Virus record (IMG/VR): IMGVR_UViG_3300042897_000742
Location: 1-64,000 of that record
DNA from: a virus
Length of the DNA: 64,000 nucleotides
Reading direction: 5' to 3' (one strand)
Shown here: one piece after another, positions 1 to 64,000 of the stretch
Layout: each line of letters opens with the position of its first letter
How positions within the stretch are numbered: the stretch's first letter is position 1
Made by a program: the position numbers and the translations under genes
Notes under the pieces: generated by a model
The model's input: only the letters and a program-made list of their open reading frames with translations
What the model was told of the DNA's origin: nothing
Databases searched by the model: none

Positions 1-2
1 AG

Positions 3-134
3 ACAATCGCAGAAGGAACTATGGCTCCTAAGATCGCGGTTAAATCTAGATTCGACTTAGTAGACGCTGGATTCCACCCACAAACTATGTACTATGTATT
101 GAACTTCAACTTCAACGGAGTTGATATTATCTAA
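3..134 (+). CDS. 3' end of an unidentified gene (partial)
   Basis: An open frame enters from the left edge and ends at the TAA at 132-134, giving the last 43 residues of a protein that ends FNFNGVDII. It is followed 22 bases later by a strong terminator. Its place next to virion-like genes suggests a structural protein, but the fragment is too short to recognise, so no function is assigned. Confidence 0.6.
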   Translation, partial: TIAEGTMAPKIAVKSRFDLVDAGFHPQTMYYVLNFNFNGVDII

Positions 135-156
135 TCAATAGTAATCATACTGTTTG

Positions 157-188
157 AAAAGGTCCGCTTCGGCGGACCTTTTTTTTTC
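157..188 (+). terminator. Rho-independent terminator
   Basis: A 7-bp stem GGTCCGC/GCGGACC closes a TTCG tetraloop and is followed by nine T. It ends the operon that enters from the left. Confidence 0.92.
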
Positions 189-192
189 TTAA

Positions 193-207
193 TATATAAA
201 ACAAAAA
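193..207 (+). promoter_or_regulatory. late-type promoter box TATATAAA
   Basis: TATATAAA followed by an A-rich run lies 22 bases before the next start codon and directly after a terminator. The same box, in the forms TATATAAA or CATATAAAAATAAA, recurs 14-36 bases before many genes in this window. It resembles the T4 late promoter TATAAATA, read by a small phage sigma factor. Promoter function is inferred. Confidence 0.55.
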
Positions 208-214
208 TAACAAT

Positions 215-463
215 ATGTCACAAGGAGTTTACCGCGCAGCTGTTCTTTATAATTTTAGCCAAGATAAATACATTGCAATAGATCCTGGTACCATCGGTGG
301 TGATCCTTCAGCGGTTACTTGGACATGGGTTATTAATCCTAATGATGCGACTAAATGGGTTAATATTGTTGAGCTTCAATACTATTTAACCGATACACCA
401 ATTGGCGATCCTACCATTAACCCATATCCTTGGGAAATTCAATGGTTATACTTTGCGGCATAA
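215..463 (+). CDS. small hypothetical (probable virion) protein
   Basis: This 82-residue protein has no signal peptide or membrane segment and is rich in W, Y and P, as beta-structured virion proteins often are. Its N-terminal stretch (RAAVLYNFSQDKYIAIDPG, then TWTWVINPND) resembles residues ~112-145 of the next gene (TAVLFSYDVGAYIYVYNPGD, then TWIAEFVND). The two may therefore share a small beta domain. It has its own late-type box upstream. Function unknown. Confidence 0.6.
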   Translation: MSQGVYRAAVLYNFSQDKYIAIDPGTIGGDPSAVTWTWVINPNDATKWVNIVELQYYLTDTPIGDPTINPYPWEIQWLYFAA

Positions 464-492
464 TTACATCTAAAATTTTTAGGCTCAAAAGA

Positions 493-506
493 TATATAAA
501 AATAAA
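493..506 (+). promoter_or_regulatory. late-type promoter box
   Basis: TATATAAAAATAAA lies 23 bases before the ATG at 516. Confidence 0.5.
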
Positions 507-515
507 AATTGAGCT

Positions 516-1667
516 ATGGCATTATCAAGAGCAGCCGTAATTAAAGCACTAGATGCTGGTAGATGGCTAAAAGTAGAAAACACCGAGTTAGGAGTTAGAG
601 CCGATACTATCGATTTATCTTCTACTAAGTATGCAACTAGATACACAAATCTTAATACACTAGATGCACAGATACCTTCAACTAACTGGTATCCTAATCA
701 GTGGGGTGATGAAAATAAAACCATGTTTGATGCAGCCTATGGGTATGAAATCAAAGATAAGTTCTTTTCTGACTCTCCTATACCAACTGATTTTGGAGGT
801 TCTCCAACCCCAAATGTTGCAGGTGGTCAAAAATCAGGTAACGTATTAGATAGAACTGCGGTTCTCTTTTCATATGATGTTGGAGCATACATTTATGTTT
901 ATAATCCTGGTGATGCACCAGCTACTTGGATTGCTGAATTTGTAAATGATGCATGGGCAGCTACACGATTTGATAACTTAGTACAAGTAGGTACATGGCT
1001 GACTGCTACTCCATTTGGACAAGTTCCTAATGGATATGGTATTCAGCAGTATACATTTACCAAGGCTCCGGCCACGGCATTTCCATTCCAGGCAATTATC
1101 CCCAATATCGGTACCAGTTCAATTATAAGAGCATATGTTCCCTACTCAAATCAAGCTGCGGCATATCTTCTAATTGATAATCCTGGAGATCCTATTGTTG
1201 ATATGACATTCCAATATGTACCAACTCCTCAACAGGGTACCAGATTCCAAGATCTTAATGACTTTAAGGATATTGTTGATCAGAGACCTGATTTCTTTGG
1301 TACAACTTTCGTAGAAGGTTGGGAAGTTCCACAGTTCTACTTTACACAAACTGAAAAAGATCCTCCAGGGGATCCTATTAGAGATTTCTTTGAAAATAAT
1401 CCCTGTGGTCAAGTTAAGGAAGCAGGTAAATATCCTAATACATATGAGCAGATCTTAGCCACTGCGGCGAAATACTGTGGTGATTGGAGATCATTCTATT
1501 CCACTATGTGGTTTAAAGTATTTCAAGGTAATATGTGGGGTTGGGCAGACCCTGACTGTTTTATAAAATGGTTTGAAGGGCAAGACAAGATGGAATTCGA
1601 GAATTGGTTATATAAGCTTTGGAGTGCAACCGCATGTGGGGAAGGAGAGTTCCCTGCTGAAGGCTAA
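516..1667 (+). CDS. hypothetical virion-type protein
   Basis: This 383-residue protein has no recognised family. Aromatic-rich beta-strand segments dominate residues 1-290, including two similar stretches (AVLFSYDVGAYIYVYNPGD near 113 and IIRAYVPYSNQAAAYLLIDNPGD near 203). That pattern suggests a repeated beta-sandwich unit also present in the 82-residue gene just before it. The last ~80 residues look alpha-helical with several W and C residues. It stands alone between a late-type box and a strong terminator. A structural role is inferred from context and composition only. Confidence 0.6.
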   Translation: MALSRAAVIKALDAGRWLKVENTELGVRADTIDLSSTKYATRYTNLNTLDAQIPSTNWYPNQWGDENKTMFDAAYGYEIKDKFFSDSPIPTDFGGSPTPNVAGGQKSGNVLDRTAVLFSYDVGAYIYVYNPGDAPATWIAEFVNDAWAATRFDNLVQVGTWLTATPFGQVPNGYGIQQYTFTKAPATAFPFQAIIPNIGTSSIIRAYVPYSNQAAAYLLIDNPGDPIVDMTFQYVPTPQQGTRFQDLNDFKDIVDQRPDFFGTTFVEGWEVPQFYFTQTEKDPPGDPIRDFFENNPCGQVKEAGKYPNTYEQILATAAKYCGDWRSFYSTMWFKVFQGNMWGWADPDCFIKWFEGQDKMEFENWLYKLWSATACGEGEFPAEG

Positions 1668-1689
1668 ATTCAAATAAATACTAAATGAA

Positions 1690-1718
1690 AAAGGTTCGCT
1701 TAGGCGAACCTTTTTTTT
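1690..1718 (+). terminator. Rho-independent terminator
   Basis: A 7-bp stem GGTTCGC/GCGAACC with loop TTAG is followed by eight T. Confidence 0.92.
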
Positions 1719-1734
1719 GCTCTAGGGTCTGGAA

Positions 1735-1742
1735 TATATAAA
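1735..1742 (+). promoter_or_regulatory. late-type promoter box
   Basis: TATATAAA directly follows a terminator and lies 29 bases before the ATG at 1764. Confidence 0.5.
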
Positions 1743-1763
1743 TTACTAAAAAAATAATAAGAA

Positions 1764-2807
1764 ATGAAAGAACTTGTCAATTTTGAACACTTCAGAATAA
1801 TTAGAGAAGCCGAAATTAAATTAGAGGCTCATCTTGACCGTGTAGTTGAACAGGCGATAAATGAAGCTGCGCCTAAACCTGCACAAACTAGAGCAGGTGC
1901 CCTTTTTCAAAATCCTGTTAAATTTTTAAAGATTAAGAACAATGCAAAGAAGTACCAACAGGCGCTAGTACAAAAGGCTCTTAATAATGTAGACTATGAA
2001 AAGAAGGTACAGGCATCTGGTGGAGAAGTAGATGCAGATAAAAAGGAGGTTCTTAGACAGGCTAATGCTGCAAAGAACCAGGCACTTACCGATAAGGCCA
2101 GCGCTATTTCTGACCGTATGAATACTCTTGCAACGAGTCCAGGTTTACAGGCCGTTAAATCTCTTGCTATTTCAAAAGCTAAAGTTGCCGCTGCTGAAAC
2201 TGCTCTTAAAGCTGCTGATGCCGAAGAAACTAAACAACTTAAGATTCAAATAAAGAAACTTAATGCACAAGCTGCTAAGGCAGAACAGACTATTAAGGAT
2301 TATGAAAAGGCCGGAGAACCTAAAGCAGAAGAACCACAGGCTCAAGAGAAACCACAGCAGCAAGAAATGCCTAAAGTAAAGGATAATAAACCTGCAGCTG
2401 AGACTAAGCCCGAAGGTGAAACTAAACCCGAAGGTGAAACTAAACCTGCAGCTGAAACTAAGCCCGAAGGTGAAGATAATACTGAAAAGATAAACGCTAT
2501 AGATGCTAAGATTGATGGTTTAAAAAATAATAAAAAGACTAAAGAAGACCAGCTTAATTCAAAAAATCATCCTGATGTTTTAGCTATTGAAAGACAAATT
2601 AAAGCGGAAGAATTAGAAAAAGCAAAATTAGGTGGTAATTCTGATGATATTGCCGCTGCACAATCTGCTCTTAATGTTGCACAAGATGATCTAAAGGCAG
2701 CCGTTGATGCTGAAAAGGAAGGTACACCGCAAAACAATTCATATGAATATGTTGGTGAATCTTTTACTGATAAATTTAGAAGATTAAGTAAAAATGTAAA
2801 TGTATAA
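1764..2807 (+). CDS. coiled-coil, Ala/Glu/Lys-rich protein with capsid-targeting-like N-terminus
   Basis: This 347-residue, highly charged protein is nearly all helix. It has long Ala/Lys/Glu coiled coils (residues ~45-190 and ~235-325) and a low-complexity hinge of KPEGET/KPAAET repeats (~205-235). The N-terminus MKELVNFEHFRIIREAEI fits the MKxxxxFExFxxxxE|A pattern shared by eleven other proteins here and by T4 internal head proteins, where the prohead protease cuts after Glu. Composition and position suit a prohead core (scaffold) or internal protein. It overlaps the next gene by 8 bases. The role is inferred. Confidence 0.6.
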   Translation: MKELVNFEHFRIIREAEIKLEAHLDRVVEQAINEAAPKPAQTRAGALFQNPVKFLKIKNNAKKYQQALVQKALNNVDYEKKVQASGGEVDADKKEVLRQANAAKNQALTDKASAISDRMNTLATSPGLQAVKSLAISKAKVAAAETALKAADAEETKQLKIQIKKLNAQAAKAEQTIKDYEKAGEPKAEEPQAQEKPQQQEMPKVKDNKPAAETKPEGETKPEGETKPAAETKPEGEDNTEKINAIDAKIDGLKNNKKTKEDQLNSKNHPDVLAIERQIKAEELEKAKLGGNSDDIAAAQSALNVAQDDLKAAVDAEKEGTPQNNSYEYVGESFTDKFRRLSKNVNV

Positions 2808-3291
2808 AGTTCGTAAAATAAACTTTGGATGGTATAGAAGGCGGCATGGTATTCTTTTAGAGAACCTGCCGCCTTCAAAGCAACGATTCATGGTAGAGAA
2901 TGACTATCTTAAGTGGTTGGATCCAGATCCACAAACATATGAGATCATATTTAAGGTTGAGGATATGAATGATCATGAAAAAAATCCTAATAAGATTCTT
3001 TGGAATCCCTTTAGAGAAACTTTTACTACAATAAAGGAGGTTGAGGCGGACTCTAATGTTATAGATTGGAACTGTGCAATTTGTAGTACAGACATTAAGG
3101 CAAGAATGGATTCAAAGAAGATTGAGAACTTTGTATGTAATAAATGTTCTGAGGCTCATAACTCACGGAATAAAAGAGTTGATCAAAGAGTAATAGATTC
3201 ATCTGTTAACTTTACTAAACACTGTAAATCTCTTCTAAAAGGTGAACAAAGGGAGTTTATAACACATATTAGAAGATCATTTAAAGGTTAA
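2800..3291 (+). CDS. zinc-ribbon-like hypothetical protein
   Basis: This 163-residue protein has two CxxC pairs near residues 91-120 (CAIC and CNKC), which would make a four-Cys zinc ribbon. The rest is charged and unrecognised. Its ATG overlaps the previous stop, so the two are probably co-translated. Its 3' end overlaps the 3' end of the convergent minus-strand gene by about 15 bases. T4-like phages often encode small zinc-ribbon proteins, but no specific partner can be named. Confidence 0.6.
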   Translation: MYKVRKINFGWYRRRHGILLENLPPSKQRFMVENDYLKWLDPDPQTYEIIFKVEDMNDHEKNPNKILWNPFRETFTTIKEVEADSNVIDWNCAICSTDIKARMDSKKIENFVCNKCSEAHNSRNKRVDQRVIDSSVNFTKHCKSLLKGEQREFITHIRRSFKG

Positions 3292-4089
3292 TGCTTTTTC
3301 AATTGTAATCTTTGGCCAAACAGTTAATAGACTTCTAGGAGAAGCATTATAAACTTCAATACCTTTTGTTTTAAGTAGATCTGCAAGTACTCTAAATCCT
3401 GGTACAAACTGATCTCTATAAATATCATCACCAGTTACAGGTACTGGGTATCCATCATGATGATGTCCTCTTCTTCCATCATTACCCATATCATATCCTA
3501 ATAAAATAATTCTTTTTGCTCCTAAATGATATGCAAGATTAATTGCAGCATAACCACTATTATTTCCATGAGAAAGAGTATCTTTTGATTCTTCTAAACC
3601 AAATTTATTTCCTCTTCTTAAAATCTTAATATCTCCTACATATGATGGATGATCTCTTATAGTATATTTAGGCCCTTTGAAATTATCAATTTCATTTTTC
3701 ATCCATGAATATACACGTGAGTCTGTCCAATAAAGTATGTTAGCCTGAGGAAAAGATAATAGAGATTTATTAATTGCAATAGTTTTTTTACCATAGAGAG
3801 CATTCCAATTAAAGTCCATAAGTGATGGACCTCCACCAATAATAAAAACAGTTTCTCCTGCCAAGATAGGATCAACTTTACTTATTGGTCTTTTTGTAGC
3901 TTCTCCTGTTGTAGTAATGCTAAGATTTCTTCTCTGTACGATTGGTACATTATCATTACTTATAGTTATTCTACCTATCCTATCATCAGAAGATCCCTTT
4001 TTTACCACGGTTGGTGGTAATCCTTTATTCTCTTTAATTACCGGGACTCTTCTATCATTCCCTAGTATTTTTCGTACTCTTCTTATCAA
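3277..4089 (-). CDS. Maf/DUF115- or GT42-like putative sugar transferase
   Basis: A 270-residue protein and the only convincing minus-strand gene in the window. Residues ~80-260 carry the pattern of the Maf (DUF115) and GT42 sialyltransferase-like fold: a Gly-rich loop IIGGGPSL, then AINKS, then HGNNSGYAAINLA, then IILLGYDMG with a HHHDG segment, and near the C-terminus SPRSLLTVWP. Related enzymes use CMP-linked nonulosonic acids. A paralogous domain opens the protein at 45822, and a CMP-Kdo synthetase-like gene lies at 49143. Enzyme activity is inferred; the ~75-residue N-terminal extension is not recognised. Confidence 0.6.
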   Translation of the reverse strand: MIRRVRKILGNDRRVPVIKENKGLPPTVVKKGSSDDRIGRITISNDNVPIVQRRNLSITTTGEATKRPISKVDPILAGETVFIIGGGPSLMDFNWNALYGKKTIAINKSLLSFPQANILYWTDSRVYSWMKNEIDNFKGPKYTIRDHPSYVGDIKILRRGNKFGLEESKDTLSHGNNSGYAAINLAYHLGAKRIILLGYDMGNDGRRGHHHDGYPVPVTGDDIYRDQFVPGFRVLADLLKTKGIEVYNASPRSLLTVWPKITIEKALTFK

Positions 4090-4141
4090 TGTCTTATTTG
4101 ATTTTTTTATTTATCTCTAGTAAAACTATCCTTTTAGATTG

Positions 4142-4155
4142 CATATAAAAATAAA
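4142..4155 (+). promoter_or_regulatory. late-type promoter box
   Basis: CATATAAAAATAAA lies 26 bases before the clamp-loader start, in the divergent gap with the minus-strand gene. Confidence 0.45.
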
Positions 4156-4167
4156 CTATATCTTATT

Positions 4168-5130
4168 ATGAGAAATGTACAGAATATTCTTTTAACTGAA
4201 AAGTATCGGCCACAAAACCTAGATGATCTTATTACCCCCAAGAGAGTAGGTGATAAGTTATCTAAGGGTGTTTATCAACATCTTCTTTTACATGGTAGTC
4301 CAGGTACAGGAAAAACGTCTGCTGCTAAAGCTTTAGTGAAACATTTTAAGCATCCATATCTTTACATTAATGCATCAACTGATACATCTGTTGATATTGT
4401 AAGAAATAGAATTACTGACTTCTGTGCAAATCGTTCAATTATGGATGAACCTGGTAAACTTAAGGTTATTATCCTAGATGAGATTGATGGAGTATCTGAT
4501 CAATTCTTTAAAGCACTTCGTGCTACTATGGATCAATTTGCATCTAATGCTAGATTTATTGCAACATGTAATTACATCAATAAAGTCCCAGATCCAATTC
4601 AGTCAAGATTTGAAATGATTGATTTTGATTTTACTAAGGAAGAGGAAACCGAAATCATGAAAGGTTACATAATGAGAATACTTCAAATCTGTAAAGAAGA
4701 AGGAATTGGAATTGATAAACATGCAGCCGTTGAATTAGTAAAAAGAAAATTTCCGGATCTTCGTAATATGCTTAATCAATTACAAGGATTTAAGTCTCAA
4801 GGTAAGGAAACTATTACCGTTGAAGATATCAAAAAATTTAGTTCGGTTTATAAAGATGTTTATGATCTGATTATTGATAATACTGACCCGGTAAAAAATT
4901 ACCAATATATGTTATCAAATTATGCAAACAGGGTAGATGATGTACTTTCTTCCCTAGGTGCTGAATTTATTGAATACATACAACAGGAAAGGCCTTCTTA
5001 TATTCAATTCATACCACAAACTATTGTAACGGTTTCAAAGTATCAATCGCAAAGACAACTTGTAATTGATCCTGCTGTATCAATGCTCGCTTGTATTTAT
5101 GAATTGCAATCAATATTAAATGGTGCATAA
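4168..5130 (+). CDS. sliding-clamp loader ATPase (T4 gp44-like)
   Basis: This 320-residue AAA+ protein has the order typical of RFC small subunit/gp44: EKYRPQNLDDL at residues ~11-21, Walker A GSPGTGKT (~43-50), Walker B VIILDEIDG (~98-106) and the SRF sensor segment QSRFEMI (~148). It would load the sliding clamp onto primer ends as part of the phage replisome. In T4 the clamp also activates late transcription, which is relevant to the sigma-like gene at 36520. The length matches gp44 (319 residues). A gp62-like partner and the clamp itself were not found in the window. Confidence 0.9.
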   Translation: MRNVQNILLTEKYRPQNLDDLITPKRVGDKLSKGVYQHLLLHGSPGTGKTSAAKALVKHFKHPYLYINASTDTSVDIVRNRITDFCANRSIMDEPGKLKVIILDEIDGVSDQFFKALRATMDQFASNARFIATCNYINKVPDPIQSRFEMIDFDFTKEEETEIMKGYIMRILQICKEEGIGIDKHAAVELVKRKFPDLRNMLNQLQGFKSQGKETITVEDIKKFSSVYKDVYDLIIDNTDPVKNYQYMLSNYANRVDDVLSSLGAEFIEYIQQERPSYIQFIPQTIVTVSKYQSQRQLVIDPAVSMLACIYELQSILNGA

Positions 5131-5131
5131 T

Positions 5132-5296
5132 ATGTCAGACAATTTTCTAAATGAATTAATTAAAAGATATCCTAATCATTTTGCATTAGGTGAAGCAGTA
5201 AAAAGATTTTGGGAGTTTAAGAGAGAAAGACCTAATCAATCGCAAGAACAGATTGAAGAAGAGTTTTTTATTATAAACTTTCAGTTTAATCCTTGA
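5132..5296 (+). CDS. small hypothetical protein (54 aa)
   Basis: An ATG begins one base after the clamp-loader stop, and the frame runs 54 codons to the TGA at 5294-5296. The product is helical and charged (LNELIKRYP, AVKRFWEFKRERP) and resembles no family I can name. The tight spacing suggests translation coupled to the clamp loader. It is far shorter than T4 gp62, so I do not equate the two. Confidence 0.5.
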   Translation: MSDNFLNELIKRYPNHFALGEAVKRFWEFKRERPNQSQEQIEEEFFIINFQFNP

Positions 5297-5327
5297 CCTG
5301 TTATTATTAAATAAATTACTATAATAG

Positions 5328-6542
5328 ATGAAAAAAACAGGTAGACACACATTTGTTGTGGATGGAAATTATTTTCTGTTCAGAACATTATATGTCTTGC
5401 CTCGTCTAGGTAAGTCTAAAGAATTACTAGGTTCTTCCGAAGAGTCGCAATCCTTTATGACAAAGCTCGCAACTGACTTTGCATATCAGGTTAGATTATT
5501 TGAAGGTCTTATTGATAAAATTGTATGGACGGTAGATTCACGTTCATGGCGTAAAGACTTTTACCCAGAGGCAGACTATAAAGGAAATCGTAAACAGGAT
5601 TCCACTATTAACTGGGAAAACTTTTCTAAAGTATCAGAAGACTTTATTGCTCTCTTGGTTCGTCAGGGTGTTATTGTTTCCAAAATTGATGGTGCTGAAG
5701 GTGATGATTTAATGTATGCATGGAATACAGAATCATTGGCTAATAACAAATCAGTAATTATGTTTACTGGTGACCGTGATCTTGTTCAATTGGTTTGTAA
5801 AAATCAAGATACACATACTATCTTATTTTCACCAGCACATAAAAAACTTTATACATATCAAGGATTTTCTGAATGGATGAATTCTGAACAAGAAGAAACT
5901 TCATCTGATATTTTTGATCTTATGAAGGTTTCTGTTTCTCCGGAAAACCAGGCAAAGAAATTATTACAGGTTTTGGTAAAAAAGAAAAAGGTCGATATCA
6001 TAGAGGTTGATCCGGAGGAGTTTCGTTTTAGAAAGGTTCTTACTGGTGACGCCGGTGATAATGTTACACCTGCGTATTGGTATGTATCTAAGGATCGTCG
6101 TTATGGAATTAGTGAAAAGAAAGCAGAGGAGATTGTTTCTGAATTCAAATTAAAACATGGTGTACTTTCACATATGTATCTTTATAATGATGAGCTTATT
6201 ACCGATCTTGCCAATATCACTATTAGGGTTATGAAGGCTAAACATATGAGCAGAGAACAGATCATCTCCAATATTAAGTCTAATGTAAATCTTATGGTTC
6301 TTTCTGCTGAGTCAATACCAGAAGGTATCCTAGACGAAATGTTTCGCTCTATAGAATCAAAAATTAATCTTAATGTTTTAAAGATTAATGGAGTTTCTTC
6401 AATGAAAGCTATCTTAGAAAACAGTTCATATAAAACAGAAGATACTTCAATCGCAGTTTCATCAAAGATCTTTAAGGACGATGAAGATGACTCTGACTTT
6501 TCATTTATAACAGATCGTAAACAAAAAGGAAAGATTTTTTAA
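5328..6542 (+). CDS. rnh: 5'-3' exonuclease of the FEN/PIN family (T4 RNase H-like)
   Basis: This 404-residue protein has the acidic motifs of the FEN-1/T4 RNase H nuclease fold in order: VDGNYFLFR (~11-19), SRSWRKDFYP...YKGNR (~82-98), AEGDDLMYAW (~124-133), TGDRDLVQLV (~149-158) and TGDAGDNVTP (~239-248). These supply the Asp ligands for two metal ions. It would remove RNA primers from lagging-strand fragments. It is about 100 residues longer than T4 RNase H, the extra being an insertion near 190-225 and a low-complexity acidic tail. It follows the clamp loader closely. Confidence 0.85.
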   Translation: MKKTGRHTFVVDGNYFLFRTLYVLPRLGKSKELLGSSEESQSFMTKLATDFAYQVRLFEGLIDKIVWTVDSRSWRKDFYPEADYKGNRKQDSTINWENFSKVSEDFIALLVRQGVIVSKIDGAEGDDLMYAWNTESLANNKSVIMFTGDRDLVQLVCKNQDTHTILFSPAHKKLYTYQGFSEWMNSEQEETSSDIFDLMKVSVSPENQAKKLLQVLVKKKKVDIIEVDPEEFRFRKVLTGDAGDNVTPAYWYVSKDRRYGISEKKAEEIVSEFKLKHGVLSHMYLYNDELITDLANITIRVMKAKHMSREQIISNIKSNVNLMVLSAESIPEGILDEMFRSIESKINLNVLKINGVSSMKAILENSSYKTEDTSIAVSSKIFKDDEDDSDFSFITDRKQKGKIF

Positions 6543-6543
6543 T

Positions 6544-6834
6544 ATGACACCAAGAATGGAAAAGAAAATAGAAGAGGCAATGATGGAATGTTATCGTCGT
6601 CTTTTTAAGGAATCAACCCCGAGTGGTGACTTTGACTATTTAGTTGAAACTGCTATTATCAATGATAGAGGTCAGAAAGAAATTCCTTTCATGGATTATG
6701 AATTGGATGAGAGTAAATGGGATCCTATCTTTAAAGAAATTTATAAGGAGTATAAGATTCCAACTTATCTTAGACAGTCATTCAAAACTTCTATTGTTTT
6801 AGGATGTTCACCTAAAACAAAAATAGGTGTTTAG
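6544..6834 (+). CDS. hypothetical protein in the T4 dsbA/33 position
   Basis: This 96-residue protein starts 1 base after the nuclease stop and is helical and charged, with no recognised motif. In T4 the genes after rnh are dsbA, 33, 59 and 32, so this and the next two genes could be functional counterparts of that group. That is suggested by gene order only and not by sequence. Function is not assigned. Confidence 0.55.
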   Translation: MTPRMEKKIEEAMMECYRRLFKESTPSGDFDYLVETAIINDRGQKEIPFMDYELDESKWDPIFKEIYKEYKIPTYLRQSFKTSIVLGCSPKTKIGV

Positions 6835-6853
6835 CTTATAATAAAAAAGGAGT

Positions 6854-7270
6854 ATGCAATTATTTGACTACATAAAGGTTTTATTTGGAAAGGATGCACA
6901 ATGGGATAAAGTATCAAGTTATGATAAATCTCGCAATTCATTTATGACTAATCGTTTTATGAGTATTAAGTTTCCTATTCAGGCAAACCTTTTTAATACT
7001 CTTAAAATTGATCCAGTAGGACAAGCAGAAGCATGGAGAATGGTTGCTTCAAAATTTAATAAAGTTCCAGGCTTTATTTACACAAAGGTAAAGAAACAAG
7101 AAAAAGAAAAGCAATGGACACCAGATCCTAAAGCAGTAGAACTTTATATGAAATTTAATGAAATTGGTCATAGAGAGTTTAAAGAATGCCTAAAATATAA
7201 CCCATCAGAAGTCCGAACCGCGATAGATATATTAGAAAAACAGATGGGAAATGATGTTAATCGACAATAA
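6854..7270 (+). CDS. hypothetical protein
   Basis: This 138-residue soluble protein starts after a clear Shine-Dalgarno-like GGAG four bases upstream, unusual in this window. The sequence includes a Trp-rich segment around residues 15-60 and a basic stretch KVKKQEKEKQW. It overlaps the next gene by about 20 bases. Its place in the rnh cluster points to replication or late transcription, but no family is recognised. Confidence 0.55.
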   Translation: MQLFDYIKVLFGKDAQWDKVSSYDKSRNSFMTNRFMSIKFPIQANLFNTLKIDPVGQAEAWRMVASKFNKVPGFIYTKVKKQEKEKQWTPDPKAVELYMKFNEIGHREFKECLKYNPSEVRTAIDILEKQMGNDVNRQ

Positions 7271-7922
7271 GTTTGAGTTAGGTATTCCAACTCACATTTA
7301 CTTTACTCTTTATAAGTTTGATCACATTGATAGTATTATCATTTCAAGAGTTATAAAAGAGTGTAAAAACTGGAATGAATCCGGTGATGAAAATCTATTC
7401 ACCGTTGATGTGGAGTCTTTTAAGTCTGCTATTAAGGGCAATAAGAGACTAAACATGGAGATTACCAAGGCCGAGGCGGATGGCCTATTTTCTATGCCTG
7501 GTAATAAACCAAATTCGGTTACCTTTCTCTGGTCAATAATGGACCGTTTGGAAAATCTTGAATGGATGACATTCAGTATTTCTTATGATAAGAAATTTTC
7601 CAGAGTAGTAAGAATTGAAAATAAAGATATTATGAGCTTCTATTTCAAAATAGAAGAAGGCATTTTTGATTTAACACAAGTATTTACTAGAAGCCAACTT
7701 GATATCATTAATAAAAAGATAATTGAATACAAGATAATGCCTAATAAGTATTTGGAAAGATCTCCTTACTTTTATATGAAGGCATCTCTTTTATTTGAAA
7801 TTTTAGGTCAACTTGAGATTGACGGTACTCTTAGCACATTTGATCTTCTGGATCATATTGATCAAAAATTAGAAGAAGACGATCCAACACTTATGGTTAA
7901 GACAGACTATACTCCTTATTAA
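7251..7922 (+). CDS. hypothetical protein in the T4 gene 59 position
   Basis: This 223-residue, mostly helical protein is close in length to T4 gp59 helicase loader (217 residues) and lies where gene 59 would be expected. I see no motif proving the match. It begins with two adjacent ATG codons inside the end of the previous gene. The C-terminal part (SPYFYMKASLLFEILGQLEIDG, split here as SPYFYMKASL and LLFEILGQLE) could be a winged-helix-like segment. The helicase-loader role is only a positional guess. Confidence 0.5.
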   Translation: MMLIDNKFELGIPTHIYFTLYKFDHIDSIIISRVIKECKNWNESGDENLFTVDVESFKSAIKGNKRLNMEITKAEADGLFSMPGNKPNSVTFLWSIMDRLENLEWMTFSISYDKKFSRVVRIENKDIMSFYFKIEEGIFDLTQVFTRSQLDIINKKIIEYKIMPNKYLERSPYFYMKASLLFEILGQLEIDGTLSTFDLLDHIDQKLEEDDPTLMVKTDYTPY

Positions 7923-7926
7923 GGAA

Positions 7927-7941
7927 TATATAAACAAAAAG
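7927..7941 (+). promoter_or_regulatory. late-type promoter box
   Basis: TATATAAACAAAAAGG lies 20 bases before the ATG at 7947. Confidence 0.5.
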
Positions 7942-7946
7942 GTCTT

Positions 7947-8375
7947 ATGAAAAGTTTTTTAAGGAGATGTTGCGAGTCTAAGCGCGAATGCGTAACATAC
8001 CTAATAGTATTTTTGTGGTTAGCAGTTGGTATTACCGCAACTTATTTTGAAACGGATTTTACTGCACTAGCAGCATATTTTGTTTCTTTAACTGGTTTTG
8101 TTGCTTCATACATTTTTGGCGAAAGCGTTCGTAAAAGTAAAAATTCTTCAATATTTTTACCTGGCCCTAATAGTAGAAGAGAAGTAATGATGTACATTAC
8201 CATCGGATTATGGTTAGCCGTAGGTTTATGGGTAATCGTAAATGGCGCAGATCTTATTGGAGTAAGTGCATACTTCGCAGCATTAACACCCTTTGTAGGT
8301 TCATATATTTTAGGTGAAACTTTTAAGAAGGAAGTAGTTGAAGTTGAAGAAGAAATAGAACAAATAAATTCTTAA
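7947..8375 (+). CDS. membrane protein with two repeated hairpins
   Basis: This 142-residue protein is an internal duplication. Each half has a polar start, a TM segment with the core LWLAVG, a short acidic loop and a second TM ending FVxSYIxGE (FVASYIFGES near 52-60; FVGSYILGET near 117-126). The four predicted TM segments would insert in the inner membrane, with a charged tail EVEEEIEQ. A holin-like role is possible but unproven. It stands just before the structural block. Confidence 0.6.
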   Translation: MKSFLRRCCESKRECVTYLIVFLWLAVGITATYFETDFTALAAYFVSLTGFVASYIFGESVRKSKNSSIFLPGPNSRREVMMYITIGLWLAVGLWVIVNGADLIGVSAYFAALTPFVGSYILGETFKKEVVEVEEEIEQINS

Positions 8376-8378
8376 TAC

Positions 8379-10337
8379 ATGGCCGTTATAGGAACAACAA
8401 CAAATGAGAATGGCGATGCTATTTTAATAAGCTTGCAAGAACCTTACAAAAATGTTGTTGAGGTATTAAGCTATAGCGATCAAACTGTAGGAGAATCTAC
8501 ATCGGTTTATTTTAATAAATCGTTTAGATGGGGAATTGATGGTGTTACATATTCTGATTGGGTCTCTTTAACTAATGCGAATCTAGAGAGTTTATTACTT
8601 AATCCGATTAATCCATTTTGGGCGCAGTATAAGTATGAACAGGTGGGCGACGGCACCCTAGAATTTAAGTCTATCTCACTAGAAATAGTTACAGACGGTG
8701 GGGTGATTTGTAAAATTCCACAGATTAATTGTTGTGATAGCGGCTCAATGTCAGGTGCACAAAACCTAGTTATTGATTGCTGTGGATCTTCTTGGAATCC
8801 TTATGATTTATCTAGAGCTTCTCAGATGTATAATCAATTATCTGCAGTTGCTTCAAATCTGTTTGGTTTTTGTGTTAAGTACTTTAAGACTGCTGCTGAC
8901 CAAAGAAGTAAAGATGTTATCTTAAAAGAATATTCATTATTTAATGTTACTTCAACTGCTGATGTTAAGATAATGTTTCCTGATAATCAGTTACCTACTA
9001 GAGAGATACAGTATAATCCTCTTATGATGGATTTTCCTGTACAATTTGAAGTTCATATTGTTAAGTCTGCATTTGAACAGGTATTTGGAGTTGGTGCAAA
9101 ACCACAAATGAGAGACTATCTCTACTTTGAACAATATATGAATAGAATGTATGAGGTTGATGCTGTTGCTGAAGCCGATGACTTTTTATATACAGGTTCA
9201 TATTGGAGAGTAAGTCTTGTTCCTTATCAGCAAAGAACAGCTGTTCTTTATCCTGATAAAAACATAGAAGCGCAAAAGGATGCATTGGTAAGTGATCTTG
9301 AATCTAAGTTTGGTGAAGAAGCTAATAAAGAATATGATGATGTAAGAAAGCCTAATCAATATAACACTATAGGATCTTTAAGTAATGATTATGTTAGAAG
9401 AATTCTTGATAAGAAACTTCTAATTAAAGAAGAGAATGTTTATAATAATTGGACTATCATATCAAAGTATCATTATCAATTATCTTCAATGGAAACTGGA
9501 GTTGAAGGAGTAGAGTACAGATACAATAAAGGATGGAAAACAACCGATGATAGAGCGTTTACATTTTGGGTAAGACCTAAATATACAAATCCTATTGGAA
9601 TAAATGTTGCAATTACAAGTATAAGTAGTACCAGTGGAAAGGTAAAACTAAATACTGCAGGTTTACCAACAAACCAACAAGCATTAGCAGTAGGGAATTG
9701 GATTAAGGTGTCTGGTACAACATCATATAACGGTATTCATAAAATAACTGCAATAGGAACAACAAGTATTGACATAGATACGGACTATATTAATAACACA
9801 TTTCAGGGTACACCAAGATTTAATAGAGAAGCAAGTAATACCTTTATGATTTATGAAACCTCTCTTATTCCACCTGCCCAATTGGTTGAATTTACATATA
9901 CACCTAATTGGTTTATAATAAAGCTAGATGATACTTACTTTAAGTATAATTTACAATCACAAGGTTTATCATTAATTGAGAATGATTGGTATGCATTTGT
10001 AATTAATCTTAATTCTATTGCAAAACAGTTAAGTTTATTTGGGTATGAAACATTAGATAAGACCGGTGCTATTAATCCTAAAAATAGTGCTAAATTAACA
10101 AAGATATTCTCGGAGACTAAATTGTATAATCCAATTGAAATTCCTGATTCGCATTCATGGAAATTATTAGGATGTAAAACGGATCTTACCAATATTCGCA
10201 TTTGGAGTAAACCTATAGAGGAAGAATTACAAGAATTAATTTTATCACAATATGTAGTAAAAGATACTCACTTAACTCTATTGTTGGATAATGCTGCACC
10301 TCAACTATTGCTACAGAAGGAAACCAATCCTAGATAA
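8379..10337 (+). CDS. large virion-type protein, possibly with a LamG-like C-terminal region
   Basis: This 652-residue protein sits immediately before the terminase genes, a typical neck or tail position. The N-terminal ~130 residues carry several Cys (NCCDSGS, DCCGSS). Residues ~400-650 look like a beta-sandwich (FTFWVRPK, NWFIIKLDDTYFKYN, TNIRIWSKPIEEE), reminiscent of concanavalin/LamG-like lectin domains. No family is recognised along the full length. It starts 3 bases after the previous stop, so it shares that gene's transcript. A structural role is inferred. Confidence 0.6.
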   Translation: MAVIGTTTNENGDAILISLQEPYKNVVEVLSYSDQTVGESTSVYFNKSFRWGIDGVTYSDWVSLTNANLESLLLNPINPFWAQYKYEQVGDGTLEFKSISLEIVTDGGVICKIPQINCCDSGSMSGAQNLVIDCCGSSWNPYDLSRASQMYNQLSAVASNLFGFCVKYFKTAADQRSKDVILKEYSLFNVTSTADVKIMFPDNQLPTREIQYNPLMMDFPVQFEVHIVKSAFEQVFGVGAKPQMRDYLYFEQYMNRMYEVDAVAEADDFLYTGSYWRVSLVPYQQRTAVLYPDKNIEAQKDALVSDLESKFGEEANKEYDDVRKPNQYNTIGSLSNDYVRRILDKKLLIKEENVYNNWTIISKYHYQLSSMETGVEGVEYRYNKGWKTTDDRAFTFWVRPKYTNPIGINVAITSISSTSGKVKLNTAGLPTNQQALAVGNWIKVSGTTSYNGIHKITAIGTTSIDIDTDYINNTFQGTPRFNREASNTFMIYETSLIPPAQLVEFTYTPNWFIIKLDDTYFKYNLQSQGLSLIENDWYAFVINLNSIAKQLSLFGYETLDKTGAINPKNSAKLTKIFSETKLYNPIEIPDSHSWKLLGCKTDLTNIRIWSKPIEEELQELILSQYVVKDTHLTLLLDNAAPQLLLQKETNPR

Positions 10338-10344
10338 GCTAGAA

Positions 10345-10352
10345 TATATAAT
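10345..10352 (+). promoter_or_regulatory. late-type promoter box
   Basis: TATATAAT lies 23 bases before the small-terminase-like start. Confidence 0.45.
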
Positions 10353-10367
10353 CTAAATTAAGGATTA

Positions 10368-10988
10368 ATGAAAGAAGAGTCTAAACATAAATTTAGAGAC
10401 AGCCTTGGAGACTTATTAAATGATCTACCTGATGAGGTACCTGGCTTAGAAGATACACCACAATTACCTAGAGTTAAATCAGAAGGAACGCAGGCTGTTG
10501 CATTACAAACCGCAAAGAACAAGGCCCAGCGGGTTATGAATAATCTTCTTAAGTTTTATTTAAGTGAAGAGATTATTGAGGAGCATGAATACATTAAAGT
10601 TAAAGCAGAGCTAGATGAGTATGCCCTAGGCATGCTTATTCGCCAAATGCAAAATAGTGAATCTGCTATTTCAACTTTAATGGACACCATTAATGAAGGT
10701 GATGTTTCGCCTAGAATGTTTGAAGTACTTAGTGACTTACAGAGAACTCTCTTGGATATCATAAAAAGCCAAACAATGTACATGGTTGCAATTGAGGAAA
10801 ATGCGAAAAAATTATCCAGAGATATTGATGTTTATCACGGTGGTGCTAATAATGTAGATAATAATCAAAAGAAAGGTGGAAACTCTGGAGTTAAGGCAAG
10901 AGGAACTAAAGATCTTATGAGGGCCTTACAAGATAGTATTAACGAAGAAGATATACAAGATGTCGATGGAGATCAATCTGAAGAATAA
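10368..10988 (+). CDS. probable small terminase subunit (T4 gp16-like)
   Basis: This 206-residue helical protein lies just upstream of the large terminase. A long central coiled-coil (residues ~40-150) is flanked by a disordered N-terminus and an acidic tail (NEEDIQDVDGDQSEE), the general plan of gp16, which forms a ring that marks DNA for packaging. The call rests on position, size and helical pattern; no DNA-binding motif is obvious. Its 3' end overlaps the GroES-like gene by 29 bases. Confidence 0.65.
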   Translation: MKEESKHKFRDSLGDLLNDLPDEVPGLEDTPQLPRVKSEGTQAVALQTAKNKAQRVMNNLLKFYLSEEIIEEHEYIKVKAELDEYALGMLIRQMQNSESAISTLMDTINEGDVSPRMFEVLSDLQRTLLDIIKSQTMYMVAIEENAKKLSRDIDVYHGGANNVDNNQKKGGNSGVKARGTKDLMRALQDSINEEDIQDVDGDQSEE

Positions 10989-11235
10989 CTATGTTCTTAC
11001 AAAAGAGATCATAGAAAAAGAAAAAGTATCTAGCGGTGGAATTATACTTCCATCCGAAAAATACAACCGTAAATGTATTGTAATTAAGTCCTCGTCTGAA
11101 GAAGTTAGAGAAGGACAAACAGTTATAAAAACAATAGGCAAGGGTACGATTTTTAGAATAGATGGTGAAGAATACGAAGCTTTACATGAAAATCATATCT
11201 TAGGCATAATAGAAGAAGATGGCACAGAAACCTAG
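10960..11235 (+). CDS. GroES-like co-chaperonin (T4 gp31 analogue)
   Basis: This 91-residue protein matches the GroES plan. A start strand NYVLTKEI is followed by a mobile-loop-like KVSSGGIILPSE, where GroES has the GroEL-binding loop SAGGIVL. A middle of beta strands ends in the diagnostic EEYEALHENHILGIIEE, like the GroES end EEVLIMSESDILAIVE. In T4, gp31 replaces GroES so that GroEL can fold the capsid protein. The gene overlaps both terminase subunit genes (29 bases upstream, 17 downstream). The start could also be the in-frame ATG at 10966. Confidence 0.8.
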   Translation: MSMEINLKNNYVLTKEIIEKEKVSSGGIILPSEKYNRKCIVIKSSSEEVREGQTVIKTIGKGTIFRIDGEEYEALHENHILGIIEEDGTET

Positions 11236-13036
11236 AGCAGAAAGCGCAGGATTTGATTTTAAGATTGGAGCTGCAGAAGAATCCTTTTCATGGACATCTG
11301 AAAGGGTAGAGCAGCTTATGCTTGCATTAGAAGAAGGTTATAAACCTAAAGCAACACCTTTTTATGAAGGGAATCCTAATTTAAGAAAAGGGAATATTGT
11401 TTTTAACTATACGCCTCATGAAATTAGGGAGATAAAGAAATGTGCAACTGATATTGTTTATTTTGCCAATACTTATTGTACTGTAATGACCGATCATGGT
11501 TTACAGACAATTAAGTTAAGAGGTTATCAAGAAGAGATGTTAAGGCAATTTCAAAAAGAAAGATTTAATTGTTGCTTAGCATCTCGTCAGATCGGTAAAA
11601 CAATATGTTCATCAATTTTTATTGCATGGTATTCATTATTTAATTTTGATAAAAATTCACTTGTACTTTCTAACAAAGGTGCAACTACTCGTGAAATTAT
11701 TGATAAAGGAAAAACGATTCTTGAACACTTACCATTCTTTTTAAAGCCAGGAGTTATTAAGTGGGATGTATTTAATTCAAAATTTGATAACGGCTGTCGT
11801 ATTATTGGACAAACTACAACAAAGAAAGCTGCGATTGGTTTTACCATTCATTTGCTATTTATGGATGAGTTTGCTCACATCCCACAAAACTTTGTGGAAA
11901 CATTCTATGAAAACGTTTATCCTACTGTATCTGCTTCTTCAAATTCAAAGGTAATTATTACAAGTACACCTAATGGCTTCAATAAGTTTTATGATATTTA
12001 CTCGTCAGCTGAAAAGGGATTAAACGAATACTCACCGTTTAGAGTAGATTGGTGGGATGTACCTGGCAGAGATGAGGCATGGATGAGACAAGAAGTTGCT
12101 AACCTTGGTTCAGAAGAAGCATTTAACAGACAATACGGAAATCAGTTCATAGCAAGTTCTTCTCTATTACTTGGTGCAGATAGTCTTAAAAAACTTCAGC
12201 AGAATCAAAAGGAATTTGTTCACAGAGAGTTGCCTGAGTTTGAAGATGAGAGTATTGAATATGAAGGTTTATTATGGGATCCTGATTTTAGTCTTGATGA
12301 GATTGAAGAAGATACTAATTATTGGGTATTTTCAATTGACATCGCAGAAGGAAACGGTGGAGACTATTCAATTATAAATATCTTTAAGATTGAAATTATG
12401 GATGAACAGGATTGGAAAAGAATAACATCCCCTGGATCATTCGTAGACTTTTTTAGACTTAGACAGGTTGGAAGATTTAGAAGTAATGAACATACTATTG
12501 AAGAATTCGCAAAAGCCGTTTATATCTTAGCATTTGATATGTTTCATTCAGAAAACGTAAAAATGATAATTGAATGGAATATGTTTGGGGGTGAATTAAT
12601 TAAGAGACTTGAAACTGTATTTCCTCAAAGAAATGAATTTGATGAAGAGATGGTAGTTAAGTTTAAACATCGTATTGATGCAAGAACCAAAAACTTTGGT
12701 CTTAAGATTAAAAAAGATAATAAACCTATCTTTTGCCAAAACTTTAAGAAATACATAACTCAAAATCGGATTATCATTAAAGATAAGAAAACTGTATATG
12801 AAGCATCTACGTTTGGTAAGATGCCTAATGGTAGTTATGCAGGTCAATTAGGTCATGATGATCTTATAATGACTAGCATAAATAGTTCAGAATTTTTCTT
12901 TACTTTAGACTTCTCTGACTTTGTCGAAGAGATTTATGATACTGTTGATGAATCATTACAAATTAAGATTGATGAGATCTTAGAAAAGGACTCTAAGGGA
13001 GGAAATCTTAATTACGATATTTATGATCTTGTGTAG
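11219..13036 (+). CDS. large terminase subunit (T4 gp17-like)
   Basis: This 605-residue packaging motor has an N-terminal ATPase with a Walker A-like ASRQIGKT (~120-127), Walker B LLFMDEFAH (~209-217) and the coupling motif TSTPNGFNKFYD (~243-254). The C-terminal RNase H-like nuclease shows IDIAEGNGGDYS (~371-382) and the later acidic GHDDLIM (~543). It cuts and pumps concatemeric DNA into the prohead. Length matches gp17 (610). The ATG overlaps the end of the GroES-like gene. Confidence 0.95.
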   Translation: MAQKPRAESAGFDFKIGAAEESFSWTSERVEQLMLALEEGYKPKATPFYEGNPNLRKGNIVFNYTPHEIREIKKCATDIVYFANTYCTVMTDHGLQTIKLRGYQEEMLRQFQKERFNCCLASRQIGKTICSSIFIAWYSLFNFDKNSLVLSNKGATTREIIDKGKTILEHLPFFLKPGVIKWDVFNSKFDNGCRIIGQTTTKKAAIGFTIHLLFMDEFAHIPQNFVETFYENVYPTVSASSNSKVIITSTPNGFNKFYDIYSSAEKGLNEYSPFRVDWWDVPGRDEAWMRQEVANLGSEEAFNRQYGNQFIASSSLLLGADSLKKLQQNQKEFVHRELPEFEDESIEYEGLLWDPDFSLDEIEEDTNYWVFSIDIAEGNGGDYSIINIFKIEIMDEQDWKRITSPGSFVDFFRLRQVGRFRSNEHTIEEFAKAVYILAFDMFHSENVKMIIEWNMFGGELIKRLETVFPQRNEFDEEMVVKFKHRIDARTKNFGLKIKKDNKPIFCQNFKKYITQNRIIIKDKKTVYEASTFGKMPNGSYAGQLGHDDLIMTSINSSEFFFTLDFSDFVEEIYDTVDESLQIKIDEILEKDSKGGNLNYDIYDLV

Positions 13037-13056
13037 AAAAGTGGCTATGCCGTGGA

Positions 13057-13064
13057 TATATAAA
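13057..13064 (+). promoter_or_regulatory. late-type promoter box
   Basis: TATATAAA lies 36 bases before the tail sheath start and is the farthest from its gene in this set. The next 30 bases are almost pure A. Confidence 0.5.
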
Positions 13065-13092
13065 AAAAGCAATAAAAAAAATATAATACAAG

Positions 13093-16000
13093 ATGGCACT
13101 AGATCCAAGAATCGCTTCTCTTAAAGCCGCAGGTACCTACCGCTTCGAATTTGACAAGAGTCAAGTTGTTAGCATTCCTGCAAACCAAACAAGATTAATT
13201 GTTGGTTTTTCTAAGAAAGGTCCTTTTAATACCCCAGTTTTTGTACCAGATACTGCATTTTTTAAGCAAGTATTTGGAGATATTGACAGAAACCTCGAAA
13301 GAAAGGATTCATACTTTCATAGAAGCTGCTTAGCTGCATTAGAAAGAGGACCAATTTTAGCCCTTAACCTTTTAGCATTAGACTCTAATGATAATGTAGA
13401 TTACATTAAATTAGGTACTGCTGCTACACCAGAAGCTCAAAATAATGCAGGTGCTTCTGGAGAATATCAAAAATTTTATAACAGGGACAAATTCTTTTTC
13501 CCTGACAGCGATGCATTCCTAGATAATGTTGGAGCAAACAGAAACACACTTAGCTCTTTAACTACTAATGATCTTTTGGATTTTGTTAACTTAGGTCAAA
13601 ATCCAGTATCAGTAATTGTTAGAAAAGCCGCAAATGATAATGTTGCTAGTTTTAATGTTACTGTTGAAGAATGGTACGGAACTGCAAATGTTCCAGGATT
13701 CTTAGATAAAAACAGTTTAATCTCTGATTTTATGGTAGATGTATTTGTCATTGAAGGTAACTTCGGTGGAGACTTCGGTTCTGCTACGCCTTATGACAGA
13801 TTTACTGCCGATCCTACATTCCAACAATATTTTAACCCAACTAAAGGTATTCAGAGAAAGAAATTCGCATCTGATACAACTGATACTAAATTACAAGAGT
13901 TTTTCAATGAATCAGAAGTAAACTTAATTGCAACTTATACTGCATGTTTAATTCCTGATTTTGTAGATCTTATTGGTAATAACCTATTCATTGAAAAATT
14001 AATCAATGCTGATACTGCAACCACTGGCCTATTCTGTGCCGTTAACGAAGATCTGTTTAGCGGAGATTTTTTAATTGACGGAGTAAAAGGTGGTATTGAC
14101 CTAATCGGACATAATATTGAATATGCCCAGGCAACTGGAATTCAGGATGATGTTAATTTCCTATCTTATCATGAAGCTATTGTATCTGACCTTGCTTACG
14201 CAAGAGCTCCACAAGGAGTAAACACTGCAACGATTTCAACTGGTGATGTTGTATCTGTTAATACATTGACAGGTGGAAATATCCAGATTTCTGTAATTGG
14301 TTCTGCAGGGAATCCTTTATATGATGCATTTGCTGGTATGGCTGCAAATACACCTTCTGCTGTAGGTTCATATATTAAAGGCGCAATTAGTGCTAAATAT
14401 GTTCCTGTACTTTCTGTAAATGTTACAAACACAGTTGTTACTGTGGTTTTATCCAGTGTAGGTGGTATTGTGGCTGGAGATTTTCCAACTACATTAGGAA
14501 CTACATATACTTATGTAAATGAAGAAGATTTTGGATTCACGGTTCATGAATTTGAAACTGCAAATACAAATGCAAATGTTATAGGTTCTTACGGAAGTTC
14601 TCTTTATAGCGCATTCTCTAACGGAACTCTTACTGATGGTGATGAGGCAGTATGGCAAAACGGAGCAAATCAATATACTTCTTATTTAGTATTTAATGCT
14701 GCTGGTTACGGATTCATTCATACTGGTGTACCTGCTTCTGTAAGTACAAAATTTGCAATCTCTGATCCTGCATATTACTTACCAAGTGTTAGAATAACTC
14801 CATATCAACAAGATTCTTTTGTAAATGTTACACCAAGATCTCAGTTTAATATGGACAGTAACACAGGATTCTTCTTAAACTCTGATGGATCTGCACTTGC
14901 ATTAAATACTTTAGATATCCAAACACTTAAAGGATCTCTTAATCGCTCAATTGATATCATATCAGATTCATCATCTGAACCATCACTTAAGCCTAACCAA
15001 GTACTTATTGCAACAACTAACCCTGATGCTGCTGCTGTGGCTGTAGGAAATTATCTTTTACATTTTGAAGGTAATGTTGCAGTACCACACTCAAGATTAA
15101 CAAGAATTAATCAGGTTCAGGGTGGTAAAACAAATAATGAATTCCCAACTATTCCAGTAGGGACTACTGCATTACTTGTAACTTGTCAATCTGAGATAAA
15201 TGTTACAACCGTAAATTCTATTAAGAAGGTTGAACTTTATTATCCAATTGATACATGGGTTGATTACCTAAACATCTTTACTCTCGATGGATTTGTATTA
15301 GATGTTAACAAACATGTACCTAACGGAACAAATGATCGTCAAAATGCTATCCTTAATGGAACTTTAAGTGGAACAAATCTATTTAAAGCATTAACTGACA
15401 GAGAAACAATTAACTTCCGTTATTTGGTTGATACCTTCGGTAACGGTATTGAAAGTGGATCTAAGGCAATCTACACTAACCTATGTCAAACTAGAAAGAA
15501 TGCATTTGCAATTGTTAATGCACCTTCTGCAAAAGACTTTAAGGCTAACGTAGATCCTTCATTTGTGGATGCGACTGGAGCACTATCCTCTAGATTTATT
15601 TCTACTGGTGGAGATCTTTCTAAGAATCCAACTGTTAGATATTCATTACCTTCTAATACACAAGGTGGAAGCTGGGGAGCATTCTATTATCCTTTCATTA
15701 CTGTAAGGGATTTAGGAAAGAACATTAACGTTCCTCCTGCTGCTTATGTATCAAATAACTTTATTGCAAAGTATGAAAATGCATTACCTTGGTCTTTAGT
15801 TGCAGGTGTTCGTAGAGGTGTTGTAGGTGGAACTGGAGTGGTAGGATTAGAAATTAATCTTGACCTATCAGATAGAGAATACTTAGAACCATTTGGATTG
15901 AATCCAATTATTTTCCAAAGTGGAACTGGTCCAACTATCTTCGCAAATAAAACTGCTCAACAAACTCCAAAATCTGCATTAAGTTCAATTAATGTAAGAG

Positions 16001-16308
16001 AGGTTGTTATCTACATCCAAGATGGTATTGAGGCAATTCTTAAGAATTACTTATTTGAGTTCAATACTGCTCAAACAAGATTGGAAATTAAAACTCTTGC
16101 TGATAACTTCTTATCAACAGTTCAAAATGACGATGGTGTATATGACTTCAGAAACGTAATGGATGAAACAAATAATACACCTGAAGTTATTGATCAAAAT
16201 GTTGGTATCTTAGATACTTACATCGAACCAGTAAGAGGAATGGAAATTTTGGTTCAAAGAACCACTATTTTAAGAACTGGAGCAATTAGTTCAGGAAACT
16301 TCCAATAA
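13093..16308 (+). CDS. contractile tail sheath protein (T4 gp18-like)
   Basis: This 1071-residue protein is followed directly by the tube gene, the standard order. The N-terminus (DPRIASLKAAGTYRFEFDKS) and the conserved C-terminal domain (~960-1071) with NVREVVIYIQDGIEAILKN, FEFNTAQTRLEI and a final beta segment GMEILVQRTTILRTGAI are typical of sheath proteins. It is much longer than T4 gp18 (659). The extra length lies in the middle (~290-640), rich in T, V and N, and probably forms outward-facing inserted domains. Confidence 0.92.
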   Translation: MALDPRIASLKAAGTYRFEFDKSQVVSIPANQTRLIVGFSKKGPFNTPVFVPDTAFFKQVFGDIDRNLERKDSYFHRSCLAALERGPILALNLLALDSNDNVDYIKLGTAATPEAQNNAGASGEYQKFYNRDKFFFPDSDAFLDNVGANRNTLSSLTTNDLLDFVNLGQNPVSVIVRKAANDNVASFNVTVEEWYGTANVPGFLDKNSLISDFMVDVFVIEGNFGGDFGSATPYDRFTADPTFQQYFNPTKGIQRKKFASDTTDTKLQEFFNESEVNLIATYTACLIPDFVDLIGNNLFIEKLINADTATTGLFCAVNEDLFSGDFLIDGVKGGIDLIGHNIEYAQATGIQDDVNFLSYHEAIVSDLAYARAPQGVNTATISTGDVVSVNTLTGGNIQISVIGSAGNPLYDAFAGMAANTPSAVGSYIKGAISAKYVPVLSVNVTNTVVTVVLSSVGGIVAGDFPTTLGTTYTYVNEEDFGFTVHEFETANTNANVIGSYGSSLYSAFSNGTLTDGDEAVWQNGANQYTSYLVFNAAGYGFIHTGVPASVSTKFAISDPAYYLPSVRITPYQQDSFVNVTPRSQFNMDSNTGFFLNSDGSALALNTLDIQTLKGSLNRSIDIISDSSSEPSLKPNQVLIATTNPDAAAVAVGNYLLHFEGNVAVPHSRLTRINQVQGGKTNNEFPTIPVGTTALLVTCQSEINVTTVNSIKKVELYYPIDTWVDYLNIFTLDGFVLDVNKHVPNGTNDRQNAILNGTLSGTNLFKALTDRETINFRYLVDTFGNGIESGSKAIYTNLCQTRKNAFAIVNAPSAKDFKANVDPSFVDATGALSSRFISTGGDLSKNPTVRYSLPSNTQGGSWGAFYYPFITVRDLGKNINVPPAAYVSNNFIAKYENALPWSLVAGVRRGVVGGTGVVGLEINLDLSDREYLEPFGLNPIIFQSGTGPTIFANKTAQQTPKSALSSINVREVVIYIQDGIEAILKNYLFEFNTAQTRLEIKTLADNFLSTVQNDDGVYDFRNVMDETNNTPEVIDQNVGILDTYIEPVRGMEILVQRTTILRTGAISSGNFQ

Positions 16309-16349
16309 AAAGAAAGAAAGAAAGAATAAATAAAAAAATAAGTTAAGCT

Positions 16350-16913
16350 ATGCCATTACCACATTACACACAATCAAAGGCAAGTAATAACAGATATGAA
16401 CCAATTCAGCCTAACCTATTTGAGGTAACACTTTTTACCCCAAATGGTGATGATACTGGTTTGATCCTTGAACACGTTATATCTGTTGGAGGTTTAAATG
16501 CATTAAACCCTTCAGTAGATGCAATTGGTCAAAAATATAAATTTGCAGACCGTTCTTTTGCAGGTATGCCTGGTCAGACTTTCGTAGATCTTACTATCGC
16601 ATTTACCTTGAACTTAAATGATGCAAATGAAAACTACATCTATAATACCATGAGAAACTGGTATAAATTAATCTATGATCCATTGACTGGTGAAATGGGA
16701 TTAAAGAAAGACTATGTAGGAAGTATGATCATTGTTCAATATAACCGTGCAGGAGATATCTTCAGAAAGATTACTTGTAAGGACATCTTCCCAACTGGTG
16801 CACCTGACTTTATCGATTCTTTAGATTATGGAACAGCCGATGCTGCCCAGTTATCAATGACTTATCGTTGTGACCATTGGGTTGAAGAAAACGTTGGAGC
16901 TCCAAACAACTAA
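16350..16913 (+). CDS. tail tube protein (T4 gp19-like)
   Basis: This 187-residue protein has the tube signature: PNLFEVTLF near 22-30, a middle with MRNWYKLIYDPLTGEMGLKK, then RKITCKDIFPTGAPDF and a final beta strand LSMTYRCDHW. It polymerises inside the sheath. Length and order match T4 gp19 (163 residues). The 41-base gap after the sheath is almost all A and G with no clear promoter, so the two genes are probably co-transcribed and end at the following terminator. Confidence 0.92.
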   Translation: MPLPHYTQSKASNNRYEPIQPNLFEVTLFTPNGDDTGLILEHVISVGGLNALNPSVDAIGQKYKFADRSFAGMPGQTFVDLTIAFTLNLNDANENYIYNTMRNWYKLIYDPLTGEMGLKKDYVGSMIIVQYNRAGDIFRKITCKDIFPTGAPDFIDSLDYGTADAAQLSMTYRCDHWVEENVGAPNN

Positions 16914-16930
16914 AACTAAACATTTAACAA

Positions 16931-16955
16931 AACTGGCCCTAGGGCCAGTTTTTTT
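16931..16955 (+). terminator. Rho-independent terminator
   Basis: An inverted repeat ACTGGCCC/GGGCCAGT with a 2-base centre is followed by seven T. It ends the sheath-tube unit. Confidence 0.9.
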
Positions 16956-16968
16956 GTCTTATCTCTAA

Positions 16969-16977
16969 TATATAATA
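16969..16977 (+). promoter_or_regulatory. late-type promoter box
   Basis: TATATAATA lies 31 bases before the GIY-YIG-like gene and just after a terminator. Confidence 0.4.
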
Positions 16978-16999
16978 TAGAATACATAATCTATAGATC

Positions 17000-17470
17000 A
17001 TGATTATATTTAAAGTAGAAAATATATCCAATGGGAAAACCTATGTAGGATATGCAATTAATGATAATCCTAATAATCTAGGTACCGGAAAATACATTAA
17101 GCGAGCTGTAAAAGATTTTGGCACAACTTCATTTAAGAGAGAGGTGTTAGAACGTTTTGATGCAGATGAGTCTTTAGGTATTATAATGGATCGGGTTGAA
17201 TTTTGGATTAAAAAATTCAAATCTGATAATCCTAAGTTTGGGTATAACGAAAGTGTCCAGGAAATGATTCCTCAAAAAAAGAAATTAACAAAAAAATTAC
17301 AGGTTCTTTTAACACCCGAGGATGAAGATAACTTAAATACTATTATCATTCAAAAATCAATGGAATCTGGTATTAGACCGATTCCCATTTCAAGATATGT
17401 TAGAAACATTATTGTTGAACATATCGTAGAAGAAACTTCACCAGAAAAACAATTAACAAAAAACAAATAA
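17000..17470 (+). CDS. GIY-YIG-like nuclease domain fused to a ribbon-helix-helix-like tail
   Basis: This 156-residue protein opens with IIFKVENISNGKTYVGYA, where GIY-YIG enzymes have IYKIxNxxNGKxYVGxS. It is followed by GTGKYIKRAVKDFGTTSFKRE, the Arg-containing helix, and VEFWIKKFKSDNPKFGYN, which carries the conserved Glu. The first G and Y of GIY are replaced (IIF), so activity is uncertain. Residues ~95-145 (KLQVLLTPEDEDNLNTI, then PISRYVRNIIVEHI) look like a ribbon-helix-helix DNA-binding unit. It lies between tail genes, a usual site for phage homing endonucleases. Confidence 0.6.
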   Translation: MIIFKVENISNGKTYVGYAINDNPNNLGTGKYIKRAVKDFGTTSFKREVLERFDADESLGIIMDRVEFWIKKFKSDNPKFGYNESVQEMIPQKKKLTKKLQVLLTPEDEDNLNTIIIQKSMESGIRPIPISRYVRNIIVEHIVEETSPEKQLTKNK

Positions 17471-17471
17471 C

Positions 17472-18464
17472 ATGAGTAATCACGAAGAAAATATCAAAAA
17501 AGAGTTTGAAGCAGCAGAAGGCATTCAACCAGCAACAGTAGTTAATGATGGTAAAATTACAAATTTAGGTAAAGTTGATCCAACTAAAGGGATGGGAATC
17601 ACTTCACCAGATGATCCTGAGATTAGAAGAATTCAGGAATTAACTGGATATATGAAGTTAGATTTAGGAAATCTTCCTTCTGCTGGTAAATTTTATCGTG
17701 AAGATTTTGAAATTCATATTAGAGCTGCAAGAGTTGGAGAGATTAGAGATTTCTCTACAATCGATGAAGAAAACATTAGAGACGTAGATGAAAAACTAAA
17801 TTCTATTCTCGTAGGCTGTACTAAAATCATGTACGGAAACCAAAGAGGATCATACCGTGATATTCTTGAAGAAGACCGTATTTATGTTTTACTTTCAATC
17901 AGAGAGCTTACATTCAAAAATGGTGAAGCTAAATTAATGATGCCTGTAGGTAAAAAGAAATGTACTTCAGGTTCATGTAAGTCACAGGATAGTGTAGAAT
18001 TAAAAACAGCCAATCTTCAGTTTAATGAAGTAGATGATCTTATTGAAAAGTATTATGATTCTGTAAATAAATGCTACACCATTCCAACCAAAAGCCACGG
18101 TGAATTAGTATTAGCACCACCTACAATCGGTGTTATGAGAGCTATTACTGATTGGGCAAGAAAGAGAGAGGAAGAAAATAAATCGTGGGATAAATCTTCT
18201 CTCGGTATACTTCCTTATGTACAAAGAGAATGGCGTGGATTTGATGAAAAACAAATCTTCTCTGCTATGACATCTTTTCAAGGCTGGGATTCTGGAAAAT
18301 ATTCAATAATTTTTAGATTGGTGGAAAAAATGAAAATAGGTATTAAACCTGAATTTGTTTACCCATGTCAATCTTGTGGCGCGGAGGTCACAGTTCCGCT
18401 TTCCTTTCCCGGGGGAATCAAATCTCTGTTCATTATTCAAGATATCTCTTCTGAACTTCTATAA
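17472..18464 (+). CDS. baseplate hub/assembly-like protein with zinc ribbon
   Basis: This 330-residue protein lies between tube and tape measure. It has a CTSGSC pair in the middle (~162-167) and a C-terminal CQSC motif (~299-302) followed by EVTVPLSFPGGIKSLF. This C-terminal Cys motif plus hydrophobic ending recalls the T4 gp26-type baseplate hub family, which also precedes the tape measure in T4-like phages. The match is by pattern and place, so it is moderate. It starts one base after the previous stop. Confidence 0.5.
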   Translation: MSNHEENIKKEFEAAEGIQPATVVNDGKITNLGKVDPTKGMGITSPDDPEIRRIQELTGYMKLDLGNLPSAGKFYREDFEIHIRAARVGEIRDFSTIDEENIRDVDEKLNSILVGCTKIMYGNQRGSYRDILEEDRIYVLLSIRELTFKNGEAKLMMPVGKKKCTSGSCKSQDSVELKTANLQFNEVDDLIEKYYDSVNKCYTIPTKSHGELVLAPPTIGVMRAITDWARKREEENKSWDKSSLGILPYVQREWRGFDEKQIFSAMTSFQGWDSGKYSIIFRLVEKMKIGIKPEFVYPCQSCGAEVTVPLSFPGGIKSLFIIQDISSELL

Positions 18465-18480
18465 GATCAGAGTATTACTT

Positions 18481-18723
18481 ATGGAAAAATTACATGTTCA
18501 GCCTACTGAGCTGGACATGCTTCCATATTATGAATTTGAATATACTCTTGAAATCTATAATGAAATTATTAAAGAGCGTAATGATGAAGAAAAGAAACAA
18601 AATCAAGACGCAGAAGATAAGTATAATTTATCTGGTATGAAGAAAAATGCTACAAACATGAATAAAAATATGTCTGGATATAAACAACCTTCCATGCCTA
18701 AGATAAGTATGCCACGATTCTAA
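18481..18723 (+). CDS. small protein in tail-assembly-chaperone position
   Basis: This 80-residue protein starts 16 bases after the hub-like gene, and the ATG at 18481 is the sensible start. It has an acidic/aromatic segment LDMLPYYEFEYTLEIYNEI, a charged helix and a Met/Lys/Pro-rich tail (GYKQPSMPKISMPRF). A short protein of this type before the tape measure is often the T4 gp51-like hub catalyst or a tape-measure chaperone. Neither can be proven from sequence. I saw no frameshift site joining it to the gene before. Confidence 0.5.
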   Translation: MEKLHVQPTELDMLPYYEFEYTLEIYNEIIKERNDEEKKQNQDAEDKYNLSGMKKNATNMNKNMSGYKQPSMPKISMPRF

Positions 18724-18724
18724 A

Positions 18725-18736
18725 TATATAAATAAA
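18725..18736 (+). promoter_or_regulatory. late-type promoter box
   Basis: TATATAAATAAA lies 23 bases before the ATG at 18748. Confidence 0.5.
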
Positions 18737-18747
18737 GATTTACGATA

Positions 18748-19743
18748 ATGAATAGAGAACAAATCATTAAAGAAATTCAGGCAAAGAGTCAACAAGCTTT
18801 TTCTGAAATTAGAACACAGGCTTTACAAGAAGCAGTTAGAAATATGTCAGCTGTTGCTGCAACTGGAGATTCTAGTAGCGGAGGTGGTAATAATTCTAGA
18901 TATAGCATTCAATTTGTGGTAAATACTATTGATAGTACCTATTTCACATTTAATTTTACTTCTACTGGTGAGCCGATTGAGTTTACGATTGAGTGGGGCG
19001 ATGGTACTGTTCACGTAGATTCAGGTATTGGTGGATATTATGAAGAGAATCATACATATGACGAGGTTGGTGATTATATAGTTAATGTAATCTTTGATGA
19101 TCCTGCTAAGATTCTGCAATTAGATTTTCCTGGCGATGGAGATGCACCGATAAAGTCAATAACAGGACTACAAAATCTTTCTAATTTACAAGAGTTTAGA
19201 GCAGACTATAATGCTTTAGAAAGTGTAGATTTTTCTGGTTTAACAAACCTTACATATATTGATATAAGTGACTGTGATCTTGTTGATACAAACACTCCAT
19301 CATTAACTTCTGTTAATTTATCAGGTTGCTATAATTTACTTGAGCTTCGTGTAGACGATAGTGATTTTTCAGGTGGATTCCCAGATCTTGTAGGATTAGT
19401 TAATCTTGAATATTTTGATGCTGACCAATCTCTTATTGCAGGTAGTCTTGACATATCAATGTTACCTTCATTAACTGGATTTGATCTTAATGGAAATACA
19501 GATTTAACCGAGATAATTATTGATAGCAGTCAACCTCTAGGTAATGGCGGCTATGATATATTAGCATATAACTGTGACCTAACGGAAGAAGCGATAGATA
19601 ACATCTTAGTTGCTCTTTCTACAAACGGTGTATCAGGTGGATATGTTGAGTTAAACGGAGGAACTAATGCTACTCCTAGCGCAACTGGTCTTGCTGCTAA
19701 AGCGGTCCTAGAAGGTAACGGCTGGACGGTTGACGTTAACTAA
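18748..19743 (+). CDS. PKD-like plus leucine-rich-repeat protein
   Basis: This 331-residue protein has a helical N-terminus (1-35) and a Gly/Ser linker. A PKD-like beta domain at ~50-115 has the signature IEWGDGT followed by HTYDEVGDYIVNV. Leucine-rich repeats run ~130-260 (units such as LTSVNLSGCYNLLELRVDDS). A C-terminal module ends GLAAKAVLEGNGWTVDVN, a type I associate with Bacteroidetes genomes. PKD and LRR domains usually bind proteins or glycans, so a tail-exposed adhesin role is inferred from domains and from its place next to the tape measure. Confidence 0.65.
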   Translation: MNREQIIKEIQAKSQQAFSEIRTQALQEAVRNMSAVAATGDSSSGGGNNSRYSIQFVVNTIDSTYFTFNFTSTGEPIEFTIEWGDGTVHVDSGIGGYYEENHTYDEVGDYIVNVIFDDPAKILQLDFPGDGDAPIKSITGLQNLSNLQEFRADYNALESVDFSGLTNLTYIDISDCDLVDTNTPSLTSVNLSGCYNLLELRVDDSDFSGGFPDLVGLVNLEYFDADQSLIAGSLDISMLPSLTGFDLNGNTDLTEIIIDSSQPLGNGGYDILAYNCDLTEEAIDNILVALSTNGVSGGYVELNGGTNATPSATGLAAKAVLEGNGWTVDVN

Positions 19744-19759
19744 TAAAATAACTCCATGA

Positions 19760-22700
19760 ATGGCAGTAGTAACCTTAAAGGATCTTATGGATCCTCTAAC
19801 CAAGATAGCAAAGTCGACTGAAGAAACTGCATCAAAATTAGATGCTGTGGTTACTGCTGTTGCCGGTGGAAGTAGTGGGCAGTTAAGTCAAGCAATTGTA
19901 GCCGAATTACAAGTACAGACAGATTTATTAAAACAGATTGCTACAAATACGAAAAACGGTGCAATATCCGTAGGAGGTAAACCTATGGATAAAGATAAAC
20001 TTAAAGAAGGGGCAGAAGCCATCAAAATGTTAGGTGGTGGTGCTTCTTCTTTGGCATTTGGTTTATTAACATTTATGTTGGTACCTAAAGGTGCAATTAA
20101 AAAGTTTTCATCAACTATTACCGAAATCCTTGCTGTATTTGATCAATTAGATACAAAAAAGATTAAAGAAGGCTCAGAAGCGTTTGAAAAAATAGCAGCA
20201 AACATAGGTAAGTTTGCAAGAGGGCTCGCTGCCGCTGCATTCTTACTTATACCAGGATATGTAGGTGCTCTTTTACTTAAAGCTACATTAAAGATATTAC
20301 TTCCTACATTTGAAATGTTAGGAAAGAAAAGTAAAGTGATAAGTAAGGGTGCCGATGCATTAGGTATGATGGGAGATTCTCTAATTAAATTTGCAAAAGG
20401 GTTGGTGTTAGTTGCTATTGCTTCTATAGTAGGACTTGTTATGGCTCCTGTTATATTATTAACAGTAGTACTCTTTGCAGGGGCATTTGCATTATTAGGT
20501 AAATTTGATAGACCAATTAGGCAAGGAGCACGAGCTCTTTTATTAATGGGAAGATCTTTAGTTTTCTTTGCGGCTGGATTAGTCCTATTTGCTTTAGCTT
20601 CTATATTTATTTTGTTAAATCCAATCATTCTACTAGCAATGGTAGGAACTCTTGTTCTTATAAGTGGGGCATTTGCTCTTATAGGACTATTTGATAAACA
20701 AATCAGAAAAGGAGCGGTTGGTTTATTAATCATGGGATTAAGCTTAATAGTATTTTCTGTTGGGTACTTAGTGTTTGCAATGGTAACTAAGGATATGACA
20801 CTAGAACGATTAGGTGTACAGGCAGCAATTCTAGTTGGTATTGGTGTTGCTGTTGCTGCAGCCGGATTAGTCGTTAGCCAATTGGTCAAAGGTGCTATTG
20901 GTGTTGCTGCTATGGGAATTGGATTACTTGTATTTAGTCTTGGGTATCTTCCGTTTGCAAAGGTAACAGAGGATATGACTATCGAGGATATAGGTATACA
21001 ATCTGGAATCCTATTAGCATTAGGTTTAGAATTTGCTGCAGCTGGAGTTGGGGCATTATTTATATTAGCCGGGGCTGGTGCATTTGCTGCAGTTGGAATA
21101 TCTTTAGCCATATTATCTGGCGGTTTGGCTGCATTTAAAGCAGTAGGTTTTACTGAAGAAGACGCTTCTGCCATGACTACCACTTTAGTTGGTGTTAAAT
21201 CTGCATTCTTAGGTAATGCCGATGCCGATGAAGGTTTCTTCGCTAAATTAGGTGGTGCTATTACTGGTGCAGTTGATGCTGTTAGAATGGTTGAAGCAGC
21301 CGCTGGTTTTACTGCCGCGGGTATTGCATTGGCAACATTATCATTTGGTCTTAATAAGTTTAAGGAAGTTGGATGGAATGATGAATTGTCCAAAGAATTA
21401 GTAGTAATGTTAAATGGTGTTACTACTGCATTTGCATTGGCTGGGCAAGAGAAACAAGTACCAAGCACATCCTTCTTTGGACAAATGTTTGGGTTTAAAG
21501 CAAATTCTGTTGAAGAAGGAATAGAATCAGTTATGGGTGCCGGTAGAGCATTGAAAGATATTGCTCAAGGTCTTAAAGAATTCCAATCTCTTATTGATAG
21601 TGGGGTTAAATTTGGTCAACCCGATGGCAATGGTAATTATGAAGAAGGGACATTAGGTTATGCCGTTACAAATACAGTAGGATTTATTAGAACTGCTTTT
21701 GCCGCTGTAGCCAATGAAGGTAATGTTCAAGGTGGAGGTTTCTTTGATACTTTATTTAATGTTAAACAAAATAAAGTACAAGAAGGTATCCAATCGGTTA
21801 TGGGAACTGGCGCTGCTCTTAAAGATATTGCTGAAGGTCTTAAATCATTCCAGGCATTAATTGATAGCGGTGTTAATTTTGGACAACCTGATGCAAACGG
21901 AAGATATGCTCCTGGTACATTGGGTTATGCTGTTACAAATACCGTAGGTTTTGTTAGTGAAGCCTTTGCTGCAGTTGCAAGTCAAGGTAATGTACAGGCT
22001 GGTGGAATTATGGGATCTCTTTTTGGAATTGAAAAGAATAAAGTTGCTGAAGGTATTGATTCTGTGAAAGGTGCAGGTCAAGAACTTACTAACATTGCAA
22101 CTGGCCTCAAAACATTCCAAGAGATGGTTGATCAAAACATTAATTGGGATAAATTAGCAGATGCCGTTAAAAAATCAATTACCTTTGTAGGAGAAGCTTT
22201 TGCTGCAATCGGAGGTATGGAACAAGAGGACGGTTGGTTTATTTTTAGCTGGGATGAAAATCTTGTACAGAAAGGTGTTGAAAATGTAAAAGGTGCAGGC
22301 GAACAACTTAATTCAATTGCAAATGGTCTTAAGTCTTTTCAGGATATGATATCCAACAATGTTGATTTTGAAAAGTTAGGATATTCAATTAAAAATACCC
22401 TTATGTTTGTAGGTGATGCATTTGCAATGATAGGTGGTAAAGAACAGGAAGATTCAACAGGTATAAGTTCTTTATTTGGTATAAGCTGGGATGAGAATCT
22501 TGTACAAAAAGGTATTGAAAATGTAAAGGGTGCAGGTAAAGAATTAGAAAATATTGCACAAGGTTTACAAGCATTTACAGGTCTTAAGAATCCTGAGGCA
22601 ATTGCAAAAAGTATTAAATCAATCTTTACATCAATTGGGGATACTTTTACATATTATTATGAAAAGCCTAAGTTTAAGTCCCAAGTAGATCATATGCAAG

Positions 22701-23095
22701 GATTTATTTCTGAGATATCTAAAAATGCTGCTAAAGGTCTTATTCATAAAGCTGCTGAAGGTATGGATAAAATGGCTGCCGCTATTAATAAGATAGATGC
22801 AGATAAAGCAGAATCATTTGCAAATCTATTTAAGGGCGCAGGTGAATTAAGTAACAATGCAGCTGCATATGCTCAATTACTTAGTGCCGTCGAAGACATT
22901 AGAGATGCGTTAAATCAAAGTAATACTTCTACTGCTACCACCACAACAACTGATGGTAATGCCGGCAGTGGAGGCGGAGATAAAGGTCTTTCAGTAACTC
23001 TTAGAAGTATTAATACTACTTTAGGTAACCTAAATTCTACAATGAGTGGTTTACCTGGAAAAATTGCCGTACTCATTCCTACCGAAGGTACATAA
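19760..23095 (+). CDS. tail tape measure protein
   Basis: This 1111-residue protein has the tape-measure profile. A helical N-terminus is followed by a long hydrophobic middle with repeated TM-like segments (~85-500), several as GLxxLxFxxGxLxFA units. Residues ~570-930 contain five or six imperfect ~75-residue repeats built on SVMGAGxxLKDIAxGLKxFQ...FVxxAFAAV. A Thr/Ser-rich C-terminus ends in LPGKIAVLIPTEGT. Such proteins set tail length and may form a channel in the host membrane. The large minus-strand frame opposite it is a coding shadow. Confidence 0.85.
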   Translation: MAVVTLKDLMDPLTKIAKSTEETASKLDAVVTAVAGGSSGQLSQAIVAELQVQTDLLKQIATNTKNGAISVGGKPMDKDKLKEGAEAIKMLGGGASSLAFGLLTFMLVPKGAIKKFSSTITEILAVFDQLDTKKIKEGSEAFEKIAANIGKFARGLAAAAFLLIPGYVGALLLKATLKILLPTFEMLGKKSKVISKGADALGMMGDSLIKFAKGLVLVAIASIVGLVMAPVILLTVVLFAGAFALLGKFDRPIRQGARALLLMGRSLVFFAAGLVLFALASIFILLNPIILLAMVGTLVLISGAFALIGLFDKQIRKGAVGLLIMGLSLIVFSVGYLVFAMVTKDMTLERLGVQAAILVGIGVAVAAAGLVVSQLVKGAIGVAAMGIGLLVFSLGYLPFAKVTEDMTIEDIGIQSGILLALGLEFAAAGVGALFILAGAGAFAAVGISLAILSGGLAAFKAVGFTEEDASAMTTTLVGVKSAFLGNADADEGFFAKLGGAITGAVDAVRMVEAAAGFTAAGIALATLSFGLNKFKEVGWNDELSKELVVMLNGVTTAFALAGQEKQVPSTSFFGQMFGFKANSVEEGIESVMGAGRALKDIAQGLKEFQSLIDSGVKFGQPDGNGNYEEGTLGYAVTNTVGFIRTAFAAVANEGNVQGGGFFDTLFNVKQNKVQEGIQSVMGTGAALKDIAEGLKSFQALIDSGVNFGQPDANGRYAPGTLGYAVTNTVGFVSEAFAAVASQGNVQAGGIMGSLFGIEKNKVAEGIDSVKGAGQELTNIATGLKTFQEMVDQNINWDKLADAVKKSITFVGEAFAAIGGMEQEDGWFIFSWDENLVQKGVENVKGAGEQLNSIANGLKSFQDMISNNVDFEKLGYSIKNTLMFVGDAFAMIGGKEQEDSTGISSLFGISWDENLVQKGIENVKGAGKELENIAQGLQAFTGLKNPEAIAKSIKSIFTSIGDTFTYYYEKPKFKSQVDHMQGFISEISKNAAKGLIHKAAEGMDKMAAAINKIDADKAESFANLFKGAGELSNNAAAYAQLLSAVEDIRDALNQSNTSTATTTTTDGNAGSGGGDKGLSVTLRSINTTLGNLNSTMSGLPGKIAVLIPTEGT

Positions 23096-23180
23096 TAAAT
23101 CTTTTTCTTAGAAACCTAAAACTAAGTTATCTGGTTACTATATAAAATTAACGGATTGTTCCACTAAAAGTATAGTAATT

Positions 23181-23975
23181 ATGGATAAGAGTATTGTTTG
23201 GTTTGATTTAGAAACTACTGGTGTTAACACAGCAACAGATAGGATTATTGAGATCTGTATGATCAAAACTGATTTTGAAGGTAATGAGATCTCATCTTTT
23301 TATACACTCGTAAATCCTGGGCCTGGTATTGAATGGCGCCAAGAAGCGATTGATAAACATGGAATCACACCAGATATGCTCGAAGACCAGGATAGGTTTG
23401 AATATATTGCCAAAGAAGTTATGGACTTTATAGGTGATAGCGACCTTGGTGGTTATAATGCACTTTACTTTGATATCCCAATGCTTACTGAAGAATTTAT
23501 GCGAGCTGGTCTTGTATTTAATCCTCGCGGTAAGGCCGTTATTGATCCGTTCCTAATCTATTCTAAATACGAAAGACGAGACCTTAGTACTGCATACACC
23601 AAGTACACTGGTAAAACTTTAGACGGTGCACACCGTGCAGAAGCAGATATTCGTGCAACAATGGAAATCTTCCAGGCACAACGCAATCTATATGATATGC
23701 CAGGATCTGCTGCCGAAATTGACCAGGTAGTTAATGAGTCTCGCCAAACGCAAGTTGACCTAAGCGGTAAGTTTAAGTTTGCCGAAATCAACGGTAAAAA
23801 AGAAATCATCTTTAATTTTGGAAAATGGGCAGGTAAACCTTTTAAAGAAGTTTATGAAGCTGACTCCAGATATATTGAATGGATGATTGATAAAGGCGAA
23901 TTTGCAAAAGAAACCAAAATCATTGCAAGAAAGCTTGTAGAAAAGCTAAAGGCAGAGTCCCCAATGCCATTCTAA
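23181..23975 (+). CDS. DEDDh 3'-5' exonuclease (DnaQ/RNase T-like)
   Basis: This 264-residue protein shows Exo I as WFDLETTGV (D9, E11), Exo II as GYNALYFDIPML (~93-104) and Exo III as HRAEADI (~151-157) with the catalytic His of the DEDDh class. The last ~60 residues (FNFGKWAGKPFKEV, then YIEWMIDKG) form a small C-terminal module often joined to such exonucleases. It could proofread, trim RNA ends or degrade DNA. Its place just before the tRNA/tmRNA region makes RNA 3'-end trimming worth considering. Confidence 0.85.
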   Translation: MDKSIVWFDLETTGVNTATDRIIEICMIKTDFEGNEISSFYTLVNPGPGIEWRQEAIDKHGITPDMLEDQDRFEYIAKEVMDFIGDSDLGGYNALYFDIPMLTEEFMRAGLVFNPRGKAVIDPFLIYSKYERRDLSTAYTKYTGKTLDGAHRAEADIRATMEIFQAQRNLYDMPGSAAEIDQVVNESRQTQVDLSGKFKFAEINGKKEIIFNFGKWAGKPFKEVYEADSRYIEWMIDKGEFAKETKIIARKLVEKLKAESPMPF

Positions 23976-24023
23976 ATTGTTAATAACTTTTTTCATCTGG
24001 AGAGAAAAAAGTCTCCCAAAAAT

Positions 24024-24054
24024 TTTCAAATCCCAAAAATTTGTTTTATATTTA
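24024..24054 (+). promoter_or_regulatory. Bacteroidetes-type promoter (TTTC-N19-TATATTTA)
   Basis: TTTC at 24024-24027 and TATATTTA at 24047-24054 are 19 bases apart, close to the Bacteroidetes -33 TTTG / -7 TAnnTTTG arrangement. The bases before it (AAAAAAGTC, then AAAAATTTTCAAATC) are nearly the same as at 35901-35930. It would drive the three small genes from 24072. It is probably read by the host housekeeping sigma; this is inferred. Confidence 0.65.
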
Positions 24055-24071
24055 TATAAAATTAAACGGAT

Positions 24072-24278
24072 ATGGAAAATCAAATTAACAAAGGATCAAT
24101 CGTAACATACCAAGGTGGATTCTACCGGGTATCAAACTGCACAAAAAATACTGTCAATCTGGCATCTGTCTGGGGCTGCCGCGTATACCACAAAGGTATT
24201 AAAATATCTGAGGTTACCGAATCTGCTGCCGAATTCCACGAACAGTGGTCTAAGTCTGAAACATATCAATGCATGTAA
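24072..24278 (+). CDS. small hypothetical protein (68 aa)
   Basis: This 68-residue protein (MENQINKGSIVTYQGGFYRV...) is probably a small beta-barrel or SH3-like fold, judged from short alternating strands. Upstream is a host-like promoter. No family is recognised; early expression is inferred from the promoter. Confidence 0.55.
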   Translation: MENQINKGSIVTYQGGFYRVSNCTKNTVNLASVWGCRVYHKGIKISEVTESAAEFHEQWSKSETYQCM

Positions 24279-24279
24279 T

Positions 24280-24507
24280 ATGATACGAGAAAAACAAAAA
24301 AGAACTGCGCCTATTGTAATCGACCTCACAGGTCCTGATGGAAATGCATTCGCACTTATGGGTTATGCAAAGAATTTTGCAAAACAACTCGGATGGGAAC
24401 GCGAAAGATCACAGAACCTAATCACTGAAATGATGAGTGGGGATTATGATAATCTCATTCAGGTATTTGATCGCGAATTTGGTAACTTTGTAATTTTAGA
24501 AAAATGA
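24280..24507 (+). CDS. small hypothetical protein (75 aa)
   Basis: The likely start is the ATG at 24280, one base after the previous stop; an earlier in-frame ATG would overlap the previous gene by far more. The product contains IDLTGPDGNAFALMGYAKNF, then LGWER...LITEMMSGDYDNLI, and ends FGNFVILEK. Proteins of this pattern occur in many phages, but I know of no function. Confidence 0.6.
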   Translation: MIREKQKRTAPIVIDLTGPDGNAFALMGYAKNFAKQLGWERERSQNLITEMMSGDYDNLIQVFDREFGNFVILEK

Positions 24508-24806
24508 AAATAGACATTGAAAAACTTAAACAGATTGAAGAAGCCCTCGGGCAATTTGAGGTAGGTCGTATCTTCGGCGGCGGTAATCATAATTACCTTC
24601 GCTTTGGGTATTGGAGACCAACCGATTGGAAAACTCTTCAAGAAATCCTTGGTCCTTCTATCGTGGTAGAAGAAGACTCTGATTACGATGATGACTGTGG
24701 ATGGAAGTATTCCTATGTTCTATACGATCGCATGGAATGGGATATGATTCAAAAGAATCGTCGTGAACAAATGGAATCTTGGAGAACTCCAGTAAACAAT
24801 CGTTAA
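24504..24806 (+). CDS. small hypothetical protein (100 aa)
   Basis: This 100-residue acidic protein (EEDSDYDDDCGWKYSY) starts within the last codons of the previous gene (ATGA-type overlap). No family is recognised. It ends 40 bases before the tmRNA. Confidence 0.55.
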   Translation: MKIDIEKLKQIEEALGQFEVGRIFGGGNHNYLRFGYWRPTDWKTLQEILGPSIVVEEDSDYDDDCGWKYSYVLYDRMEWDMIQKNRREQMESWRTPVNNR

Positions 24807-24813
24807 CCGCGAT

Positions 24814-24825
24814 TATATAAATAAA
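24814..24825 (+). promoter_or_regulatory. late-type promoter box before tmRNA
   Basis: TATATAAATAAA lies 32 bases before the tmRNA 5' end and 6 bases before the boxA-like element. Confidence 0.5.
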
Positions 24826-24830
24826 GGTAC

Positions 24831-24845
24831 GTTCTTTAACATATT
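24831..24845 (+). promoter_or_regulatory. boxA-like antitermination element upstream of tmRNA
   Basis: GTTCTTTAACATATT resembles the bacterial rRNA-leader boxA (E. coli core GCTCTTTAACA) and, as I recall them, Bacteroidetes rRNA leaders. It ends at the first base of the tmRNA. A near-copy (GTTCTTTGACATATT) lies before the tRNA cluster at 25653. Such sites recruit NusB/NusE so that polymerase ignores terminators in untranslated RNA; that function is inferred here. Confidence 0.65.
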
Positions 24846-25230
24846 GGGGGTGACCAGGTTTTGACGGTTAAGCTGAAATTAGGTTACTGATGCAAGCAGG
24901 ATTAGATGGAAATCCTTAAACACCTATCACACAATAAAAGGCGAAGAGAAATCTTCATTCACCTGGGAAGACGCTATGGCTTTCGTAGGTGCTGATTACG
25001 CTGTAGCAGCCTAGTCAGTCTCGCACTCATCGTGAGGTTTCAAAAAGAATGAGAATACAAGGTTTCGTTCAGAGGGCTACCTTATTACAAGTGAACTCGA
25101 CACAGTTATTGGTAACAATGTCAAAATAGGAACCATTTATTTTGGCCATTAAGAAAAATGGCCTAAGCTTGTGAACGAGGGATTTAGGTTCCTTAGTCGG
25201 ACATGGGTTCGAATCCCATCACCTCCACCA
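24846..25230 (+). ncRNA. ssrA: transfer-messenger RNA (tmRNA)
   Basis: The 5' end GGGGGTGACC pairs with CACCTCC at 25220-25226 to form the acceptor stem. The gene encodes its 3' CCA (25228-25230) and has a T arm with TTCGAATC. The tag frame runs from the GGC at 24940 to the TAG at 25012-25014 and codes for 24 residues, starting GEEKSSFTWE and ending GADYAVAA. Typical tags end in ALAA or AVAA, recognised by ClpXP-type proteases. The tag is long compared with the 10 residues of E. coli. tmRNA frees stalled ribosomes and marks their products for destruction. Confidence 0.93.
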
Positions 25231-25234
25231 AAAA

Positions 25235-25287
25235 GGATGCATACAGCAACTTTGGACTAGACTTGTAAACTACAACCCAATGCATCC
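25235..25287 (+). ncRNA. stem-closed spacer RNA, type 1, copy A
   Basis: The spacer after the tmRNA CCA is enclosed by GGATGCAT/ATGCATCC (8 bp, 9 with a flanking A-T). The 5' strand runs into ATACAGCAAC, shared with the copy at 25925. The 53-base element has no reading frame. A structured RNA is inferred from the perfect closing stem and from the second copy. Confidence 0.45.
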
Positions 25288-25294
25288 TGATTCT

Positions 25295-25367
<73 letters not shown>

Positions 25368-25374
25368 CAAAATC

Positions 25375-25386
25375 TCACATATGTGA
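25375..25386. repeat. 12-base palindrome
   Basis: TCACATATGTGA is a perfect palindrome 8 bases after tRNA-Gly and upstream of a possible small gene. It could be a protein-binding site; nothing else supports this. Confidence 0.3.
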
Positions 25387-25402
25387 AACAAACACTATGT
25401 GT

Positions 25403-25423
25403 GTATATATAATTAACAAATAA
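25403..25423 (+). promoter_or_regulatory. late-type promoter-like sequence
   Basis: TATATATAATTAACAAATAAA lies about 30 bases before the short frame at 25435. It fits the late-type box loosely. Confidence 0.35.
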
Positions 25424-25434
25424 AAACAATTTCA

Positions 25435-25530
25435 ATGCAACTGCACGGATGTACATATTGGATTCTTAGTAATGTGGAGAAGAATTTTCCACAAGCGGAT
25501 TCAATTACACCAAGTCCAGGCAGGAGCTGA
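25435..25530 (+). CDS. possible 31-residue peptide or small RNA locus
   Basis: The gap between tRNA-Gly and tRNA-Ser (about 310 bases) holds one short frame, ATG at 25435 to TGA at 25528-25530. It starts MQLHGCTYWILSN and is preceded by a promoter-like box and followed by a strong terminator. The same stretch contains an 8-bp hairpin GTGGAGAA/TTTTCCAC at 25471-25489, so the product may instead be a small RNA of roughly 170 bases. Either way it looks like an independent transcription unit. Confidence 0.3.
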   Translation: MQLHGCTYWILSNVEKNFPQADSITPSPGRS

Positions 25531-25553
25531 TGAGATAAAACACTTACATAATC

Positions 25554-25591
25554 AAGCCTCCTGGATAAAAAATTCCGGGAGGCTTTTTTTA
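25554..25591 (+). terminator. Rho-independent terminator
   Basis: A long stem AAGCCTCC(TGGA)/(TTCCG)GGAGGCTT followed by a run of T ends the small unit upstream and separates it from the tRNA cluster promoter. Confidence 0.88.
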
Positions 25592-25599
25592 TGGGTCTC

Positions 25600-25630
25600 T
25601 TTCAGAAATAGATTGAATGAGTTATATTTG
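25600..25630 (+). promoter_or_regulatory. Bacteroidetes-type promoter of the tRNA cluster
   Basis: TTTC (25600-25603) and TATATTTG (25623-25630) are exactly 19 bases apart. CTCTTTCAGAAAT around the first box is identical to that of the promoter at 28416. The site lies just after a terminator and 23 bases before the boxA-like element. Confidence 0.7.
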
Positions 25631-25652
25631 TTTAGAATAGAATTTCAAATTC

Positions 25653-25667
25653 GTTCTTTGACATATT
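25653..25667 (+). promoter_or_regulatory. boxA-like antitermination element before the tRNA cluster
   Basis: GTTCTTTGACATATT differs at one base from the element before the tmRNA and lies 11 bases before tRNA-Ser. Order promoter, boxA, structured RNAs is the same as in an rRNA operon. Confidence 0.65.
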
Positions 25668-25678
25668 GAGGTACCAAC

Positions 25679-25764
25679 GGAAAGATGGTAGAGTTGGTTG
25701 ATTACACCGGTCTTGAAAACCGGCATACCGCGAGGTATCGGGGGTTCGAATCCCTCTCTTTCCG
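25679..25764 (+). tRNA. tRNA-Ser (TGA)
   Basis: Class II tRNA with long variable arm (CATACCGCGAGGTATCG), acceptor GGAAAGA/TCTTTCC, anticodon loop CTTGAAA, discriminator G as expected for Ser. Confidence 0.95.
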
Positions 25765-25771
25765 CTTAAAT

Positions 25772-25842
25772 TGCCCTCTCGTCTAATGGCAGGACATGTG
25801 GTTTTGGTCCACAGTGTAGAGGTTCGAATCCTTTGGGGGCAA
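25772..25842 (+). tRNA. tRNA-Gln (TTG)
   Basis: Acceptor TGCCCTC/GGGGGCA with one G-T pair, anticodon loop TTTTGGT, T loop TTCGAAT. The 71-base length reflects a short D loop. Confidence 0.92.
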
Positions 25843-25847
25843 CATAT

Positions 25848-25922
25848 AGGGAAGTAGCGTAGCCCGGTTATCGCGCCTGGTTTGGGACCAGGAGATCGCA
25901 GGTTCGAATCCTGTCTTCCCTA
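25848..25922 (+). tRNA. tRNA-Pro (TGG)
   Basis: Acceptor AGGGAAG/CTTCCCT, anticodon stem CCTGG/CCAGG around loop TTTGGGA, T loop TTCGAAT, discriminator A. Confidence 0.93.
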
Positions 25923-25924
25923 CA

Positions 25925-25979
25925 AGGATACATACAGCAAATTTTATCAAACTGCAACTTTGAAGCCAAAACGTATCCT
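25925..25979 (+). ncRNA. stem-closed spacer RNA, type 1, copy B
   Basis: AGGATAC/GTATCCT (7 bp) encloses a ~40-base A-rich loop. The first 17 bases, AGGATACATACAGCAAA, match copy A at 25234 in nearly every position, while the loop interiors differ. Two copies with a kept 5' motif and a changed stem base that stays paired (G39-C83 in A; A30-T74 in B) suggest a selected RNA. Confidence 0.45.
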
Positions 25980-25985
25980 GTATTT

Positions 25986-26058
25986 GCCTCTGTAGCTCAG
26001 TTGGTAGAGCTACTGATTTGTAATCAGTGGGTCGTAGGTTCGAATCCTATCGGAGGCT
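25986..26058 (+). tRNA. tRNA-Thr (TGT)
   Basis: Acceptor GCCTCTG/CGGAGGC, anticodon stem ACTGA/TCAGT around TTTGTAA, T loop TTCGAAT. Confidence 0.95.
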
Positions 26059-26070
26059 CAAACATTATTT

Positions 26071-26144
26071 GGTCCGTTCGTCTAATTGGTTAGGACATCT
26101 CCCTTTCACGGAGAAGCTTACGGGTTCGATCCCCGTACGGACTA
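26071..26144 (+). tRNA. tRNA-Glu (TTC)
   Basis: Acceptor GGTCCGT/ACGGACT, anticodon stem TCTCC/GGAGA around CTTTCAC, T loop TTCGATC. Confidence 0.93.
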
Positions 26145-26150
26145 CAACAT

Positions 26151-26225
26151 TGCGGGGTGGACTGGAGATGGTTCCAGCTCGGTCTCATAAGCCGAACCAC
26201 ATGGGTTCGATTCCCATCCCCGCAA
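26151..26225 (+). tRNA. tRNA-Met (CAT), initiator-like
   Basis: Anticodon loop CTCATAA. The 5' part TGCGGGGTGGA and 3' part CCCCGCAA resemble bacterial initiator tRNA (CGCGGGGTGGA), but position 1 is T and pairs with A72, and the three G-C pairs of the anticodon stem are not complete. A second CAT tRNA with elongator features is at 27107. Initiator identity is inferred. Confidence 0.75.
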
Positions 26226-26229
26226 CAAA

Positions 26230-26324
26230 GGTGGTATCTAGACGAAAATGAAATTCCTGCTGTGAAGTCGACTTAATCAGCATATTCAGAAGTAGAAATG
26301 AAGGATCGCAAATCTTTCGCCACC
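26230..26324 (+). ncRNA. structured spacer RNA (type 2)
   Basis: A ~95-base spacer starts GGTGG and ends CCACC, with an inner hairpin TGCTG/CAGCA (26258-26282) whose loop contains AAGTCGACTT, a 10-base palindrome. No frame or tRNA is present. The closing stem is only 5 bp, so this is weaker than the type 1 elements. Confidence 0.3.
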
Positions 26325-26332
26325 CTCTTATT

Positions 26333-26406
26333 GGCTCGTTAGTAGAGATGGTTACAATGTCGCCCTGTCACGGCGAAGGTCACGGGTTCGAGTCCCGTAC
26401 GGGCCG
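26333..26406 (+). tRNA. tRNA-Asp (GTC)
   Basis: Acceptor GGCTCGT/ACGGGCC, anticodon stem TCGCC/GGCGA around CTGTCAC, T loop TTCGAGT, discriminator G. CCA is encoded (26407-26409), unlike most tRNAs here. Confidence 0.94.
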
Positions 26407-26419
26407 CCAAAAAATGCCG

Positions 26420-26476
26420 AGGTTAATGCATAACCTAAAGTAACACGTACGGTTACACAGTAGGAAGGCTACCTAC
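26420..26476 (+). ncRNA. triple-hairpin spacer RNA with palindromic loops (type 3)
   Basis: Three consecutive hairpins, each a 5-bp stem with a 7-base loop: AGGTT/AACCT with loop AATGCAT, GTAAC/GTTAC with loop ACGTACG, GTAGG/CCTAC with loop AAGGCTA. The first two loops contain self-complementary cores (ATGCAT and CGTACG) that could pair between two molecules. The element fills the spacer between tRNA-Asp and tRNA-Ala. Confidence 0.45.
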
Positions 26477-26481
26477 ACTTT

Positions 26482-26555
26482 GGGGGTATAGCTCAGTTGG
26501 CTAGAGCATCTGCCTTGCACGCAGAGGGTCGTGGGTTCGAATCCCTCTACCTCCA
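26482..26555 (+). tRNA. tRNA-Ala (TGC)
   Basis: Acceptor GGGGGTA/TACCTCC, anticodon stem TCTGC/GCAGA around CTTGCAC, T loop TTCGAAT. The Ala identity pair G3-T70 is present. Confidence 0.95.
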
Positions 26556-26559
26556 CTAA

Positions 26560-26632
26560 GATCTCGTAGCTCAGTTGGTAGAGCAATACACTTTTAATGT
26601 ATGGGCCGCGCGTTCGAGCTGCGCCGGGATCA
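26560..26632 (+). tRNA. tRNA-Lys (TTT)
   Basis: Acceptor GATCTCG/CGGGATC, anticodon stem ATACA/TGTAT around CTTTTAA, T loop TTCGAGC. Confidence 0.93.
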
Positions 26633-26643
26633 CAAAAAAATCG

Positions 26644-26727
26644 TACATCATAGTTTTCCCGTTTAGGATGTAGCTATAAGATGTAAATGTGAAAGGCGCA
26701 ATCGCAGTAGGTTAAGCGATATCCTAC
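26644..26727 (+). ncRNA. structured spacer RNA (type 4)
   Basis: The ~100-base spacer after tRNA-Lys holds hairpin TACATC/GATGTA (26644-26672) and, near the end, either ATCGC/GCGAT (26701-26720) or GTAGG/CCTAC (26707-26727). These last two stems overlap and exclude each other, so the element could switch between folds. No coding frame was found. Confidence 0.33.
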
Positions 26728-26732
26728 AACTT

Positions 26733-26813
26733 GCCGAAGTGGTGGAATGGTATACACGCTGGTCTTAGGAACCAGTGCCTAACGGCTTAAGGGTTCGAGT
26801 CCCTTCTTCGGTA
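26733..26813 (+). tRNA. tRNA-Leu (TAG)
   Basis: Class II tRNA with variable arm TGCCTAACGGCT, acceptor GCCGAAG/CTTCGGT, anticodon stem CTGGT/ACCAG around CTTAGGA, discriminator A as in Leu. It reads CTN codons, not the TTA codon common in this genome. Confidence 0.94.
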
Positions 26814-26818
26814 CTAAT

Positions 26819-26893
26819 GCATCTTTAGCTCAGTTGGTTTAGAGCGTTACCCTTACAAGGTAAATGTCGGTGGTTCGAATCCATCAAGGTGCA
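26819..26893 (+). tRNA. tRNA-Val (TAC)
   Basis: Acceptor GCATCTT/AAGGTGC, anticodon stem TTACC/GGTAA around CTTACAA, T loop TTCGAAT. CCA is encoded (26894-26896). Confidence 0.94.
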
Positions 26894-26895
26894 CC

Positions 26896-27014
26896 AAGAG
26901 ATATAGTGAAGCTGTATGATATGGTCTTAATCCCGCTGACTGTCAAAAAGGCATTAGGAGATTCAGATGTGTTGATTATATCACAGAATGCCCGAAAGAC
27001 CCGAAGTATCTCTT
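26896..27014 (+). ncRNA. nested multi-helix spacer RNA (type 5)
   Basis: Four helices nest in register: AAGAGATA/TATCTCTT (26896-26903 with 27007-27014), GGTCTT/AAGACC (26923-26928 with 26996-27001), GGCATT/AATGCC (26950-26955 with 26987-26992) and TGTG/CACA inside. This ordered nesting over 119 bases is hard to get by chance and makes this the best single candidate for a folded RNA among the spacers. No frame, no tRNA features. Confidence 0.55.
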
Positions 27015-27018
27015 TTAT

Positions 27019-27101
27019 TGGAAGGTGGGTGAGTGGTTAAAACCGGCAGACTGTAAATCTGCTCTCTTCGGAGTACGGCGGTTCGAATCCGTCCCTTCCA
27101 A
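27019..27101 (+). tRNA. tRNA-Tyr (GTA)
   Basis: Class II tRNA, acceptor TGGAAGG/CCTTCCA, anticodon stem GCAGA/TCTGC around CTGTAAA, variable arm CTCTTCGGAG, T loop TTCGAAT. Confidence 0.93.
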
Positions 27102-27106
27102 CATTT

Positions 27107-27180
27107 GGACCTTTAGCTCAGTTGGTTAGAGCATCGGACTCATAATCCGCAGGTCGCAGGTTCGAGCCCTGCAAGGTCCA
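27107..27180 (+). tRNA. tRNA-Met (CAT), elongator-like
   Basis: Acceptor GGACCTT/AAGGTCC, anticodon loop CTCATAA, T loop TTCGAGC. Could instead be an Ile tRNA with lysidine at position 34; sequence alone does not settle this. Confidence 0.85.
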
Positions 27181-27185
27181 CGTTT

Positions 27186-27257
27186 AGTCGATTAGTTCAA
27201 TGGATAGAACACTTGACTACGGATCAAGAGATAAGGGTTCGAGTCCTTTATTGACTA
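27186..27257 (+). tRNA. tRNA-Arg (ACG)
   Basis: Acceptor AGTCGAT/ATTGACT, anticodon stem CTTGA/TCAAG around CTACGGA, T loop TTCGAGT. It would read CGN after A-to-I editing at position 34, not the AGA codon this phage favours. Confidence 0.93.
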
Positions 27258-27262
27258 CTAAT

Positions 27263-27335
27263 GGTGATGTAGCTCAGTCGGTAGAGCAAAGGACTGAAAA
27301 TCCTTGTGTCGGCGGTTCGATTCCGTCCATCACCA
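27263..27335 (+). tRNA. tRNA-Phe (GAA)
   Basis: Acceptor GGTGATG/CATCACC, anticodon stem AAGGA/TCCTT around CTGAAAA, T loop TTCGATT. CCA is encoded (27336-27338). Confidence 0.95.
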
Positions 27336-27337
27336 CC

Positions 27338-27414
27338 AAGTAATAGGTAAGCATCTAAGGGGTCTCCCATGTAATATTGGGGCGTGTCTAACCCAAAGCC
27401 TCTGCTTATTACTT
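27338..27414 (+). ncRNA. stem-closed spacer RNA (type 6)
   Basis: AAGTAATA/TATTACTT (27338-27345 with 27407-27414) continues across a small bulge as AGCA/TGCT (27350-27353 with 27403-27406). Inside is a hairpin TTGGG/CCCAA (27377-27396). The 77-base element sits between tRNA-Phe and tRNA-Asn and has no coding frame. Confidence 0.5.
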
Positions 27415-27418
27415 TTAT

Positions 27419-27490
27419 TCCTCGGTAGCTCAGAGGCAGAGCACATGACTGTTAATCATGGGGTCGGGATATCGTAATTCCCCCGGGGAG
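27419..27490 (+). tRNA. tRNA-Asn (GTT) with atypical T loop
   Basis: Acceptor TCCTCGG/CCGGGGA, anticodon stem CATGA/TCATG around CTGTTAA. The T arm reads GGGATATCGTAATTCCC, so T54 and A58 of the usual TTCGA loop are A and T. All other 21 tRNAs keep a normal T loop. It may be damaged or unusually folded. Confidence 0.8.
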
Positions 27491-27505
27491 CAAAAACGCT
27501 TAATA

Positions 27506-27543
27506 GAACAAAGTACAAGTTCAGAACAGGGTGCGGGTCCTGT
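27506..27543 (+). ncRNA. two-hairpin spacer RNA (type 7)
   Basis: The ~58-base spacer between tRNA-Asn and tRNA-Ile contains GAAC/GTTC (27506-27522) and ACAGG/CCTGT with loop GTGCGGGT (27526-27543). No closing stem is seen. Confidence 0.3.
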
Positions 27544-27548
27544 GACAT

Positions 27549-27622
27549 TGGAATATAGCTCAGTTGGTTAGAGCATTCGTCTGATACGCGAAGGGTCGGC
27601 AGTTCGAGTCTGCCTATTCCAA
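27549..27622 (+). tRNA. tRNA-Ile (GAT)
   Basis: Acceptor TGGAATA/TATTCCA, anticodon stem TTCGT/GCGAA around CTGATAC, T loop TTCGAGT. Confidence 0.94.
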
Positions 27623-27627
27623 CACAT

Positions 27628-27702
27628 GGTGGTTATAGCTCAGTTGGTTAGAGCATCTGATTGTGGTTCAGAAGGTTGTGGGTTCGACTCCCATTAATCA
27701 CC
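27628..27702 (+). tRNA. tRNA-His (GTG)
   Basis: Acceptor GTGGTTA/TAATCAC with the extra G-1 (27628) opposite C73 (27702), the His hallmark. Anticodon stem TCTGA/TCAGA around TTGTGGT. Confidence 0.95.
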
Positions 27703-27708
27703 CATAAT

Positions 27709-27779
27709 GGCACTATGGCCGAGTGGTTAGGTGGAGGTCTGCAAAACCTTCTACACAGGTTCGATTCCTGTTGGTGCCT
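27709..27779 (+). tRNA. tRNA-Cys (GCA)
   Basis: Acceptor GGCACTA/TGGTGCC, anticodon loop CTGCAAA, discriminator T as required for CysRS. Confidence 0.94.
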
Positions 27780-27787
27780 CAATAAAC

Positions 27788-27860
27788 GCGTCTGTAGCTC
27801 AGCTGGTAGAGCACTGGTCTCCAAAACCAGGTGTCGGTGGTTCGAACCCATCCAGGCGTG
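27788..27860 (+). tRNA. tRNA-Trp (CCA)
   Basis: Acceptor GCGTCTG/CAGGCGT (two G-T pairs), anticodon stem CTGGT/ACCAG around CTCCAAA, discriminator G as in bacterial Trp tRNA. Confidence 0.93.
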
Positions 27861-27876
27861 CAAATACTTAAAATGA

Positions 27877-28326
27877 ATGAAGGTGTTTAGAAAGACAGAT
27901 GGAGTTAAGGTTAATGTGATTGATCACACCCTTGAGCAGTTAAAGAATTACCCACATGCATCGATTCACATTGGAACCGATTCACAAAATCATGGTGATG
28001 TGACTATGTACAGTACAGTAATAGCATATCGCTTTGGATCGTCAGGTGTTCATTATATCTTTACTAAACAAAAGATGCCAAAAATCACTGATATGTGGAC
28101 TCGTCTTTGGAAAGAAGCTGAGATGAGTATTGAAACGGCAGAATGGCTTACACAACAAATTAATGTTAAGGTTCAAATTGATATGGACTATAATGGAGAT
28201 GAAGAGCATAAATCTCATAGAATTATTTCCGCGGCAAAAGGTTGGGCAAATTCTTTAGGTTATAAAGTAAATGTAAAACCTAACGAACAGATTGCAACTC
28301 GTGCAGCTGATTATTGCTGTAGATAA
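27877..28326 (+). CDS. DUF458/YkuK-like RNase H-fold protein
   Basis: This 149-residue protein resembles the YkuK (DUF458) family, a predicted RNase H-like nuclease: HIGTDSQNHG at ~31-40 with the first Asp, EAEMSIETAEWL at ~87-98, VQIDMDYN at ~106-113 with a second Asp, then KSHRIISAAKGWANSLGY and VKPNEQIATRAAD. It is embedded in the tRNA array, 16 bases after tRNA-Trp and 1 base before tRNA-Ser (GCT). That suggests action on tRNA or related RNA, but the family function is not firmly known. Confidence 0.75.
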   Translation: MKVFRKTDGVKVNVIDHTLEQLKNYPHASIHIGTDSQNHGDVTMYSTVIAYRFGSSGVHYIFTKQKMPKITDMWTRLWKEAEMSIETAEWLTQQINVKVQIDMDYNGDEEHKSHRIISAAKGWANSLGYKVNVKPNEQIATRAADYCCR

Positions 28327-28327
28327 A

Positions 28328-28412
28328 GGAAGGTTACCCAAGTGGTGAAGGGGGCAGTTTGCTAAACTGTTAGGTCGGTAACGGCGCGAGGGTTCAAATC
28401 CCTCACCTTCCG
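28328..28412 (+). tRNA. tRNA-Ser (GCT)
   Basis: Class II tRNA, acceptor GGAAGGT/ACCTTCC, anticodon loop TTGCTAA, variable arm TAGGTCGGTAACGGCGC, T loop TTCAAAT, discriminator G. Last member of the array. Confidence 0.94.
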
Positions 28413-28415
28413 CTC

Positions 28416-28446
28416 TTTCAGAAATCATATCTATGTATTATATTTG
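28416..28446 (+). promoter_or_regulatory. Bacteroidetes-type promoter (TTTC-N19-TATATTTG)
   Basis: TTTC (28416-28419), 19-base spacer, TATATTTG (28439-28446). It begins right at the 3' end of tRNA-Ser and would drive the small gene at 28463 and possibly the topoisomerase genes. Confidence 0.7.
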
Positions 28447-28462
28447 AATAAATAGTTTAGGT

Positions 28463-28660
28463 ATGAAAAAAGATTTTATTTGGGTACGCAAGGTTATCCT
28501 AAACAAAGATAACAAGTCGATTCATTATGATTCGCTTGTTAATCTTATTTTACTGTTTTCAGACAAATGGCAACATTTGGAAAAGGATCCGCGATTTAAG
28601 GAAGCCTATATTTCATACAAGACATTTTTGAAACTTACCCTTAGACATCAATATAATTAA
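28463..28660 (+). CDS. small hypothetical protein (65 aa)
   Basis: This 65-residue basic protein (MKKDFIWVRKVILNKDNKS...) starts 17 bases after a strong host-like promoter. It is helical with no recognised motif. An early function is inferred from the promoter only. Confidence 0.55.
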   Translation: MKKDFIWVRKVILNKDNKSIHYDSLVNLILLFSDKWQHLEKDPRFKEAYISYKTFLKLTLRHQYN

Positions 28661-28677
28661 ACCAAACAGAGTTTTAG

Positions 28678-28692
28678 CATATAAAAATAAAA
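28678..28692 (+). promoter_or_regulatory. late-type promoter box
   Basis: CATATAAAAATAAAA lies 18 bases before the topoisomerase start. Confidence 0.5.
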
Positions 28693-28695
28693 GGT

Positions 28696-30573
28696 ATGGC
28701 CGTAAGTGTAGAAAAGAGGTATCAAAAACTTACTGACACTGAACACGTTCTCCTTCGTCCAGGTATGTACATCGGTTCAATTAAACCGCATACCGAGGAA
28801 GTATTTCTTCTTAACGAAAAGAAAGGTAAATTTGAACCTACAGAGATTACTTATAATCCAGGTTTCATAAAACTTTTTGACGAGATCGTATCAAATTCAG
28901 TTGATGAACATAAAAGAAATCCTCAACTTAACCAGATTAAAATTACTATCGATGAAGTATCTGGTAGAATATCAATCTGGGATAATGGAGGAATTCCTGT
29001 AGAGATCCATAAAGAGTATGGAGAATGGGTTCCTGAAATGATCTTTAGTAATCTTAAGACTGGTAGTAACTTTGATGATACCGAAGACCGTACTGTTGTA
29101 GGTACTAATGGTGTAGGTAGTACATTAACCAATATCTTTAGTAAGGAATTCAAAATAGAAACATGTGATGGTAAAAAATCATTTGTGCAGGTGTTTTCAG
29201 ATAACATGTCTAAAAAGACAGAACCTGTAATTAAATCTCATAAGAAAGGCTATACTGAAATTTCTTACATTGCAGATTTTGAAAGATTTGGAATGAAGAA
29301 AATTGATAAGTCTTCTCTGCAAATGATTCAGAAAAGGCTTTATGATATTGCTGCATGTAATACTTCGCTTAAGATCTATCTTAATGATACCTTAATATCA
29401 TTTAAGAACTTTAAAGAATATGCAGAGCTTTATACTGATAATGTTTTCTATGAACAGTCTCCAAATTGGAAAATCGGTATAGGACATTCAACATCAGGAT
29501 TTAAAGCAATATCATTCGTCAATTCAGTTGAAACAAAGGATGGTGGTACTCATGTTAATAATGTTACATTTCAAATCATTCAATATCTTAGAGAGAAGAT
29601 TAAGAAAAAGTATCGGGTTGATGTAAAACCTACAGATCTAAAACAACACATCTTTCTCTTTATTGATTGTACAATTATTAATCCTGCATTCTCATCTCAA
29701 ACCAAGGAGAAACTCATTACTGAACCTAAAGACTTTGGGAGTACACATGAACTTTCAGAAAAGATTCTTAAACAGATTTTTACATCAGAGATTATTCAAT
29801 CCGTTCTTGATTGGATTGAAAGAAAGCAGGCAGCCGAAGAACGAGCAAAACTTAGAAAATTAAATAATAACCTCGATAAGTCAAAGGTAATTAAATTAAT
29901 TGATGCAAAGAAAACTGGAGATAGAAAGCCCTGCACATTGGCAATCTTTGAAGGTGACTCTGCATCATCTGCATTTCGTCGTTACCGAGATCCACTAACA
30001 CAAGGTGCATTTCCTCTGCGTGGTAAATTTATTAATGTAAGAGAAATTCCTGATTCAAAGGTTGTACAAAATAAAGAAGTACAATCTCTGATGGCTGCAA
30101 TTGGACTAAAGATTGGTCATGAACCAAAGGACTTAAGGTATGGTAAGATCTTATTCTATACCGATGCTGATGTTGATGGAAATTCAATTTCTGCATTGCT
30201 AATTAATTTCTTTGGTAAATATTGGCCTGAGTTATTTGAAGAGGGTAAAGTTCTTAAGGTAGAAACACCTCTTATGGTAGCAAAGAAAGGGAAGGAAACA
30301 TTAAGTTTTTATTCTGAGGAGGAATATAAAGAATGGGAACAGAAGCAAAAATCGCTTTCATCATGGAATATTGAATATAAGAAAGGATTGGCTGCATTGG
30401 AAGATGAAGAATATCAGGAGATCATTAGAAGCCCTAGATCGTACTTTCTTACTAAAGATAATGGATTTAACAGTACATTAAATATTTGGTTTGCAGGTGA
30501 CTCTAGTCCTCGCAAAAAGAAGATTCTAGGTGAAACAGTAGAAATTAAAACAAGTAATAAATCTCTTTTTTAA
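28696..30573 (+). CDS. type II topoisomerase ATPase/TOPRIM subunit (T4 gp39-like)
   Basis: This 625-residue GyrB-like protein shows the GHKL ATPase start VLLRPGMYIGS (~18-28), EIVSNSVDEHKR (the ATP-binding Asn/Glu helix, ~64-75), WDNGGIPVE (~95-103) and GTNGVGSTLTN (~135-145). The TOPRIM domain has FEGDSASSAFRRYRD (~418-432) and DADVDG (~492-497). With the next gene it would form a topoisomerase that relieves supercoils during replication. The stop overlaps the next ATG (TAATG). Confidence 0.93.
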   Translation: MAVSVEKRYQKLTDTEHVLLRPGMYIGSIKPHTEEVFLLNEKKGKFEPTEITYNPGFIKLFDEIVSNSVDEHKRNPQLNQIKITIDEVSGRISIWDNGGIPVEIHKEYGEWVPEMIFSNLKTGSNFDDTEDRTVVGTNGVGSTLTNIFSKEFKIETCDGKKSFVQVFSDNMSKKTEPVIKSHKKGYTEISYIADFERFGMKKIDKSSLQMIQKRLYDIAACNTSLKIYLNDTLISFKNFKEYAELYTDNVFYEQSPNWKIGIGHSTSGFKAISFVNSVETKDGGTHVNNVTFQIIQYLREKIKKKYRVDVKPTDLKQHIFLFIDCTIINPAFSSQTKEKLITEPKDFGSTHELSEKILKQIFTSEIIQSVLDWIERKQAAEERAKLRKLNNNLDKSKVIKLIDAKKTGDRKPCTLAIFEGDSASSAFRRYRDPLTQGAFPLRGKFINVREIPDSKVVQNKEVQSLMAAIGLKIGHEPKDLRYGKILFYTDADVDGNSISALLINFFGKYWPELFEEGKVLKVETPLMVAKKGKETLSFYSEEEYKEWEQKQKSLSSWNIEYKKGLAALEDEEYQEIIRSPRSYFLTKDNGFNSTLNIWFAGDSSPRKKKILGETVEIKTSNKSLF

Positions 30574-31916
30574 TGGAAAAAAGAACAGTAACATCATTCT
30601 TTGATAAAGAATATTTGGAGTATGCCAAATATGTTGTAGAAAATCGGGCAATCCCTAGCTGCATTGATGGTCTTAAGCCAACACAGAGAAAGGTTGTTTT
30701 CGTTGCAAATAAAATTTGGAAAAATGGTTCAGAGAAGCCAATGAAACTATTCCAACTTGCAGGTCGTGTAGCGGCTGAGGCATATTATCACCACGGTAAT
30801 ACTTCTTTAGAATCTGCAATGGTTGGAATGGCTCAAAAGTTTAAGAACTCTTTACCTCTTTTAGATGGGATTGGTCAATTTGGTTCATTAAGATCACCTT
30901 CTGCCGGTGCACCTCGTTACATCAGTGCAAAATTACATCCTAACTTTAGATTAATTTATCAAGATTTTGAACTTCTTAATAATAAGATCGAAGAAGGCGT
31001 AGAGATTGAACCAGATTTTTTCCTACCTATTGTTCCTACTGTTATCTTAAATGGTTCATCTGGAATCGCTGTAGGATTTGCAACTAACATTCTTAACCGA
31101 AATCCTAAAGATGTAGTAGAAGCATGTTTGGCTGTTCTTAAGGATAAGAAGATTAAAACTCTCTCCCCTTGGTTAAGTGAATTTAAGGGAACATTTACTA
31201 GAGATTCCAGTAATCCTAATACCTGGAAAATTAGTGGATCGTATGAAATTGTAAATAGTACAACAGTAAAGGTAACAGAAATTCCACCTTCGTTTACTTA
31301 TGAAAGATATGAAGAATGGTTAAATGCATTGGTTGATAAAAAGATCATTGTTGATTATGAAGATAACTCGGCAGATAAAATTGAATACATTCTAAAATTC
31401 CAACGAGCAATTCTTAAGGACTATATTTCAAAGGATAGATTAGAAGGTCTTTTAAAGATTCATTCACAAGAAACAGAAAACCTTACAACAATTGATGAGA
31501 CTGGTAAATTAAAAATCTTTACTAAAGCCGAGGATATTGTAACTCACTTCGTTGGAATAAGACTTCAGTTTTACCATAAGAGAAAAGCCTATCTTTTAGA
31601 TAAGTTAGGCAGAGAACTTCTTATTATATCAAATAAGGCTAGATTTATTAAAGATATCATCGAGGGTAAACTTAAAGTAAATAATGTTGCAAAGGATATC
31701 ATTGTTAAGTATCTTGAAGATAATAAGTATGATAAGGTTGATGGATCATATACATACCTATTAAGTATGGCAATTTATTCATTAACGAAAGAACGATTTG
31801 AAGAATTACTCAAACAAAAATCTGAAAAGGAAATTGAGGTTGAAGCCATTAAGAAAACTGATCCTAAGGATATGTATATAAGCGATCTAGAGCAATTGAA
31901 AAAATCACTCGTTTAA
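30573..31916 (+). CDS. type II topoisomerase cleavage subunit (T4 gp52-like)
   Basis: This 447-residue GyrA/ParC-like protein has the IDGLKPTQRKVVF motif (~31-43), AGRVAAEAYYHHGNTS (~63-78) and the catalytic Tyr at about 116 within APRYISAKL. GSSGIAVGFATNILNRN (~165-181) is also typical. It lacks a GyrA-type beta-propeller tail, as does T4 gp52 (441 residues). It works with the preceding subunit; the one-base overlap implies coupled translation. Confidence 0.93.
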   Translation: MEKRTVTSFFDKEYLEYAKYVVENRAIPSCIDGLKPTQRKVVFVANKIWKNGSEKPMKLFQLAGRVAAEAYYHHGNTSLESAMVGMAQKFKNSLPLLDGIGQFGSLRSPSAGAPRYISAKLHPNFRLIYQDFELLNNKIEEGVEIEPDFFLPIVPTVILNGSSGIAVGFATNILNRNPKDVVEACLAVLKDKKIKTLSPWLSEFKGTFTRDSSNPNTWKISGSYEIVNSTTVKVTEIPPSFTYERYEEWLNALVDKKIIVDYEDNSADKIEYILKFQRAILKDYISKDRLEGLLKIHSQETENLTTIDETGKLKIFTKAEDIVTHFVGIRLQFYHKRKAYLLDKLGRELLIISNKARFIKDIIEGKLKVNNVAKDIIVKYLEDNKYDKVDGSYTYLLSMAIYSLTKERFEELLKQKSEKEIEVEAIKKTDPKDMYISDLEQLKKSLV

Positions 31917-31938
31917 TGAAACCTATGGGTGATCTTTC

Positions 31939-31952
31939 AATATAAAAATAAA
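31939..31952 (+). promoter_or_regulatory. late-type promoter box
   Basis: AATATAAAAATAAA lies 19 bases before the ATG at 31958. Confidence 0.4.
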
Positions 31953-31957
31953 TTAGA

Positions 31958-32119
31958 ATGAAAACATATATCATTGTAGGTAGAGATGTTAAGTGGACGT
32001 GTGAAGCCAATACTGAACAAGAAGCATGGGAATCTTTAGCCCAACTAAAAAGACTACCCGTATCAGAACTAAAGAAAATGTTTAAACTTTTAAATGAAGA
32101 TCAACCTAAAAAACAATAA
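31958..32119 (+). CDS. small hypothetical protein (53 aa)
   Basis: An ATG at 31958 opens a 53-codon frame ending with TAA at 32117-32119 (MKTYIIVGRDVKWTCEANTE...). It has a promoter-like box upstream and the next gene 2 bases downstream. It is probably a small alpha/beta protein; function unknown. Confidence 0.5.
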   Translation: MKTYIIVGRDVKWTCEANTEQEAWESLAQLKRLPVSELKKMFKLLNEDQPKKQ

Positions 32120-32121
32120 CT

Positions 32122-32349
32122 ATGTTAATAGAACAAACATCAATGACAGATTCATCAATGATTAAAAAAGCAGTTTATAATTTCTCTGCCAATACATTGA
32201 AAGTAGAATTTAATTCAGGTGCCGTTTACGAATATTCAAATGTAGATTCACAAACATATGATGAATTTTGTAAAGCAGAATCTCAAGGAAAATTTTTCAA
32301 TGAAAAAATTAAAAACAACTTCCAAAACACTAAACTCTTATTAGACTAA
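32122..32349 (+). CDS. KTSC-domain protein
   Basis: This 75-residue protein matches the KTSC domain pattern: a start with S...I...YN, then TLKVEFNSGAVYEYSNVDSQ (20 residues quoted at most) and a C-terminal KFFNEKIKNNF. KTSC domains occur alone or fused to lysyl-tRNA synthetases and phage proteins; their function is not established. It is spaced 2 bases from both neighbours. Confidence 0.75.
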   Translation: MLIEQTSMTDSSMIKKAVYNFSANTLKVEFNSGAVYEYSNVDSQTYDEFCKAESQGKFFNEKIKNNFQNTKLLLD

Positions 32350-32351
32350 TT

Positions 32352-32588
32352 ATGGGACCAACTAATGTAATGTACGATGCCCTTAAGGCACAATTCGTAG
32401 CACAAAAACAAAAGGCTCTTGCCACACTTACTATTTACTTAACAAATCCTGTAGGAATTGGAGAACATCCTCAACATATCGATGAAATGATGACCTTAAC
32501 AAGATCTCTTGCTGAGGCAGAGGATTGCATCCAAACTTTAGAAAATACATTTGAAGTAAAATCTACAGCAAATGAAAACGGTAACTGA
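32352..32588 (+). CDS. small hypothetical protein (78 aa)
   Basis: This 78-residue helical protein has no recognised motif and overlaps the next gene by 17 bases. It belongs to a run of short genes before the nucleotide kinases. Confidence 0.55.
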   Translation: MGPTNVMYDALKAQFVAQKQKALATLTIYLTNPVGIGEHPQHIDEMMTLTRSLAEAEDCIQTLENTFEVKSTANENGN

Positions 32589-32805
32589 GATAGTACAAAG
32601 ACTTCTTGATGAAAGACATATTACTGCAGAAGAAGCAGTGATTCTTTTACAAGCCGAGGTAAATAGAAATCAACCTTTTTATATACCTAGCATGCCAACT
32701 ATTCAACCATATTCTCCTCCATTTAAACCAGGAGACTTGTGGTATACTACTTCATCAACATTAAACACCCCTGTTGCAGGTTCAAAATCAGAAGAGAATG
32801 AATAA
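32572..32805 (+). CDS. small hypothetical protein (77 aa)
   Basis: This 77-residue protein has a helical N-terminal half (TEIVQRLLDERHITAEEAVI) and a Pro-rich half (PSMPTIQPYSPPFKPGDLWY). It overlaps the kinase gene by 8 bases. Function unknown. Confidence 0.5.
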   Translation: MKTVTEIVQRLLDERHITAEEAVILLQAEVNRNQPFYIPSMPTIQPYSPPFKPGDLWYTTSSTLNTPVAGSKSEENE

Positions 32806-33277
32806 AGTAATTTTGGTAGGTAAAGCTGCTGCAGGTAAGGATCATATGAGAAAGGTAATGGAAGGTCGTGGATTTATCTACGGTATTTCTTATACCACTC
32901 GACCGCCAAGAGAAGGTGAGATTGACGGCCAAGATTATTACTTTATGTCAAAAGAACAATTTGATGATGGTATTAAGAATAACTTTTGGTATGAATGGGT
33001 TGAATTCAATGGTTGGTATTATGGAACAAGTTATAAACAGTTCAAGGAACAGTGTAACTTATTTATAATGACACCTAAAGGCATCTCTCATATCAATCCA
33101 ATTGATCGTAAAGAATGTACAATCATTTATCTCAATATGCCAATTGAAGTAAGACGCCAAAGACTTCTTAGCCGTAATATGCCAGGTGATACTTTAGAAC
33201 GTAGAATAGAGGCTGATGAAAAAGACTTTGCTGATTTTACAGACTTTGACATTGAGATAAACAATCATAACTTCTAA
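32798..33277 (+). CDS. guanylate kinase-like nucleotide kinase
   Basis: The start is taken as the ATG at 32798, which overlaps the previous stop, giving 159 residues. The P-loop is GKAAAGKDHM and is followed by YTTRPPREGEIDGQDYYF, the hallmark GMP-binding segment of guanylate kinases (TTRxxRxGExxGxDYxF). The C-terminal half is shortened relative to cellular GMK (~200 residues). It would phosphorylate dGMP/GMP or, like T4 gp1, several dNMPs. It lies beside a thymidylate-kinase-like gene and a dCMP-hydroxymethylase-like gene. Confidence 0.8.
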   Translation: MNKVILVGKAAAGKDHMRKVMEGRGFIYGISYTTRPPREGEIDGQDYYFMSKEQFDDGIKNNFWYEWVEFNGWYYGTSYKQFKEQCNLFIMTPKGISHINPIDRKECTIIYLNMPIEVRRQRLLSRNMPGDTLERRIEADEKDFADFTDFDIEINNHNF

Positions 33278-33291
33278 CATATAAAAATAAA
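33278..33291 (+). promoter_or_regulatory. late-type promoter box
   Basis: CATATAAAAATAAA ends directly at the ATG at 33292, much closer than at other genes, so it may not be a promoter here. Confidence 0.3.
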
Positions 33292-33891
33292 ATGAGTAAA
33301 TTCATTATCATCGAAGGTACCGATAATACCGGTAAAGATACACAACAAAATCTTATTATTAAAAATCTAAAAGATAAGGTATTTCATAAGGTTCATTATT
33401 CATCTTTACCCTTTAAAGATGATGTTGAAATGCATACTTCATATTCAAAGAAAATGTATGAAGATATGTTTAAGATGATGGTTTTGTGTAAAGATCAAGA
33501 TATTAACATTATCTTTAATCGTTCTCATTTAGGTGAAAGTATTTACTCTCCACTTTATCGTGGGTATTCTGGTGATTATGTTTTTGATATTGAAAAAGGT
33601 TTTGTAAATACATTAAGAGAAAATCTTTATCTTATTACTCTAACCAATGATCCTCATACAATTTGGAGTAGAGATGATGGTAAATCATTCTACAAAAATG
33701 AAGAAGGTATTAAAGCAGAGGTTGATGGTTTTATCCGTGCACATCGCTTAAGTAAGATTAAAAATAAACTTCTTCTTAATGTAGGTACTATGAGTGCCGA
33801 TGAAGTCTCCAAAATTATTATTGAGTTTCTATCTCATGAAAATACAATAACTGGGGATCCTAAACAATTATCTATGTTTAGTCATGAGTAA
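33292..33891 (+). CDS. thymidylate kinase-like dNMP kinase
   Basis: This 199-residue P-loop kinase opens with IIIEGTDNTGKDTQQ (residues 5-19), close to the TMK loop EGxDGxGKST but with D in place of S. INIIFNRSHLGESIY (~68-82) fits the TMK DR(Y/H) motif region. It would make dTDP, or the diphosphate of a modified dCMP. It overlaps the following gene by 8 bases. Confidence 0.78.
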   Translation: MSKFIIIEGTDNTGKDTQQNLIIKNLKDKVFHKVHYSSLPFKDDVEMHTSYSKKMYEDMFKMMVLCKDQDINIIFNRSHLGESIYSPLYRGYSGDYVFDIEKGFVNTLRENLYLITLTNDPHTIWSRDDGKSFYKNEEGIKAEVDGFIRAHRLSKIKNKLLLNVGTMSADEVSKIIIEFLSHENTITGDPKQLSMFSHE

Positions 33892-34072
33892 ATGGAGAGA
33901 AGAACGAATGTATGAGATAATGCATCATCTCTGGGATAATCCTAAGTTGATGGAATTATATGAACTCGAAATGAAAAAGGCTCATGCCGAAAAATATGTA
34001 GAAGAGTTCTTTCCTAAAATGGAAAAATGTTACGAAAAAGCTTTAAAAGAATATGAGAATTTACAAAGGTGA
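33884..34072 (+). CDS. small hypothetical protein (62 aa)
   Basis: This 62-residue helical, charged protein (MSKWREERMYEIMHHLWDN...) overlaps both the kinase and the next gene, so it is translated as part of the nucleotide cassette. Function unknown. Confidence 0.55.
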   Translation: MSKWREERMYEIMHHLWDNPKLMELYELEMKKAHAEKYVEEFFPKMEKCYEKALKEYENLQR

Positions 34073-34934
34073 AACATTTGCTGATGTGTATCAAACTGCA
34101 TTAACTGATGTACTCCAAAACCCTGAATATGTTACCTCGCCAAGAGGTATGAAAATTAATGAAGTTACTAATGCTGCATTGGTTATTGAAGATCCTACCT
34201 TTCCTCTTTATGAAAATAATAGAAGGAGTAGTCAATTCAAATATATTGCAGCTGAATTAGTTTGGTACTTTACTGGCCGTAGAGATACTAATTTCATTTC
34301 AAAATTTGCAAAATTCTGGGAACAGATTGATAATGGAAATGGTACGGTAAATTCTGCATACGGTAATCTTATTTTTACAGATAAGAATTCTCATGGTCTT
34401 AATCAATATCAATGGGCATTACAGTCTTTAATTGAAGATAAAGATTCTCGTCAAGCTATTGTACATTTTAATACACCTTCTCATCAATGGAAAGGTAATA
34501 AAGATTTTGTATGTACTCTTACTGGTGTATTTCAGATTCGTGATAATCATCTTAACTTTACAATTGATATGAGATCAAATGATCTTATATTAGGTACACC
34601 AACTGATATTGCATTTTTCTGTCTTCTTCAACAACAGATGTATGAACATCTTAAAAAGTATTACCCAGATCTTGAATTAGGTACATATACTCATATTGTT
34701 CATTCTCTTCATATCTATGAAAGACACTTTACCTTAATAGATGAAATGTTAGATCATCCATTTGAACCAATGAGTTTTCCAGAGATAAGAGAATTCTTAA
34801 TTGATCCTAACGGCAATTCTTTAGAAGGAATTAAAGAAATTGAATCTGAAATAGAATCAGATTCTGAAGTTTTACGAGTTAAAGATGATCCTTTACATCA
34901 ATGGATAACCGATGCGGTTTTCATGGATATATAA
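34053..34934 (+). CDS. dCMP hydroxymethylase-like member of the thymidylate synthase family
   Basis: This 293-residue protein has the thymidylate synthase fold: AAELVWYFTGRRDTNFI (~67-82), catalytic Cys154 in FVCTL, phosphate-binding Arg174 in MRSND, and the H220-I-Y222 motif. The residue aligned with E. coli Asn177, which selects dUMP, is Asp185 in GTPTDIAFF. Asp at this site is the mark of dCMP-specific enzymes such as T4 gp42. The likely reaction is dCMP plus methylene-THF to 5-hydroxymethyl-dCMP, or a methylation variant. A separate, conventional thyA begins at 63662. The product is inferred. Confidence 0.8.
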   Translation: MRIYKGETFADVYQTALTDVLQNPEYVTSPRGMKINEVTNAALVIEDPTFPLYENNRRSSQFKYIAAELVWYFTGRRDTNFISKFAKFWEQIDNGNGTVNSAYGNLIFTDKNSHGLNQYQWALQSLIEDKDSRQAIVHFNTPSHQWKGNKDFVCTLTGVFQIRDNHLNFTIDMRSNDLILGTPTDIAFFCLLQQQMYEHLKKYYPDLELGTYTHIVHSLHIYERHFTLIDEMLDHPFEPMSFPEIREFLIDPNGNSLEGIKEIESEIESDSEVLRVKDDPLHQWITDAVFMDI

Positions 34935-34939
34935 TAAAA
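34928..34939 (+). promoter_or_regulatory. late-type promoter box
   Basis: TATATAATAAAA lies 24 bases before the ATP-grasp start. Confidence 0.45.
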
Positions 34940-34951
34940 TCATCTATAATA

Positions 34952-35902
34952 ATGAAGTACTTAAAACTGTTTGAAGAATTCTTAAATGAAGCCGCTGAAG
35001 AAACTGGGTTAAAGAAAGTTTATCTAGCCACTCGTCGTGATAGCGGACAAAGATGGTGGTCTTATAAAGGGTTCGCCGGTGATAAATTCTTTATCCAGGT
35101 TACTGAGAATAACATTGATAAGTTAGATATTAATCCTGAGTACCCGGTACTTAATTATCATAGTACCATTGTAGATGAGTTACTAAAGAAGAAAAAGATT
35201 AAAGAAGAAAACATCTATAATCATCCTAAGTATATTCCATTATCAGGTTCTAAGAAAGAATTTCATAAACTCGTAGGGGAGGATGAAAATGTACCTAAGA
35301 CAGTTTATTCAAAGAATGAAGCATTAGAGAAGTTAAATTTTCCTATTATTGCAAAACCTGCAAATGGTCACAGTGGAATTGGAATCCAGGTAATTAAGAA
35401 GCCTGAGTTAATGGAAGAGATTGATGAGAAGATCTTCGATACTTTTTCTGAATATGTAGATAAAGTAGAAGAAATGAGATTCTTTAACTTTAAAGGTCAA
35501 CCTATCTTTTGGATGGAAAGAACACCTGCAAACAGTAAAGCAAAGTCTGGTGATGGCAAGACCGATGAAGAAATGGAATTCAAGTATGCTAAGAGAAATG
35601 TTAATAACATACCAGAAGACTATAAAAAGGTTTTAGAAAAGTATTGCAAAACATTTGAAAAATTTCCCTATATTTGTTTTGATATGATGAAAGACAAAGA
35701 AGGAAAGATTTATGTAATTGAATCGAATGCTCAACCCGGCGTACCGTTCGATAGTACGGTTGAAATCTATAAGAAAGTATATGAAGATTTCTATGGTAAA
35801 CCATTAGACGATAAATCTCTTCAAAAACTAGATAAATACGCAAAAGAAATGGTTGAAAGAACGCTAAAACGCGATAGTGGAAGATTTTCTGTAAAAAAGT
35901 AG
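34952..35902 (+). CDS. ATP-grasp ligase-like protein with capsid-targeting-like N-terminus
   Basis: The start at 34952 gives 316 residues beginning MKYLKLFEEFLNEAAEE, which fits the shared head-targeting pattern with a possible cut after FLNE. An upstream in-frame start would overlap the previous gene. The body has ATP-grasp features: FPIIAKPANGHSGIGIQVIK (~132-151), an acidic loop, and KIYVIESNAQPGVPF (~264-278) with the metal-binding Glu and Asn. ATP-grasp enzymes join carboxylates to amines; the substrate is unknown. A ligase packed in the head and injected with DNA would be notable. Confidence 0.75.
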   Translation: MKYLKLFEEFLNEAAEETGLKKVYLATRRDSGQRWWSYKGFAGDKFFIQVTENNIDKLDINPEYPVLNYHSTIVDELLKKKKIKEENIYNHPKYIPLSGSKKEFHKLVGEDENVPKTVYSKNEALEKLNFPIIAKPANGHSGIGIQVIKKPELMEEIDEKIFDTFSEYVDKVEEMRFFNFKGQPIFWMERTPANSKAKSGDGKTDEEMEFKYAKRNVNNIPEDYKKVLEKYCKTFEKFPYICFDMMKDKEGKIYVIESNAQPGVPFDSTVEIYKKVYEDFYGKPLDDKSLQKLDKYAKEMVERTLKRDSGRFSVKK

Positions 35903-35921
35903 AAAAAAGTCCACTAAAAAT

Positions 35922-35952
35922 TTTCAAATCTCGTTTTTTTGTTTTATATTTG
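35922..35952 (+). promoter_or_regulatory. Bacteroidetes-type promoter (TTTC-N19-TATATTTG)
   Basis: TTTC (35922-35925), 19-base spacer, TATATTTG (35945-35952). The stretch before it nearly repeats that of the promoter at 24024 (AAAAAAGTC, then AAAAATTTTCAAATC). Confidence 0.7.
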
Positions 35953-35956
35953 TACT

Positions 35957-35976
35957 GACGGTATTTTTATACTGTC
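35957..35976. promoter_or_regulatory. hairpin just after the promoter
   Basis: GACGGTAT/ATACTGTC (8 bp with one G-T) closes a TTTT loop 4 bases past the -7 box. It would lie at the 5' end of the message or act as an operator. There is no T run, so it is not a normal terminator. Confidence 0.45.
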
Positions 35977-35990
35977 TTAAAACAAATAAT

Positions 35991-36533
35991 ATGTCTGAAG
36001 AACTAAAAGAAATATCTGATTTTTACATTACATCGGATACGTGGTTTGGTAGACCACAGATCCTTGATATTGCAAGGAGGACCCAGTTTTCAAACATTGA
36101 TGATATGAATGATCAATTCATCAAAAACTGGAATAAACATGTTAAATCAACTGACCTAGTTTTTCACTTAGGTAATTTTGCATGGGACCCTCATACCGCA
36201 AGAACCGTATTAAAAAAGCTTAAAGGTAAAATCTTTTTCATGATTGGAAATTCTGATGAAGCCTTAATTGAAGTAGCTGACGAATTTGCAAACGTCGAGG
36301 TTCTTGACCAACAAATAATTGAACTTCCGCAATTTGATTCTGTTCTCTGTCATTATCCTCTCGAGGTTTGGAATGGTAAATCATCAGGGACAATTCATTT
36401 TCACGGTCATACTGTTTTTTCTCACAAGACTGATCTTAGATCATCCAATCGTGTAAATGCTTGCATTGACTTTTGGAATTATTCACCAATTAAATTTTCG
36501 GCAATTAAAGAATTCGTACATGGCAAAAAGTAA
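35991..36533 (+). CDS. metallophosphoesterase-like protein with degenerate metal site
   Basis: This 180-residue protein keeps the calcineurin-like fold order, but key metal ligands are replaced: SDTWFGR instead of SDxHFGH, LGNFA instead of LGDFA, and GNSDE instead of GNHDE. The later CHYPLEVW and FHGHTVF motifs are intact. It may use an altered metal centre or act as a binding protein. It starts 39 bases after the -7 box of a host-like promoter and overlaps the sigma-like gene by 14 bases, so the two are co-expressed. Confidence 0.75.
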   Translation: MSEELKEISDFYITSDTWFGRPQILDIARRTQFSNIDDMNDQFIKNWNKHVKSTDLVFHLGNFAWDPHTARTVLKKLKGKIFFMIGNSDEALIEVADEFANVEVLDQQIIELPQFDSVLCHYPLEVWNGKSSGTIHFHGHTVFSHKTDLRSSNRVNACIDFWNYSPIKFSAIKEFVHGKK

Positions 36534-37146
36534 AACCTACAAAGAACTGGCAATTGAGTTTAAGAAAACTCGCTCTGAAAGAATTTACAATGAACTTTAC
36601 AAAAAAATGAGACCAGGATTATGGTCTTACGTAAATAACATTGTAAGAGATCCCGCTGTGGCTGATGATATTGTATCAACCACTTTAACTAATGTGTATC
36701 TAAAGATTGATCAGTATGATGAATCTTATCAGATTACGACATGGGCTTATCGTATTGCATATAATGAATGCATAGGATGGATTAGATTCCGTAACAAAAA
36801 GATAAGTATTAATGTGTTCACCGACGCAGGTGTTGAACCACCAACAAAAGATGGATTCCTTGAACCGGAACTTCATGTAAAAACTGAGGATGATTTCTGG
36901 GAGGAAGAAGATATCTTAACTGAACAGGTAAGAGTAACCAAAGAAGCAATTAACGCCCTGCCACCAATGTATAAGAGATACATGGTAGAGAGATTCCTTA
37001 ATCATAAATCGTATAATGATATCTTGGATATCATGGTAGAATATGAAAAAGACATTAATCTTCAAACTGTAAAGAATCGTATCTTTAGAGGTAGAAAGAT
37101 TATCCAAAAGCAGTTAGAGAAAATGAAACTCTTTTCTGAAGCATAA
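36520..37146 (+). CDS. RNA polymerase sigma factor (sigma-70/ECF type, possible T4 gp55 analogue)
   Basis: The start at 36520 gives 208 residues; the upstream in-frame ATG would overlap the phosphoesterase more deeply. Region 2 is recognisable as VADDIVSTTLTNVYLKI followed by QITTWAYRIAYNECIGWIR (~45-88), typical of ECF sigmas. Region 4 at ~140-200 includes INALPPMYKRYMVERFLNHK and the helix TVKNRIFRGRKIIQKQL. A small sigma of this kind would direct host polymerase to phage promoters, most simply the TATATAAA boxes found here. That pairing is inferred. Confidence 0.8.
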   Translation: MAKSKTYKELAIEFKKTRSERIYNELYKKMRPGLWSYVNNIVRDPAVADDIVSTTLTNVYLKIDQYDESYQITTWAYRIAYNECIGWIRFRNKKISINVFTDAGVEPPTKDGFLEPELHVKTEDDFWEEEDILTEQVRVTKEAINALPPMYKRYMVERFLNHKSYNDILDIMVEYEKDINLQTVKNRIFRGRKIIQKQLEKMKLFSEA

Positions 37147-37165
37147 ATAGATAAAATAAAGAACT

Positions 37166-37606
37166 ATGTATATTTTTAAGCTCATCAATGAAATAAACAT
37201 CTGGAGAAAGGTGAGGGCTATTGCATTGGAAAATGAAGAGCTCTTAAAAGAAAATGGATTCAGGGTAGACTGGGTAGGTAGAATTTACACAGTTATCAAT
37301 CTACCCGAAGAAGTTGTAAATCAACCATTTTCCAGAGAAGGCTATGTACTTATGAAACTTCGTGAGTATGATAGTATGTTTCTTAATATGGGTATTGCTG
37401 ATGCAATTGCACCCGAATTAGTTGAATTGGAAGATGTTGAAGCATACCTATTAATCTTATCACCAGACAGAGACTACATTAAACTTTGGCCGTTTATTGT
37501 ATCATTATTCAAAACCGGTGGACTTATTCTTTTACTAAGATTAGTCTATCTTTTACTTTCCAATTATTGGGACAGAATTATATCTGTCTTTAATTGGATA
37601 TTCTAA
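37166..37606 (+). CDS. membrane-associated hypothetical protein
   Basis: This 146-residue protein has a soluble alpha/beta N-terminal part (1-100) and one or two hydrophobic segments near the C-terminus (WPFIVSLF, then GLILLLRLVYLLLS). It overlaps the longest form of the next frame, whose better start lies after this stop. No family is recognised. Confidence 0.55.
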   Translation: MYIFKLINEINIWRKVRAIALENEELLKENGFRVDWVGRIYTVINLPEEVVNQPFSREGYVLMKLREYDSMFLNMGIADAIAPELVELEDVEAYLLILSPDRDYIKLWPFIVSLFKTGGLILLLRLVYLLLSNYWDRIISVFNWIF

Positions 37607-37611
37607 AAAAT

Positions 37612-38355
37612 ATGGCAACTAAAGAATCTCTTTTACAAACCGAAACAATAAATGGTAAACGATATTATGTTATAGGAGAACATAAGTACCCTTCAGTTAC
37701 CACTATCTTAGGATCAATGACAGATTCGTCTGGTCTTGATAAGTGGAGAAAACAAATAGGTGAAGCCGAGGCAGATAAGATCTCTAAGTTTTCTGCTAAT
37801 CGTGGTACAATCATGCATCAAATGATTGAATATTATTTAGGTTCAGAAAAAGAAACTCAAAAAGAAAGGCTTAGAGAAGCACAGGAAAAAATCATTACCT
37901 TTGTTGAAGCAGAAGGTTTTACTGAAGATGAATTAGAAGTTGGCAGAAAATTATTCTATAGTTTTTATAATAATGATCTCTTCAGTAAGATTGGTAAGGT
38001 TATAAGTATCGAGGAGACGATCTACTCCCACCAGATGGGAGGGTATGCAGGTAGAGTAGATAATATTTACGAGAATGTTTTATCTCATCTACTCATTCTA
38101 GACTTTAAGACATCCCGTAAGAGAAAGAAAAAAGAATGGATAGAAAACTATTTTATGCAGATTGCTGCATATTTTCTAGCATATTGGGAAATGACCGGTA
38201 AAAAACCGGACGGTGGAGAAATCTGGATAGGTGTAGAAAATGATGAGCCTCAGGTTTTTGAACTTACCTGGGATGATATTCAAGAATATGGTAAGAAATT
38301 CTTATCCCTAGTAAAGGAGTATCATAAACTCAATCCATTACCTCAGAATATATAA
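37612..38355 (+). CDS. PD-(D/E)XK exonuclease (RecB/MGME1-like)
   Basis: The ATG at 37612, 5 bases after the previous stop, is preferred to an upstream one and gives 247 residues. Motifs in order: YPSVTTILG (~25-33), RGTIMHQMIEYY (~66-77), GYAGRVDNIYE (~144-154, the first Asp), LLILDFKTSRKR (~160-171, D-x-K) and QIAAYFLAYWEMTG (~181-194, the motif IV Gln/Tyr). Such enzymes act on single-stranded ends in recombination or repair. Confidence 0.8.
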   Translation: MATKESLLQTETINGKRYYVIGEHKYPSVTTILGSMTDSSGLDKWRKQIGEAEADKISKFSANRGTIMHQMIEYYLGSEKETQKERLREAQEKIITFVEAEGFTEDELEVGRKLFYSFYNNDLFSKIGKVISIEETIYSHQMGGYAGRVDNIYENVLSHLLILDFKTSRKRKKKEWIENYFMQIAAYFLAYWEMTGKKPDGGEIWIGVENDEPQVFELTWDDIQEYGKKFLSLVKEYHKLNPLPQNI

Positions 38356-38360
38356 AAAAA
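38349..38360 (+). promoter_or_regulatory. late-type promoter box
   Basis: TATATAAAAAAA lies 23 bases before the ATG at 38372, overlapping the end of the nuclease gene. Confidence 0.45.
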
Positions 38361-38371
38361 CAAAATAATGA

Positions 38372-38680
38372 ATGAAACGCATACAAACATTCGAGAGCTT
38401 CTTAAATGAAAGCATATTAAATGAAGCAAAAGTTGTTATTTCTTTTGCTGAAGAGACTGTTTTTAGAAAGGCTCTTTCTGACGCAAATAAAATTTCAAGA
38501 GATTGGCGAGTCAAAATATCACCAGATAAGAAAGGTGAGTATGAAGGAGAAAAAGTTCCTTTTGCTATTGAAGTTTCAGGTAATGTTAATGATTTAATGG
38601 ATTTTGTAAATGTTGCGACTGAGGTAATTAACGGAACACCTGTCTGGACAGATAACCAAAAAATATCAGATTTATTTTAA
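38372..38680 (+). CDS. small protein with capsid-targeting-like N-terminus
   Basis: This 102-residue protein begins MKRIQTFESFLNESILNEAK, with two cleavage-like sites in a row (FLNE|S and ILNE|A). The remaining ~80 residues form a small alpha/beta domain (WRVKISPDKKGEYEGEKVPF, then VSGNVNDLMDFV) of unknown function. It is followed 2 bases later by another gene with the same kind of N-terminus. Confidence 0.6.
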   Translation: MKRIQTFESFLNESILNEAKVVISFAEETVFRKALSDANKISRDWRVKISPDKKGEYEGEKVPFAIEVSGNVNDLMDFVNVATEVINGTPVWTDNQKISDLF

Positions 38681-38682
38681 TT

Positions 38683-38988
38683 ATGAAACATATTCAGTCA
38701 TTCGAGACTTTTTTTGCTAGAACTCTATCTGAGGAATTAGACCAAACGAGACATAAAGCGGCTAAACATATCGAGGATATTGAAACCGATAATGAGTCGG
38801 ACAAAAAGGCTGAAAAGGATGCTCAGGATTATCTAGATGATAAAGCAGATTATTGCCCAAGATGTAAAGAACATAAGGACGATTGCCAATGTGCAGGGGA
38901 GGATCCTTGGTCTACTCAAAATTATCATAGAGTACCTCCTGGTAAAAAGGAGAAGAGTAAAGCAAAACAAGACTTCAAAACAAAATAA
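38683..38988 (+). CDS. small Cys-containing protein with capsid-targeting-like N-terminus
   Basis: This 101-residue protein begins MKHIQSFETFFARTLSEELD. The middle is highly charged, and a CPRCKEHKDDCQC cluster at ~66-78 could bind zinc. The tail is very basic (KKEKSKAKQDFKTK), as in T4 internal proteins that bind packaged DNA. Confidence 0.6.
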   Translation: MKHIQSFETFFARTLSEELDQTRHKAAKHIEDIETDNESDKKAEKDAQDYLDDKADYCPRCKEHKDDCQCAGEDPWSTQNYHRVPPGKKEKSKAKQDFKTK

Positions 38989-38992
38989 AGAT

Positions 38993-39280
38993 ATGGAAAA
39001 GATTAATTTATTTTTTGCAAAACATGGATCAAAAGTAATCACAATTCTTTTGATTCTTTTATACTTTAAATCATGCGGTGTTGATAGCGAATTAGAGAGA
39101 CTTAAAAAGGAAGCTAAAGCAAATACCGAATTGATTAATAAGTTACCATCTGCAGCCGATGTAAAAATTGAAGGTTTAAATGCAGAGAAAAGAATGATCC
39201 AAGCAACAGATCGTAGAATGTTGGATGTACAACGCCAAAACGAAATTGAGAAAGAGATCGAAATATTACAAGGTAAATAA
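38993..39280 (+). CDS. single-TM, coiled-coil protein
   Basis: The start at 38993 gives 95 residues. One TM segment (VITILLILLYFKSCG, ~14-28) is followed by a coiled coil rich in E and K. The layout resembles a small membrane-anchored i-spanin, and the lytic genes are nearby. Function is uncertain. Its stop overlaps the fibre gene start by one base. Confidence 0.5.
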   Translation: MEKINLFFAKHGSKVITILLILLYFKSCGVDSELERLKKEAKANTELINKLPSAADVKIEGLNAEKRMIQATDRRMLDVQRQNEIEKEIEILQGK

Positions 39281-42200
39281 TGGCAAATATCATACCAGGT
39301 GTACCAACGCCAAGTGATCCAACATGTGCTCTTACTATTTGCGGTAGAATTATAGCACAAGTAGATTGCATTAAGTATATAATGCAAGGTACATCTGCAT
39401 GTATTGATATTCAGTTTTTTGGCGCAGATGGTCAACCTCTTGACCTAGATCGTTTTTGCGAAATGCAAATTCAATTAACGAATGAATTTGAATGCGTTGT
39501 TGCAAATTTTTGGTATCCTTCTGTTCCAACTGGATCAAAGGGATTTGATATTGAGATTTTACAATACACTACGACAGGTGGCAATATAGTAAATAAGGGT
39601 CTTCTTAGAATATGTTTATCAACTAACTGTACTCTTACTTCACCTGGTTCTGTTTTTGCAGAAATCATATTAAAAGAATGTTTACTTACTGGTGTTGAAC
39701 AAATTATAACAGGTGTTCCTACACCACCTGAAGCAAACGGGGAAACCTTTGGTATTCCTTGTCTTCAGGTTGCAAATATACTTAATTCAAAAATCGCAAA
39801 GAATGGTGGTGCAGGGGGTTGTTTTCCTGGATACATTCCACCTCAACCAGGCAGTAGTGGAATAGGATATGCAATAGGATCAACTGGAGCAACAGGTATT
39901 CACGGGGCATCCGGTTTACAAGGAGAAGTAGGTTTAACCGGATCTACTGGACAACAAGGATTTATTGGTTCAACTGGGCTACAAGGGAATCAGGGGAATC
40001 AAGGTTTTACTGGATCAACTGGACCACAAGGATTTACTGGATCAACTGGACCACAGGGTGCAGGTGGAACATTAGGTTATTGGGGTAGTTTCTGGAGCGC
40101 GCAAACACAACCTAATCCGGTACCAAATGGCGCTAATGCAATGACATTCAATAATACTGATCCTGATTCTAATGGTGTTTCTATCCAGAATAATTCACAA
40201 CTTACATTTGCATACGACGGTGTTTATAATATTCAGTTTTCTGCCCAGCTTGATAGAGTAGCTGGTCCTGCATCTGCAAATGAAGTAGATATTTGGTTTT
40301 CAAAGAATGGCGTTCCAATACCTGATTCTAATACACATGTCGTTGTTGCAGGAATTACTTCTGCATCTAAAGAAGTAGCTGCATGGAATTATCAACTTAA
40401 ACTTAATGCAGGAGATTACATTGAATTATACTGGTCATGTCCTAACACAAATGTAGAACTTATCTATGTTCCTGCTCAAGTAAGTCCTCTTCGCCCTGGT
40501 GTACCTTCTGTTATTCTTACTGCACAGCAGGTAACATATACTCAAACTGGTGCAACGGGCGCAACTGGTTCACAAGGCGATCAAGGTTTTACCGGTTCAA
40601 CTGGAACACAAGGTTTTACCGGTTCAACTGGAACACAAGGTTTTACCGGTTCAACTGGTCCTCAAGGTGCAGGCGGTACCTTAGGTTATTGGGGTAGTTT
40701 TTGGAGTACACAAACTCAACTTAACCCTGTGGCAGATGGGGCTAATGCAATGACCTTTAATAATACAGACCCAGACTCAAATGGTGTTTCTATTCAAAAT
40801 AATTCACAACTTACATTTGGATATGATGGTGTTTATAACATACAATTTTCTGCTCAACTTGATAGGGTGGCTGGTACGGCATCTGCAAACGAGGTAGACA
40901 TTTGGTTTGCAAAAAATGGAATAGACATCCCAGATTCCAATACTCATGTTGTTGTTGCTGGAATTACTTCTGCATCTAAAGAAGTAGCTGCATGGAACTA
41001 TCAACTTAAACTAAATGCGGGGGACTACATTGAACTCTATTGGTCATGTCCTAATACCAACGTTGAACTTATTTATATTGCACCAGAAGTTAGTCCAGCG
41101 CGACCTGGTGTACCTTCTGCAATTTTAACTGCTCAACAAGTAACATACACACAGGTCGGTGGAACTGGTGCAACTGGTATACAAGGCAACCAGGGTGATC
41201 AAGGTTTTATTGGAGCAACTGGAGCACAAGGTAACCAAGGTGATCAGGGGTTCATTGGAGCAACGGGTTTTGATGGAGCAACTGGAGCACAAGGTAACCA
41301 AGGTGATCAGGGGTTCATTGGAGCAACGGGTTTTGATGGAGCAACGGGTTTTGATGGAGCAACTGGAGCACAAGGTAATCAAGGATTTATTGGGGCAACG
41401 GGTTTTGATGGAGCAACTGGAGCACAAGGTAATCAAGGTTTTATTGGAGCAACTGGGACACAAGGTAATCAAGGATTTATTGGTGCAACTGGTTTTGATG
41501 GATCAACCGGCCCACAAGGCGCGGGCGGCACCATTGGTTATTATGGATCTTTCTATAGCACAGCAATCCAAACCAATGCAGGTGCCTCATCTGCTAATGT
41601 AATTACATATAATAACACTGACATAAGTAATGGTGTAAGTATAGTTTCAAATTCACAAATTACTATCGCTAATCCAGGTATCTATAATATACAGTTTTCT
41701 GCACAACTTAACAAAACAGATAGCGGTGTTGATGAAGCCTATATTTGGTTATCAAGAAATGGTAGTAATGTTCCGGAGTCCAACACTATTGTTGAACTAG
41801 ATAAGAATAATATGAAACAGGTTGCTGCATGGAATTTCCTTGTAGAGACCACCAACCCAAATGAATATTTTGAACTCTATTGGCACAGTACCGATTTAGA
41901 TATAAGACTCTATGCTGAGCCTGGTTCAACTGGACCAACTAAACCTGCGATTCCTTCTGTTATCCTAACAGTTCAACAAGTTACATATACTCAAATAGGA
42001 GCATCTGGTTTAACTGGTGCAACTGGACCTGCTACTTCACTTTATTTACTTGAAGCGTATGCAAATGTGACATACACTTTACCAGGTGGTTTTACTGATG
42101 ATACCTGTAGATATAGTATTGTGAATAATACGGTAAATGTACCAAGTGGTTGGTTTAATACATCAACATATAGATTTACACCTCAAAAGGTAGGTTATTG

Positions 42201-42441
42201 GGAAATCACCGCATCATACGATATTTATAGAAATAGTGAAGCAAGTATGGCGATTAGGAAAAACGGTGGAGTAGTGGCAGCTGCCGGTTCTTTTAACGCG
42301 GTAGCCCAACAAATAACAAAAATTGTGTATCTAAACGGTTCAACTGATTATATAGACGTTATGAATACTGGTGGGGCATCAAACTCAAGGGCACAATTTG
42401 ATAGTAGGTCTTGGTTCCAAGCGAGATGGATTGGTGAATAA
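39280..42441 (+). CDS. collagen-like, C1q-like tail fibre or virion decoration protein
   Basis: This 1053-residue protein is modular. Residues 1-198 form an N-terminal virion-binding part. Gly-X-Y collagen segments at ~199-259, ~423-461 and ~627-746 are rich in GSTGPQG or GATGAQG triplets. Three C1q/TNF-like beta domains follow them (~262-420, ~464-622 and ~749-903), each opening with LGYWGSF or IGYYGSF. A different C-terminal beta domain occupies ~915-1053. Collagen stretches would form trimers. Near-identical DNA repeats make this gene prone to recombination that could change length or receptor use. Confidence 0.82.
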   Translation: MANIIPGVPTPSDPTCALTICGRIIAQVDCIKYIMQGTSACIDIQFFGADGQPLDLDRFCEMQIQLTNEFECVVANFWYPSVPTGSKGFDIEILQYTTTGGNIVNKGLLRICLSTNCTLTSPGSVFAEIILKECLLTGVEQIITGVPTPPEANGETFGIPCLQVANILNSKIAKNGGAGGCFPGYIPPQPGSSGIGYAIGSTGATGIHGASGLQGEVGLTGSTGQQGFIGSTGLQGNQGNQGFTGSTGPQGFTGSTGPQGAGGTLGYWGSFWSAQTQPNPVPNGANAMTFNNTDPDSNGVSIQNNSQLTFAYDGVYNIQFSAQLDRVAGPASANEVDIWFSKNGVPIPDSNTHVVVAGITSASKEVAAWNYQLKLNAGDYIELYWSCPNTNVELIYVPAQVSPLRPGVPSVILTAQQVTYTQTGATGATGSQGDQGFTGSTGTQGFTGSTGTQGFTGSTGPQGAGGTLGYWGSFWSTQTQLNPVADGANAMTFNNTDPDSNGVSIQNNSQLTFGYDGVYNIQFSAQLDRVAGTASANEVDIWFAKNGIDIPDSNTHVVVAGITSASKEVAAWNYQLKLNAGDYIELYWSCPNTNVELIYIAPEVSPARPGVPSAILTAQQVTYTQVGGTGATGIQGNQGDQGFIGATGAQGNQGDQGFIGATGFDGATGAQGNQGDQGFIGATGFDGATGFDGATGAQGNQGFIGATGFDGATGAQGNQGFIGATGTQGNQGFIGATGFDGSTGPQGAGGTIGYYGSFYSTAIQTNAGASSANVITYNNTDISNGVSIVSNSQITIANPGIYNIQFSAQLNKTDSGVDEAYIWLSRNGSNVPESNTIVELDKNNMKQVAAWNFLVETTNPNEYFELYWHSTDLDIRLYAEPGSTGPTKPAIPSVILTVQQVTYTQIGASGLTGATGPATSLYLLEAYANVTYTLPGGFTDDTCRYSIVNNTVNVPSGWFNTSTYRFTPQKVGYWEITASYDIYRNSEASMAIRKNGGVVAAAGSFNAVAQQITKIVYLNGSTDYIDVMNTGGASNSRAQFDSRSWFQARWIGE
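41190..41512 (+). repeat. tandem collagen-coding DNA repeats
   Basis: Units such as GGAGCAACGGGTTTTGATGG and GGAGCACAAGGTAACCAAGG recur six or more times with few changes. They encode GATGFDGATGAQGNQG-type triplets in the third collagen segment. Confidence 0.8.
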
Positions 42442-42472
42442 TGCCATTAAGAATAAATAATTAAAATAAGTC

Positions 42473-43138
42473 ATGAAAAATAAACTTGTTCATTATTTTA
42501 TCATAGGTATCTTCTGTAGCCTCTATTTCTTAGTAGCTACAATCTCTATGATAAACTCGGTTGCATTTTTTGACCTTGCTCATAATGGAGTTATGAACTG
42601 GGCACTTGCAATTGGATTTGAATTAGGAGCCGCGGCTTCTCTTGCTGCTATCATTATCCTGGATAAAACAAATAAGACAATGGTATGGACATTGTTCCTA
42701 CTTCTTACCGCATTTCAAATGATGGCCAATTCATTTCATGCATTCATAAATCTCGAAAACTATATGCCTTGGATAGAACTATTTGGTCTTGAAGAGGAAG
42801 AACCTATATTCCAAAAAAGAATTCTCTCAATTGTAAGTGGAGCCGTATTACCTATCGTGGCTCTAGGATTTATTAAATCATTGGTTGATTACATCAGACC
42901 TGAAAAAACTGAGGAAACCGCAACGGCAGTTATTGAAAATAAACCAGCCGAGGTTCCTACAGAACCACAAATAGAAACCCCTAAGGTAGTGGAAGAAAAA
43001 GTGGAAACCCCATCTGTTATTGGTGATTCAAAGGTAGGTCATGTTACTATAAACCCCGAAGTTACTGAAACTAAAGAAGATGTAGTGGCTACCAAACAAC
43101 AAATCCCACCGGTTAAAAATTACAATCCTAAGCCATAA
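42473..43138 (+). CDS. four-TM membrane protein with long acidic tail
   Basis: This 221-residue protein has TM segments near residues 8-30, 40-62, 68-88 and 113-133, then a Pro/Glu-rich tail of ~80 residues (ETPKVVEEKVETPSVIGDS). It lies between the fibre and PhoH genes. No family is recognised; superinfection exclusion or a lysis role is possible but unsupported. Confidence 0.55.
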   Translation: MKNKLVHYFIIGIFCSLYFLVATISMINSVAFFDLAHNGVMNWALAIGFELGAAASLAAIIILDKTNKTMVWTLFLLLTAFQMMANSFHAFINLENYMPWIELFGLEEEEPIFQKRILSIVSGAVLPIVALGFIKSLVDYIRPEKTEETATAVIENKPAEVPTEPQIETPKVVEEKVETPSVIGDSKVGHVTINPEVTETKEDVVATKQQIPPVKNYNPKP

Positions 43139-43179
43139 GTTTTACTTATGAACTTATTAACCCAAAAAAATATAAAGGT

Positions 43180-43893
43180 ATGCCAGCTAGAACCTATGAT
43201 GATGAAGTGTTTCGCGAAAAGCGAACTATAAAAAATCCAATAAAATTTAAGATACCCCTAAATGAAGAACAAAAAGCAGCAAAGGATATTATTTTAGCAA
43301 ATACAATAACTCTCCTTGCTGGTAAAGCTGGTAGCGGTAAAACATTATTAGCATGTCAAATTGCATTAGATGGTCTATTTCGTAGACATTTTGAAAAGGT
43401 AATTATTACGAGACCTACTGTCTCAAAGGAAGAGATAGGATTTCTTCCAGGTGATCTCCATCAAAAAATGGATCCATGGGTACAGCCAATTTATCAAAAC
43501 ATGTATCTCTTGTATGGAAAGGATAAGATTGATCCTTTTATTCAAAGCGGTCAAATTGAAATTGTACCAGTTTCATTTATGAGAGGGCGAACATTTCTTG
43601 ACTCTTGTGTTATCGTCGATGAAGCACAAAACGTTACCAATGAACAGATGGAAATGATTGTTACAAGAGTAGGTCTTCGCTCAAAGATGATTATCTGTGG
43701 TGATGACGGTCAGGTTGACTTAAAGAATAAGAGCGATTCTGGTTTTAGATTTTTGTATAACTGCGCAAAGAAAATAAAACATCTTGCTGCTATTACATTA
43801 TTTCAAAATCACAGAGATCCTATTGTTGATACTCTTATTGATGTGTATGAAGAAGAGAATTTAAGAAGAAATGGCGGAAAGCCTAATAAATAG
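43180..43893 (+). CDS. phoH: PhoH-like ATPase
   Basis: This 237-residue protein matches PhoH: PLNEEQKAAKDIIL (~26-39), Walker A GKAGSGKT (~48-55), RPTVSKEEIGFLPGDLHQKM (~76-95), Walker B SCVIVDEAQNVT (~140-151) and GDDGQVDL (~171-178). PhoH-like ATPases are widespread in large phages; RNA-related helicase or nuclease-partner roles are proposed. It ends 15 bases before the endolysin. Confidence 0.9.
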   Translation: MPARTYDDEVFREKRTIKNPIKFKIPLNEEQKAAKDIILANTITLLAGKAGSGKTLLACQIALDGLFRRHFEKVIITRPTVSKEEIGFLPGDLHQKMDPWVQPIYQNMYLLYGKDKIDPFIQSGQIEIVPVSFMRGRTFLDSCVIVDEAQNVTNEQMEMIVTRVGLRSKMIICGDDGQVDLKNKSDSGFRFLYNCAKKIKHLAAITLFQNHRDPIVDTLIDVYEEENLRRNGGKPNK

Positions 43894-43908
43894 AAAAAAT
43901 GAACCATT

Positions 43909-44790
43909 ATGATATTAAAGAAAGGATCCAAGGGAAATGATGTTAAAGAATTACAAAGATTCCTTGGTATTAAAGATGACGGGAATTTTGGACCAGGAAC
44001 TGAAGCCGCTGTTAAAAAATGGCAAGCCGCAAATGGTCTTACCGCTGATGGTATTGTGGGTCCTGCCACTTGGAACGCTATGGGTGTTGCTACTACTGAT
44101 GCTTCGGAAAAAGTTTATACAACAACAAATGGATTAATAGTCAATCGCTATTATATGCCTACTGATGAGTATTTACAAGGACCTATTAAACCAGAATGGG
44201 TATTCCTCCACCACACAGCAGGATGGCATAATCCTTATAATACTATTGATAACTGGGCAAAGGATACTCGTGGAAGAATTGCAACGGAGTTCGTTCTAGG
44301 TGGTCCTTCGGTTAGAGGTAATGACGATAAGTACGATGGTGTAATGGTCCAGGCATTTCCTGAAGGAAATTATGGATGGCACTTAGGTCAATGTGGATCT
44401 CAAAAAATGCATAAGAATTCAGTAGGAATTGAGGTATGTAATTTTGGATATGTAGTAAATGGTAAAACATATGCAGGTACTCAAGTTACACAATCCCAAA
44501 CTGTTGAATTAGCAAAGCCTTTCCGTGGGCATAAAATATGGCATCGCTATTCAGATGCTCAAATTGAATCATTAAGACTCTGGATTCTTTGGATTGCTGA
44601 AAGAGATAATATTGATGTAAGAGCAGGATTACCAGCCTTAATTAAAAAGAATGGTGCTGCTGCATTTGAGTGGAATGAAGATGCTTATTATGGTAAGGTT
44701 AAAGGACTATGGACTCATACTAATACAAGAAAAGATAAGGTTGATATGTTCCCTCAACAAGAATTGATGGATATGTTAACAAACCTCTAA
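43909..44790 (+). CDS. endolysin: peptidoglycan-binding domain plus N-acetylmuramoyl-L-alanine amidase
   Basis: This 293-residue protein starts with a PG_binding_1 domain (GSKGNDVKELQRFLGI, then DGIVGPATWNAMG, ~5-60). An amidase_2-type domain follows: VFLHHTAGWHNPYNTIDNW (~98-116, first zinc His), FPEGNYGWHLG (~144-154) and NSVGIEVCNFG (~164-174). It cuts the bond between muramic acid and the stem peptide. No signal peptide is seen, so a holin or other export route is needed. Confidence 0.88.
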   Translation: MILKKGSKGNDVKELQRFLGIKDDGNFGPGTEAAVKKWQAANGLTADGIVGPATWNAMGVATTDASEKVYTTTNGLIVNRYYMPTDEYLQGPIKPEWVFLHHTAGWHNPYNTIDNWAKDTRGRIATEFVLGGPSVRGNDDKYDGVMVQAFPEGNYGWHLGQCGSQKMHKNSVGIEVCNFGYVVNGKTYAGTQVTQSQTVELAKPFRGHKIWHRYSDAQIESLRLWILWIAERDNIDVRAGLPALIKKNGAAAFEWNEDAYYGKVKGLWTHTNTRKDKVDMFPQQELMDMLTNL

Positions 44791-44806
44791 AAATAGAAAA
44801 TATGAA

Positions 44807-44950
44807 ATGGCAAAAGCTAAAGCTGGTGTAACTGATTCTTTCAGAAAGAAACCTAAGGTATCACGACCTGGGATTCAGGCTAAGACAAAACAGTCTAAGA
44901 ATAAGAAATCAAAGAATTACGTTAAACCATATAGAGGTCAAGGTCGCTGA
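44807..44950 (+). CDS. conserved small basic phage protein (47 aa)
   Basis: An ATG at 44807 opens a 47-codon frame ending TGA at 44948-44950. The product is very rich in K and R (MAKAKAGVTDSFRKK, then RPGIQAKTKQSKNKKSKNY) and ends KPYRGQGR. A similar short protein with RPGxxAKTKxSKxKxSKNY occurs in many T4-like and marine phages as I recall. It probably binds nucleic acid or a ribosome; function unknown. The ATG two codons earlier is in another frame and stops at once. Confidence 0.6.
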   Translation: MAKAKAGVTDSFRKKPKVSRPGIQAKTKQSKNKKSKNYVKPYRGQGR

Positions 44951-45100
44951 CTTAATGTCATAGACATTTTTGTATTTTCATGAAATCCATGACATTTTTT
45001 GTAGTGTTTTCTTAAAAATATAGTTTTGCACGGTTTTTATAGTATAATAAACAAATAGGGGAAACTCTATTATAATAAAAAACTAAAAAAATATTAAGCT
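44951..45100 (+). promoter_or_regulatory. 150-base regulatory gap before the Hsp20 gene
   Basis: This gap holds a direct repeat (AGACATTTTTGTATTTTC and TGACATTTTTTGTAGTGTTTTC, given as two similar strings) and a TATAAT-like box near 45043 after TTGCAC. A-rich bases lead to the ATG at 45101. The repeat spacing suggests an operator or two promoter cores. No TTTC-N19-TATATTTG match was found. Confidence 0.35.
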
Positions 45101-45463
45101 ATGTTTTATTACAATTCAAATCACTTTGATAACCTACTAAAAGATGCATTTAAAGATTGGCCTACATGGTCAACAACATTAACATCAACTGGTAATCACT
45201 ATTCAGAAAAAACTGATGATGGGTATAAGTTGGAAATTGCAGTTCCTGGCTTAACTAAAGAAGACCTAAAGGTTAAGATTATTAAAGGTGATCTTAACAT
45301 TACCTGTGAAAAAGAAAATCACTGGGTTTCTCGTTTTGACAAAACATTTAATCTACCTAAGGATGCAAACATTAAAAAGGTAAAGGCAACAGTTGAAAGT
45401 GGTATCTTATTAATTACAATTCCTGTAAATGAAGATCCTGAAAACATTGTTGAGATTATTTGA
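45101..45463 (+). CDS. small heat-shock protein (Hsp20/alpha-crystallin)
   Basis: This 120-residue protein has a short aromatic N-terminus and an alpha-crystallin domain: YKLEIAVPGLTKEDLKVKII (~43-62), FDKTFNLPKDANIKKVKATV (~80-99) and ESGILLITIPV (~100-110). The final ENIVEII resembles the I-x-I tail used in oligomer assembly. It holds unfolding proteins for other chaperones. T4-like marine phages also carry Hsp20. Confidence 0.9.
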   Translation: MFYYNSNHFDNLLKDAFKDWPTWSTTLTSTGNHYSEKTDDGYKLEIAVPGLTKEDLKVKIIKGDLNITCEKENHWVSRFDKTFNLPKDANIKKVKATVESGILLITIPVNEDPENIVEII

Positions 45464-45482
45464 AACAAGATAGGTAAACTTG

Positions 45483-45497
45483 TATATAAATAAAAAA
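45483..45497 (+). promoter_or_regulatory. late-type promoter box
   Basis: TATATAAATAAAAAA lies 23 bases before the ATG at 45506. Confidence 0.5.
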
Positions 45498-45505
45498 CAA
45501 TAGAT

Positions 45506-45730
45506 ATGGAAAATCAAAATCCTCAAGAATTAACCCAAGCACAGGCAGTAAATGTTTTAATCCAGGCCGCTCGCATTGCACAGTCAAAGGGAGCATTCAC
45601 GCTTGAAGATGCAGAATTAGTTTCTAAAGCAATTAAGGCGTTTGTACCGGTTAACCAAGAAAATGGCCAGGATCCTGTGATTAACGAGTCTTCTAATGAA
45701 GTCGTTGAACCGGTAATTGAAAAAGCATAA
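45506..45730 (+). CDS. small hypothetical protein (74 aa)
   Basis: This 74-residue protein has a helical first half (LTQAQAVNVLIQAARIAQSK, then FTLEDAELVSKAIKAF) and an acidic tail. It is a single-gene unit between a late-type box and a strong terminator. Function unknown. Confidence 0.6.
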   Translation: MENQNPQELTQAQAVNVLIQAARIAQSKGAFTLEDAELVSKAIKAFVPVNQENGQDPVINESSNEVVEPVIEKA

Positions 45731-45754
45731 AGTGGTTAAACTCTTGGTTTTGAT

Positions 45755-45788
45755 AGAGGATCTGAGAAATCAGATCCTCTTTTTTTTC
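45755..45788 (+). terminator. Rho-independent terminator
   Basis: An 11-bp stem AGAGGATCTGA/TCAGATCCTCT with loop GAAA is followed by seven T before C. Its presence excludes the upstream in-frame start of the next gene. Confidence 0.92.
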
Positions 45789-45821
45789 TTACAGATAAAT
45801 AATAAAATTAAGAACCTGCAG

Positions 45822-47297
45822 ATGAAGAGGAGAATTCCTAAAATAGTAGTTAACCCTACGAGAGTACAACCTAATAGACCAATTCAGGTTGTTAATCAAG
45901 TACAACCACAGAGACAACCAGTTCAGATTAATAATGCACCAACTGCACCATTAAATAAAAGGACTACCTTTTCTGCAAAGAGTTCAAATAGAGTTTTTAT
46001 TTTAGGCGGTGGGCCTTCAATGAAAGATATGAATCTTTCTTTTCTAAAAGATGAAGATGTTATTTGTGTAAATAAGTCGATTGATCTGGTAAGAAATCCT
46101 ACATTCTTTATTACAATGGATTATAGCTTTTTTGGAAAAGTAGGGGCATCAGTTCAAACTATAGCAGCAAAGGCTAAAAGTAGTCATTTTGTAATTAATA
46201 AAGGTCATAAGTATATACAAGAAATAAATGGAACTTATGTTGATGTTAGAAATAATCTAAGGTATACAGGCCTTGAACATTTTTCATCAGTAATTGAATC
46301 AGGTTTAACTACTCATGATAGGAGTGGATTTGGACTTTCTCTTAAAGAATTTTGCCACGGTGATAACAGTGGTTATTGTGCAATTCAATTTGCAATTTTA
46401 GCAGGATATCGTGAAATTTACTTATTAGGATTTGATTTAGGAAATACCAATATTCATTCAGAAACTCATTTTCATGGAGCTTATCCTAAAGTACCATCTG
46501 AAACATTTAGACAAAAGTTAGGTACATATACAGCAAATCTTGTATCATCAATGTCTAAAGTATCAACAAAGAGTTCTGTTAAAATAATGACAATGACACC
46601 ATCACCATTAGAGGCTGTAATTCCTTTGATTAAAACTGTAAGAGGCGTTGATAAAGTAGAATTAACGCAACCTCCTAAAGAAACGCCTAATCCAACATCT
46701 TCATTGTCAGATTTAGTAATAGTTGCATATTATACACTTAATACACCCTATGAAGAAGAAGCTAAAAAATTAATTAGATCTTTAAGTAGATTAGGACTTA
46801 CTTATGATGTAGTTGGGGTTAAAAATCTTGGTGATTGGCAAGCAAATACCAGATTTAAGGCTAAGTTTATGGAAGATATGTTAAACAAACATTTAGGTAA
46901 AAATCTTTTATACGTTGATTCCGATGCAATAGTTCATAGTAAACCTATTCTTTTTGAAAATTATGATTGTGATATTGCTGTAAGATGGCAAGACTTTAGA
47001 TGGAGACAAAATGAATGTCTAAGCGGAACCATATTTATGGCAAATAATGAAAAGACCAGAGAACTTTGTAAAAGATGGCAAAGAATTAATATAAGCGAAG
47101 GTCCTAATGCAAAAACATTTGAACAGTGGAACTTAGGTTCGGTAATTAAACAAATGGAATCAGAAGGAAAAATAAAAACAAATAATCTACCGGCAGAATA
47201 TACATTTATCTTTGATAGCATGAGAGCAATGTATCCTAATGCAGTACCTGTTATTGAGCATTTTCAGGCAAGTAGAAAATTAAGAAATAAACTATAA
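45822..47297 (+). CDS. fusion of a Maf/GT42-like domain with a GT-A-like glycosyltransferase domain
   Basis: The ATG at 45822 is chosen because the upstream start lies before the terminator; the protein has 491 residues. Residues ~55-280 parallel the minus-strand gene at 3277: VFILGGGPSMKDM, CVNKSIDL, CHGDNSGYCAIQFAIL, IYLLGFDLG. Residues ~300-491 look like a GT-A sugar transferase with the DxD-like KNLLYVDSDAIVHSKPIL and EQWNLGSVI. A low-complexity Pro/Gln N-terminus (QPNRPIQVVNQVQPQRQPVQ) precedes both. Two transfer domains in one chain suggest stepwise glycan building; substrates are unknown. Confidence 0.65.
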   Translation: MKRRIPKIVVNPTRVQPNRPIQVVNQVQPQRQPVQINNAPTAPLNKRTTFSAKSSNRVFILGGGPSMKDMNLSFLKDEDVICVNKSIDLVRNPTFFITMDYSFFGKVGASVQTIAAKAKSSHFVINKGHKYIQEINGTYVDVRNNLRYTGLEHFSSVIESGLTTHDRSGFGLSLKEFCHGDNSGYCAIQFAILAGYREIYLLGFDLGNTNIHSETHFHGAYPKVPSETFRQKLGTYTANLVSSMSKVSTKSSVKIMTMTPSPLEAVIPLIKTVRGVDKVELTQPPKETPNPTSSLSDLVIVAYYTLNTPYEEEAKKLIRSLSRLGLTYDVVGVKNLGDWQANTRFKAKFMEDMLNKHLGKNLLYVDSDAIVHSKPILFENYDCDIAVRWQDFRWRQNECLSGTIFMANNEKTRELCKRWQRINISEGPNAKTFEQWNLGSVIKQMESEGKIKTNNLPAEYTFIFDSMRAMYPNAVPVIEHFQASRKLRNKL

Positions 47298-47303
47298 TTA
47301 TTT

Positions 47304-47978
47304 ATGAAAATAAATGAATACTTTGATAAAGTAATATGCATTAATCTTGCCAAGCGATATGATAGGTGGGAAGAAATGCAGGAGCAGTTTAATAAGCATA
47401 AAATTAAAGTAAGTAGATTTAATGCAATTGATGGAAATCCTATGGGATGGAAGAGCGAGAATTTTGCAGGAAAGGAAACCTCATTCAATGGCGCCATGGG
47501 TTGTATTGCAAGTCATGTTAATGTATATAGTTTAGCCAAACAAAATGGTTGGAAAAATGTTTTAATTATTGAAGATGACTGTGATTTTATAGATAATCTA
47601 AATGAAATGTTTGAAGAGTCTATAAAAACATTACCTAATAAATGGGATCTTTTATATTTTGGTGGAGTTCATGAAACGCGAGGTGGTAAATTCGTTCCTG
47701 AAAAATTTAATAAGTATTTTGTTAGGGCAAAGAGAATTATAACAACTACATGTTATGCAGTTAATCATACTGCATATGATTTAATTTTAGATACCGTCTT
47801 AAAAAAGAAACCTTATTTTGATTGTCCTATAGATACATACTTAGGAGCTTATATACAGCCTAGTTTAGAAACATATGCCTATCATCCACCGATTGCATGG
47901 CAGAGACCAAGTCATAGTGATATTCAAAATGCCCACCGTGACTATTCAGAAATGATGAAAAAGAATAACATAAAATAG
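47304..47978 (+). CDS. GT25-family glycosyltransferase
   Basis: This 224-residue protein has the GT25 (LgtB/Lpt-like) pattern: KVICINLAKRYDRWEEMQEQ (~9-28), VSRFNAIDG (~36-44), GAMGCIASHVNVYSLAKQNG (~63-82), VLIIEDDCDF (~87-96) and YFGGVHETRGG (~117-127). These enzymes add sugars, usually galactose, to surface glycans. It starts 6 bases after the two-domain transferase. Confidence 0.82.
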   Translation: MKINEYFDKVICINLAKRYDRWEEMQEQFNKHKIKVSRFNAIDGNPMGWKSENFAGKETSFNGAMGCIASHVNVYSLAKQNGWKNVLIIEDDCDFIDNLNEMFEESIKTLPNKWDLLYFGGVHETRGGKFVPEKFNKYFVRAKRIITTTCYAVNHTAYDLILDTVLKKKPYFDCPIDTYLGAYIQPSLETYAYHPPIAWQRPSHSDIQNAHRDYSEMMKKNNIK

Positions 47979-47982
47979 CATT

Positions 47983-48546
47983 ATGAAGATTGATTACATA
48001 ATTGCAACTTTATATAGAGATACATTAGATAGAGCTATAAAATCTATAACAGACGAAGGTACAAATCATAACATTTTTGCTATCGGACATATTAAGGATG
48101 GACGAGGGTGTGGTAACAGAAATGCAGGTTTATCTCAAGTTAAAGATAGTGATTGGATTATTTTTCTGGACGATGATGATTATCTAGTTAGAGGATTTAG
48201 TAAACAACTTGATAATAATTTTGATATTGTTGTTTTTAGGATGTCCCAGGATGCATCTAATCCATATTACCCACCTAAAATTATTCCAAGAGTATGTAAT
48301 AAATGTTCTGAAACTACATCAAAAGGATGCTGTTTACATAGTGGGAATGTTGGTAGTAATTTTGCAATAAAGACTTCATTTTATCTTAAGTATAAATGGT
48401 TATTTGATTGTTCTGTTAGGATACCAGACTGGCATTTCTTAGAAAGGGCAATTGAGAAAACCGATAAGATAAAAGTTACAAAAGATATATTTTATGTTGC
48501 TCCAATGGGAGGATATAATAAAGTAAAACCTAATGGAAAAAAATAA
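47983..48546 (+). CDS. GT2-like glycosyltransferase
   Basis: This 187-residue protein has a GT-A start MKIDYIIATLYRDTLDRAIK, then RGCGNRNAGLSQVKDSDWI and IIFLDDDDYLVRG with the metal-binding Asp cluster (~64-67). A CNKCSETTSKGCC segment may bind metal. It is short for GT2, so it may be a compact or partial enzyme. It lies 4 bases after the GT25 gene. Confidence 0.7.
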   Translation: MKIDYIIATLYRDTLDRAIKSITDEGTNHNIFAIGHIKDGRGCGNRNAGLSQVKDSDWIIFLDDDDYLVRGFSKQLDNNFDIVVFRMSQDASNPYYPPKIIPRVCNKCSETTSKGCCLHSGNVGSNFAIKTSFYLKYKWLFDCSVRIPDWHFLERAIEKTDKIKVTKDIFYVAPMGGYNKVKPNGKK

Positions 48547-48552
48547 AAGAGT

Positions 48553-49146
48553 ATGATAATAACAGTTTATAATGATGTTATACCACGAGATGTTGTGGAG
48601 AGCCAAAGAAAGGTATTTGAAAAATTTGGAGAAAGGATTATACAAATTAAACCGAAAGTATGGGAAGGGCATGCCCATACAGTTGATTCTCATTTAAGAA
48701 ATAACGAATGGGAATATGCAATAGTAGTTGATATTGATTGTATTCCTCTAAATAAAGATGTGATTAAAGAAGCAAGAGAATGGGCTTTAAAGAATATAGG
48801 ATTATATTCAGTTGCACAAAATCCTAATCATATACCAGGTGCTCCTGATTATGCAAGCCCAGCCTTTATTGCATTTTCAAGAAAGACTTATGAAGAACTA
48901 GGAAGACCCAGTTTTCAAGGAACTAAGACCTGGGATGTTGGTGGTGAATTAACCTATAAGGCAAGAGAAAAAAATATGCCGATAGTATTAATGTATCCAA
49001 GTCATGTTGAAATTCCTAAATGGAAATTTAAAGATGGAAAAATGTTTGGAATAGGAACTACTTATGCAAATAAAATATATCATCATTTTGAAGGAAGAAG
49101 AGTAACAAAAAGTTTTTTAGATAAATGTAAACAAATTTTATTATGA
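48553..49146 (+). CDS. glycosyltransferase-like protein
   Basis: This 197-residue protein has a nucleotide-sugar-transferase-like core with YAIVVDIDCIPLNKDVIKEA (DxD at ~56-58), later APDYASPAFIAFSR and TWDVGGELTYKAREK. The best guess is a GT-A fold enzyme of unknown specificity. It overlaps the next gene by 4 bases (ATGA). Confidence 0.6.
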   Translation: MIITVYNDVIPRDVVESQRKVFEKFGERIIQIKPKVWEGHAHTVDSHLRNNEWEYAIVVDIDCIPLNKDVIKEAREWALKNIGLYSVAQNPNHIPGAPDYASPAFIAFSRKTYEELGRPSFQGTKTWDVGGELTYKAREKNMPIVLMYPSHVEIPKWKFKDGKMFGIGTTYANKIYHHFEGRRVTKSFLDKCKQILL

Positions 49147-49862
49147 AAAAGACAATTATAATTATCCCTGCAAGATGGGGATCAACTAGACTACCTGCAA
49201 AACCACTTGTTAAGATCTTAGATAAAATAATGATCCAATGGGTTTATGAAGAATGTAAAAAATCATTGGCGGATGAAGTCTATGTGGCAACAGACGATGA
49301 AAGAATCCGCACTAAGGTTAATGAATTTGGTGGTAAATGTATAATGACAGGTGAATGTAAAACCGGAACAGATCGTGTATTAGAAGCTGCTAAAGATCTA
49401 TCATATGATATTCTTATAAACATACAAGGCGATGAACCTGGTATATCATTTAGAGATATTAACTCTCTTATTAATCTGGCAAATAGAAACACACAATCAG
49501 TTTCTACATTATCATCTCTTTTATCCAAAGAAGAACTAACCAATAGAAATGTAGTAAAACTCATTAAGTCTGGTAAAAAGGTTGTAATGTTTACCAGGAG
49601 CAGTTCTTATCTTTTTAGTCCTGATGTAGAAAAGCATATTGGGGCATATGCATTTCCTAAGGAGATTGCAGAAAAGATAGGAAAGCTTAAAACACAAACA
49701 GAAAATGAGATTGCAGAATCTTTAGAACAGTTAAGATGGGCAGATTCTGGAATATCATTTGTATGTAATACAGTTCTTCATGCTGCAAAGGGTGTTGATA
49801 CACCAGAAGACTTAAAAATGATTGAAACATATCTTAAACAAAATAGAAAACAATCAATATAA
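49143..49862 (+). CDS. kdsB: CMP-Kdo synthetase (3-deoxy-manno-octulosonate cytidylyltransferase) homologue
   Basis: This 239-residue protein matches KdsB: IIPARWGSTRLPAKPL (~7-22), the CTP-binding loop, YVATDDERI (~47-55), GTDRVLEA (~75-82) and NIQGDEPGI (~94-102). It activates Kdo, or a related ulosonic acid, as CMP-sugar. KdsB in a phage beside several transferases, two of them of the CMP-sugar-using Maf/GT42 type, suggests the phage alters a surface glycan or decorates itself. Confidence 0.85.
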   Translation: MKKTIIIIPARWGSTRLPAKPLVKILDKIMIQWVYEECKKSLADEVYVATDDERIRTKVNEFGGKCIMTGECKTGTDRVLEAAKDLSYDILINIQGDEPGISFRDINSLINLANRNTQSVSTLSSLLSKEELTNRNVVKLIKSGKKVVMFTRSSSYLFSPDVEKHIGAYAFPKEIAEKIGKLKTQTENEIAESLEQLRWADSGISFVCNTVLHAAKGVDTPEDLKMIETYLKQNRKQSI

Positions 49863-49878
49863 AACTAAATACCGTATT

Positions 49879-50106
49879 ATGCAACAACAAATGAATCTAG
49901 ATATTAATAATACAACTGAGATTGTCTGTGAGAGTTGTGGTAATAATACATTTAGACCAATCTTCTTTTTGAGAAGATTAAGTCCACTTATTTCACCTGA
50001 TGGCAATGCCCGTCTTATTCCTATGGATTCACTTGCATGTTTAAAATGCGATCATGTAAATAAAGACTTTAACCCAATTCCCCCTCAAATACAAACAGAA
50101 AAATAA
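49879..50106 (+). CDS. small zinc-ribbon protein (75 aa)
   Basis: The start at 49879 avoids a long overlap with kdsB. The 75-residue product has CESC (~17-20) and CLKC (~54-57) pairs in a zinc-ribbon arrangement. Such small proteins are frequent in T4-like phages. Partner unknown. Confidence 0.6.
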   Translation: MQQQMNLDINNTTEIVCESCGNNTFRPIFFLRRLSPLISPDGNARLIPMDSLACLKCDHVNKDFNPIPPQIQTEK

Positions 50107-50109
50107 AAC

Positions 50110-50685
50110 ATGGAAAACAACGAAAAAGAAGTAGTACAAGAGCCTTTAAAGAAAAGCGAATTAATTGCTAAACAAAAGGAACTTATGGAGCTTAATGAAA
50201 AGCTTCTTAAAGAAATGCAGGAAAGAGAGTATACCATTGATCTTAACAACAAAAAGATTTTTGATCGTCTTGTTAAATTTCTTGAAAAGGATGCTCCTTG
50301 GGGTCATACCACTGCAACTGGTTTGGTTATGTTATATCATAATCTTCGCGAGCAGAAAGATATCATTATTAAGACAAAGGATTGGGATGGTAAGATCCAA
50401 TTAAGATCTGCCAATGTAACTATTCTTTGGTCAATGGTTACTAAAATGACCGGAAATGGATTCCATGAAGCCAAAGCCTTTATTGAATTAATGGCTGTAT
50501 GTGGAGAAACTTTGGCCGGTGCTGTACAACGTGCCCACCAAGATAATCAACAACTTCGTGAAAATCATGCTAAGTTATCTCAAATTGATGATCAATTAGC
50601 AGATCCTAATATCATCAATGATATTGAAGAATCCACAGAGACTGTATCTATTGCTAATGAAGTAGACCCAGTAACTGAAGCATAA
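50110..50685 (+). CDS. coiled-coil hypothetical protein
   Basis: This 191-residue protein has an N-terminal coiled coil (KSELIAKQKELMELNEKLLK) and a globular helical middle (APWGHTTATGLVMLYHNL, then VTILWSMVTKMTGNGFHEAK) with an acidic tail. No family is recognised. It overlaps the next gene by one base (TAATG). Confidence 0.55.
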   Translation: MENNEKEVVQEPLKKSELIAKQKELMELNEKLLKEMQEREYTIDLNNKKIFDRLVKFLEKDAPWGHTTATGLVMLYHNLREQKDIIIKTKDWDGKIQLRSANVTILWSMVTKMTGNGFHEAKAFIELMAVCGETLAGAVQRAHQDNQQLRENHAKLSQIDDQLADPNIINDIEESTETVSIANEVDPVTEA

Positions 50686-50933
50686 TGGGATTCCACAAAA
50701 GATACATAGATAATCAACAGGTTATTCGCCTATTTAATGAAGGGGGGTCTGACCGGGTTATTAAATGGTATACCGGTAAGGTTGACTCTTTAATCCTAGA
50801 AACCGGACTAGCATCTGACATTAATAAGATTTTATCAGATGGTGAATGGACAATGTTTGGTCAGGCAAAAATTGCCGAAGAAGTTACTAAACGGATTCAT
50901 CAAGAATTAGGAATAGAAGAAATTAAAAAATAA
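50685..50933 (+). CDS. small hypothetical protein (82 aa)
   Basis: This 82-residue helical protein (IDNQQVIRLFNEGG, then KVDSLILETGLASDINKIL) is the last gene before a terminator. Function unknown. Confidence 0.55.
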   Translation: MGFHKRYIDNQQVIRLFNEGGSDRVIKWYTGKVDSLILETGLASDINKILSDGEWTMFGQAKIAEEVTKRIHQELGIEEIKK

Positions 50934-50953
50934 GGGACTTCGGTCCCTTTTTA
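50934..50953 (+). terminator. Rho-independent terminator
   Basis: A 5-bp stem GGGAC/GTCCC with a TTCG tetraloop is followed by a T run. It separates the sugar-transfer unit from the head-cargo cluster. Confidence 0.88.
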
Positions 50954-50996
50954 TTTCTCTATGTCATGATGAATAAATAAAAAAAGATATCCTAAC

Positions 50997-51878
50997 ATGA
51001 AATTTATTAAAACGTTTGTTAACTTCTTGACAGAGAAGAAGGAGGAAAAGGATTTTGAGGATAAAATAAAAGGTCATGGCTATTTTAAGGGAATATCTAC
51101 TTCAACCGCCCGTAAGAAAATGGATCAGATGAAAGATCAGGCCGCTAAACCTGACGATGATCCTTCTGCTTATAAAGAATTACCAGGCGACACTAAAGGA
51201 AAGAAACTTCTAAAACCTTCTAAACATACTAAGAATTATCAGGATCTTTATGCTGATGATGAAAAGGAAACAAAAAATGAATCCATCATTAATTGGGAAC
51301 TTTATCAACAACTAAAAGGTGGATCTACGAAAATTGAAAAAGAGCTTAAATATCAGATAGCTGAAAAGTACATAACTATAACAGCAACCGGACTTAATAA
51401 AGATGATAAAGCTGCTCTTATCAAAATGGGTGCAAATGTTACTATGATGGGCCCAGGATGGTATATAAATCTTAAAGATACTGATAAGAAAAAGATATTG
51501 GATTATCTTAATAAAGAAGGTATCGAAGTAAATGAAAACATTAATGAAGAATCTGGTGGAGATCGTTCACCGATTGATAATGATGCAATTGAAACTGGGT
51601 TAAAGAAAAAGAGTGAAGAAACTGGAGTTCCTCTTCCACTCCTTAGAATCGTAATGCGTCGTGGTATGGCTGCATGGAAGAGTGGTCATCGTCCAGGTGC
51701 AGGACAAGAACAGTGGGGTTATGCAAGAGTTAATTCATTTTTAACCCAAGCACCAGGTACTTGGGGTCGTCCTATTAAAGATCCTAAGAAAGGTGCAAAG
51801 GATGCCTATGGTGCTGATGCCGATGTTGCACAAGAAGTAATTAAAGGTGGACATGATAAAAATTTAAAGAAAGGATAA
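50997..51878 (+). CDS. DUF5824-like protein with capsid-targeting-like N-terminus
   Basis: This 293-residue protein begins MKFIKTFVNFLTEKKEEKD. Three parts follow: a disordered basic region (~20-95), a compact domain (~105-178: KYQIAEKYITITATGLNKDD, then GPGWYINLKDTDKKKIL) and, after NENINEESGG, a C-terminal module PLLRIVMRRGMAAWKSGHR with QEQWGYARVNSFL found in phage head-associated proteins (DUF5824, from memory). NESI and NINE|E between parts could be protease sites. It is the first of eight consecutive genes with this N-terminus. Confidence 0.65.
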   Translation: MKFIKTFVNFLTEKKEEKDFEDKIKGHGYFKGISTSTARKKMDQMKDQAAKPDDDPSAYKELPGDTKGKKLLKPSKHTKNYQDLYADDEKETKNESIINWELYQQLKGGSTKIEKELKYQIAEKYITITATGLNKDDKAALIKMGANVTMMGPGWYINLKDTDKKKILDYLNKEGIEVNENINEESGGDRSPIDNDAIETGLKKKSEETGVPLPLLRIVMRRGMAAWKSGHRPGAGQEQWGYARVNSFLTQAPGTWGRPIKDPKKGAKDAYGADADVAQEVIKGGHDKNLKKG

Positions 51879-52324
51879 TGAAAACTATAAAACTTTTTGA
51901 AGAATTTAAAGAAGCAACTTCTTGTCCGGTACCAACTAAAGATTTAGAAGTTAATACCAAAAATCGTAATAGAGCAATTCATGCAGACTTTATTGATTAT
52001 GGTCCTCTTAATGTAGATGAACCTGCTGGGTATTGGGAACATCTCGCAGATCATTGGAAAACTAGTGTAGAAGCTGCTAAGAAATCAACGTGTGGAAATT
52101 GTGTTGCATTTGATATAGCTCCTCGTATGTTAGATTGCATGCCAGGTGAAATTAGCGATGAAGATGGAAAGTTAGGTTATTGTTGGATGCATCATTTCAA
52201 ATGTCATTCTGCACGTAGCTGTTATACTTGGGCAAAAGGCGGTCCTATAACTGATGATAAAGTATCATATGATTGGCAAGAAAGAAATCTTGATGCTGCA
52301 AATAATCCAAACCCTATTAAGTAA
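51878..52324 (+). CDS. Cys-rich phage protein with capsid-targeting-like N-terminus
   Basis: This 148-residue protein begins MKTIKLFEEFKEATS. Seven Cys and several His at ~70-115 (CGNCVAFDIAPRMLDCMPGE, then GYCWMHHFKCHSARSC) form a likely metal or Fe-S site. I recall a similar Cys pattern in T4-like cyanophage proteins of unknown function. Its ATG overlaps the previous stop. Confidence 0.6.
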   Translation: MKTIKLFEEFKEATSCPVPTKDLEVNTKNRNRAIHADFIDYGPLNVDEPAGYWEHLADHWKTSVEAAKKSTCGNCVAFDIAPRMLDCMPGEISDEDGKLGYCWMHHFKCHSARSCYTWAKGGPITDDKVSYDWQERNLDAANNPNPIK

Positions 52325-52333
52325 TTGTTAAAT

Positions 52334-52876
52334 ATGAAATTTGTAAAAAACTTTAATGACTATCATAAGGTATCTGAAGGACTCAAGTATCATATAGAAA
52401 ATGGTTTGGATTTAACCAACAGTGTTTATCGCTTAGGTTCAGATTCATATACCAATCTATTTGAAGAAGTAAAACAGTATTGGGATAAAGGTAATATCAT
52501 TCTAAACGGAAAAAGCGGTTGGATGGCAAAAAACCTTGAAGTTGGAAAACCTGCTGTTTATAATGACCGTAAAACTGGAAGAACTACCAAAGTAAAACTC
52601 GATTCACCGGAAAGAGGTGGAAATAAAAAGTTTATCGTTTATCGTAATACAGGTCGTACTGATGAAAACGGTAATGTAATTGCAAAAAAGATTGAATGGG
52701 GTGATCCGAACCTTACTGTAAAGAATGATGATCCAGGCAGAGCCGCATCATTCTGGGCAAGACACGGTTGTGATAAAGCTGAAAAAATGGATCCTAATAA
52801 GGCAGGTTTCTGGGCATGCTATGGTCCAAGTCTGTTCGGGAAGCAGTTAGGTTTAAGTAGTACTGAACCTTGGTAA
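52334..52876 (+). CDS. conserved phage head-type protein with capsid-targeting-like N-terminus
   Basis: The ATG at 52334 is preferred to the TTG nine bases upstream because it restores the shared N-terminus (MKFVKNFNDYHKVSEG). The 180-residue protein ends with a pattern I associate with many phage structural genes: KIEWGDPNLTVKNDDPGRAA, SFWARHGCD and FWACYG. Molecular role unknown. Confidence 0.6.
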   Translation: MKFVKNFNDYHKVSEGLKYHIENGLDLTNSVYRLGSDSYTNLFEEVKQYWDKGNIILNGKSGWMAKNLEVGKPAVYNDRKTGRTTKVKLDSPERGGNKKFIVYRNTGRTDENGNVIAKKIEWGDPNLTVKNDDPGRAASFWARHGCDKAEKMDPNKAGFWACYGPSLFGKQLGLSSTEPW

Positions 52877-52905
52877 ATAAATAAACAAATAATATAACAA
52901 AAGAT

Positions 52906-54261
52906 ATGAAACATATTCCTAATTATTCTGAATTTAAGAAAATTAATGAAGCCTTTGCTACTTCAATGACAACGGTTCAGACTGATGCTAAATTAAATCA
53001 AGCGGCAGATATCATTACAAATTTCTTAAATAAGAAAACCGGTAAAGCATTTAAGAAATTCCCATTCCTAGTATATTCAGGTGGAACTCCAGGTATTATG
53101 CTTTATAGCGATAAAGATAATTCTGCTGTTAGAATCAGTGGCGGTTCAGGTCGTTTTCCTGGTGTTGTTGGTCAATTAGATTACTTCTCTGATGGAGCTT
53201 CTCATACGGCTGATTTTTCTGTTAGTAGTGAAACATTTCCAATCGTTGCATTACTTAATGAATTTGTTAAATTAGTTAATGAACCTTCATATGCATCAGA
53301 AGTAGAATCATTAACAGAATCTACATTAAATGAAGCAACTAAATCGTTCTCTCCAGCTGAACAAAAAACAATCTTAAGCAGATTGGATAAAGGAGAAAGC
53401 GGTGCTGCTATTGCAAGAGATATGGGAGTATCGTATGGTATGATTTTACAACTTAAGAGAAATGTAAGTGTACCTGAAGATGAGAGTCCTGCTGTAAAGG
53501 CAAATGAATTAACATTACAAGATAAGGTTAAACTATTAGATGAAACGCTTGATGACCTTTATGAAATTACAAGAAGACTTGCCGCTGGCGCATTTACTTC
53601 TTTAATGGTTTCAGGTAGAGCAGGTACTGGTAAAACATTCTCCGTTACTAAAGCCTTAAAGGATGAAGGACTTATTGAGGATGATGACTTTATCGTTGTA
53701 TCTGGTGCAGTATCAGTTATTATGATGTATAAGAAAATGTATCAATATAGAAACCAGGTTCTGGTATTTGATGACTGTGATGCTGTATTCCGCGATGAGA
53801 ATGGCCGTAACATCTTAAAGGCTGCCCTTGATACTAAAAAGACTAGAAGAATCTCTTATCTTAAGAAGAGCGGATTAGTATTTGATCCTAAGGATTTTGA
53901 AAATAATCCAGAGGGTGAATTTAATGCAATTGAAAATGGATTAGTTCCTGCATATTTTGATTTTGCCGGTAGAGTGGTATTTATTTCAAACCTACCTAAA
54001 GATAAGGCTGACCCGGATGGGGCTATTCGTTCAAGATCAATCTTAATTGATGTTAATCCTGATGATATGACTCTAATGGAAAGAATTAAAATTCTTTTAC
54101 CGGATCTTGAACCAAGAGATATGCCTCTCAAAGATAAAGAAGAAATTTTTGAATTTATGAAACGTGCAAAAGACGTCTCAATGAGAACATTTGTTAAGGC
54201 TGCTGGTTTCAAACAGGCAGGTTTAAACAATTGGGAAAGAATGGCACAAAGATATCTATAA
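52906..54261 (+). CDS. multi-domain AAA+ ATPase with capsid-targeting-like N-terminus
   Basis: This 451-residue protein begins MKHIPNYSEFKKINEAFA (INE|A cut site). A beta-rich domain follows (~20-135), then LTESTLNE|ATKSF at ~138-150, a second cut-like site. An HTH-like segment KGESGAAIARDMGVSYGMIL (~164-183) precedes an AAA+ core: Walker A SGRAGTGKT (~237-245), Walker B VLVFDDCDAVF (~285-295), and an arginine-finger region IRSRSILIDV (~367-376). Cutting at LNE would release the HTH-AAA part. An ATPase packed in a head and injected would be unusual. Confidence 0.72.
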   Translation: MKHIPNYSEFKKINEAFATSMTTVQTDAKLNQAADIITNFLNKKTGKAFKKFPFLVYSGGTPGIMLYSDKDNSAVRISGGSGRFPGVVGQLDYFSDGASHTADFSVSSETFPIVALLNEFVKLVNEPSYASEVESLTESTLNEATKSFSPAEQKTILSRLDKGESGAAIARDMGVSYGMILQLKRNVSVPEDESPAVKANELTLQDKVKLLDETLDDLYEITRRLAAGAFTSLMVSGRAGTGKTFSVTKALKDEGLIEDDDFIVVSGAVSVIMMYKKMYQYRNQVLVFDDCDAVFRDENGRNILKAALDTKKTRRISYLKKSGLVFDPKDFENNPEGEFNAIENGLVPAYFDFAGRVVFISNLPKDKADPDGAIRSRSILIDVNPDDMTLMERIKILLPDLEPRDMPLKDKEEIFEFMKRAKDVSMRTFVKAAGFKQAGLNNWERMAQRYL

Positions 54262-54264
54262 TAT

Positions 54265-55710
54265 ATGAAACACTTTAAATCATATAGTGAGTTTAAACTC
54301 CAGGAAAAGTACGAAGGCGTAGAGGTTAGTACTAGACGCTACGAAAGAGTACATGGTAAAAAACCACGTGGAAATGGAATGTGGGCATTTTACCTTGATC
54401 CAGTTGGTGATGAACCTATTTTTACTCCATCTGCTATGAATTATGCCGATGCCGTTAAATGGGCATCTCTTAAAGCCAGAAACATGGGTAAGAAAGTTAT
54501 CTATGTTGGTGAATCACTTAATGAAGCATTAAAGATTGGTGATTTTGTTCGTTATAAAAAGGATAATGACTTTACTGGTGGAAAGATTACAGATCTTAAA
54601 AGTGGAAATGCAATTGTAAAAAATTGGGATGGATCCGAATCAGAATTTAAGCTAGGTGATTTAGAATATGTTAAATCATGGAATGAAGCCGAAAAGAGAG
54701 GTGATAATAAAATTTACTTCAATAAAATGAGCGATATTGACCATACTAGACTTGTTAAATGGATGGGAAAAAATTTAGATAGCGATTATAACGATTATAA
54801 ATTTACAAAAGGTGGGAAAACAAGCACAGACACTCACACCCTAGACACTACTAAATTATCGGAAACCGAACTTAAAGATTTAATCCACTACCTGGAAAGT
54901 CAAAGATATAAATTCTATACCGAAATTTGGTTACCTGCTTACGAAAGTGTTAATGAACGCGAATACACCGATGAACAAAGAATGGATATGGCTGATAAAG
55001 GCCTAGCCTTACCTGATGGCAGCTTTCCAATTAAAGACTTAGAGGATCTTAAAAATGCTATTCAGGCATACGGCCGCTCAAAGGATCAATCCGCTACTGC
55101 TAAATTTATTGTTAAGAGAGCAAAAGCTTTAAGTGCTGAGGATCTTATTCCTGATACCGAGGATTTTCAAAAAGCTTTAAAGGAAACTATTACTGAAGGT
55201 AATGCATTTCTTGCTGCTCGTGCAAAAGCCATCGAAGAAGATGCTGAAGAGTTTGAATTTAACGGTAAGAAATATCCTGTTCTAAACAGACCTAAGAAAC
55301 TTAATGAAGAGCTTTCTGATAATGATGCCTATAAGATTATAGATATAGGTTCAAAGTTTTCTAAGGAAGTAGGCGGTCATTTACTTGCAACTCAAACATT
55401 TGATACAGCAAACGATTTTGTTGATTATCTTCTCTCTGAATTTATTCCAAAGAAGGATCATCCAAAATTCTTAAAATCTGTTAAATCTCTAATGGAATCA
55501 GATTCATCAGAGGAAGATACCGACGAAGAATACATTGATCCAGCTACTTTACCACAATCGGTAAAGGACTATGTTTCTTCTAATTATTCAGATGCTAAAA
55601 TAACTAAAGCTGAAAGTGATGAAGATGGTTTTGAAGTATACTTAAGCAATGGATTAGAGCTCGTATTTGGACCTGACGAAAAATTCATTAAAGCCGTAAA
55701 AGAATCTTAA
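54265..55710 (+). CDS. modular polyprotein-like internal protein with PepSY-like C-terminus
   Basis: This 481-residue protein begins MKHFKSYSEFKLQEKYEG. Distinct short modules are separated by cleavage-like motifs: GESLNE|A (~88-94), ESVNE|R (~225-230), ETITE|G (~307-312) and KKLNE|E (~346-351). Modules include KIGDFVRYKKDNDFTGGKIT (SH3-like), a conserved phage segment ALPDGSFPIKDLEDLKNAIQ, and a C-terminal PepSY-like domain (LPQSVKDYVSSNYSDAKITK, then VYLSNGLELVF). It looks built to be cut into four or five pieces; that is inferred. Confidence 0.62.
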   Translation: MKHFKSYSEFKLQEKYEGVEVSTRRYERVHGKKPRGNGMWAFYLDPVGDEPIFTPSAMNYADAVKWASLKARNMGKKVIYVGESLNEALKIGDFVRYKKDNDFTGGKITDLKSGNAIVKNWDGSESEFKLGDLEYVKSWNEAEKRGDNKIYFNKMSDIDHTRLVKWMGKNLDSDYNDYKFTKGGKTSTDTHTLDTTKLSETELKDLIHYLESQRYKFYTEIWLPAYESVNEREYTDEQRMDMADKGLALPDGSFPIKDLEDLKNAIQAYGRSKDQSATAKFIVKRAKALSAEDLIPDTEDFQKALKETITEGNAFLAARAKAIEEDAEEFEFNGKKYPVLNRPKKLNEELSDNDAYKIIDIGSKFSKEVGGHLLATQTFDTANDFVDYLLSEFIPKKDHPKFLKSVKSLMESDSSEEDTDEEYIDPATLPQSVKDYVSSNYSDAKITKAESDEDGFEVYLSNGLELVFGPDEKFIKAVKES

Positions 55711-55712
55711 AG

Positions 55713-56306
55713 ATGAAATACTTTAAAAAATATAATGAATTTGTTACTGAAAAGATTGCATATCCTGACGGGGATAAATCTACAGGTGATAAGATTCTTG
55801 ATAAATTTGCTAAATTGATTAATAGTCCATCTAGTACTGTTAATATTATGTCATGGGCGGTTCAGGGTAGAAGTATACCTTTTATGACTGGTACCGAATC
55901 ATTTTCTGTAAATGCTAATCCATCGCAAGACTATTTTTGGATTAATACATCAAAGGGAAAATTTAGACTACCTAAAAAAGATATCAAAAAGGCAGAAGAA
56001 CTTTATGATGAGGTAGAATCTATTATACAGACAGGTAAGCCTAAAAGGAGTGTTGAAGAATCTCTTAATGAATCTACTTCACTAAAGAATGCAATCGCTA
56101 TTCTTAAAAAGGAAAACATTATGGCATATCCTAACCCAGAAGATTTGGCAAAAGCAATTCACAAACACTATAAAGAAATTACAGGTAATAAATATGAAGA
56201 TGCCGTTGAAATGTCAATGAATGATAAGGTAGCTGATATCGTATCATATTTTAAGATTGATGGCTCTGATTTTATGTCAGCCTGGGATAAAACAATAAAA
56301 GACTAA
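55713..56306 (+). CDS. two-part internal protein with capsid-targeting-like N-terminus
   Basis: This 197-residue protein begins MKYFKKYNEFVTEKIAYPDG. A first domain (~20-110) ends at SVEESLNE|STSLKN, and a helical second part (~122-197) follows. The spacer motif matches those in the neighbouring genes. No family is recognised for either part. It starts 2 bases after the previous stop. Confidence 0.6.
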   Translation: MKYFKKYNEFVTEKIAYPDGDKSTGDKILDKFAKLINSPSSTVNIMSWAVQGRSIPFMTGTESFSVNANPSQDYFWINTSKGKFRLPKKDIKKAEELYDEVESIIQTGKPKRSVEESLNESTSLKNAIAILKKENIMAYPNPEDLAKAIHKHYKEITGNKYEDAVEMSMNDKVADIVSYFKIDGSDFMSAWDKTIKD

Positions 56307-56312
56307 AAAATT

Positions 56313-56729
56313 ATGATTACATCATTTAATAATTTCGTAAACGAAAACTTTGGAGAAGCCCAAGACATTTATGGTTCATTCTTCGTGGCTATGTTAGGCC
56401 TTAGAGATCAGGCTCATATTTTCCATTGGCAAACGGAATCATTTGCACAGCATAGCGCATTCGGTGGATTTTATGATTCATATCTCGACCTTGTTGATAA
56501 ACTATCAGAATCATTAATTGGCATTCATGGAAGACCTTCTTTTATGGAGGCTGAAATTGAGTTATATGGTTACAGTGAAGAAAATATAGCAATGTTTTTA
56601 GAAAAAGCATATGCCCTATTCTTAGGTCAAGGTACTGAATTGGCCGGAGGTAATACCGAAATCAAGAATATCATCGATGAGATTATTGCTGAACTTGATA
56701 AATTAAAGTATCTTCTTACTTTAAAGTAA
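56313..56729 (+). CDS. ferritin/Dps-like helical protein with capsid-targeting-like N-terminus
   Basis: This 138-residue protein begins MITSFNNFVNENFGEAQD, a shortened form of the shared N-terminus. The helical body has LRDQAHIFHWQTESFAQHSA and YDSYLDLVDKLSESLIGIHG, the His/Asp/Glu spacing of ferritin-like Dps proteins; a similar phage family is DUF5856, from memory. It could bind iron or DNA in the head. Metal-site completeness cannot be judged by eye. Confidence 0.65.
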   Translation: MITSFNNFVNENFGEAQDIYGSFFVAMLGLRDQAHIFHWQTESFAQHSAFGGFYDSYLDLVDKLSESLIGIHGRPSFMEAEIELYGYSEENIAMFLEKAYALFLGQGTELAGGNTEIKNIIDEIIAELDKLKYLLTLK

Positions 56730-57031
56730 TGAAATACATTAAGGCATACGAATCATTCTTATTTGAAGGAAAACCTAAAGGTGCTCCTGATTGGCATGAT
56801 AGTGATGCACCAGATGCGGAGGGTCGTTTTAAAGAATTAAATCCTAAAGATCTTGCTGCGTGGTTAATTAAGACAAGAAAGGGCGATCTTAAGAGAATAA
56901 GTGGTTCGCTAACTCAACAGGTTGTTTTTAACCGTAATGATGATCCTGCATATGCAGATAAAATGGAAAAGACTCGTAAAGAAGTTTATAAACAATTAGG
57001 GAGAGAAGACCTATTAAATAAAAAGGATTAG
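56729..57031 (+). CDS. small conserved protein with capsid-targeting-like N-terminus
   Basis: This 100-residue protein begins MKYIKAYESFLFEGKPKG (LFE|G cut-like site). It continues with DLAAWLIKTRKGDLKRISGS and LTQQVVFNRNDDPAYADKME, a segment type frequent in T4-like phage small proteins. It is basic overall. Last of the eight-gene run. Confidence 0.62.
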   Translation: MKYIKAYESFLFEGKPKGAPDWHDSDAPDAEGRFKELNPKDLAAWLIKTRKGDLKRISGSLTQQVVFNRNDDPAYADKMEKTRKEVYKQLGREDLLNKKD

Positions 57032-57583
57032 ATGAAAAACATTGTCTTAGATAATTTACAAACAAATTTTTGGTTTAACTATCCTAATTTTTATACCGAG
57101 GTTTCACAAAAAGATTATAAGATATTTGTGGAGGTTGGTGTTTGGAAAGGTCATTCAATTTCTTATCTTGCAAAAAAACTAAAAGAATCTAAAAAAGATT
57201 TTAAAGTTTATGCAGTTGATTTATTTGAAAATACATCAAAAGAAGATTGGGGTTATCTAAAAGAAGTTCCTTATATTTATGAAATCTATAATGAAGTTCT
57301 AAAGAGAGAAGGTGTTAGAGATGTCATAACAGATATTAAAGGATGTTCTTGGGATATGGCATCTAAATTTGAAGATCATAGCATAGACTTTGTTTTTATA
57401 GATGCAGGTCATGATTATGAATCTGTTAGTAAAGATATTAAAAATTGGTTACCAAAGATTAAACCGGGCGGTATGATATCTGGTCATGATTTTTATAATT
57501 CTTCAGGGGTAGCCCAAGCAGTTAAGGAATTAGTTCCAGATTTTAGAATTAGTTCAGAAAAAATTTGGTTTAAGCAAATCTAA
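57032..57583 (+). CDS. class I SAM-dependent methyltransferase (Methyltransf_24-like)
   Basis: This 183-residue protein has the SAM motif I variant IFVEVGVWKGHSISYLAKKL (~31-50), motif II VYAVDLFE (~61-68) and the post-motif DFVFIDAGHDYESVSKDIKN (~117-136), then PGGMISGHDF (~146-155). This family often acts in glycan or natural-product pathways, which fits the sugar genes nearby. Substrate unknown. It does not carry the shared head-targeting N-terminus. Confidence 0.8.
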   Translation: MKNIVLDNLQTNFWFNYPNFYTEVSQKDYKIFVEVGVWKGHSISYLAKKLKESKKDFKVYAVDLFENTSKEDWGYLKEVPYIYEIYNEVLKREGVRDVITDIKGCSWDMASKFEDHSIDFVFIDAGHDYESVSKDIKNWLPKIKPGGMISGHDFYNSSGVAQAVKELVPDFRISSEKIWFKQI

Positions 57584-57594
57584 AAAAGTATTAA

Positions 57595-57936
57595 ATGTGT
57601 TGTAAAAATTGTAAATGTAAAGATCTAACTGCATCTAAAATTATTGAGCAGATGGATGATACAAGAAAACCTTTTGTTGATACGAAGGTTGATAAGAACA
57701 CAAGAATACGAAATTTTCACCCACAATACGAAGACCACTTATTTAAGTGGCATTGGGATGATGAAGATCGTTGGATTGAAGCCATCAGTGAAAACGATTG
57801 GCAATTTCAATTTGATGATGAACTACCACAATCCTTAGAACCTAATAAGATAATTATGATTCCAAAGGGAATTTATCATAGACTAATTAAAGGTTCAAAT
57901 ATCCTGACTATCAAAATATCAGCTGTTCCTAATTAA
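57595..57936 (+). CDS. small cupin-like protein with Cys-rich N-terminus
   Basis: This 113-residue protein starts MCCKNCKCKDL (four Cys) and continues into a short beta-barrel pattern with HPQYEDHLFKWHWDDEDRW and IPKGIYHRLIKGSNILTIKI, the last resembling the cupin HRL motif. It may bind a metal. Function unknown. Confidence 0.55.
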   Translation: MCCKNCKCKDLTASKIIEQMDDTRKPFVDTKVDKNTRIRNFHPQYEDHLFKWHWDDEDRWIEAISENDWQFQFDDELPQSLEPNKIIMIPKGIYHRLIKGSNILTIKISAVPN

Positions 57937-57990
57937 AAGCCGGTCTTAAACCATTTTCAATCAATGAGTATAATTAATATACATTGAAAC

Positions 57991-60015
57991 ATGGGCGAAA
58001 TATATCCGGAAGATAATATAGAAAGAGAACCAATCAGACAGCAAAAGATGAAAAAACCATCTTTGCAGGTTCTAGAAGCATACGGGACAAATATCACTAA
58101 ACTTGCCTTAGAAGGTAGGTTAGATCCTGTTGTTGGTAGAGAAGAAGAAATACTTAGAGTTATTCAAATATTAGGAAGGCGTAGAAAGAATAATCCTGTA
58201 CTTGTTGGAGAACCTGGTGTTGGTAAAACTGCAATCGTTGAAGGTTTGGCAATGAGAATGATTGAAGGTAATGTACCTGCTTCATTACAAGGCAAAGTCA
58301 TATATACATTAGAATTAACCACAATAGTTGCAGGTACAAAATACCGTGGGCAATTTGAAGAAAGAATGAAAGCCATCGTTGATGAATTGGTGGCTAATCC
58401 ACATGTGATTATTTTTATTGATGAACTTCATACTCTTGTTGGTGCTGGTGGAACTTCAGGTTCTTTGGATGCATCTAACATTATTAAGCCTGCATTGGCT
58501 CGTGGAGAAATCCGATGTATCGGTGCAACTACATTTGATGAGTTCAGAGAAAATATTGAACAGGATGGCGCATTAGATCGCAGATTCCAAAAGGTAGTTA
58601 TTGAACCTGCCTCTACTGATGAAACAATTACAATCCTAACTAATATTAAACATAAGTATGAATCATTCCATAATGTTTCATACACAGATGAAATTGTATC
58701 TCTAATTGTTAAATTGGCAGATCAGTATATCATGGAGAGATTCCTCCCAGATAAGGCTGTGGATATTTTGGATGAGGTTGGTTCTTTTAAACATTTAAGT
58801 AATATGAAAGTTCCTAAAAAGATTAAAAGCTTAGAGGAAAAACTTCATAAAAAGGATGCAGATAAAAATGAAGCAGTAGGAAGACAGGATTATGAAGCTG
58901 CTGCTCGTGAACGAGATATCTGTATTCAACTTAAGGATCAAATTCAAAAAGAATATGCAATATGGAAAAAAGAAATTGCAGAAAACAGACTTGAGATAAC
59001 AACTGATGATGTTCTTAAAGTGGTATCAAAAGGAACTGGTATTCCTTTAGAAAAAATTAATGATAAAGAAAATAAAAATCTGATAGGTCTTAATTCCCAC
59101 CTTGCTTCCAGGGTTATTGGACAAAGAGAAGCTATTGATAAAATCTCTATCACAATCCAAAGAAATCGTGTAGGGATTAGAAAGAGAGATCGCACAGTAG
59201 GTAACTTTATTTTCTTAGGACCAACTGGAGTTGGTAAAACTCAATTGGCTAAAGAAATTGCTAACTATATGTATAGTTCAGAAGACAGTCTTATCAGAAT
59301 AGACATGTCAGAGTATATGGAGCCTCATTCTGTATCTAAATTAATTGGATCTCCTCCTGGATATGTTGGTCACGAATCTGGTGGGTTTCTAACGGAGCAG
59401 GTAAAGAGAAAGCCACACTCTGTTATATTATTTGATGAAGTTGAAAAAGCTCATCCAGAGGTGTTTAATGTGCTCTTACAAATGTTAGATGATGGCCGTT
59501 TAACCGATTCTCTTGGTAGAACTATAGATTTTAGAAATTGTTTGGTAATCTTAACATCAAATACAGGAAGCCGTAAACTTGAGGAATTTGGTGATGGGAT
59601 TGGATTCCGACCATCCACTACAATTGCTGAAAAGTCTCATGCCGAAAAGGAGGTTTTAAAGAAGGCTCTTAATCATAAATTTTCACCGGAATTCTTAAAC
59701 AGAATTGATGAAATCATTATCTTTAATAAGTTAAGTAAGGATGACGTATTTTATATTTTGAATAATGAATGTAATGAACTCAGGGATAACCTATTTGAAG
59801 TTGGTGAATATGATTTTAAGATAACCAAAGCTGCAAAGGAGATAATCATTAATGAAGGTTATGATCCTAAGTTTGGGGCTCGTCCATTAAAGAGAACATT
59901 AGAAAGACTAATTGAAAATCCTATCGCCGAAATGATTCTTAAAGGCGAATTAAAACCAGGCGATACAATTAAAGTTGGTGTAGCCAAAGAATTAATAAAG
60001 ATTGAAAAAGGTTAA
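57991..60015 (+). CDS. Clp-type AAA+ unfoldase (ClpA/ClpC-like, no N-domain)
   Basis: This 674-residue protein has two AAA+ modules: Walker A GEPGVGKT (~73-80) and GPTGVGKT (~410-417), each with its Walker B (IIFIDELHTL; VILFDEVEKAHPE). Between them is a UVR-like stretch NEAVGRQDYEAAARERDICI, a ClpC feature. The usual Clp N-domain is missing. At ~536 FGDGIGFRP matches the position and form of the IGF/IGL loop by which ClpA, ClpX and ClpC grip ClpP. So it could feed proteins into the host ClpP chamber. No clpP gene is in the window. Confidence 0.85.
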   Translation: MGEIYPEDNIEREPIRQQKMKKPSLQVLEAYGTNITKLALEGRLDPVVGREEEILRVIQILGRRRKNNPVLVGEPGVGKTAIVEGLAMRMIEGNVPASLQGKVIYTLELTTIVAGTKYRGQFEERMKAIVDELVANPHVIIFIDELHTLVGAGGTSGSLDASNIIKPALARGEIRCIGATTFDEFRENIEQDGALDRRFQKVVIEPASTDETITILTNIKHKYESFHNVSYTDEIVSLIVKLADQYIMERFLPDKAVDILDEVGSFKHLSNMKVPKKIKSLEEKLHKKDADKNEAVGRQDYEAAARERDICIQLKDQIQKEYAIWKKEIAENRLEITTDDVLKVVSKGTGIPLEKINDKENKNLIGLNSHLASRVIGQREAIDKISITIQRNRVGIRKRDRTVGNFIFLGPTGVGKTQLAKEIANYMYSSEDSLIRIDMSEYMEPHSVSKLIGSPPGYVGHESGGFLTEQVKRKPHSVILFDEVEKAHPEVFNVLLQMLDDGRLTDSLGRTIDFRNCLVILTSNTGSRKLEEFGDGIGFRPSTTIAEKSHAEKEVLKKALNHKFSPEFLNRIDEIIIFNKLSKDDVFYILNNECNELRDNLFEVGEYDFKITKAAKEIIINEGYDPKFGARPLKRTLERLIENPIAEMILKGELKPGDTIKVGVAKELIKIEKG

Positions 60016-60032
60016 ACCTTTTAAGTATCTTG

Positions 60033-60046
60033 CATATAAAAATAAA
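60033..60046 (+). promoter_or_regulatory. late-type promoter box
   Basis: CATATAAAAATAAA lies 36 bases before the ATG at 60069. Confidence 0.45.
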
Positions 60047-60068
60047 TGAATATTTTATCCATTAATAA

Positions 60069-61121
60069 ATGAATCCAACATATCTTACATACGACGATAT
60101 TCAACTCGTCCCCAAGTTTTCAAATATTAAATCAAGAAATCAAATATCTTTACGAACCAAATTGAGTAAAAGATATGATCTTCTTATTCCTATCGTGGCA
60201 TCACCTATGGATACCGTCTGTGAAGTTGAAATGGCAGTAAAAATGTTTCGTATGGGTGGTGTTGGATGTATTCATAGATTTAATTCTATAGATGAACAGG
60301 TTATGATGGTTAGAAAAACTGTTTATCAATGCTTTGGTGAAAACGGGGAAGGGCACCTAATGACAGACTGGACTAATGAAGATAACATTCCTATTATGGC
60401 TGCAATTGGTGTTAGTGAAAATGATAAGGAAAGAGCCTTAAAACTTACTGATGCTGGTGCCAATGTTCTCTTAATAGATGTTGCACATGGTGATCACCAA
60501 AATGTAATTGACATGGTTAAGTGGTGTAAAGATAACCTACATTATAGTGTTGATATCATTGCAGGAAACATTGCGACGGTCGATGCTGCTGAAAGATTAC
60601 AAGATGCAGGCGCAGATGGTTTAAGAGTTGGAATTGGTGGCGGATCGCTTTGTACAACAAGAATTAAGACAGGTTTTGGTATTCCTAATGTAACGTGTAT
60701 TGAAGATATTGCAGCAGTTTCATCAGTACCGATCATGGCTGATGGAGGTATTCGTGAGAGCGGTGATATTGCAAAAGCATTGGCCGTAGGTGCAGATAAT
60801 GTTATGCTAGGATCTCTTATTGCTGGTACTGATGAATCACCTGGTAATATTATTGAAAGCAGAAAAGGATTGTATAAAAGATATAGAGGATCTGCATCGT
60901 TAGAAACAAAATCGGCGCATGGTCAAGAGCAAAGAAATGTTGAAGGCGAATCAACGATTATCCCGTATAAGGGTGGAGTTAGATTTATTGTTAAGGGATT
61001 ACTTGAAGGTATTCGTTCTGCTTTTTCGTATGCAGGTGCTGACTCAATTAAAACATATCACCCGGATTATGTTATTGTAACTAACTCTGGTATTAATGAA
61101 GCAAAACCACATCTATTATGA
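60069..61121 (+). CDS. IMP dehydrogenase/GMP reductase family enzyme
   Basis: This 350-residue TIM-barrel protein has LTYDDIQLVPKFS (~6-18), IVASPMDTVCE (~42-52), VLLIDVAHGD (~141-150), GADGLRVGIGGGSLCTTR (~180-197; catalytic Cys within SLCTTR) and IMADGGIRESGDIAKALAVG (~221-240). It has no CBS insert. The usual GxGPGS loop reads GIGGGS. Whether it makes XMP or reduces GMP cannot be told by eye; either would shift the guanine pool during infection. Confidence 0.88.
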   Translation: MNPTYLTYDDIQLVPKFSNIKSRNQISLRTKLSKRYDLLIPIVASPMDTVCEVEMAVKMFRMGGVGCIHRFNSIDEQVMMVRKTVYQCFGENGEGHLMTDWTNEDNIPIMAAIGVSENDKERALKLTDAGANVLLIDVAHGDHQNVIDMVKWCKDNLHYSVDIIAGNIATVDAAERLQDAGADGLRVGIGGGSLCTTRIKTGFGIPNVTCIEDIAAVSSVPIMADGGIRESGDIAKALAVGADNVMLGSLIAGTDESPGNIIESRKGLYKRYRGSASLETKSAHGQEQRNVEGESTIIPYKGGVRFIVKGLLEGIRSAFSYAGADSIKTYHPDYVIVTNSGINEAKPHLL

Positions 61122-61399
61122 ATTTAATTCAACGCATTACTTCAACCAAAGAAAATACTCTAAGTGTTAATCTTGATGATCAATTTATTACTGTTCATCA
61201 TTTAGGCTTATATGAAGATAAAAGGTGGTATTCGTGGTCAACGTGGAGTCCAACCGAAGGTCCTATTCCAGATTATGATAGCCAACTTGTAACAGAAGAA
61301 GAAATCATACAAAGAATTGAACTACTTTCTGGCGATGACGAATTGGATTCTGTACAAAAACATGCAATTAATGTATTTTTTGGAAAATCGGTACTATGA
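61118..61399 (+). CDS. small hypothetical protein (93 aa)
   Basis: This 93-residue acidic protein (FITVHHLGLYEDKRWYSWST...) overlaps the end of the previous gene by 4 bases and the next gene by 4. No family is recognised. Confidence 0.55.
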   Translation: MNLIQRITSTKENTLSVNLDDQFITVHHLGLYEDKRWYSWSTWSPTEGPIPDYDSQLVTEEEIIQRIELLSGDDELDSVQKHAINVFFGKSVL

Positions 61400-61635
61400 G
61401 TCATTTTAGAAATAAATTAGATTCCTTTCATTATCATGAAGCTTTGGACAGAACTGCTATGATATGTGATATGATAGATACATTTTTAATACAACACCCA
61501 GCGAGTAAAGCAGAAAAACAATTTGCTGAAAAATTAGAAGATGCAAGTATCAAATTATTTGAAGCTTATCAAATAATAGGAAGTATTTGTCATAATAAAG
61601 AAAATGAATATGATAACAAACCCAAGACCAAATAA
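61396..61635 (+). CDS. small hypothetical protein (79 aa)
   Basis: This 79-residue helical protein (FHYHEALDRTAMICDMIDTF...) overlaps the previous stop. Function unknown. Confidence 0.55.
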   Translation: MSHFRNKLDSFHYHEALDRTAMICDMIDTFLIQHPASKAEKQFAEKLEDASIKLFEAYQIIGSICHNKENEYDNKPKTK

Positions 61636-61645
61636 AATTGTAAAA

Positions 61646-63478
61646 ATGACAGAAGAAGAATTTTTAGCTGCTGCAGGTTTAACTGAAAGAAACCCAACAA
61701 AACCTGGAATAGCACTAGGATTTTCGGTTGGGCATGATAAAGGAGCAGTACTTATTATAAACGGTAAAATCTCGGTTGGTATTTCTGAGGAAAGATTATC
61801 AAGACTTAAACATGATAAACCTTGGGATCATTCAATACCTTTAGCATCAATTAATTATTGCTTAGATTATGCAGGAATTAGTTATGATGATGTTGATATG
61901 TATTGTTATAATACGGCCGAGGTCGGAAAGCAACCTATTCTTGATATTGAAAATGAATTTCAGTTTTTACTAAGACAACCTTTAAGTAAATTAAAATTCT
62001 TAAATCACCACGAGGCACATGCATTTTCAACTTTCTTTAGTTCTGGTTTAAAAGAAGCCTCCGTTGTGGTTGCTGATGCAAATGGAAACGGAATTATTCC
62101 TGATACTCCTGCTTATGAAGGGTTTGCAAAGAACAATCCAGAGTATCTAAATAATGCCCCTAAGAATAGATTTTGGGCAGAAGGTACATCAATTTATCAT
62201 TTTACTTTAGATGGGTTTAAAGAATTAGAAAAAGACTTCGTTCTTCAACCGCACCCACCTCTTAATGATTTTAATAACAAAGAAAGATTTAATATTGGGC
62301 ATGTTTATGCATATGCCACAATGAAACTTGTTTATAAGTATAATGAAAAAGATCCTAATAATAATTGGCCTGCATCAAGTGCAGGTAAGCTTATGGGATT
62401 GGCTTCATTTGGGAATAAAGGCTGGGTAGATACACAACCTTATCTTTGTGATTATGATGATGTTAATCATACTTTTACAAATGAAGCTGGCAAAATCTAT
62501 AAGGCATATCCAGGCGTAAGTATAGATTCAAACTTTGCAGAAAAAGCAAACATAGCAGCGGTATTTCAACGTGAACAAGAAAGAATGTGTCTTACTGTAG
62601 CCAAAAGAGCTAAAAAGTTATCAGGATCTAAAAACATCTGTTTATCTGGTGGTTCATTCCTAAACTGTAATTCAAATGAACTTATCATTAAGAGCGGTGA
62701 ATTTGATAATTGTTATTTTGTACCGCCGGCAGACGACAGCGGTATTCCTTTAGGGTGTGCATGGTATGCATATCAACAAGTTATGAAAATAACAGATAAC
62801 TATTTTCTTTCACCTTACTTAGGAAAGACATATACCACTCTTGAAATAGAGAGAGACTTCCAAAAATTTGTTAAAGAAGATCCTACTAGGATTAATCATT
62901 TTACTGTTTTTGATCATACCGATGAAGATGTATTAATTACTCATCTTACAGACCTATTAAATTCAAATAAAGTTATAGGTATGCATAGAGAAGGATCCGA
63001 GATTGGTCCTCGTGCATTAGGTAATCGTTCTATTTTAGCATCTCCGATTAAACCTTGGATGCAGAACTATGTAAATATGCATATTAAAAGTAGAGAATGG
63101 TTTAGACCTTTTGCACCTTCTGTATTAGCAGAACGAGTTTTAGATATTTTTGATATTACTGAATTCTCTCCTTACATGCTTATTACATGTAATGTTAAAG
63201 AAAGGTGGAGATCTCGCATACCTGCGGTTGTTCATACCGATAATACTTCAAGAATACAAGCAGTAAGAAGTGATATTAATCCATTCTATCATAAGCTCAT
63301 AACTAAATTTGAACAGTGGACTGGTGTTCCTGTAATTCTAAATACATCGTTTAATGGAGCGCATGAACCTATGGTTGAAACACCATACGATGCATTAAAA
63401 ACTTTTTGGACTTGCAATCTTGACGCTGTATGTATTGGTAATAAACTAATAATTAGGAATTCATACTTTAATAGGTAA
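61646..63478 (+). CDS. carbamoyltransferase (NodU/CmcH/TobZ family)
   Basis: I prefer the ATG at 61646, 10 bases after the previous stop; in-frame ATGs at 61604 and 61610 would overlap that gene. The 610-residue protein has the Kae1-like N-domain with LGFSVGHDKGAVLIINGK, EERLSRLKHD and NHHEAHAFSTFFSSG. The YrdC-like C-domain has LSGGSFLNCNSNE, REGSEIGPRALGNRSI, REWFRPFAPSV and NTSFNGAHEPMVETPYDAL. The enzyme moves a carbamoyl group from carbamoyl phosphate to a hydroxyl. Targets could be a sugar or, given the dCMP-hydroxymethylase-like gene, 5-hydroxymethylcytosine. Confidence 0.88.
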   Translation: MTEEEFLAAAGLTERNPTKPGIALGFSVGHDKGAVLIINGKISVGISEERLSRLKHDKPWDHSIPLASINYCLDYAGISYDDVDMYCYNTAEVGKQPILDIENEFQFLLRQPLSKLKFLNHHEAHAFSTFFSSGLKEASVVVADANGNGIIPDTPAYEGFAKNNPEYLNNAPKNRFWAEGTSIYHFTLDGFKELEKDFVLQPHPPLNDFNNKERFNIGHVYAYATMKLVYKYNEKDPNNNWPASSAGKLMGLASFGNKGWVDTQPYLCDYDDVNHTFTNEAGKIYKAYPGVSIDSNFAEKANIAAVFQREQERMCLTVAKRAKKLSGSKNICLSGGSFLNCNSNELIIKSGEFDNCYFVPPADDSGIPLGCAWYAYQQVMKITDNYFLSPYLGKTYTTLEIERDFQKFVKEDPTRINHFTVFDHTDEDVLITHLTDLLNSNKVIGMHREGSEIGPRALGNRSILASPIKPWMQNYVNMHIKSREWFRPFAPSVLAERVLDIFDITEFSPYMLITCNVKERWRSRIPAVVHTDNTSRIQAVRSDINPFYHKLITKFEQWTGVPVILNTSFNGAHEPMVETPYDALKTFWTCNLDAVCIGNKLIIRNSYFNR

Positions 63479-63669
63479 TGAAGAGGTTTATTGAATTCAC
63501 TCTTATTTGGATAAGTCAAAATATGGCCATACCTTTTTGGATGGTCGGTCATATTCATTTAATGACTTCCGTTTATGAAGATATTCATGAAATCATAATG
63601 AGCGTAGGTATGAATATAGTTGTAGCAATAGGATTTTACTTAGATTGGAAAAAGAATAAAAATGAATAA
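63478..63669 (+). CDS. small membrane protein (63 aa)
   Basis: This 63-residue protein has two hydrophobic segments ([20 protein letters not shown] and [17 protein letters not shown]) and a basic tail. It overlaps the stop of the carbamoyltransferase and the start of thyA. Function unknown. Confidence 0.5.
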
Positions 63670-64000
63670 TTTAGATAAGCAATATCAAGATCTTCTTAAA
63701 ACGATAATAGAACATGGAGTTGTAAAAGAAGACCGAACTAGTGTAGGCACCAAGTCAATTTTTGGTTATACTATTCGTCATAACATGGCGGATGGGTTTC
63801 CTCTTTTAACCACAAAGAAAATGTATTGGAAGGGAATTGTAACAGAGCTTATTTGGTTCCTTCGTGGTGATACTAATATTAAGTTCTTGGTGGATAATGA
63901 CTGTAATATTTGGAACGGCGATGCATATAAAGGATATGAAAAGGAATGTATTGTACATGGTGTAGATCCAATGTCGATGGAACATTTTATCCAAGGAATT
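63662..64000 (+). CDS. thyA: thymidylate synthase (partial, 5' part)
   Basis: An ATG at 63662 opens a frame that runs off the right edge after 113 codons. The product matches Thy[51 protein letters not shown] and [17 protein letters not shown]. It would make dTMP from dUMP. The substrate-selecting Asn and catalytic Cys lie outside the window. A second, dCMP-type member of the family is at 34053. Confidence 0.93.

What the first reader, a model, noticed from the sequence alone, without database searches (positions are those of the whole stretch)
32798..34934. Cassette for a modified cytosine: two dNMP kinases and a dCMP-type hydroxymethylase
Seen: GMK-like, TMK-like and a thymidylate-synthase-family gene in a row. 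In the latter the residue aligned with TS Asn177 is Asp185, the dCMP hallmark. A normal thyA lies at 63662, so this one is free for another job. Inferred: phage DNA carries 5-hydroxymethyl- or further modified cytosine.
Basis: partly seen in the sequence, partly recalled or inferred. Interest (0 to 1): 0.7.

Follow-up and report, generated by a model that had tools for sequence, protein, structure and literature searches.

The report
Huge phage's modified-cytosine gene set
A very large bacteriophage carries an enzyme that, residue by residue, looks like the one phage T4 uses to replace ordinary cytosine by 5-hydroxymethylcytosine, together with two nucleotide kinases, and its close relatives carry the genes that would destroy normal dCTP and attach a sugar to the new base, so its DNA is probably chemically disguised against bacterial defences.

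Summary
GMK-like (32798-33277), TMK-like (33292-33891) and thymidylate-synthase-family (34053-34934) genes stand in a row, conserved in 17/17 viral relatives and under purifying selection. Asp185 aligns with TS Asn177/T4 Asp179, and Thr155 with T4 Thr149. D/T alone also fits the newly described 5-hydroxy-dCMP synthases (RB69 type), but the window enzyme has every tested T4 hydroxymethylase residue that those lack (W82, S94, D145, D171, G175, Y218 equivalents). It is therefore probably a folate-dependent dCMP hydroxymethylase. Near-identical sister contigs (~92% nt), reaching further upstream, add a T4 gp56-like dCTPase beside the DNA polymerase and a sugar kinase / nucleotidyltransferase / glycosyltransferase block. 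A 462-kb relative carries a T4-type beta-glucosyltransferase 1.4 kb from its hydroxymethylase. So glycosylated 5hmC is the best guess; which sugar is unknown. A carbamoyltransferase at 61604 suggested 5-carbamoyloxymethyl-C, but it belongs to the sugar type and lacks the DNA-type signature. Unexplained: a divergent C5-cytosine methyltransferase gene always accompanies the glycosyltransferase (42/42 loci). No chemistry was measured. As a hydroxymethylase cassette this is a new member of a known kind; the glycosyltransferase-methyltransferase pairing may be new.

The parts
32798..33277 (+). GMK-like nucleoside monophosphate kinase (159 aa; an in-frame TTG at 32774 is a possible earlier start)
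   Evidence: Pfam Guanylate_kin 3.5e-21; PHROG 1815 4.3e-35; P-loop, S34/R38/R41/Y50/E69/Y78 of yeast GMK kept, S80->T and D100->T in all family members compared
33292..33891 (+). TMK-like P-loop kinase (199 aa), the better candidate for the hydroxymethyl-dCMP kinase
   Evidence: PHROG thymidylate kinase 8.8e-16; a TMK-like or P-loop kinase also sits directly beside or within about 3 kb of the dCMP-type TS in phage G, Enterococcus 9183 and vipetofem, RB69, Effie, Xp15, Agathobaculum phage and BF503P2
33884..34072 (+). Small conserved ORF (62 aa) of unknown function, overlapping both neighbours
   Evidence: kept at 53-100% identity in the closer relatives, not found in the 65-67% ones
34053..34934 (+). 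Thymidylate-synthase-superfamily dCMP hydroxymethylase (293 aa): C154, T155, D185, E68, W89, S101, Y103, D151, D177, G181, Y222
   Evidence: Pfam 1.4e-25; closest solved relatives MilA CMP-hydroxymethylase 2e-25 and T4 dCMP-hydroxymethylase 1e-23, best thymidylate synthase 1.6e-11; residue table
63662..64000 (+). Context only: start of an ordinary thymidylate synthase gene (continues to 64768 in the record)
   Evidence: Asn177, His147, C-terminal tail
61604..63478 (+). Context only, considered and not assigned to the cassette: NodU/TobZ-type carbamoyltransferase of the sugar class
   Evidence: Pfam 2.8e-63; keeps TobZ G421/R423, outside the clade of TS-linked phage carbamoyltransferases

Best explanation
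The three genes feed a T4-like cytosine-replacement pathway in a very large phage. The TS-family enzyme condenses the one-carbon unit of methylene-tetrahydrofolate onto C5 of dCMP (Cys154 nucleophile, Asp185 protonating N3) and quenches the methylene intermediate with water (Asp151/Ser101), giving 5-hydroxymethyl-dCMP. The TMK-like kinase (and perhaps the GMK-like one) raises it to the diphosphate; a nucleoside diphosphate kinase, probably of the host, makes the triphosphate. In the sister contigs a gp56-like pyrophosphatase would remove dCTP and regenerate dCMP, so that the adjacent family-B polymerase incorporates 5hmC. A phage-made nucleotide sugar and a GT-B glycosyltransferase (a T4-type beta-glucosyltransferase in the 462-kb relative) would then decorate the DNA. 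Shown: homology, residue identity, gene order, selection. Inferred: every catalytic step, the kinase assignment, the presence of the upstream genes in this very genome (its record starts too late to show them), and the sugar.
For: Closest solved relatives are pyrimidine hydroxymethylases, far above thymidylate synthases. Cys/Thr/Asp trio as in T4 gp42, in every relative whose sequence reaches them, and not in the window's own thyA or SPO1 dUMP hydroxymethylase. All tested T4 hydroxymethylase residues W82, S94, Y96, D145, D171, G175, Y218 kept (W89, S101, Y103, D151, D177, G181, Y222), and the TS C-terminal closing tail is absent (roles from PMC6400193). Synteny in 17/17 relatives plus LR756500; purifying selection. 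Sister contigs G002 and G004 carry a T4 gp56-like gene (35% over 111 aa, 2.9e-21) directly upstream of the B-family polymerase. G002 also has kinase / NTP-transferase / GT genes whose homologues adjoin dCMP-type TS genes in XG4, L104, L106, L107, L111, L115 and Enterococcus 9183. LR756500 has PF09198 beta-glucosyltransferase (6.7e-23) 1.4 kb from its TS gene.
Against: No chemical or enzymatic data. The window record holds neither dCTPase nor DNA glycosyltransferase; these lie on sister contigs (~92% nt) beyond its start. No gp56 homologue was found in LR756500. A divergent but catalytically intact-looking C5-cytosine methyltransferase gene is coupled to the glycosyltransferase, which is odd if every C5 is already occupied. 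The GMK-like kinase may be an ordinary dGMP kinase.
Confidence: 0.8

Rival explanations
1. The enzyme is a 5-hydroxy-dCMP synthase (RB69/Mosigvirus type, no methylene group) and the sugar is attached directly to the C5 oxygen, as in 5-ara-dC.
For: These synthases are homologous and share Cys/Thr/Asp; RB69 has a similar cluster (TMK-like kinase, TS homologue, HAD, sugar kinase, NTP-transferase, arabinose-5-P isomerase); sister contig G002 carries a split kinase + NTP-transferase pair.
Against: RB69, X20, Proteus PM2, PhT2 and P10VF share A82/E145/N171/V175 (PTm1 too except K82), and all but P10VF F218; the window family and all its relatives have W/D/D/G/Y as in T4. Only 25.6% identity to RB69 ORF048 against 32-42% to T4/Enterococcus/Xp15 types.
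Confidence: 0.09
2. 5-carbamoyloxymethylcytosine: the carbamoyltransferase at 61604-63478 acts on 5hmC, as in the MetaGPA enzyme.
For: TS homologue with Asp177 plus a carbamoyltransferase in one genome is the published 5cmdC pattern (PMC8670742); Xp15, Effie and BF503P2 have the two genes adjacent.
Against: The window gene lies 27 kb away beside IMPDH and thyA; it keeps G421/R423 whereas all five TS-linked or Xp15-like phage enzymes compared have R423->T (four of five also G421->C) and form a separate clade with support 1.0; 21% identity to the Xp15 enzyme; its phage relatives are cyanophage/pelagiphage enzymes, one with sugar genes beside it; absent from LR756500.
Confidence: 0.05
3. The enzyme is a dCMP methylase giving 5-methyl-dCMP (Xp12-like 5mC phage).
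For: Asn177Asp alone turns E. coli TS into a dCMP methylase (cited in PMC8670742).
Against: The TS C-terminal tail is absent, the Trp83 position is Ile92, and the T4 water-activating Asp145 is kept as Asp151 where TS has Leu143, all on the hydroxymethylase side. The Xp12 enzyme itself was not compared.
Confidence: 0.04
4. The TS-family gene is a second thymidylate synthase or a decayed paralogue without a role in DNA modification.
Against: Non-TS active site in every relative whose sequence reaches it, strong purifying selection, association with dCTPase and DNA-type glycosyltransferases.
Confidence: 0.02

Closest known systems
T4 dCMP hydroxymethylase gp42 (with gp56 dCTPase, gp1 dNMP kinase, alpha/beta-glucosyltransferases)
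   Same: Same superfamily, same catalytic and specificity residues including D145/S94/W82/D171/G175 and no TS tail; a gp56 homologue on sister contigs; a beta-glucosyltransferase homologue in the 462-kb relative
   Different: 32% identity; kinases are GMK- and TMK-like and sit directly upstream of the hydroxymethylase; C-terminal extension of about 50 aa; the genome also has its own thyA; no T4-type GT found on the closest contigs
Phage G gp315-gp319 region
   Same: TMK-like kinase near a dCMP-type TS homologue with D/T; kinase, NTP-transferase and alpha-GT-like genes nearby
   Different: 34% identity; dCMP deaminase between; GTs are of T4 alpha-GT type
Enterococcus phages vipetofem/VPE25 and 9183/Planchet (Andrewesvirinae)
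   Same: Kinase-TS(D/T)-dUTPase-GT operon; the 9183 GT and NTP-kinase fusion are homologous to the sister-contig GT cassette
   Different: 33-42% identity; compact operon; no C5-methyltransferase gene in the stretch seen
Xp15 / Acinetobacter Effie / Bacteroides BF503P2, 5-carbamoyloxymethyl-dC type
   Same: Kinase beside a dCMP-type TS homologue
   Different: They carry an adjacent DNA-type carbamoyltransferase (R423->T) that this phage lacks
RB69/Mosigvirus 5-hydroxy-dCMP synthase and arabinosyl-dC pathway
   Same: TS superfamily with Asp/Thr; TMK-like kinase, sugar kinase and NTP-transferase around it
   Different: Folate-site residues W82/D145/D171/G175 lost there, kept here

Membership tests
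dCMP hydroxymethylase (T4 gp42 type) | Catalytic Cys with Thr after it, and Asp at the TS Asn177 position | tested here: met
   C154/T155/D185; same in the relatives that reach these positions
dCMP hydroxymethylase (T4 gp42 type) | Folate-site and water-activating residues W82, S94, Y96, D145, D171, G175, Y218 | tested here: met
   W89, S101, Y103, D151, D177, G181, Y222 (roles from PMC6400193)
dCMP hydroxymethylase (T4 gp42 type) | Lacks the TS C-terminal closing tail | tested here: met
   No alignment to E. coli TS residues 261-264
dCMP hydroxymethylase (T4 gp42 type) | Methylene-THF-dependent conversion of dCMP to 5-hydroxymethyl-dCMP | not testable with these tools
   needs enzyme assay
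5-hydroxy-dCMP synthase (RB69 type) | A82, E145, N171, V175, F218 (pattern derived here from RB69, X20, Proteus PM2, PhT2; mostly shared by PTm1 and P10VF) | tested here: not met
   window has W, D, D, G, Y
Canonical thymidylate synthase | Asn177, His147 and C-terminal tail | tested here: not met
   Asp, Thr, no tail; the separate thyA meets all
dUMP hydroxymethylase (SPO1 gp29 type) | Asn at 177 and at 147 | tested here: not met
   Asp and Thr
5hmC carbamoyltransferase (5cmdC) | Carbamoyltransferase beside the dCMP-type TS, differing from TobZ at W408/G421/R423 | tested here: not met
   27 kb away; M/G/R against V or I or L / C or G / T in the TS-linked clade (TobZ numbering assumes a 6-residue tag)
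T4 beta-glucosyltransferase (PF09198) | PF09198 or PF11440 match in the genome | tested here: inconclusive
   Met in LR756500; none in the window record or sister contigs, which are fragments
T4 gp56 dCTPase | gp56 homologue in the genome | tested here: inconclusive
   Met on sister contigs G002 and G004 (2.9e-21 to T4); that region lies before the start of the window record

The most novel reading that the evidence does not exclude
The pathway is a new kind of cytosine hypermodification: hydroxymethylase-made 5hmC is glycosylated by a new GT-B transferase with a phage-made nucleotide sugar, and a divergent C5-cytosine-methyltransferase homologue that always accompanies this transferase does a further step on the base, for example an exchange at the hydroxymethyl carbon or a methylation of leftover cytosines that the glycosylation depends on.
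Probability: 0.25. Interest if true: 0.75.

Novelty: new member of a known kind. Interest (0 to 1): 0.47.

Why it matters
If right, a group of very large phages known here only from assembled sequence carries glycosylated 5hmC, which would protect its DNA from restriction and hamper Cas nucleases, sequencing and engineering. The residue test gives a simple rule for telling hydroxymethylases from 5-hydroxy-dCMP synthases, which database annotations confuse. The recurrent placing of a TMK-like kinase beside dCMP-type TS genes points to the hydroxymethyl-dCMP kinase of phages without T4 gp1. The glycosyltransferase / C5-methyltransferase pairing is a concrete target for finding a new DNA base.

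Tried and rejected
Carbamoyltransferase at 61604 as 5hmC carbamoyltransferase: rejected on residues, clade, distance and absence in LR756500. ATP-grasp gene downstream of TS (34952-35902) as a base-modifying ligase: set aside, because it starts with a capsid-targeting-like leader and is not detected in L010 and LR756500. Glycosyltransferases at 45.7-48.5 kb as DNA glycosyltransferases: no PF09198/PF11440 match in the record and they lie beside a CMP-sugar synthetase, so surface or virion glycan genes are likelier. Beta-GT of LR756500 searched in the window record and 18 relatives: none. AlphaFold model of the TS enzyme: pLDDT 47, not used. The paper on glycosylated 5-hydroxycytosine biosynthesis (10.1101/2025.06.16.659550) is not held, so the 5-hydroxy-dCMP signature is derived here from homologues of RB69 ORF048 and rests on PMC13390438 for the activity. 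First Pfam call failed on a wrong frame.

Full report
WHAT IS THERE. The window is bases 1-64000 of a 93.9-kb viral record with large-phage features: T4-like terminase, tail sheath, clamp loader, topoisomerase pair, 22 tRNAs and a tmRNA. At 32798-34934 stand a GMK-like kinase, a TMK-like kinase, a 62-aa ORF and a thymidylate-synthase-family gene, all on the plus strand and nearly touching.

RESIDUES. On an alignment with E. coli ThyA, T4 gp42, SPO1 gp29 and phage homologues the enzyme has the catalytic Cys154, then Thr155 (TS His147, T4 Thr149) and Asp185 (TS Asn177, T4 Asp179). Positions 147 and 177 are the two that best separate modified from unmodified contigs in the MetaGPA study (PMC8670742). 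All relatives that reach these positions keep Thr and Asp; the window's own thyA has His and Asn, SPO1 dUMP hydroxymethylase Asn and Asn. The closest solved structures are MilA CMP-hydroxymethylase and T4 dCMP-hydroxymethylase, then, fourteen orders of magnitude weaker than the best of these, thymidylate synthases.

HYDROXYMETHYL OR HYDROXY. Recent work shows that RB69-type phages use a TS-superfamily 5-hydroxy-dCMP synthase (PMC13390438), so Asp/Thr alone cannot decide. Using the T4 ternary-complex paper (PMC6400193) I tabulated cofactor- and water-site residues. RB69 ORF048, Serratia X20, Proteus PM2 and Acinetobacter PhT2 all read A82, T94, E145, N171, V175, F218; the more distant PTm1 and P10VF keep E145, N171 and V175. 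The window enzyme, its relatives and the enzymes of T4, Xp15, 9183, vipetofem, XG4, L104 and L106 read W82, S94, D145, D171, G175, Y218 (phage G differs only at S94). The TS tail is absent. This favours a folate-dependent hydroxymethylase. The signature is mine, from few sequences, and untested by experiment.

CONSERVATION. Topoisomerase genes - GMK - TMK - TS - phosphoesterase - sigma factor - exonuclease order recurs in all 17 IMG/VR relatives as far as each contig reaches (65-100% TS identity), and in the 462-kb LR756500 with about 5 kb inserted between the kinases. dN/dS is 0.04-0.23 for the three genes. A TMK-like or other P-loop kinase is also next to or near the dCMP-type TS in phage G, RB69, vipetofem, 9183, Effie, Xp15, BF503P2 and the Agathobaculum phage, so it is the likelier hydroxymethyl-dCMP kinase. 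The GMK-like enzyme keeps phosphate-site residues and the guanine-contact Glu but has S80T and D100T; its substrate is open.

THE REST OF THE PATHWAY, OUTSIDE THE WINDOW. The record begins 34 kb before the TS gene. Sister contig G002 (about 92% nucleotide identity) reaches 78 kb upstream. It carries a 164-aa homologue of T4 gp56 dCTPase-dUTPase (35% over 111 aa; 2.9e-21) directly before a B-family DNA polymerase, and a block HAD phosphatase - sugar kinase - nucleotidyltransferase - glycosyltransferase - NDP-sugar epimerase - divergent C5-cytosine methyltransferase. The glycosyltransferase models as GT-B (pLDDT 72, pTM 0.76), with a viral protein labelled DNA beta-glucosyltransferase as second-best viral match. 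Its relatives in isolate genomes are in Enterococcus 9183/Planchet/TJE4 and Pseudoalteromonas XG4. In 9183/Planchet it lies in a kinase-TS-dUTPase-NTP-transferase/kinase-GT operon; in XG4, L104, L106, L107, L111 and L115 the order is TS - NTP-transferase/kinase - GT - C5-methyltransferase. LR756500 instead has a T4-type beta-glucosyltransferase (PF09198, 6.7e-23) 1.4 kb downstream of its TS gene. Glycosylated 5hmC is therefore the best guess for the end product; the sugar is unknown.

THE CARBAMOYLTRANSFERASE. A TobZ/NodU-like gene at 61604-63478 looked like the 5hmC carbamoyltransferase of PMC8670742. The TS-linked phage enzymes (Xp15, Effie, BF503P2) and two Xp15-like ones form a clade with support 1.0 and have Thr at TobZ R423; the window enzyme keeps Arg and Gly, is 21% identical to Xp15's, and groups outside them. 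LR756500 lacks it. I read it as sugar carbamoylation, in line with the phage's glycan genes.

UNEXPLAINED. In all 42 loci found with the glycosyltransferase, the C5-methyltransferase homologue lies just downstream, with or without the epimerase between; many loci are close relatives, so this is perhaps five lineages. Its PLIGG, Cys, ENA and QxRxR motifs are kept. If all cytosines carry 5hmC it would have no ordinary substrate. Either replacement is partial, or it acts on other DNA, or it does something new to 5hmC. In the window's own family it is present on every contig that reaches far enough (G002, G003, G004, G006, G016).

VERDICT. Observation confirmed, interpretation supported with the refinements above. 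As a hydroxymethylase cassette it is a new member of a known kind; modified cytosine in jumbo phages is already discussed (PMC7824862). The extended cassette may hold something new.

Noticed in passing
sister contig G002:22226-23488 (L061:3226-4488; also L076-L117): Divergent C5-cytosine methyltransferase homologue always just downstream of the GT-B glycosyltransferase (42/42 loci), in distant phages directly beside the dCMP-type TS gene; role unexplained.
   Followed up: partly
window 34952, 38372, 56729; record 77229, 77827, 78136: Six ORFs start with a common leader of the form MK-x-I-K-x-F/Y-E-x-F-L-N-E (0 expected after shuffling), recalling the capsid-targeting leader of T4 internal proteins; the ATP-grasp protein after the TS gene is one of them and may be packaged in the head.
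   Followed up: partly
window 49143-49862; record 93235-93858; G002:12778-13518: CMP-sugar synthetase, arabinose-5-phosphate isomerase-like and, by eye on the sister contig, KDO-8-P-synthase-like genes: perhaps a phage-encoded KDO-type sugar pathway, with several glycosyltransferases at 45717-48546.
   Followed up: no
window 24846-28413: tmRNA and 22 tRNA genes covering nearly all amino acids in one array.
   Followed up: no
window 61604-63478: Sugar-type carbamoyltransferase beside thyA, shared with close relatives but absent from the 462-kb relative LR756500.
   Followed up: yes
window 39280-42441: 1053-aa protein with collagen-like Gly-X-X repeats alternating with a repeated globular domain; probably a fibre.
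   Followed up: no
L123:3495-8235 (phage Effie), L036:3333-7269 (Xp15), L124:3486-6762 (BF503P2): Isolated phages with DNA-type carbamoyltransferase, kinase and dCMP-type TS in one cluster: ready subjects to look for 5-carbamoyloxymethyl-dC in a real virion.
   Followed up: partly

What the first reader, a model, noticed from the sequence alone, without database searches (positions are those of the whole stretch)
50997..57031. Eight consecutive unrelated proteins share a T4-like capsid-targeting N-terminus, four more lie elsewhere
Seen: genes at 50997, 51878, 52334, 52906, 54265, 55713, 56313 and 56729, plus 1764, 34952, 38372 and 38683, all begin with a variant of MKxIxxFExFxxE, usually followed within 10-18 residues by a hydrophobic-x-Glu site (FLNE|A, INE|A, IRE|A, LFE|G, VSE|G). 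The bodies are unrelated: ATP-grasp, AAA+, ferritin-like, Cys-rich, PepSY-like. Known: T4 internal proteins IPI-IPIII and Alt carry a short N-terminal targeting peptide (MKTYQEF-type) removed by the gp21 protease after L/I-x-E. Inferred: this phage packs a large, varied enzyme cargo in its head, perhaps delivered with the DNA.
Basis: partly seen in the sequence, partly recalled or inferred. Interest (0 to 1): 0.93.

Follow-up and report, generated by a model that had tools for sequence, protein, structure and literature searches.

The report
Phage capsid-loading tags on many proteins
A huge phage and its relatives put the same short, probably cleavable address tag on the front of dozens of otherwise unrelated proteins, most likely so that these proteins are packed into the virus head and delivered into the host, as phage T4 does with only a few proteins.

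Summary
Confirmed and extended. All 12 listed genes start with the peptide; four more lie in the rest of the 93.9-kb contig, so there are 16. Under a strict pattern 14 starts match, against 1.0 expected from shuffles. The peptide is conserved as protein, not as DNA. Behind it lie about 50-66 unrelated body families across relatives, and about 35 tagged genes in the 462-kb relative LR756500. In one near-identical pair of genomes the body is swapped exactly behind LNE|A.

The missing head genes lie just off the contig: base 1 is inside the major capsid gene. Relatives carry a T4 gp21-type (S77) protease fused to the scaffold, directly before the capsid gene; both proteins carry the same [LIV]NE|[AS] sites.

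In a T4-like cyanophage with published virion mass spectrometry, the packaged enzymes (SAM hydrolase, kinase, cytidylyltransferase, Cas9) carry the same kind of tag at or near the start.

New lead: the scaffold is built of 14-residue repeats, each holding the tag's core (YxxYLAE), so cargo may load by imitating a scaffold repeat.

Verdict: a greatly expanded variant of the T4 capsid-targeting system. No virion data exist for this phage itself.

The parts
3..134 (+). C-terminal 43 codons and stop of the major capsid protein gene (the contig starts inside the head module)
   Evidence: Frame 3 reads TIAEGTMAPKIAVKSRFDLVDAGFHPQTMYYVLNFNFNGVDII*, identical to the end of the gp23-family protein of relative G001
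1764..2807 (+). Tagged protein MKELVNFEHFRIIRE|A, 347 aa, conserved gene next to the capsid gene; probable head-core protein
   Evidence: 16-member family in relatives
34952..35902 (+). Tagged ATP-grasp protein MKYLKLFEEFLNE|A
38372..38680 (+). Tagged protein MKRIQTFESFLNE|S-ILNE|A; body swapped in relative G001 directly behind LNEA
38683..38988 (+). Tagged Cys-containing protein MKHIQSFETFFARTLSE|E
50997..51878 (+). Tagged DUF5824 protein MKFIKTFVNFLTE|K; body matches the C-terminal part of phrog_3041 (phage cytidyltransferase family)
51878..52324 (+). Tagged Cys-rich protein MKTIKLFEEFKE|A, function unknown
   Evidence: structure prediction failed
52334..52876 (+). Tagged protein MKFVKNFNDYHKVSE|G
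52906..54261 (+). Tagged AAA+ ATPase MKHIPNYSEFKKINE|A with further internal sites LTE|S and LNE|A (Glu 143)
54265..55710 (+). Tagged PepSY-like protein MKHFKSYSEFKLQE|K with several internal hydrophobic-x-Glu sites
55713..56306 (+). Tagged protein MKYFKKYNEFVTE|K with internal LNE|S
56313..56729 (+). Tagged Dps/ferritin-like protein MITSFNNFVNE|N
56729..57031 (+). Tagged protein MKYIKAYESFLFE|G
   Evidence: a homologous body sits behind an internal tag in G005 19947

Best explanation
The N-terminal peptide is a capsid-targeting sequence of the T4 internal-protein type. Tagged proteins join the growing scaffold core inside the prohead. The gp21-type protease then cuts after hydrophobic-x-Glu, releasing the body inside the head, where it stays with the packaged DNA and is presumably ejected into the host at infection. 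The phage uses the tag as a general docking point to which new bodies are swapped in, giving a large and changing cargo of enzymes and probable counter-defence proteins. Shown here: the tag and its conservation, the unrelated bodies, one swap at the cut site, and the head protease and matching cleavage motifs in relatives. Shown by others in a cousin phage: proteins that carry such a tag are in virions. Inferred: cleavage, packaging in this phage, delivery, and the functions of the bodies.
For: Enrichment at gene starts and protein-level conservation. Match to the T4 signals, including hydrophobic or aromatic residues at positions 4 and 7, which matter for targeting of T4 IPIII (PMC9026906; T4 sequences). 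Body swap exactly behind LNE|A between near-identical genomes. S77 protease fused to scaffold and gp23 capsid gene in 13 of 14 close relatives and the protease in all 12 tag-bearing records above 130 kb tested. Shared [LIV]NE|[AS] sites: capsid protein LINE|A and LNE|S; in G001 and G003 the protease-scaffold is the only untagged protein with two or more such sites (four); tagged bodies are 3.4 times enriched, p=3e-5. Tagged genes lie directly beside the protease-scaffold and capsid genes in G005 and G007. In cyanophage S-CREM2 the tag core is in 7 of 52 virion proteins against 1 of 167 others, p=2e-4.
Against: No virion data for this phage or any close relative; no cut N-terminus observed. The protease gene itself is outside the contig. 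A few tags lack a clean hydrophobic-x-Glu site at the usual distance (54265 LQE|K, 84537). In the S-CREM2 test the core pattern was fixed after a looser pattern had been run, and the S-CREM2 authors themselves allow that the enzymes could be contaminants.
Confidence: 0.88

Rival explanations
1. The tagged proteins are head-core or assembly proteins that help build the prohead and are consumed by the protease or stay as structural parts; they are not cargo for the host.
For: Some tagged families are conserved and sit beside head genes (1764 family; G005 104357; G007 106816 and 109162), like T4 gp67 and gp68. Many bodies carry internal cleavage motifs.
Against: Many bodies are enzymes (ATP-grasp, AAA+, ferritin-like, cytidylyltransferase-like, PNK 3'-phosphatase) and the content changes between close relatives, which suits delivered accessory proteins better. 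Both classes may coexist under one tag.
Confidence: 0.2
2. The N-terminus is a loading signal for the contractile tail or baseplate, comparable to cargo signals of extracellular contractile injection systems, not for the head.
For: The phage has a contractile tail (sheath gene at 13093, my reading of the sequence), and such systems use N-terminal signals (own knowledge).
Against: The peptide matches the T4 head signal and ends in head-protease sites that also occur in the capsid and scaffold proteins; tagged genes cluster with head genes, not tail genes.
Confidence: 0.04
3. The shared start is a DNA or RNA element (translation start enhancer, copied repeat or recombination site) with no role as a peptide.
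For: The genes lack Shine-Dalgarno sequences, so a start-region signal is conceivable.
Against: Same residues are written with different codons in 41% of comparisons; the pattern of conserved residues follows the peptide; internal, in-protein copies exist; other genes of the same phage do without it.
Confidence: 0.02
4. The peptide directs proteins to some other place in the infected cell, for example a phage nucleus-like or membrane-associated replication compartment.
For: Many large phages build compartments, and the peptide could be a localisation helix (own knowledge).
Against: It would not explain the protease-type sites, the match to T4 internal proteins or the virion proteins of S-CREM2.
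Confidence: 0.04

Closest known systems
T4 internal proteins IPI-IPIII and their capsid-targeting sequence (gp21/gp22 system)
   Same: Short N-terminal peptide with aromatic residues and a hydrophobic-x-Glu cut site; unrelated bodies behind it; gp21-family protease and gp23-family capsid protein in relatives
   Different: 16 tagged genes on a 94-kb fragment and roughly 35 in a 462-kb relative, against three IPs plus Alt in T4; peptide three residues longer (MKxIxxFxxFLxE); enzyme bodies up to about 600 aa and multi-part cargo with internal tags; protease and scaffold are one protein
Variable internal-protein loci of T-even phages (Repoila 1994, cited in PMC12373910; Ip1-3 inhibit different type IV restriction enzymes)
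   Same: Different bodies exchanged behind one conserved leader; likely arms-race cargo
   Different: Different phage group, much larger and mostly enzymatic or unknown repertoire; no target known
T4-like cyanophages with non-structural enzymes in virions (S-CREM2, PMC10665884; S-SCSM1, PMC9602691)
   Same: Virion-detected SAM hydrolase, kinase, cytidylyltransferase and Cas9 carry the same kind of tag
   Different: Only about six tagged genes; the authors do not mention a tag in the passages read
Propeptides of SPN3US/phiKZ ejection proteins (PMC5694885)
   Same: Head proteins with propeptides removed by a related protease
   Different: Propeptides mostly over 100 residues; only one has a length like T4's
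P1 DarB capsid-targeting N-terminus (PMC9024508)
   Same: N-terminal 30 residues suffice to load a foreign protein into the head
   Different: No consensus shared among Dar proteins

Membership tests
T4-type capsid-targeting sequence / internal-protein system | Short (about 10-19 residue) N-terminal propeptide shared by proteins with unrelated bodies | tested here: met
T4-type capsid-targeting sequence / internal-protein system | Hydrophobic or aromatic residues at positions 4 and 7, the positions that matter for targeting in IPIII | tested here: met
   Of 62 leaders with exact spacing all have I/V/L/F at 4 and Y/F at 7, which the search pattern required; window copies such as MKYLKLFEEF agree. 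56313 and 76060 are shorter variants
T4-type capsid-targeting sequence / internal-protein system | Hydrophobic-x-Glu cleavage site at the end of the peptide | tested here: met
   Sequence motif present in nearly all copies; a few are imperfect
T4-type capsid-targeting sequence / internal-protein system | Actual cleavage at that site in the virion | not testable with these tools
   Needs N-terminal or semi-tryptic mass spectrometry
T4-type capsid-targeting sequence / internal-protein system | gp21-type (S77) prohead protease encoded by the phage | tested here: inconclusive
   Absent from the contig, which is cut inside the head module; present in 13 of 14 close relatives and in LR756500
T4-type capsid-targeting sequence / internal-protein system | Tagged proteins present in virions | not testable with these tools
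   No data for this phage; positive in cyanophage S-CREM2 by published mass spectrometry
T4-type capsid-targeting sequence / internal-protein system | Exchange of bodies behind a conserved leader | tested here: met
   38372 against G001 82574
T4-type capsid-targeting sequence / internal-protein system | Separate gp22-type scaffold to which the signal binds | tested here: not met
   In relatives protease and scaffold are one protein with 14-residue repeats. This is a difference of anatomy; it lowers the claim of identity with the T4 system, not the claim that it works like it
phiKZ/SPN3US-type ejection proteins | Long propeptides, mostly over 100 residues | tested here: not met
   Candidate cut sites lie at about residues 11-18; definition from PMC5694885

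The most novel reading that the evidence does not exclude
The tag is a detached scaffold repeat. In these phages the scaffold half of the protease-scaffold protein contains a run of 14-residue repeats, each with [FY]xx[YH][LIV]xE, the core of the tag. Cargo would join the core by posing as one more scaffold repeat, and the same protease that dismantles the scaffold would free the cargo in the same reaction. T4's own signal (YQEFIAE) is closer to this repeat (YAEYIAE) than to any stretch of T4's present scaffold gp22, so the T4 signal could be a relic of such an arrangement. Together with tagged multi-part cargo proteins this would be a general, self-clearing loading system.
Probability: 0.5. 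Interest if true: 0.85.

Novelty: new variant of a known kind. Interest (0 to 1): 0.76.

Why it matters
If right, a simple N-terminal test predicts the injected protein arsenal of many T4-like phages, including huge phages in which most genes have no known function. It gives a packaging route for enzymes already seen in cyanophage virions and suspected of being contaminants, including a Cas9. It supplies dozens of candidate early-acting, possibly counter-defence proteins. It also proposes how the T4 signal is read (scaffold imitation), and makes that directly testable.

Tried and rejected
Regulatory or DNA-repeat origin of the shared start: rejected on codon variation. T4-type late promoter (TATAAATA) upstream of tagged genes: no association. 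S77 protease or capsid gene on this contig: not found by family search, explained by the contig end. Tags in PTm1 and PAU: none convincing in the parts read. Fold of the Cys-rich protein 51878: prediction failed, pLDDT 36, so no fold search was made. The AAA+ protein's similarity to the T4-type protein starts at residue 144, right behind the internal LNE|A site, and at first looked like a domain boundary placed at the cut; the alignment there is weak and I do not rely on it. Tail loading or other localisation: considered, no support. Literature for the motif itself: literal peptide strings give no papers, and a jumbo-phage survey has no hits for the terms searched. A tblastn search with two joined leaders is too short to be informative. 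For the cyanophage test a looser pattern was run first (6/15 virion against 9/128 other non-structural proteins, p=0.0014, about three quarters of the genome); the strict core was fixed after seeing that output.
Full report
WHAT IS THERE. The window is the first 64 kb of a 93,871-base virus record; I read the remaining 30 kb as well. The 12 listed genes all begin as described. Four more tagged genes lie beyond the window at 76060, 77229, 78136 and 84537. A strict pattern gives 14 hits at ORF-initial ATGs, against 1.0 on average in shuffled N-termini (maximum 3) and 1 of 380 internal ATGs. Equal residues are often written with different codons (41%), so the conserved thing is the peptide.

HOW WIDESPREAD. 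The nearest relative by terminase in the annotated phage collection is LR756500, a 462-kb metagenomic phage (50% identity). It has 38 pattern hits against 4.8 expected, many of them MKYIKEYEEF. Contigs of the same or sister groups also exceed shuffles: G001 16 against 1.5, G003 13 against 1.4, G005 12 against 1.6, G007 8 against 0.9, G004 5 against 1.2. Clustering the bodies gave 58 families from 136 proteins in one set, and 66 from 133 in a larger set with a stricter pattern; some are false positives, such as a gp46-like nuclease. A 52-member alignment has the consensus MKxIxxYExFxNE and then nothing.

WHAT THE BODIES ARE. Domain hits include ATP-grasp/RimK, AAA+ (phrog_1250), ferritin/Dps-like (DUF5856, phrog_858), DUF5824, PepSY-like, a metallopeptidase-like DUF2201, polynucleotide-kinase 3'-phosphatase, leucine-rich repeats, a glycosyltransferase, a cytidylyltransferase-like enzyme (L223), and a weak, sub-threshold match to the anti-CBASS protein Acb1 (L306). 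Most have no hit.

THE HEAD MODULE. The family searches find no S77 protease or gp23 on the contig, but its first bases encode the end of the capsid protein. In G001, whose terminase is 97% identical, the order is portal candidate (39024), protease-scaffold (40719), capsid (42533), the 1764 homologue (45843) and terminase (55410). Thirteen of 14 close relatives have both head genes; the exception is a 109-kb fragment. Every tag-bearing record above 130 kb tested has the S77 domain; one match, at E=1.5e-5, is under the family cut-off. In G005 and G007 tagged genes lie directly beside the protease-scaffold gene, and in G007 another lies between it and the capsid gene.

CLEAVAGE MOTIF. The capsid protein has LINE|A and HNLNE|S near its N-terminus. 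The protease-scaffold has VNES, INES, INES and VNES, and in G001 and G003 it is the only untagged protein with two or more [LIV]NE[AS] sites. Tagged bodies carry that motif 3.4 times as often as other proteins (p=3e-5). Some cargo is multi-part: G005 19947 has a tag, then an internal tag before a 56729-like body, then LNE|S before another segment; G005 77169 has an internal tag behind an unrelated N-terminal part.

EXCHANGE. G000 38372 and G001 82574 occupy the same place. Their DNA is near-identical upstream and through TTAAATGAAGCA (LNEA), then the bodies are unrelated, and similarity resumes at the next gene.

VIRION EVIDENCE FROM A COUSIN. Synechococcus phage syn9 has a cytidyltransferase starting MKKFSAFLSE|A. 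The PHROG family of phage cytidyltransferases, phrog_3041, also matches the body of window gene 50997, but only in the C-terminal part of the family profile. Virion mass spectrometry of S-CREM2 lists 52 proteins (PMC10665884 Table 3). Six of them have the tag: gp6 SAM hydrolase MKDFDSFLEE, gp13 MKDLHSFLTE, gp14 kinase MKRFDAFLTE, gp136 MQTFSMFFSE, gp154 cytidylyltransferase MKNFSSFLTE|A, and gp12 Cas9, in which RFASFMAE|A lies some 17 residues in. Counting the core [FYL]xxF[LIVMF]xE in the first 30 residues gives 7 of 52 detected against 1 of 167 undetected proteins, p=2e-4; the seventh, gp122, is a baseplate protein and probably a chance match. The authors raise contamination as an alternative and, in the passages I read, do not mention a tag.

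SCAFFOLD IMITATION. With the tag core as a pattern on all ORFs of six genomes, the protease-scaffold ranks first every time, with 3-10 matches where 0.12-0.17 are expected, and no other protein exceeds 2. In G001 nine matches are spaced by exactly 14 residues (238 to 350): YSEHIGE, YAEYLSE, YSDYLAE, YTTYLAE, YAEHVAE, YANYLGE, YSEYVAE, YSEHLAE, YAEYIAE. With T4's TYQEFIAEA as query, the top 20 of 43,000-147,000 windows per genome are mostly tags or scaffold repeats, for example 9 scaffold windows in G007 and 17 N-terminal windows in LR756500. Caution: tandem repeats multiply a single resemblance, the genomes are related, the aromatic-to-isoleucine spacing differs by one residue, LR756500 gives no scaffold window in its top 20, and the scaffolds of T4, syn9, S-CREM2 and PTm1 lack the repeat. 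I rate this as an even bet.

LIMITS. There are no virion data for this phage; cutting, packaging and delivery are inferred. The host is unknown; the absence of Shine-Dalgarno sequences and the resemblance of the head module to that of bS21-carrying phages predicted to infect Bacteroidetes (PMC9723584) suggest Bacteroidota.

VERDICT. A strongly expanded variant of the T4 capsid-targeting system. The scale, the enzyme cargo, the multi-part cargo, the fused protease-scaffold and the scaffold-like tag are the new elements.

Noticed in passing
window 24846-28413: A tmRNA gene and 22 tRNA genes in one array: a nearly complete phage-borne tRNA set plus ribosome rescue.
   Followed up: no
window 45101-49862 and 57991-60015: By reading of the sequences, an Hsp20-like gene, glycosyltransferase and sugar-nucleotide genes, and a ClpB/ClpC-like ATPase flank the cargo cluster.
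   Followed up: no
window 3277-4008 (-): A reverse-strand gene matching the PHROG alpha-2,3-sialyltransferase family (phrog_4603, E=1e-35), the only leftward gene in my gene list for the contig.
   Followed up: no
window about 35900-35956: A roughly 54-bp sequence with several 78-83% identical copies elsewhere in relatives G001 and G003; a possible intergenic repeat or regulatory element.
   Followed up: no
L306:1018-1617: A tagged protein in another viral contig with weak, sub-threshold similarity to anti-CBASS Acb1 and 2H phosphoesterases: a candidate packaged counter-defence enzyme.
   Followed up: partly
L344:7704-10313 (-): S-CREM2 Cas9, detected in virions by its authors, carries RFASFMAE|A near its N-terminus: a phage that may deliver Cas9 from its capsid.
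   Followed up: partly

What the first reader, a model, noticed from the sequence alone, without database searches (positions are those of the whole stretch)
52906..54261. Possible head-packaged AAA+ ATPase with HTH
The protein joins the targeting-like N-terminus, a beta domain, a cut-like site, an HTH-like segment and a complete AAA+ core. If cut at LNE|A the released HTH-AAA protein could act on host or phage DNA at the moment of entry. I know of no T4 internal protein like it.
Basis: inference. Interest (0 to 1): 0.7.

Follow-up and report, generated by a model that had tools for sequence, protein, structure and literature searches.

The report
Head-packaged, protease-trimmed phage AAA+ ATPase
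An uncultivated T4-like virus appears to load a DNA-binding, ATP-driven motor protein into its head behind an address tag and a folded spacer that the virus's own head protease should cut off, so the motor would enter the bacterium together with the viral DNA; packaging, cutting and entry are inferred from sequence comparison, not measured.

Summary
ORF 52906-54261 (+, 451 aa) has a T4-type capsid-targeting N-terminus (YSEFKKINE|A), a folded alpha/beta domain (28-138), two protease-like sites (LTE138|S, LNE143|A), an HTH-like stretch and a complete AAA+ core. The core belongs to the family of T4 NrdC.10 (phrog_1250, E 9e-42), whose T4 member is free-standing and lacks tag, domain and HTH.

All 27 full-length relatives have a tag-like start. 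Of 18 sequences below 80% identity, 17 have [ILVM]xE[ASG] in the variable linker (shuffles: mean 2.7) and 16 have two sites (mean 1.3); such sites are rare elsewhere in the protein. AlphaFold confidence falls below 50 only at the tag and the linker. Near-identical contigs encode a gp21-type (S77) prohead protease fused to a scaffold, and a Gp23 capsid protein with NLNE|S.

At least 15 proteins of this 94-kb record carry such tags. Neighbours are polyproteins whose modules are exchanged at predicted cut sites (17 of 24 boundaries within 8 aa; 16% expected).

Most likely it is packaged, trimmed to HTH-AAA+ (34.6 kDa) and ejected. Virion presence, cleavage and action on DNA are untested. A new variant of a known kind.

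The parts
52906..54261 (+). Whole gene: CTS - alpha/beta domain - double cut site - HTH - AAA+ (451 aa)
   Evidence: full-length relatives
52906..52950 (+). Capsid-targeting-like propeptide, residues 1-15 (MKHIPNYSEFKKINE)
   Evidence: Same residue pattern as the T4 IPII/IPIII tag; tag-like start in all 27 relatives; pLDDT 41-53 over residues 1-30
52948..52953 (+). First predicted prohead-protease cut, INE15|A16
   Evidence: [ILVM]xE[ASGN] aligned at this place in 17 of 18 sequences below 80% identity
52987..53319 (+). alpha-beta5-alpha domain, residues 28-138; no confident known fold
   Evidence: AlphaFold2 pTM 0.73 alone; no Foldseek match at E <= 0.001; best VIA Z 7.1
53311..53322 (+). Second predicted cut, LTE138|S139
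   Evidence: two sites 3-10 aa apart in 16 of 18, shuffles mean 1.3, max 7
53326..53337 (+).
   Evidence: pLDDT below 50 only at 1-4, 14-26 and 139-144
53350..53475 (+). HTH-like segment, residues 149-190
   Evidence: Pfam HTH_38/HTH_Tnp_1 at E 0.01 here; HTH_38 1e-6 and HTH_7 2e-4 in relatives
53521..54258 (+). AAA+ core, residues 206-451, NrdC.10/phrog_1250 type
   Evidence: phrog_1250 E 9.3e-42; AAA+ fold, VIA Z 12.8 to CbbQ
53614..53637 (+). Walker A GRAGTGKT (237-244)
53758..53775 (+). Walker B VLVFDD (285-290)
50997..51878 (+). Neighbour with tag (MKFIKTFVNFLTE|K), DUF5824
51878..52324 (+). Neighbour, tag-like N-terminus (MKTIKLFEEFKEA)
   Evidence: not counted among the 15
52334..52876 (+). 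Neighbour with tag (MKFVKNFNDYHKVSE|G)
54265..55710 (+). Tagged polyprotein with internal sites after residues 87, 231 and 311
55713..56306 (+). Tagged protein with internal site LNE120|S; same tag-domain-site-domain plan
56313..56729 (+). Tagged homologue of T4 rI.-1 (phrog_858, DUF5856)
56729..57031 (+). Tagged small protein (MKYIKAYESFLFE|G)

Best explanation
The gene encodes a cleavable internal head protein of a T4-like phage. Step 1 (inferred): the first ~15 residues bind the prohead core and bring the protein into the prohead. Step 2 (inferred from conserved sites): the gp21-type protease cuts after E15 and after E138/E143, removing the tag and separating the alpha/beta domain from the C-terminal HTH-AAA+ protein (308 aa, 34.6 kDa). 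Step 3 (inferred): the mature HTH-AAA+ protein stays with the packaged DNA and is ejected with it. Step 4 (least certain): in the cell it binds DNA through the HTH, assembles as an ATP-driven ring and remodels protein-DNA complexes on the entering genome or host DNA, for example stripping defence or host proteins. T4 encodes the related NrdC.10 as a free protein; packaging would make the same activity available at time zero. The alpha/beta domain works either as a long propeptide, like the 111-254-residue propeptides of phage SPN3US, or as a second cargo.
For: Tag-like start in all 27 full-length relatives, matching T4 IPII/IPIII at the mapped functional residues. Junction sites: 17 of 18 sequences below 80% identity have [ILVM]xE[ASG] (shuffles 2.7, max 10), 16 of 18 have two; sites are rare elsewhere in the protein. 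pLDDT below 50 only at 1-4, 14-26 and 139-144. Gp21-type protease above the cut-off in 7 of 11 searched records and Gp23 in 8 of 11, including the 98%-identical G001/G006; the capsid protein carries NLNE|S. Relatives have the gene between gp46/47-type genes and late sigma, head closure, DNA end protector and portal genes, 6-8 kb from protease and capsid genes. 15 tagged proteins in G000 against 1.9 in shuffles, max 9. Module exchange at predicted sites in neighbours. NrdC.10 homology and AAA+ fold. Long-propeptide precedent: PMC10052503. T4 IPs are packaged and injected: PMC12373910.
Against: No virion proteome, cleavage or ejection data exist. The G000 record itself lacks gp21 and gp23 (it is partial), so these come from relatives. 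The HTH is below Pfam cut-offs in the window protein and AlphaFold shortens its recognition helix. The DNA-directed role rests only on HTH plus AAA+; NrdC.10 has no known function. No excess of the T4-type late promoter (TATAAATA: 10 found, 10.8 expected), so late expression is unproven.
Confidence: 0.7

Rival explanations
1. It is packaged and processed but acts in head assembly or DNA organisation, and does nothing in the host, as part of what DarA/Hdf do in P1 heads.
For: P1 DarA and Hdf sit on the inner capsid surface, contact DNA and affect head size (PMC12810830). The gene lies near head genes in marine relatives. The alpha/beta domain aligns with DarA 72-203 at Z 5.8, rmsd 3.1 over 91 residues.
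Against: An ATP-dependent motor has no obvious use inside a filled head; the conserved double cut frees the AAA+ part from the tag and the domain; DarA itself is ejected as well. The DarA_N link fails the profile comparison.
Confidence: 0.14
2. It is a cytoplasmic NrdC.10-type AAA+ protein; the N-terminus is a binding peptide for something other than the prohead, and the E sites are chance or serve another protease.
For: T4 NrdC.10 is a free protein with no tag; no proteomics for these phages.
Against: The tag is shared by about 15 otherwise different proteins of the phage, including a protein next to the capsid gene and, in relatives, one between portal and protease; the site type equals that in the capsid protein; junction conservation.
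Confidence: 0.1
3. It is packaged and loses only the 15-residue tag; the 16-451 protein enters the cell whole and LNE|A is not used.
For: T4 IPs lose only a short propeptide (PMC9026906); site use cannot be shown from sequence.
Against: Two sites in 16 of 18 diverged sequences, in a disordered linker that is otherwise variable; module boundaries of neighbours sit on the same site type.
Confidence: 0.12

Closest known systems
T4 internal proteins IPI, IPII, IPIII and Alt (CTS-directed, gp21-processed, injected)
   Same: N-terminal tag with aromatic-x-x-F and hydrophobic-x-E|A; gp21/gp23 head system in close relatives
   Different: T4 IPs are small inhibitors and lose only 10-19 residues; none has an AAA+ core, an HTH or a 143-residue removable part
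T4 NrdC.10 (NP_049708, phrog_1250)
   Same: Same AAA+ family with all motifs (phrog E 9e-42)
   Different: T4 NrdC.10 is 325 aa with its own N-terminal domain, no tag, no cut sites, no HTH; not known as a virion protein; function unknown
Long cleaved propeptides of SPN3US/phiKZ head proteins
   Same: 111-254-residue N-terminal propeptides cut at several x-x-E sites (PMC10052503)
   Different: Different site preference and a distant protease; no AAA+ cargo of this kind found in that paper (no mention of AAA)
P1 DarA/Hdf
   Same: Internal and ejected; DarA N-terminus is processed; alpha+beta domain right after the removed segment
   Different: No AAA+; profile comparison with the domain here gives no relation
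Polyvalent proteins (Iyer et al. 2017, PMC5512222)
   Same: Several effector domains per packaged polypeptide, thought to be separated by proteolysis
   Different: There processing is assigned to a built-in metallopeptidase; here to the T4-type prohead protease through repeated [ILV]NE sites
MoxR-type AAA+ (CbbQ, NorQ)
   Same: Best fold matches of the AAA+ core (Z 12.8, 12.5)
   Different: Within about 1-2 Z units of Orc1, sigma54 activators and clamp loaders; no VWA partner identified

Membership tests
T4-type CTS internal head protein | Short N-terminal targeting sequence of the IPIII kind (aromatic at 4, F at 7, I at 8, E at 10) | tested here: met
   Y7xxF10...I13xE15 here; [FYL]xxF[ILV]NE in most relatives
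T4-type CTS internal head protein | Conserved (I/L)xE cleavage site | tested here: met
   17 of 18 at the N-terminus and 17 of 18 at the junction
T4-type CTS internal head protein | Phage encodes a gp21-type protease and a Gp23 capsid | tested here: met
   In near-identical G001 and G006 and in more distant records; absent from the partial G000 record
T4-type CTS internal head protein | Found in virions, processed, ejected | not testable with these tools
   Uncultivated phages; needs proteomics
NrdC.10 / phrog_1250 AAA+ | Profile match and AAA+ motifs | tested here: met
   E 9.3e-42; Walker A/B, sensors, R377 aligned with T4
NrdC.10 / phrog_1250 AAA+ | Free-standing protein with the T4-type N-terminal domain | tested here: not met
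   The N-terminal 200 residues differ: tag, alpha/beta domain and HTH instead
Helix-turn-helix DNA-binding domain | Profile match above curated cut-off | tested here: inconclusive
   Best in this protein E 0.01, below cut-off; HTH_38 1e-6 and HTH_7 2e-4 in relatives
DarA_N (PF18788) | Sequence-profile match | tested here: not met
   hhalign probability 0.2%; no PF18788 match in 10 records, though no positive control rang in that search
DarA_N (PF18788) | Shared fold | tested here: inconclusive
   Z 5.8, rmsd 3.1 over 91 aa, below CapZ at Z 7
MoxR AAA+ clade | Closest AAA+ fold and VWA partner | tested here: inconclusive
   Top fold rows but tied with others; partner not searched
Polyvalent proteins | Built-in metallopeptidase domain for processing | tested here: inconclusive
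   Not among Pfam matches of this protein or of the tagged neighbours scanned; not every polyvalent protein has one

The most novel reading that the evidence does not exclude
A T4-like phage lineage turned the prohead protease into a polyprotein processor: a score or more of domains, an HTH-AAA+ motor among them, are packed as tagged precursors, cut apart in the head at [ILV]NE sites and ejected together; new effectors are acquired by swapping modules exactly at cut sites. The AAA+ protein would be, to my knowledge, the first AAA+ motor delivered from a T4-type head.
Probability: 0.4. Interest if true: 0.78.

Novelty: new variant of a known kind. Interest (0 to 1): 0.62.

Why it matters
It would give the widespread but unexplained NrdC.10 family (1,260 phage records matched) a testable time and place of action, namely the first moments after DNA entry. 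It would extend T4-type injected cargo from small restriction inhibitors to an ATP-driven motor. The tag and cut-site pattern lets candidate injected effectors be read directly from uncultivated genomes.

Tried and rejected
DarA_N homology of the alpha/beta domain: suggested by a fold match to P1 DarA 72-203 (chain identified), but hhalign gave 0.2% probability and no record matched PF18788 (no positive control); kept only as a weak lead. Other fold matches of that domain (CapZ, p32, LolA) are weak and not interpreted. The coincidence that tblastn matches to many coliphages begin at residue 144 was not used: T4 NrdC.10 has no HTH there and profile matches start near residue 179-210. Known defence-system models: none matched. 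T4 late-promoter motif: no excess. A collection scan for the alpha/beta domain with other partners could not be run because the alignment is too variable; cultivated phage records gave no match, and no other ORF in the loci held then carries it, apart from one broken copy of the family. Kinesin and 'CAP repeat' matches were treated as spurious P-loop or low-complexity matches.

Full report
Observation. The ORF exists as described: 52906-54261 (+), 451 aa, ATG start, no competing frame of that length on the other strand. It lies in a run of tagged genes from 50997 to 57031, closely spaced and all on the + strand. The window is part of a 93,871-base virus record of IMG/VR.

Tag. MKHIPNYSEFKKINE|A has the same functional residues as MKTYQEFIAE|A, read here from the T4 genome; a short insertion (KK) before the cut site is found only in the closest relatives. 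PMC9026906 reports that residues 4 and 7 of the IPIII tag carry targeting, and 8 and 10 processing. Relatives have still closer matches, e.g. MKFFNFNQFVNE|A, MHFLDFNSFLNE|A, MKHVKLFEEFINE|S. In G000, 15 of 107 likely genes start with such a tag; shuffled starts give 1.9 (max 9), and the rate at internal methionines is 1% against 14% at starts. The tag also stands on a protein next to the capsid gene in G006 (45843-47000; homologue of window 1764-2807) and on one between portal and protease genes in relatives, which is what a core-binding signal predicts.

Cut sites. In 18 sequences below 80% identity, the linker between the alpha/beta domain and the HTH has at least one [ILVM]xE in 18 (shuffles 9.3), [ILVM]xE[ASG] in 17 (2.7, max 10), and two sites 3-10 residues apart in 16 (1.3, max 7). 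By position, [ILVM]xE[ASGN] is concentrated at residue 15 and at 135-143 and is rare elsewhere. Linker letters vary (STLNEA, SMVNEA, ESVNEG, ELVEES, DALNEA, SLLLEG), so it is the site and not the sequence that is kept. The AlphaFold2 model (mean pLDDT 83) falls under 50 only at residues 1-4, 14-26 and 139-144.

Machinery. G000 lacks gp21 and gp23 but is incomplete. The near-identical records G001 and G006 (98% in this protein) have a Peptidase_S77 match (T4 gp21 family, E 2e-16) fused to a scaffold-like C-terminus, and a Gp23 capsid protein (E about 1e-28) whose N-terminus reads HNLNE|SVYNT. Seven of 11 searched records have the protease above the curated cut-off and eight have Gp23.

Synteny. 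In marine relatives the gene lies directly after, or one gene after, the gp46/47-type recombination genes (SbcC/SbcD) and before late sigma, head closure, DNA end protector, portal, a tagged small protein, protease-scaffold and capsid genes.

The motor. The core matches phrog_1250 at E 9e-42; T4 NrdC.10 is its T4 homologue. T4 NrdC.10 is a 325-aa free protein; an earlier survey noted only a marginal AAA match (PMC1524935). Walker A, Walker B, sensor 1, arginine-finger candidate and sensor 2 are conserved across the relatives and T4. Fold comparison confirms AAA+, with MoxR-type CbbQ/NorQ on top (Z 12.8 and 12.5) but within 1-2 units of Orc1, sigma54 activators and clamp loaders. The HTH is supported by relatives (HTH_38 1e-6; HTH_7 in 8 of 27) rather than by this protein alone. 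Cultivated NrdC.10 proteins examined (T4, 44RR, VS1, D504, XaC1, 30-3) have neither tag nor HTH. The one nearly full-length relative among public phage records is in the 642-kb genome LR756502, with a tag-like start (MKIKKYQAFYEA) and tagged neighbours.

The middle domain. Residues 28-138 fold alone as alpha-beta5-alpha (pTM 0.73). No confident known fold was found. A weak match to the DarA_N domain of P1 DarA (residues 72-203) is interesting because DarA is also an internal protein with a processed N-terminus, but profile comparison does not support it. SPN3US has 111-254-residue N-terminal propeptides that are themselves cut several times (PMC10052503); 143 residues with a further cut at 15 fits that pattern.

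Surroundings. The next genes, 54265-55710 and 55713-56306, are tagged and have internal sites (LNE87|A, VNE231|R, ITE311|G; LNE120|S). In a relative (L005, 95% identical in the AAA+ protein) the homologue is 560 aa with sites at 86, 181, 251, 319, 386 and 466. Homologous modules sit in different proteins and different orders between relatives; 17 of 24 internal alignment boundaries lie within 8 residues of a predicted site against 16% expected (the boundaries are not fully independent, so the p-value of 2e-9 is too optimistic). Internal [ILV]NE[AS] sites are about 13 times denser in tagged proteins than in the others (4 in 3,611 against 2 in 23,087 residues, p 0.004). This supports the site definition and suggests cassette-like polyproteins. 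Window 56313-56729 is a tagged homologue of T4 rI.-1, so two proteins that carry no tag with a cut site in T4 are tagged here.

Mechanism and confidence. Packaged: about 0.85. Cut at the junction: about 0.75. Ejected with DNA: about 0.65. Acts on DNA-protein complexes at entry: about 0.4. These are judgements, not computed values. T4 precedent (IPI-III are injected and inhibit GmrSD enzymes; PMC12373910) makes counter-defence the leading biological role, but the fold alone does not choose between stripping host proteins, loading replication factors or disabling a defence complex. The host is unknown; A-rich starts without clear Shine-Dalgarno sequences would suit Bacteroidota (inference).

Noticed in passing
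window 54265-56306; L005 7359-10008; L068 5362-7858: Tagged modular polyproteins with [ILV][NTS]E sites every ~70-95 residues; modules are exchanged between relatives with boundaries at the sites.
   Followed up: partly
window 56313-56729: Capsid-tag version of T4 rI.-1 (phrog_858, DUF5856); T4 rI.-1 and nrdC.10 lie 3.5 kb apart in T4, and both homologues are tagged near-neighbours here.
   Followed up: partly
window 34952-35902: ATP-grasp enzyme with a clear tag (MKYLKLFEEFLNE|A) if the internal ATG is used as start.
   Followed up: no
L038 16060-19263 (record G000 76060-79263): Second cluster of tagged proteins outside the window, including a 375-aa one with sites at 13, 106, 175, 250 and 309.
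   Followed up: partly
L042 1435-3165 (G006): Gp21-type protease fused to a scaffold-like tail with repeated YAEYLSEN/YSDYLAEN units, each carrying an E site.
   Followed up: no
L149 (CAJJCY010000001.1, 606,700 bases): A contig binned as a SAR324 bacterium carries this gene with phage recombination and portal genes; probably viral or chimeric.
   Followed up: no
window 45717-49146 and 61604-63478: Glycosyltransferase-like genes and a carbamoyltransferase-like gene (by eye, not searched).
   Followed up: no
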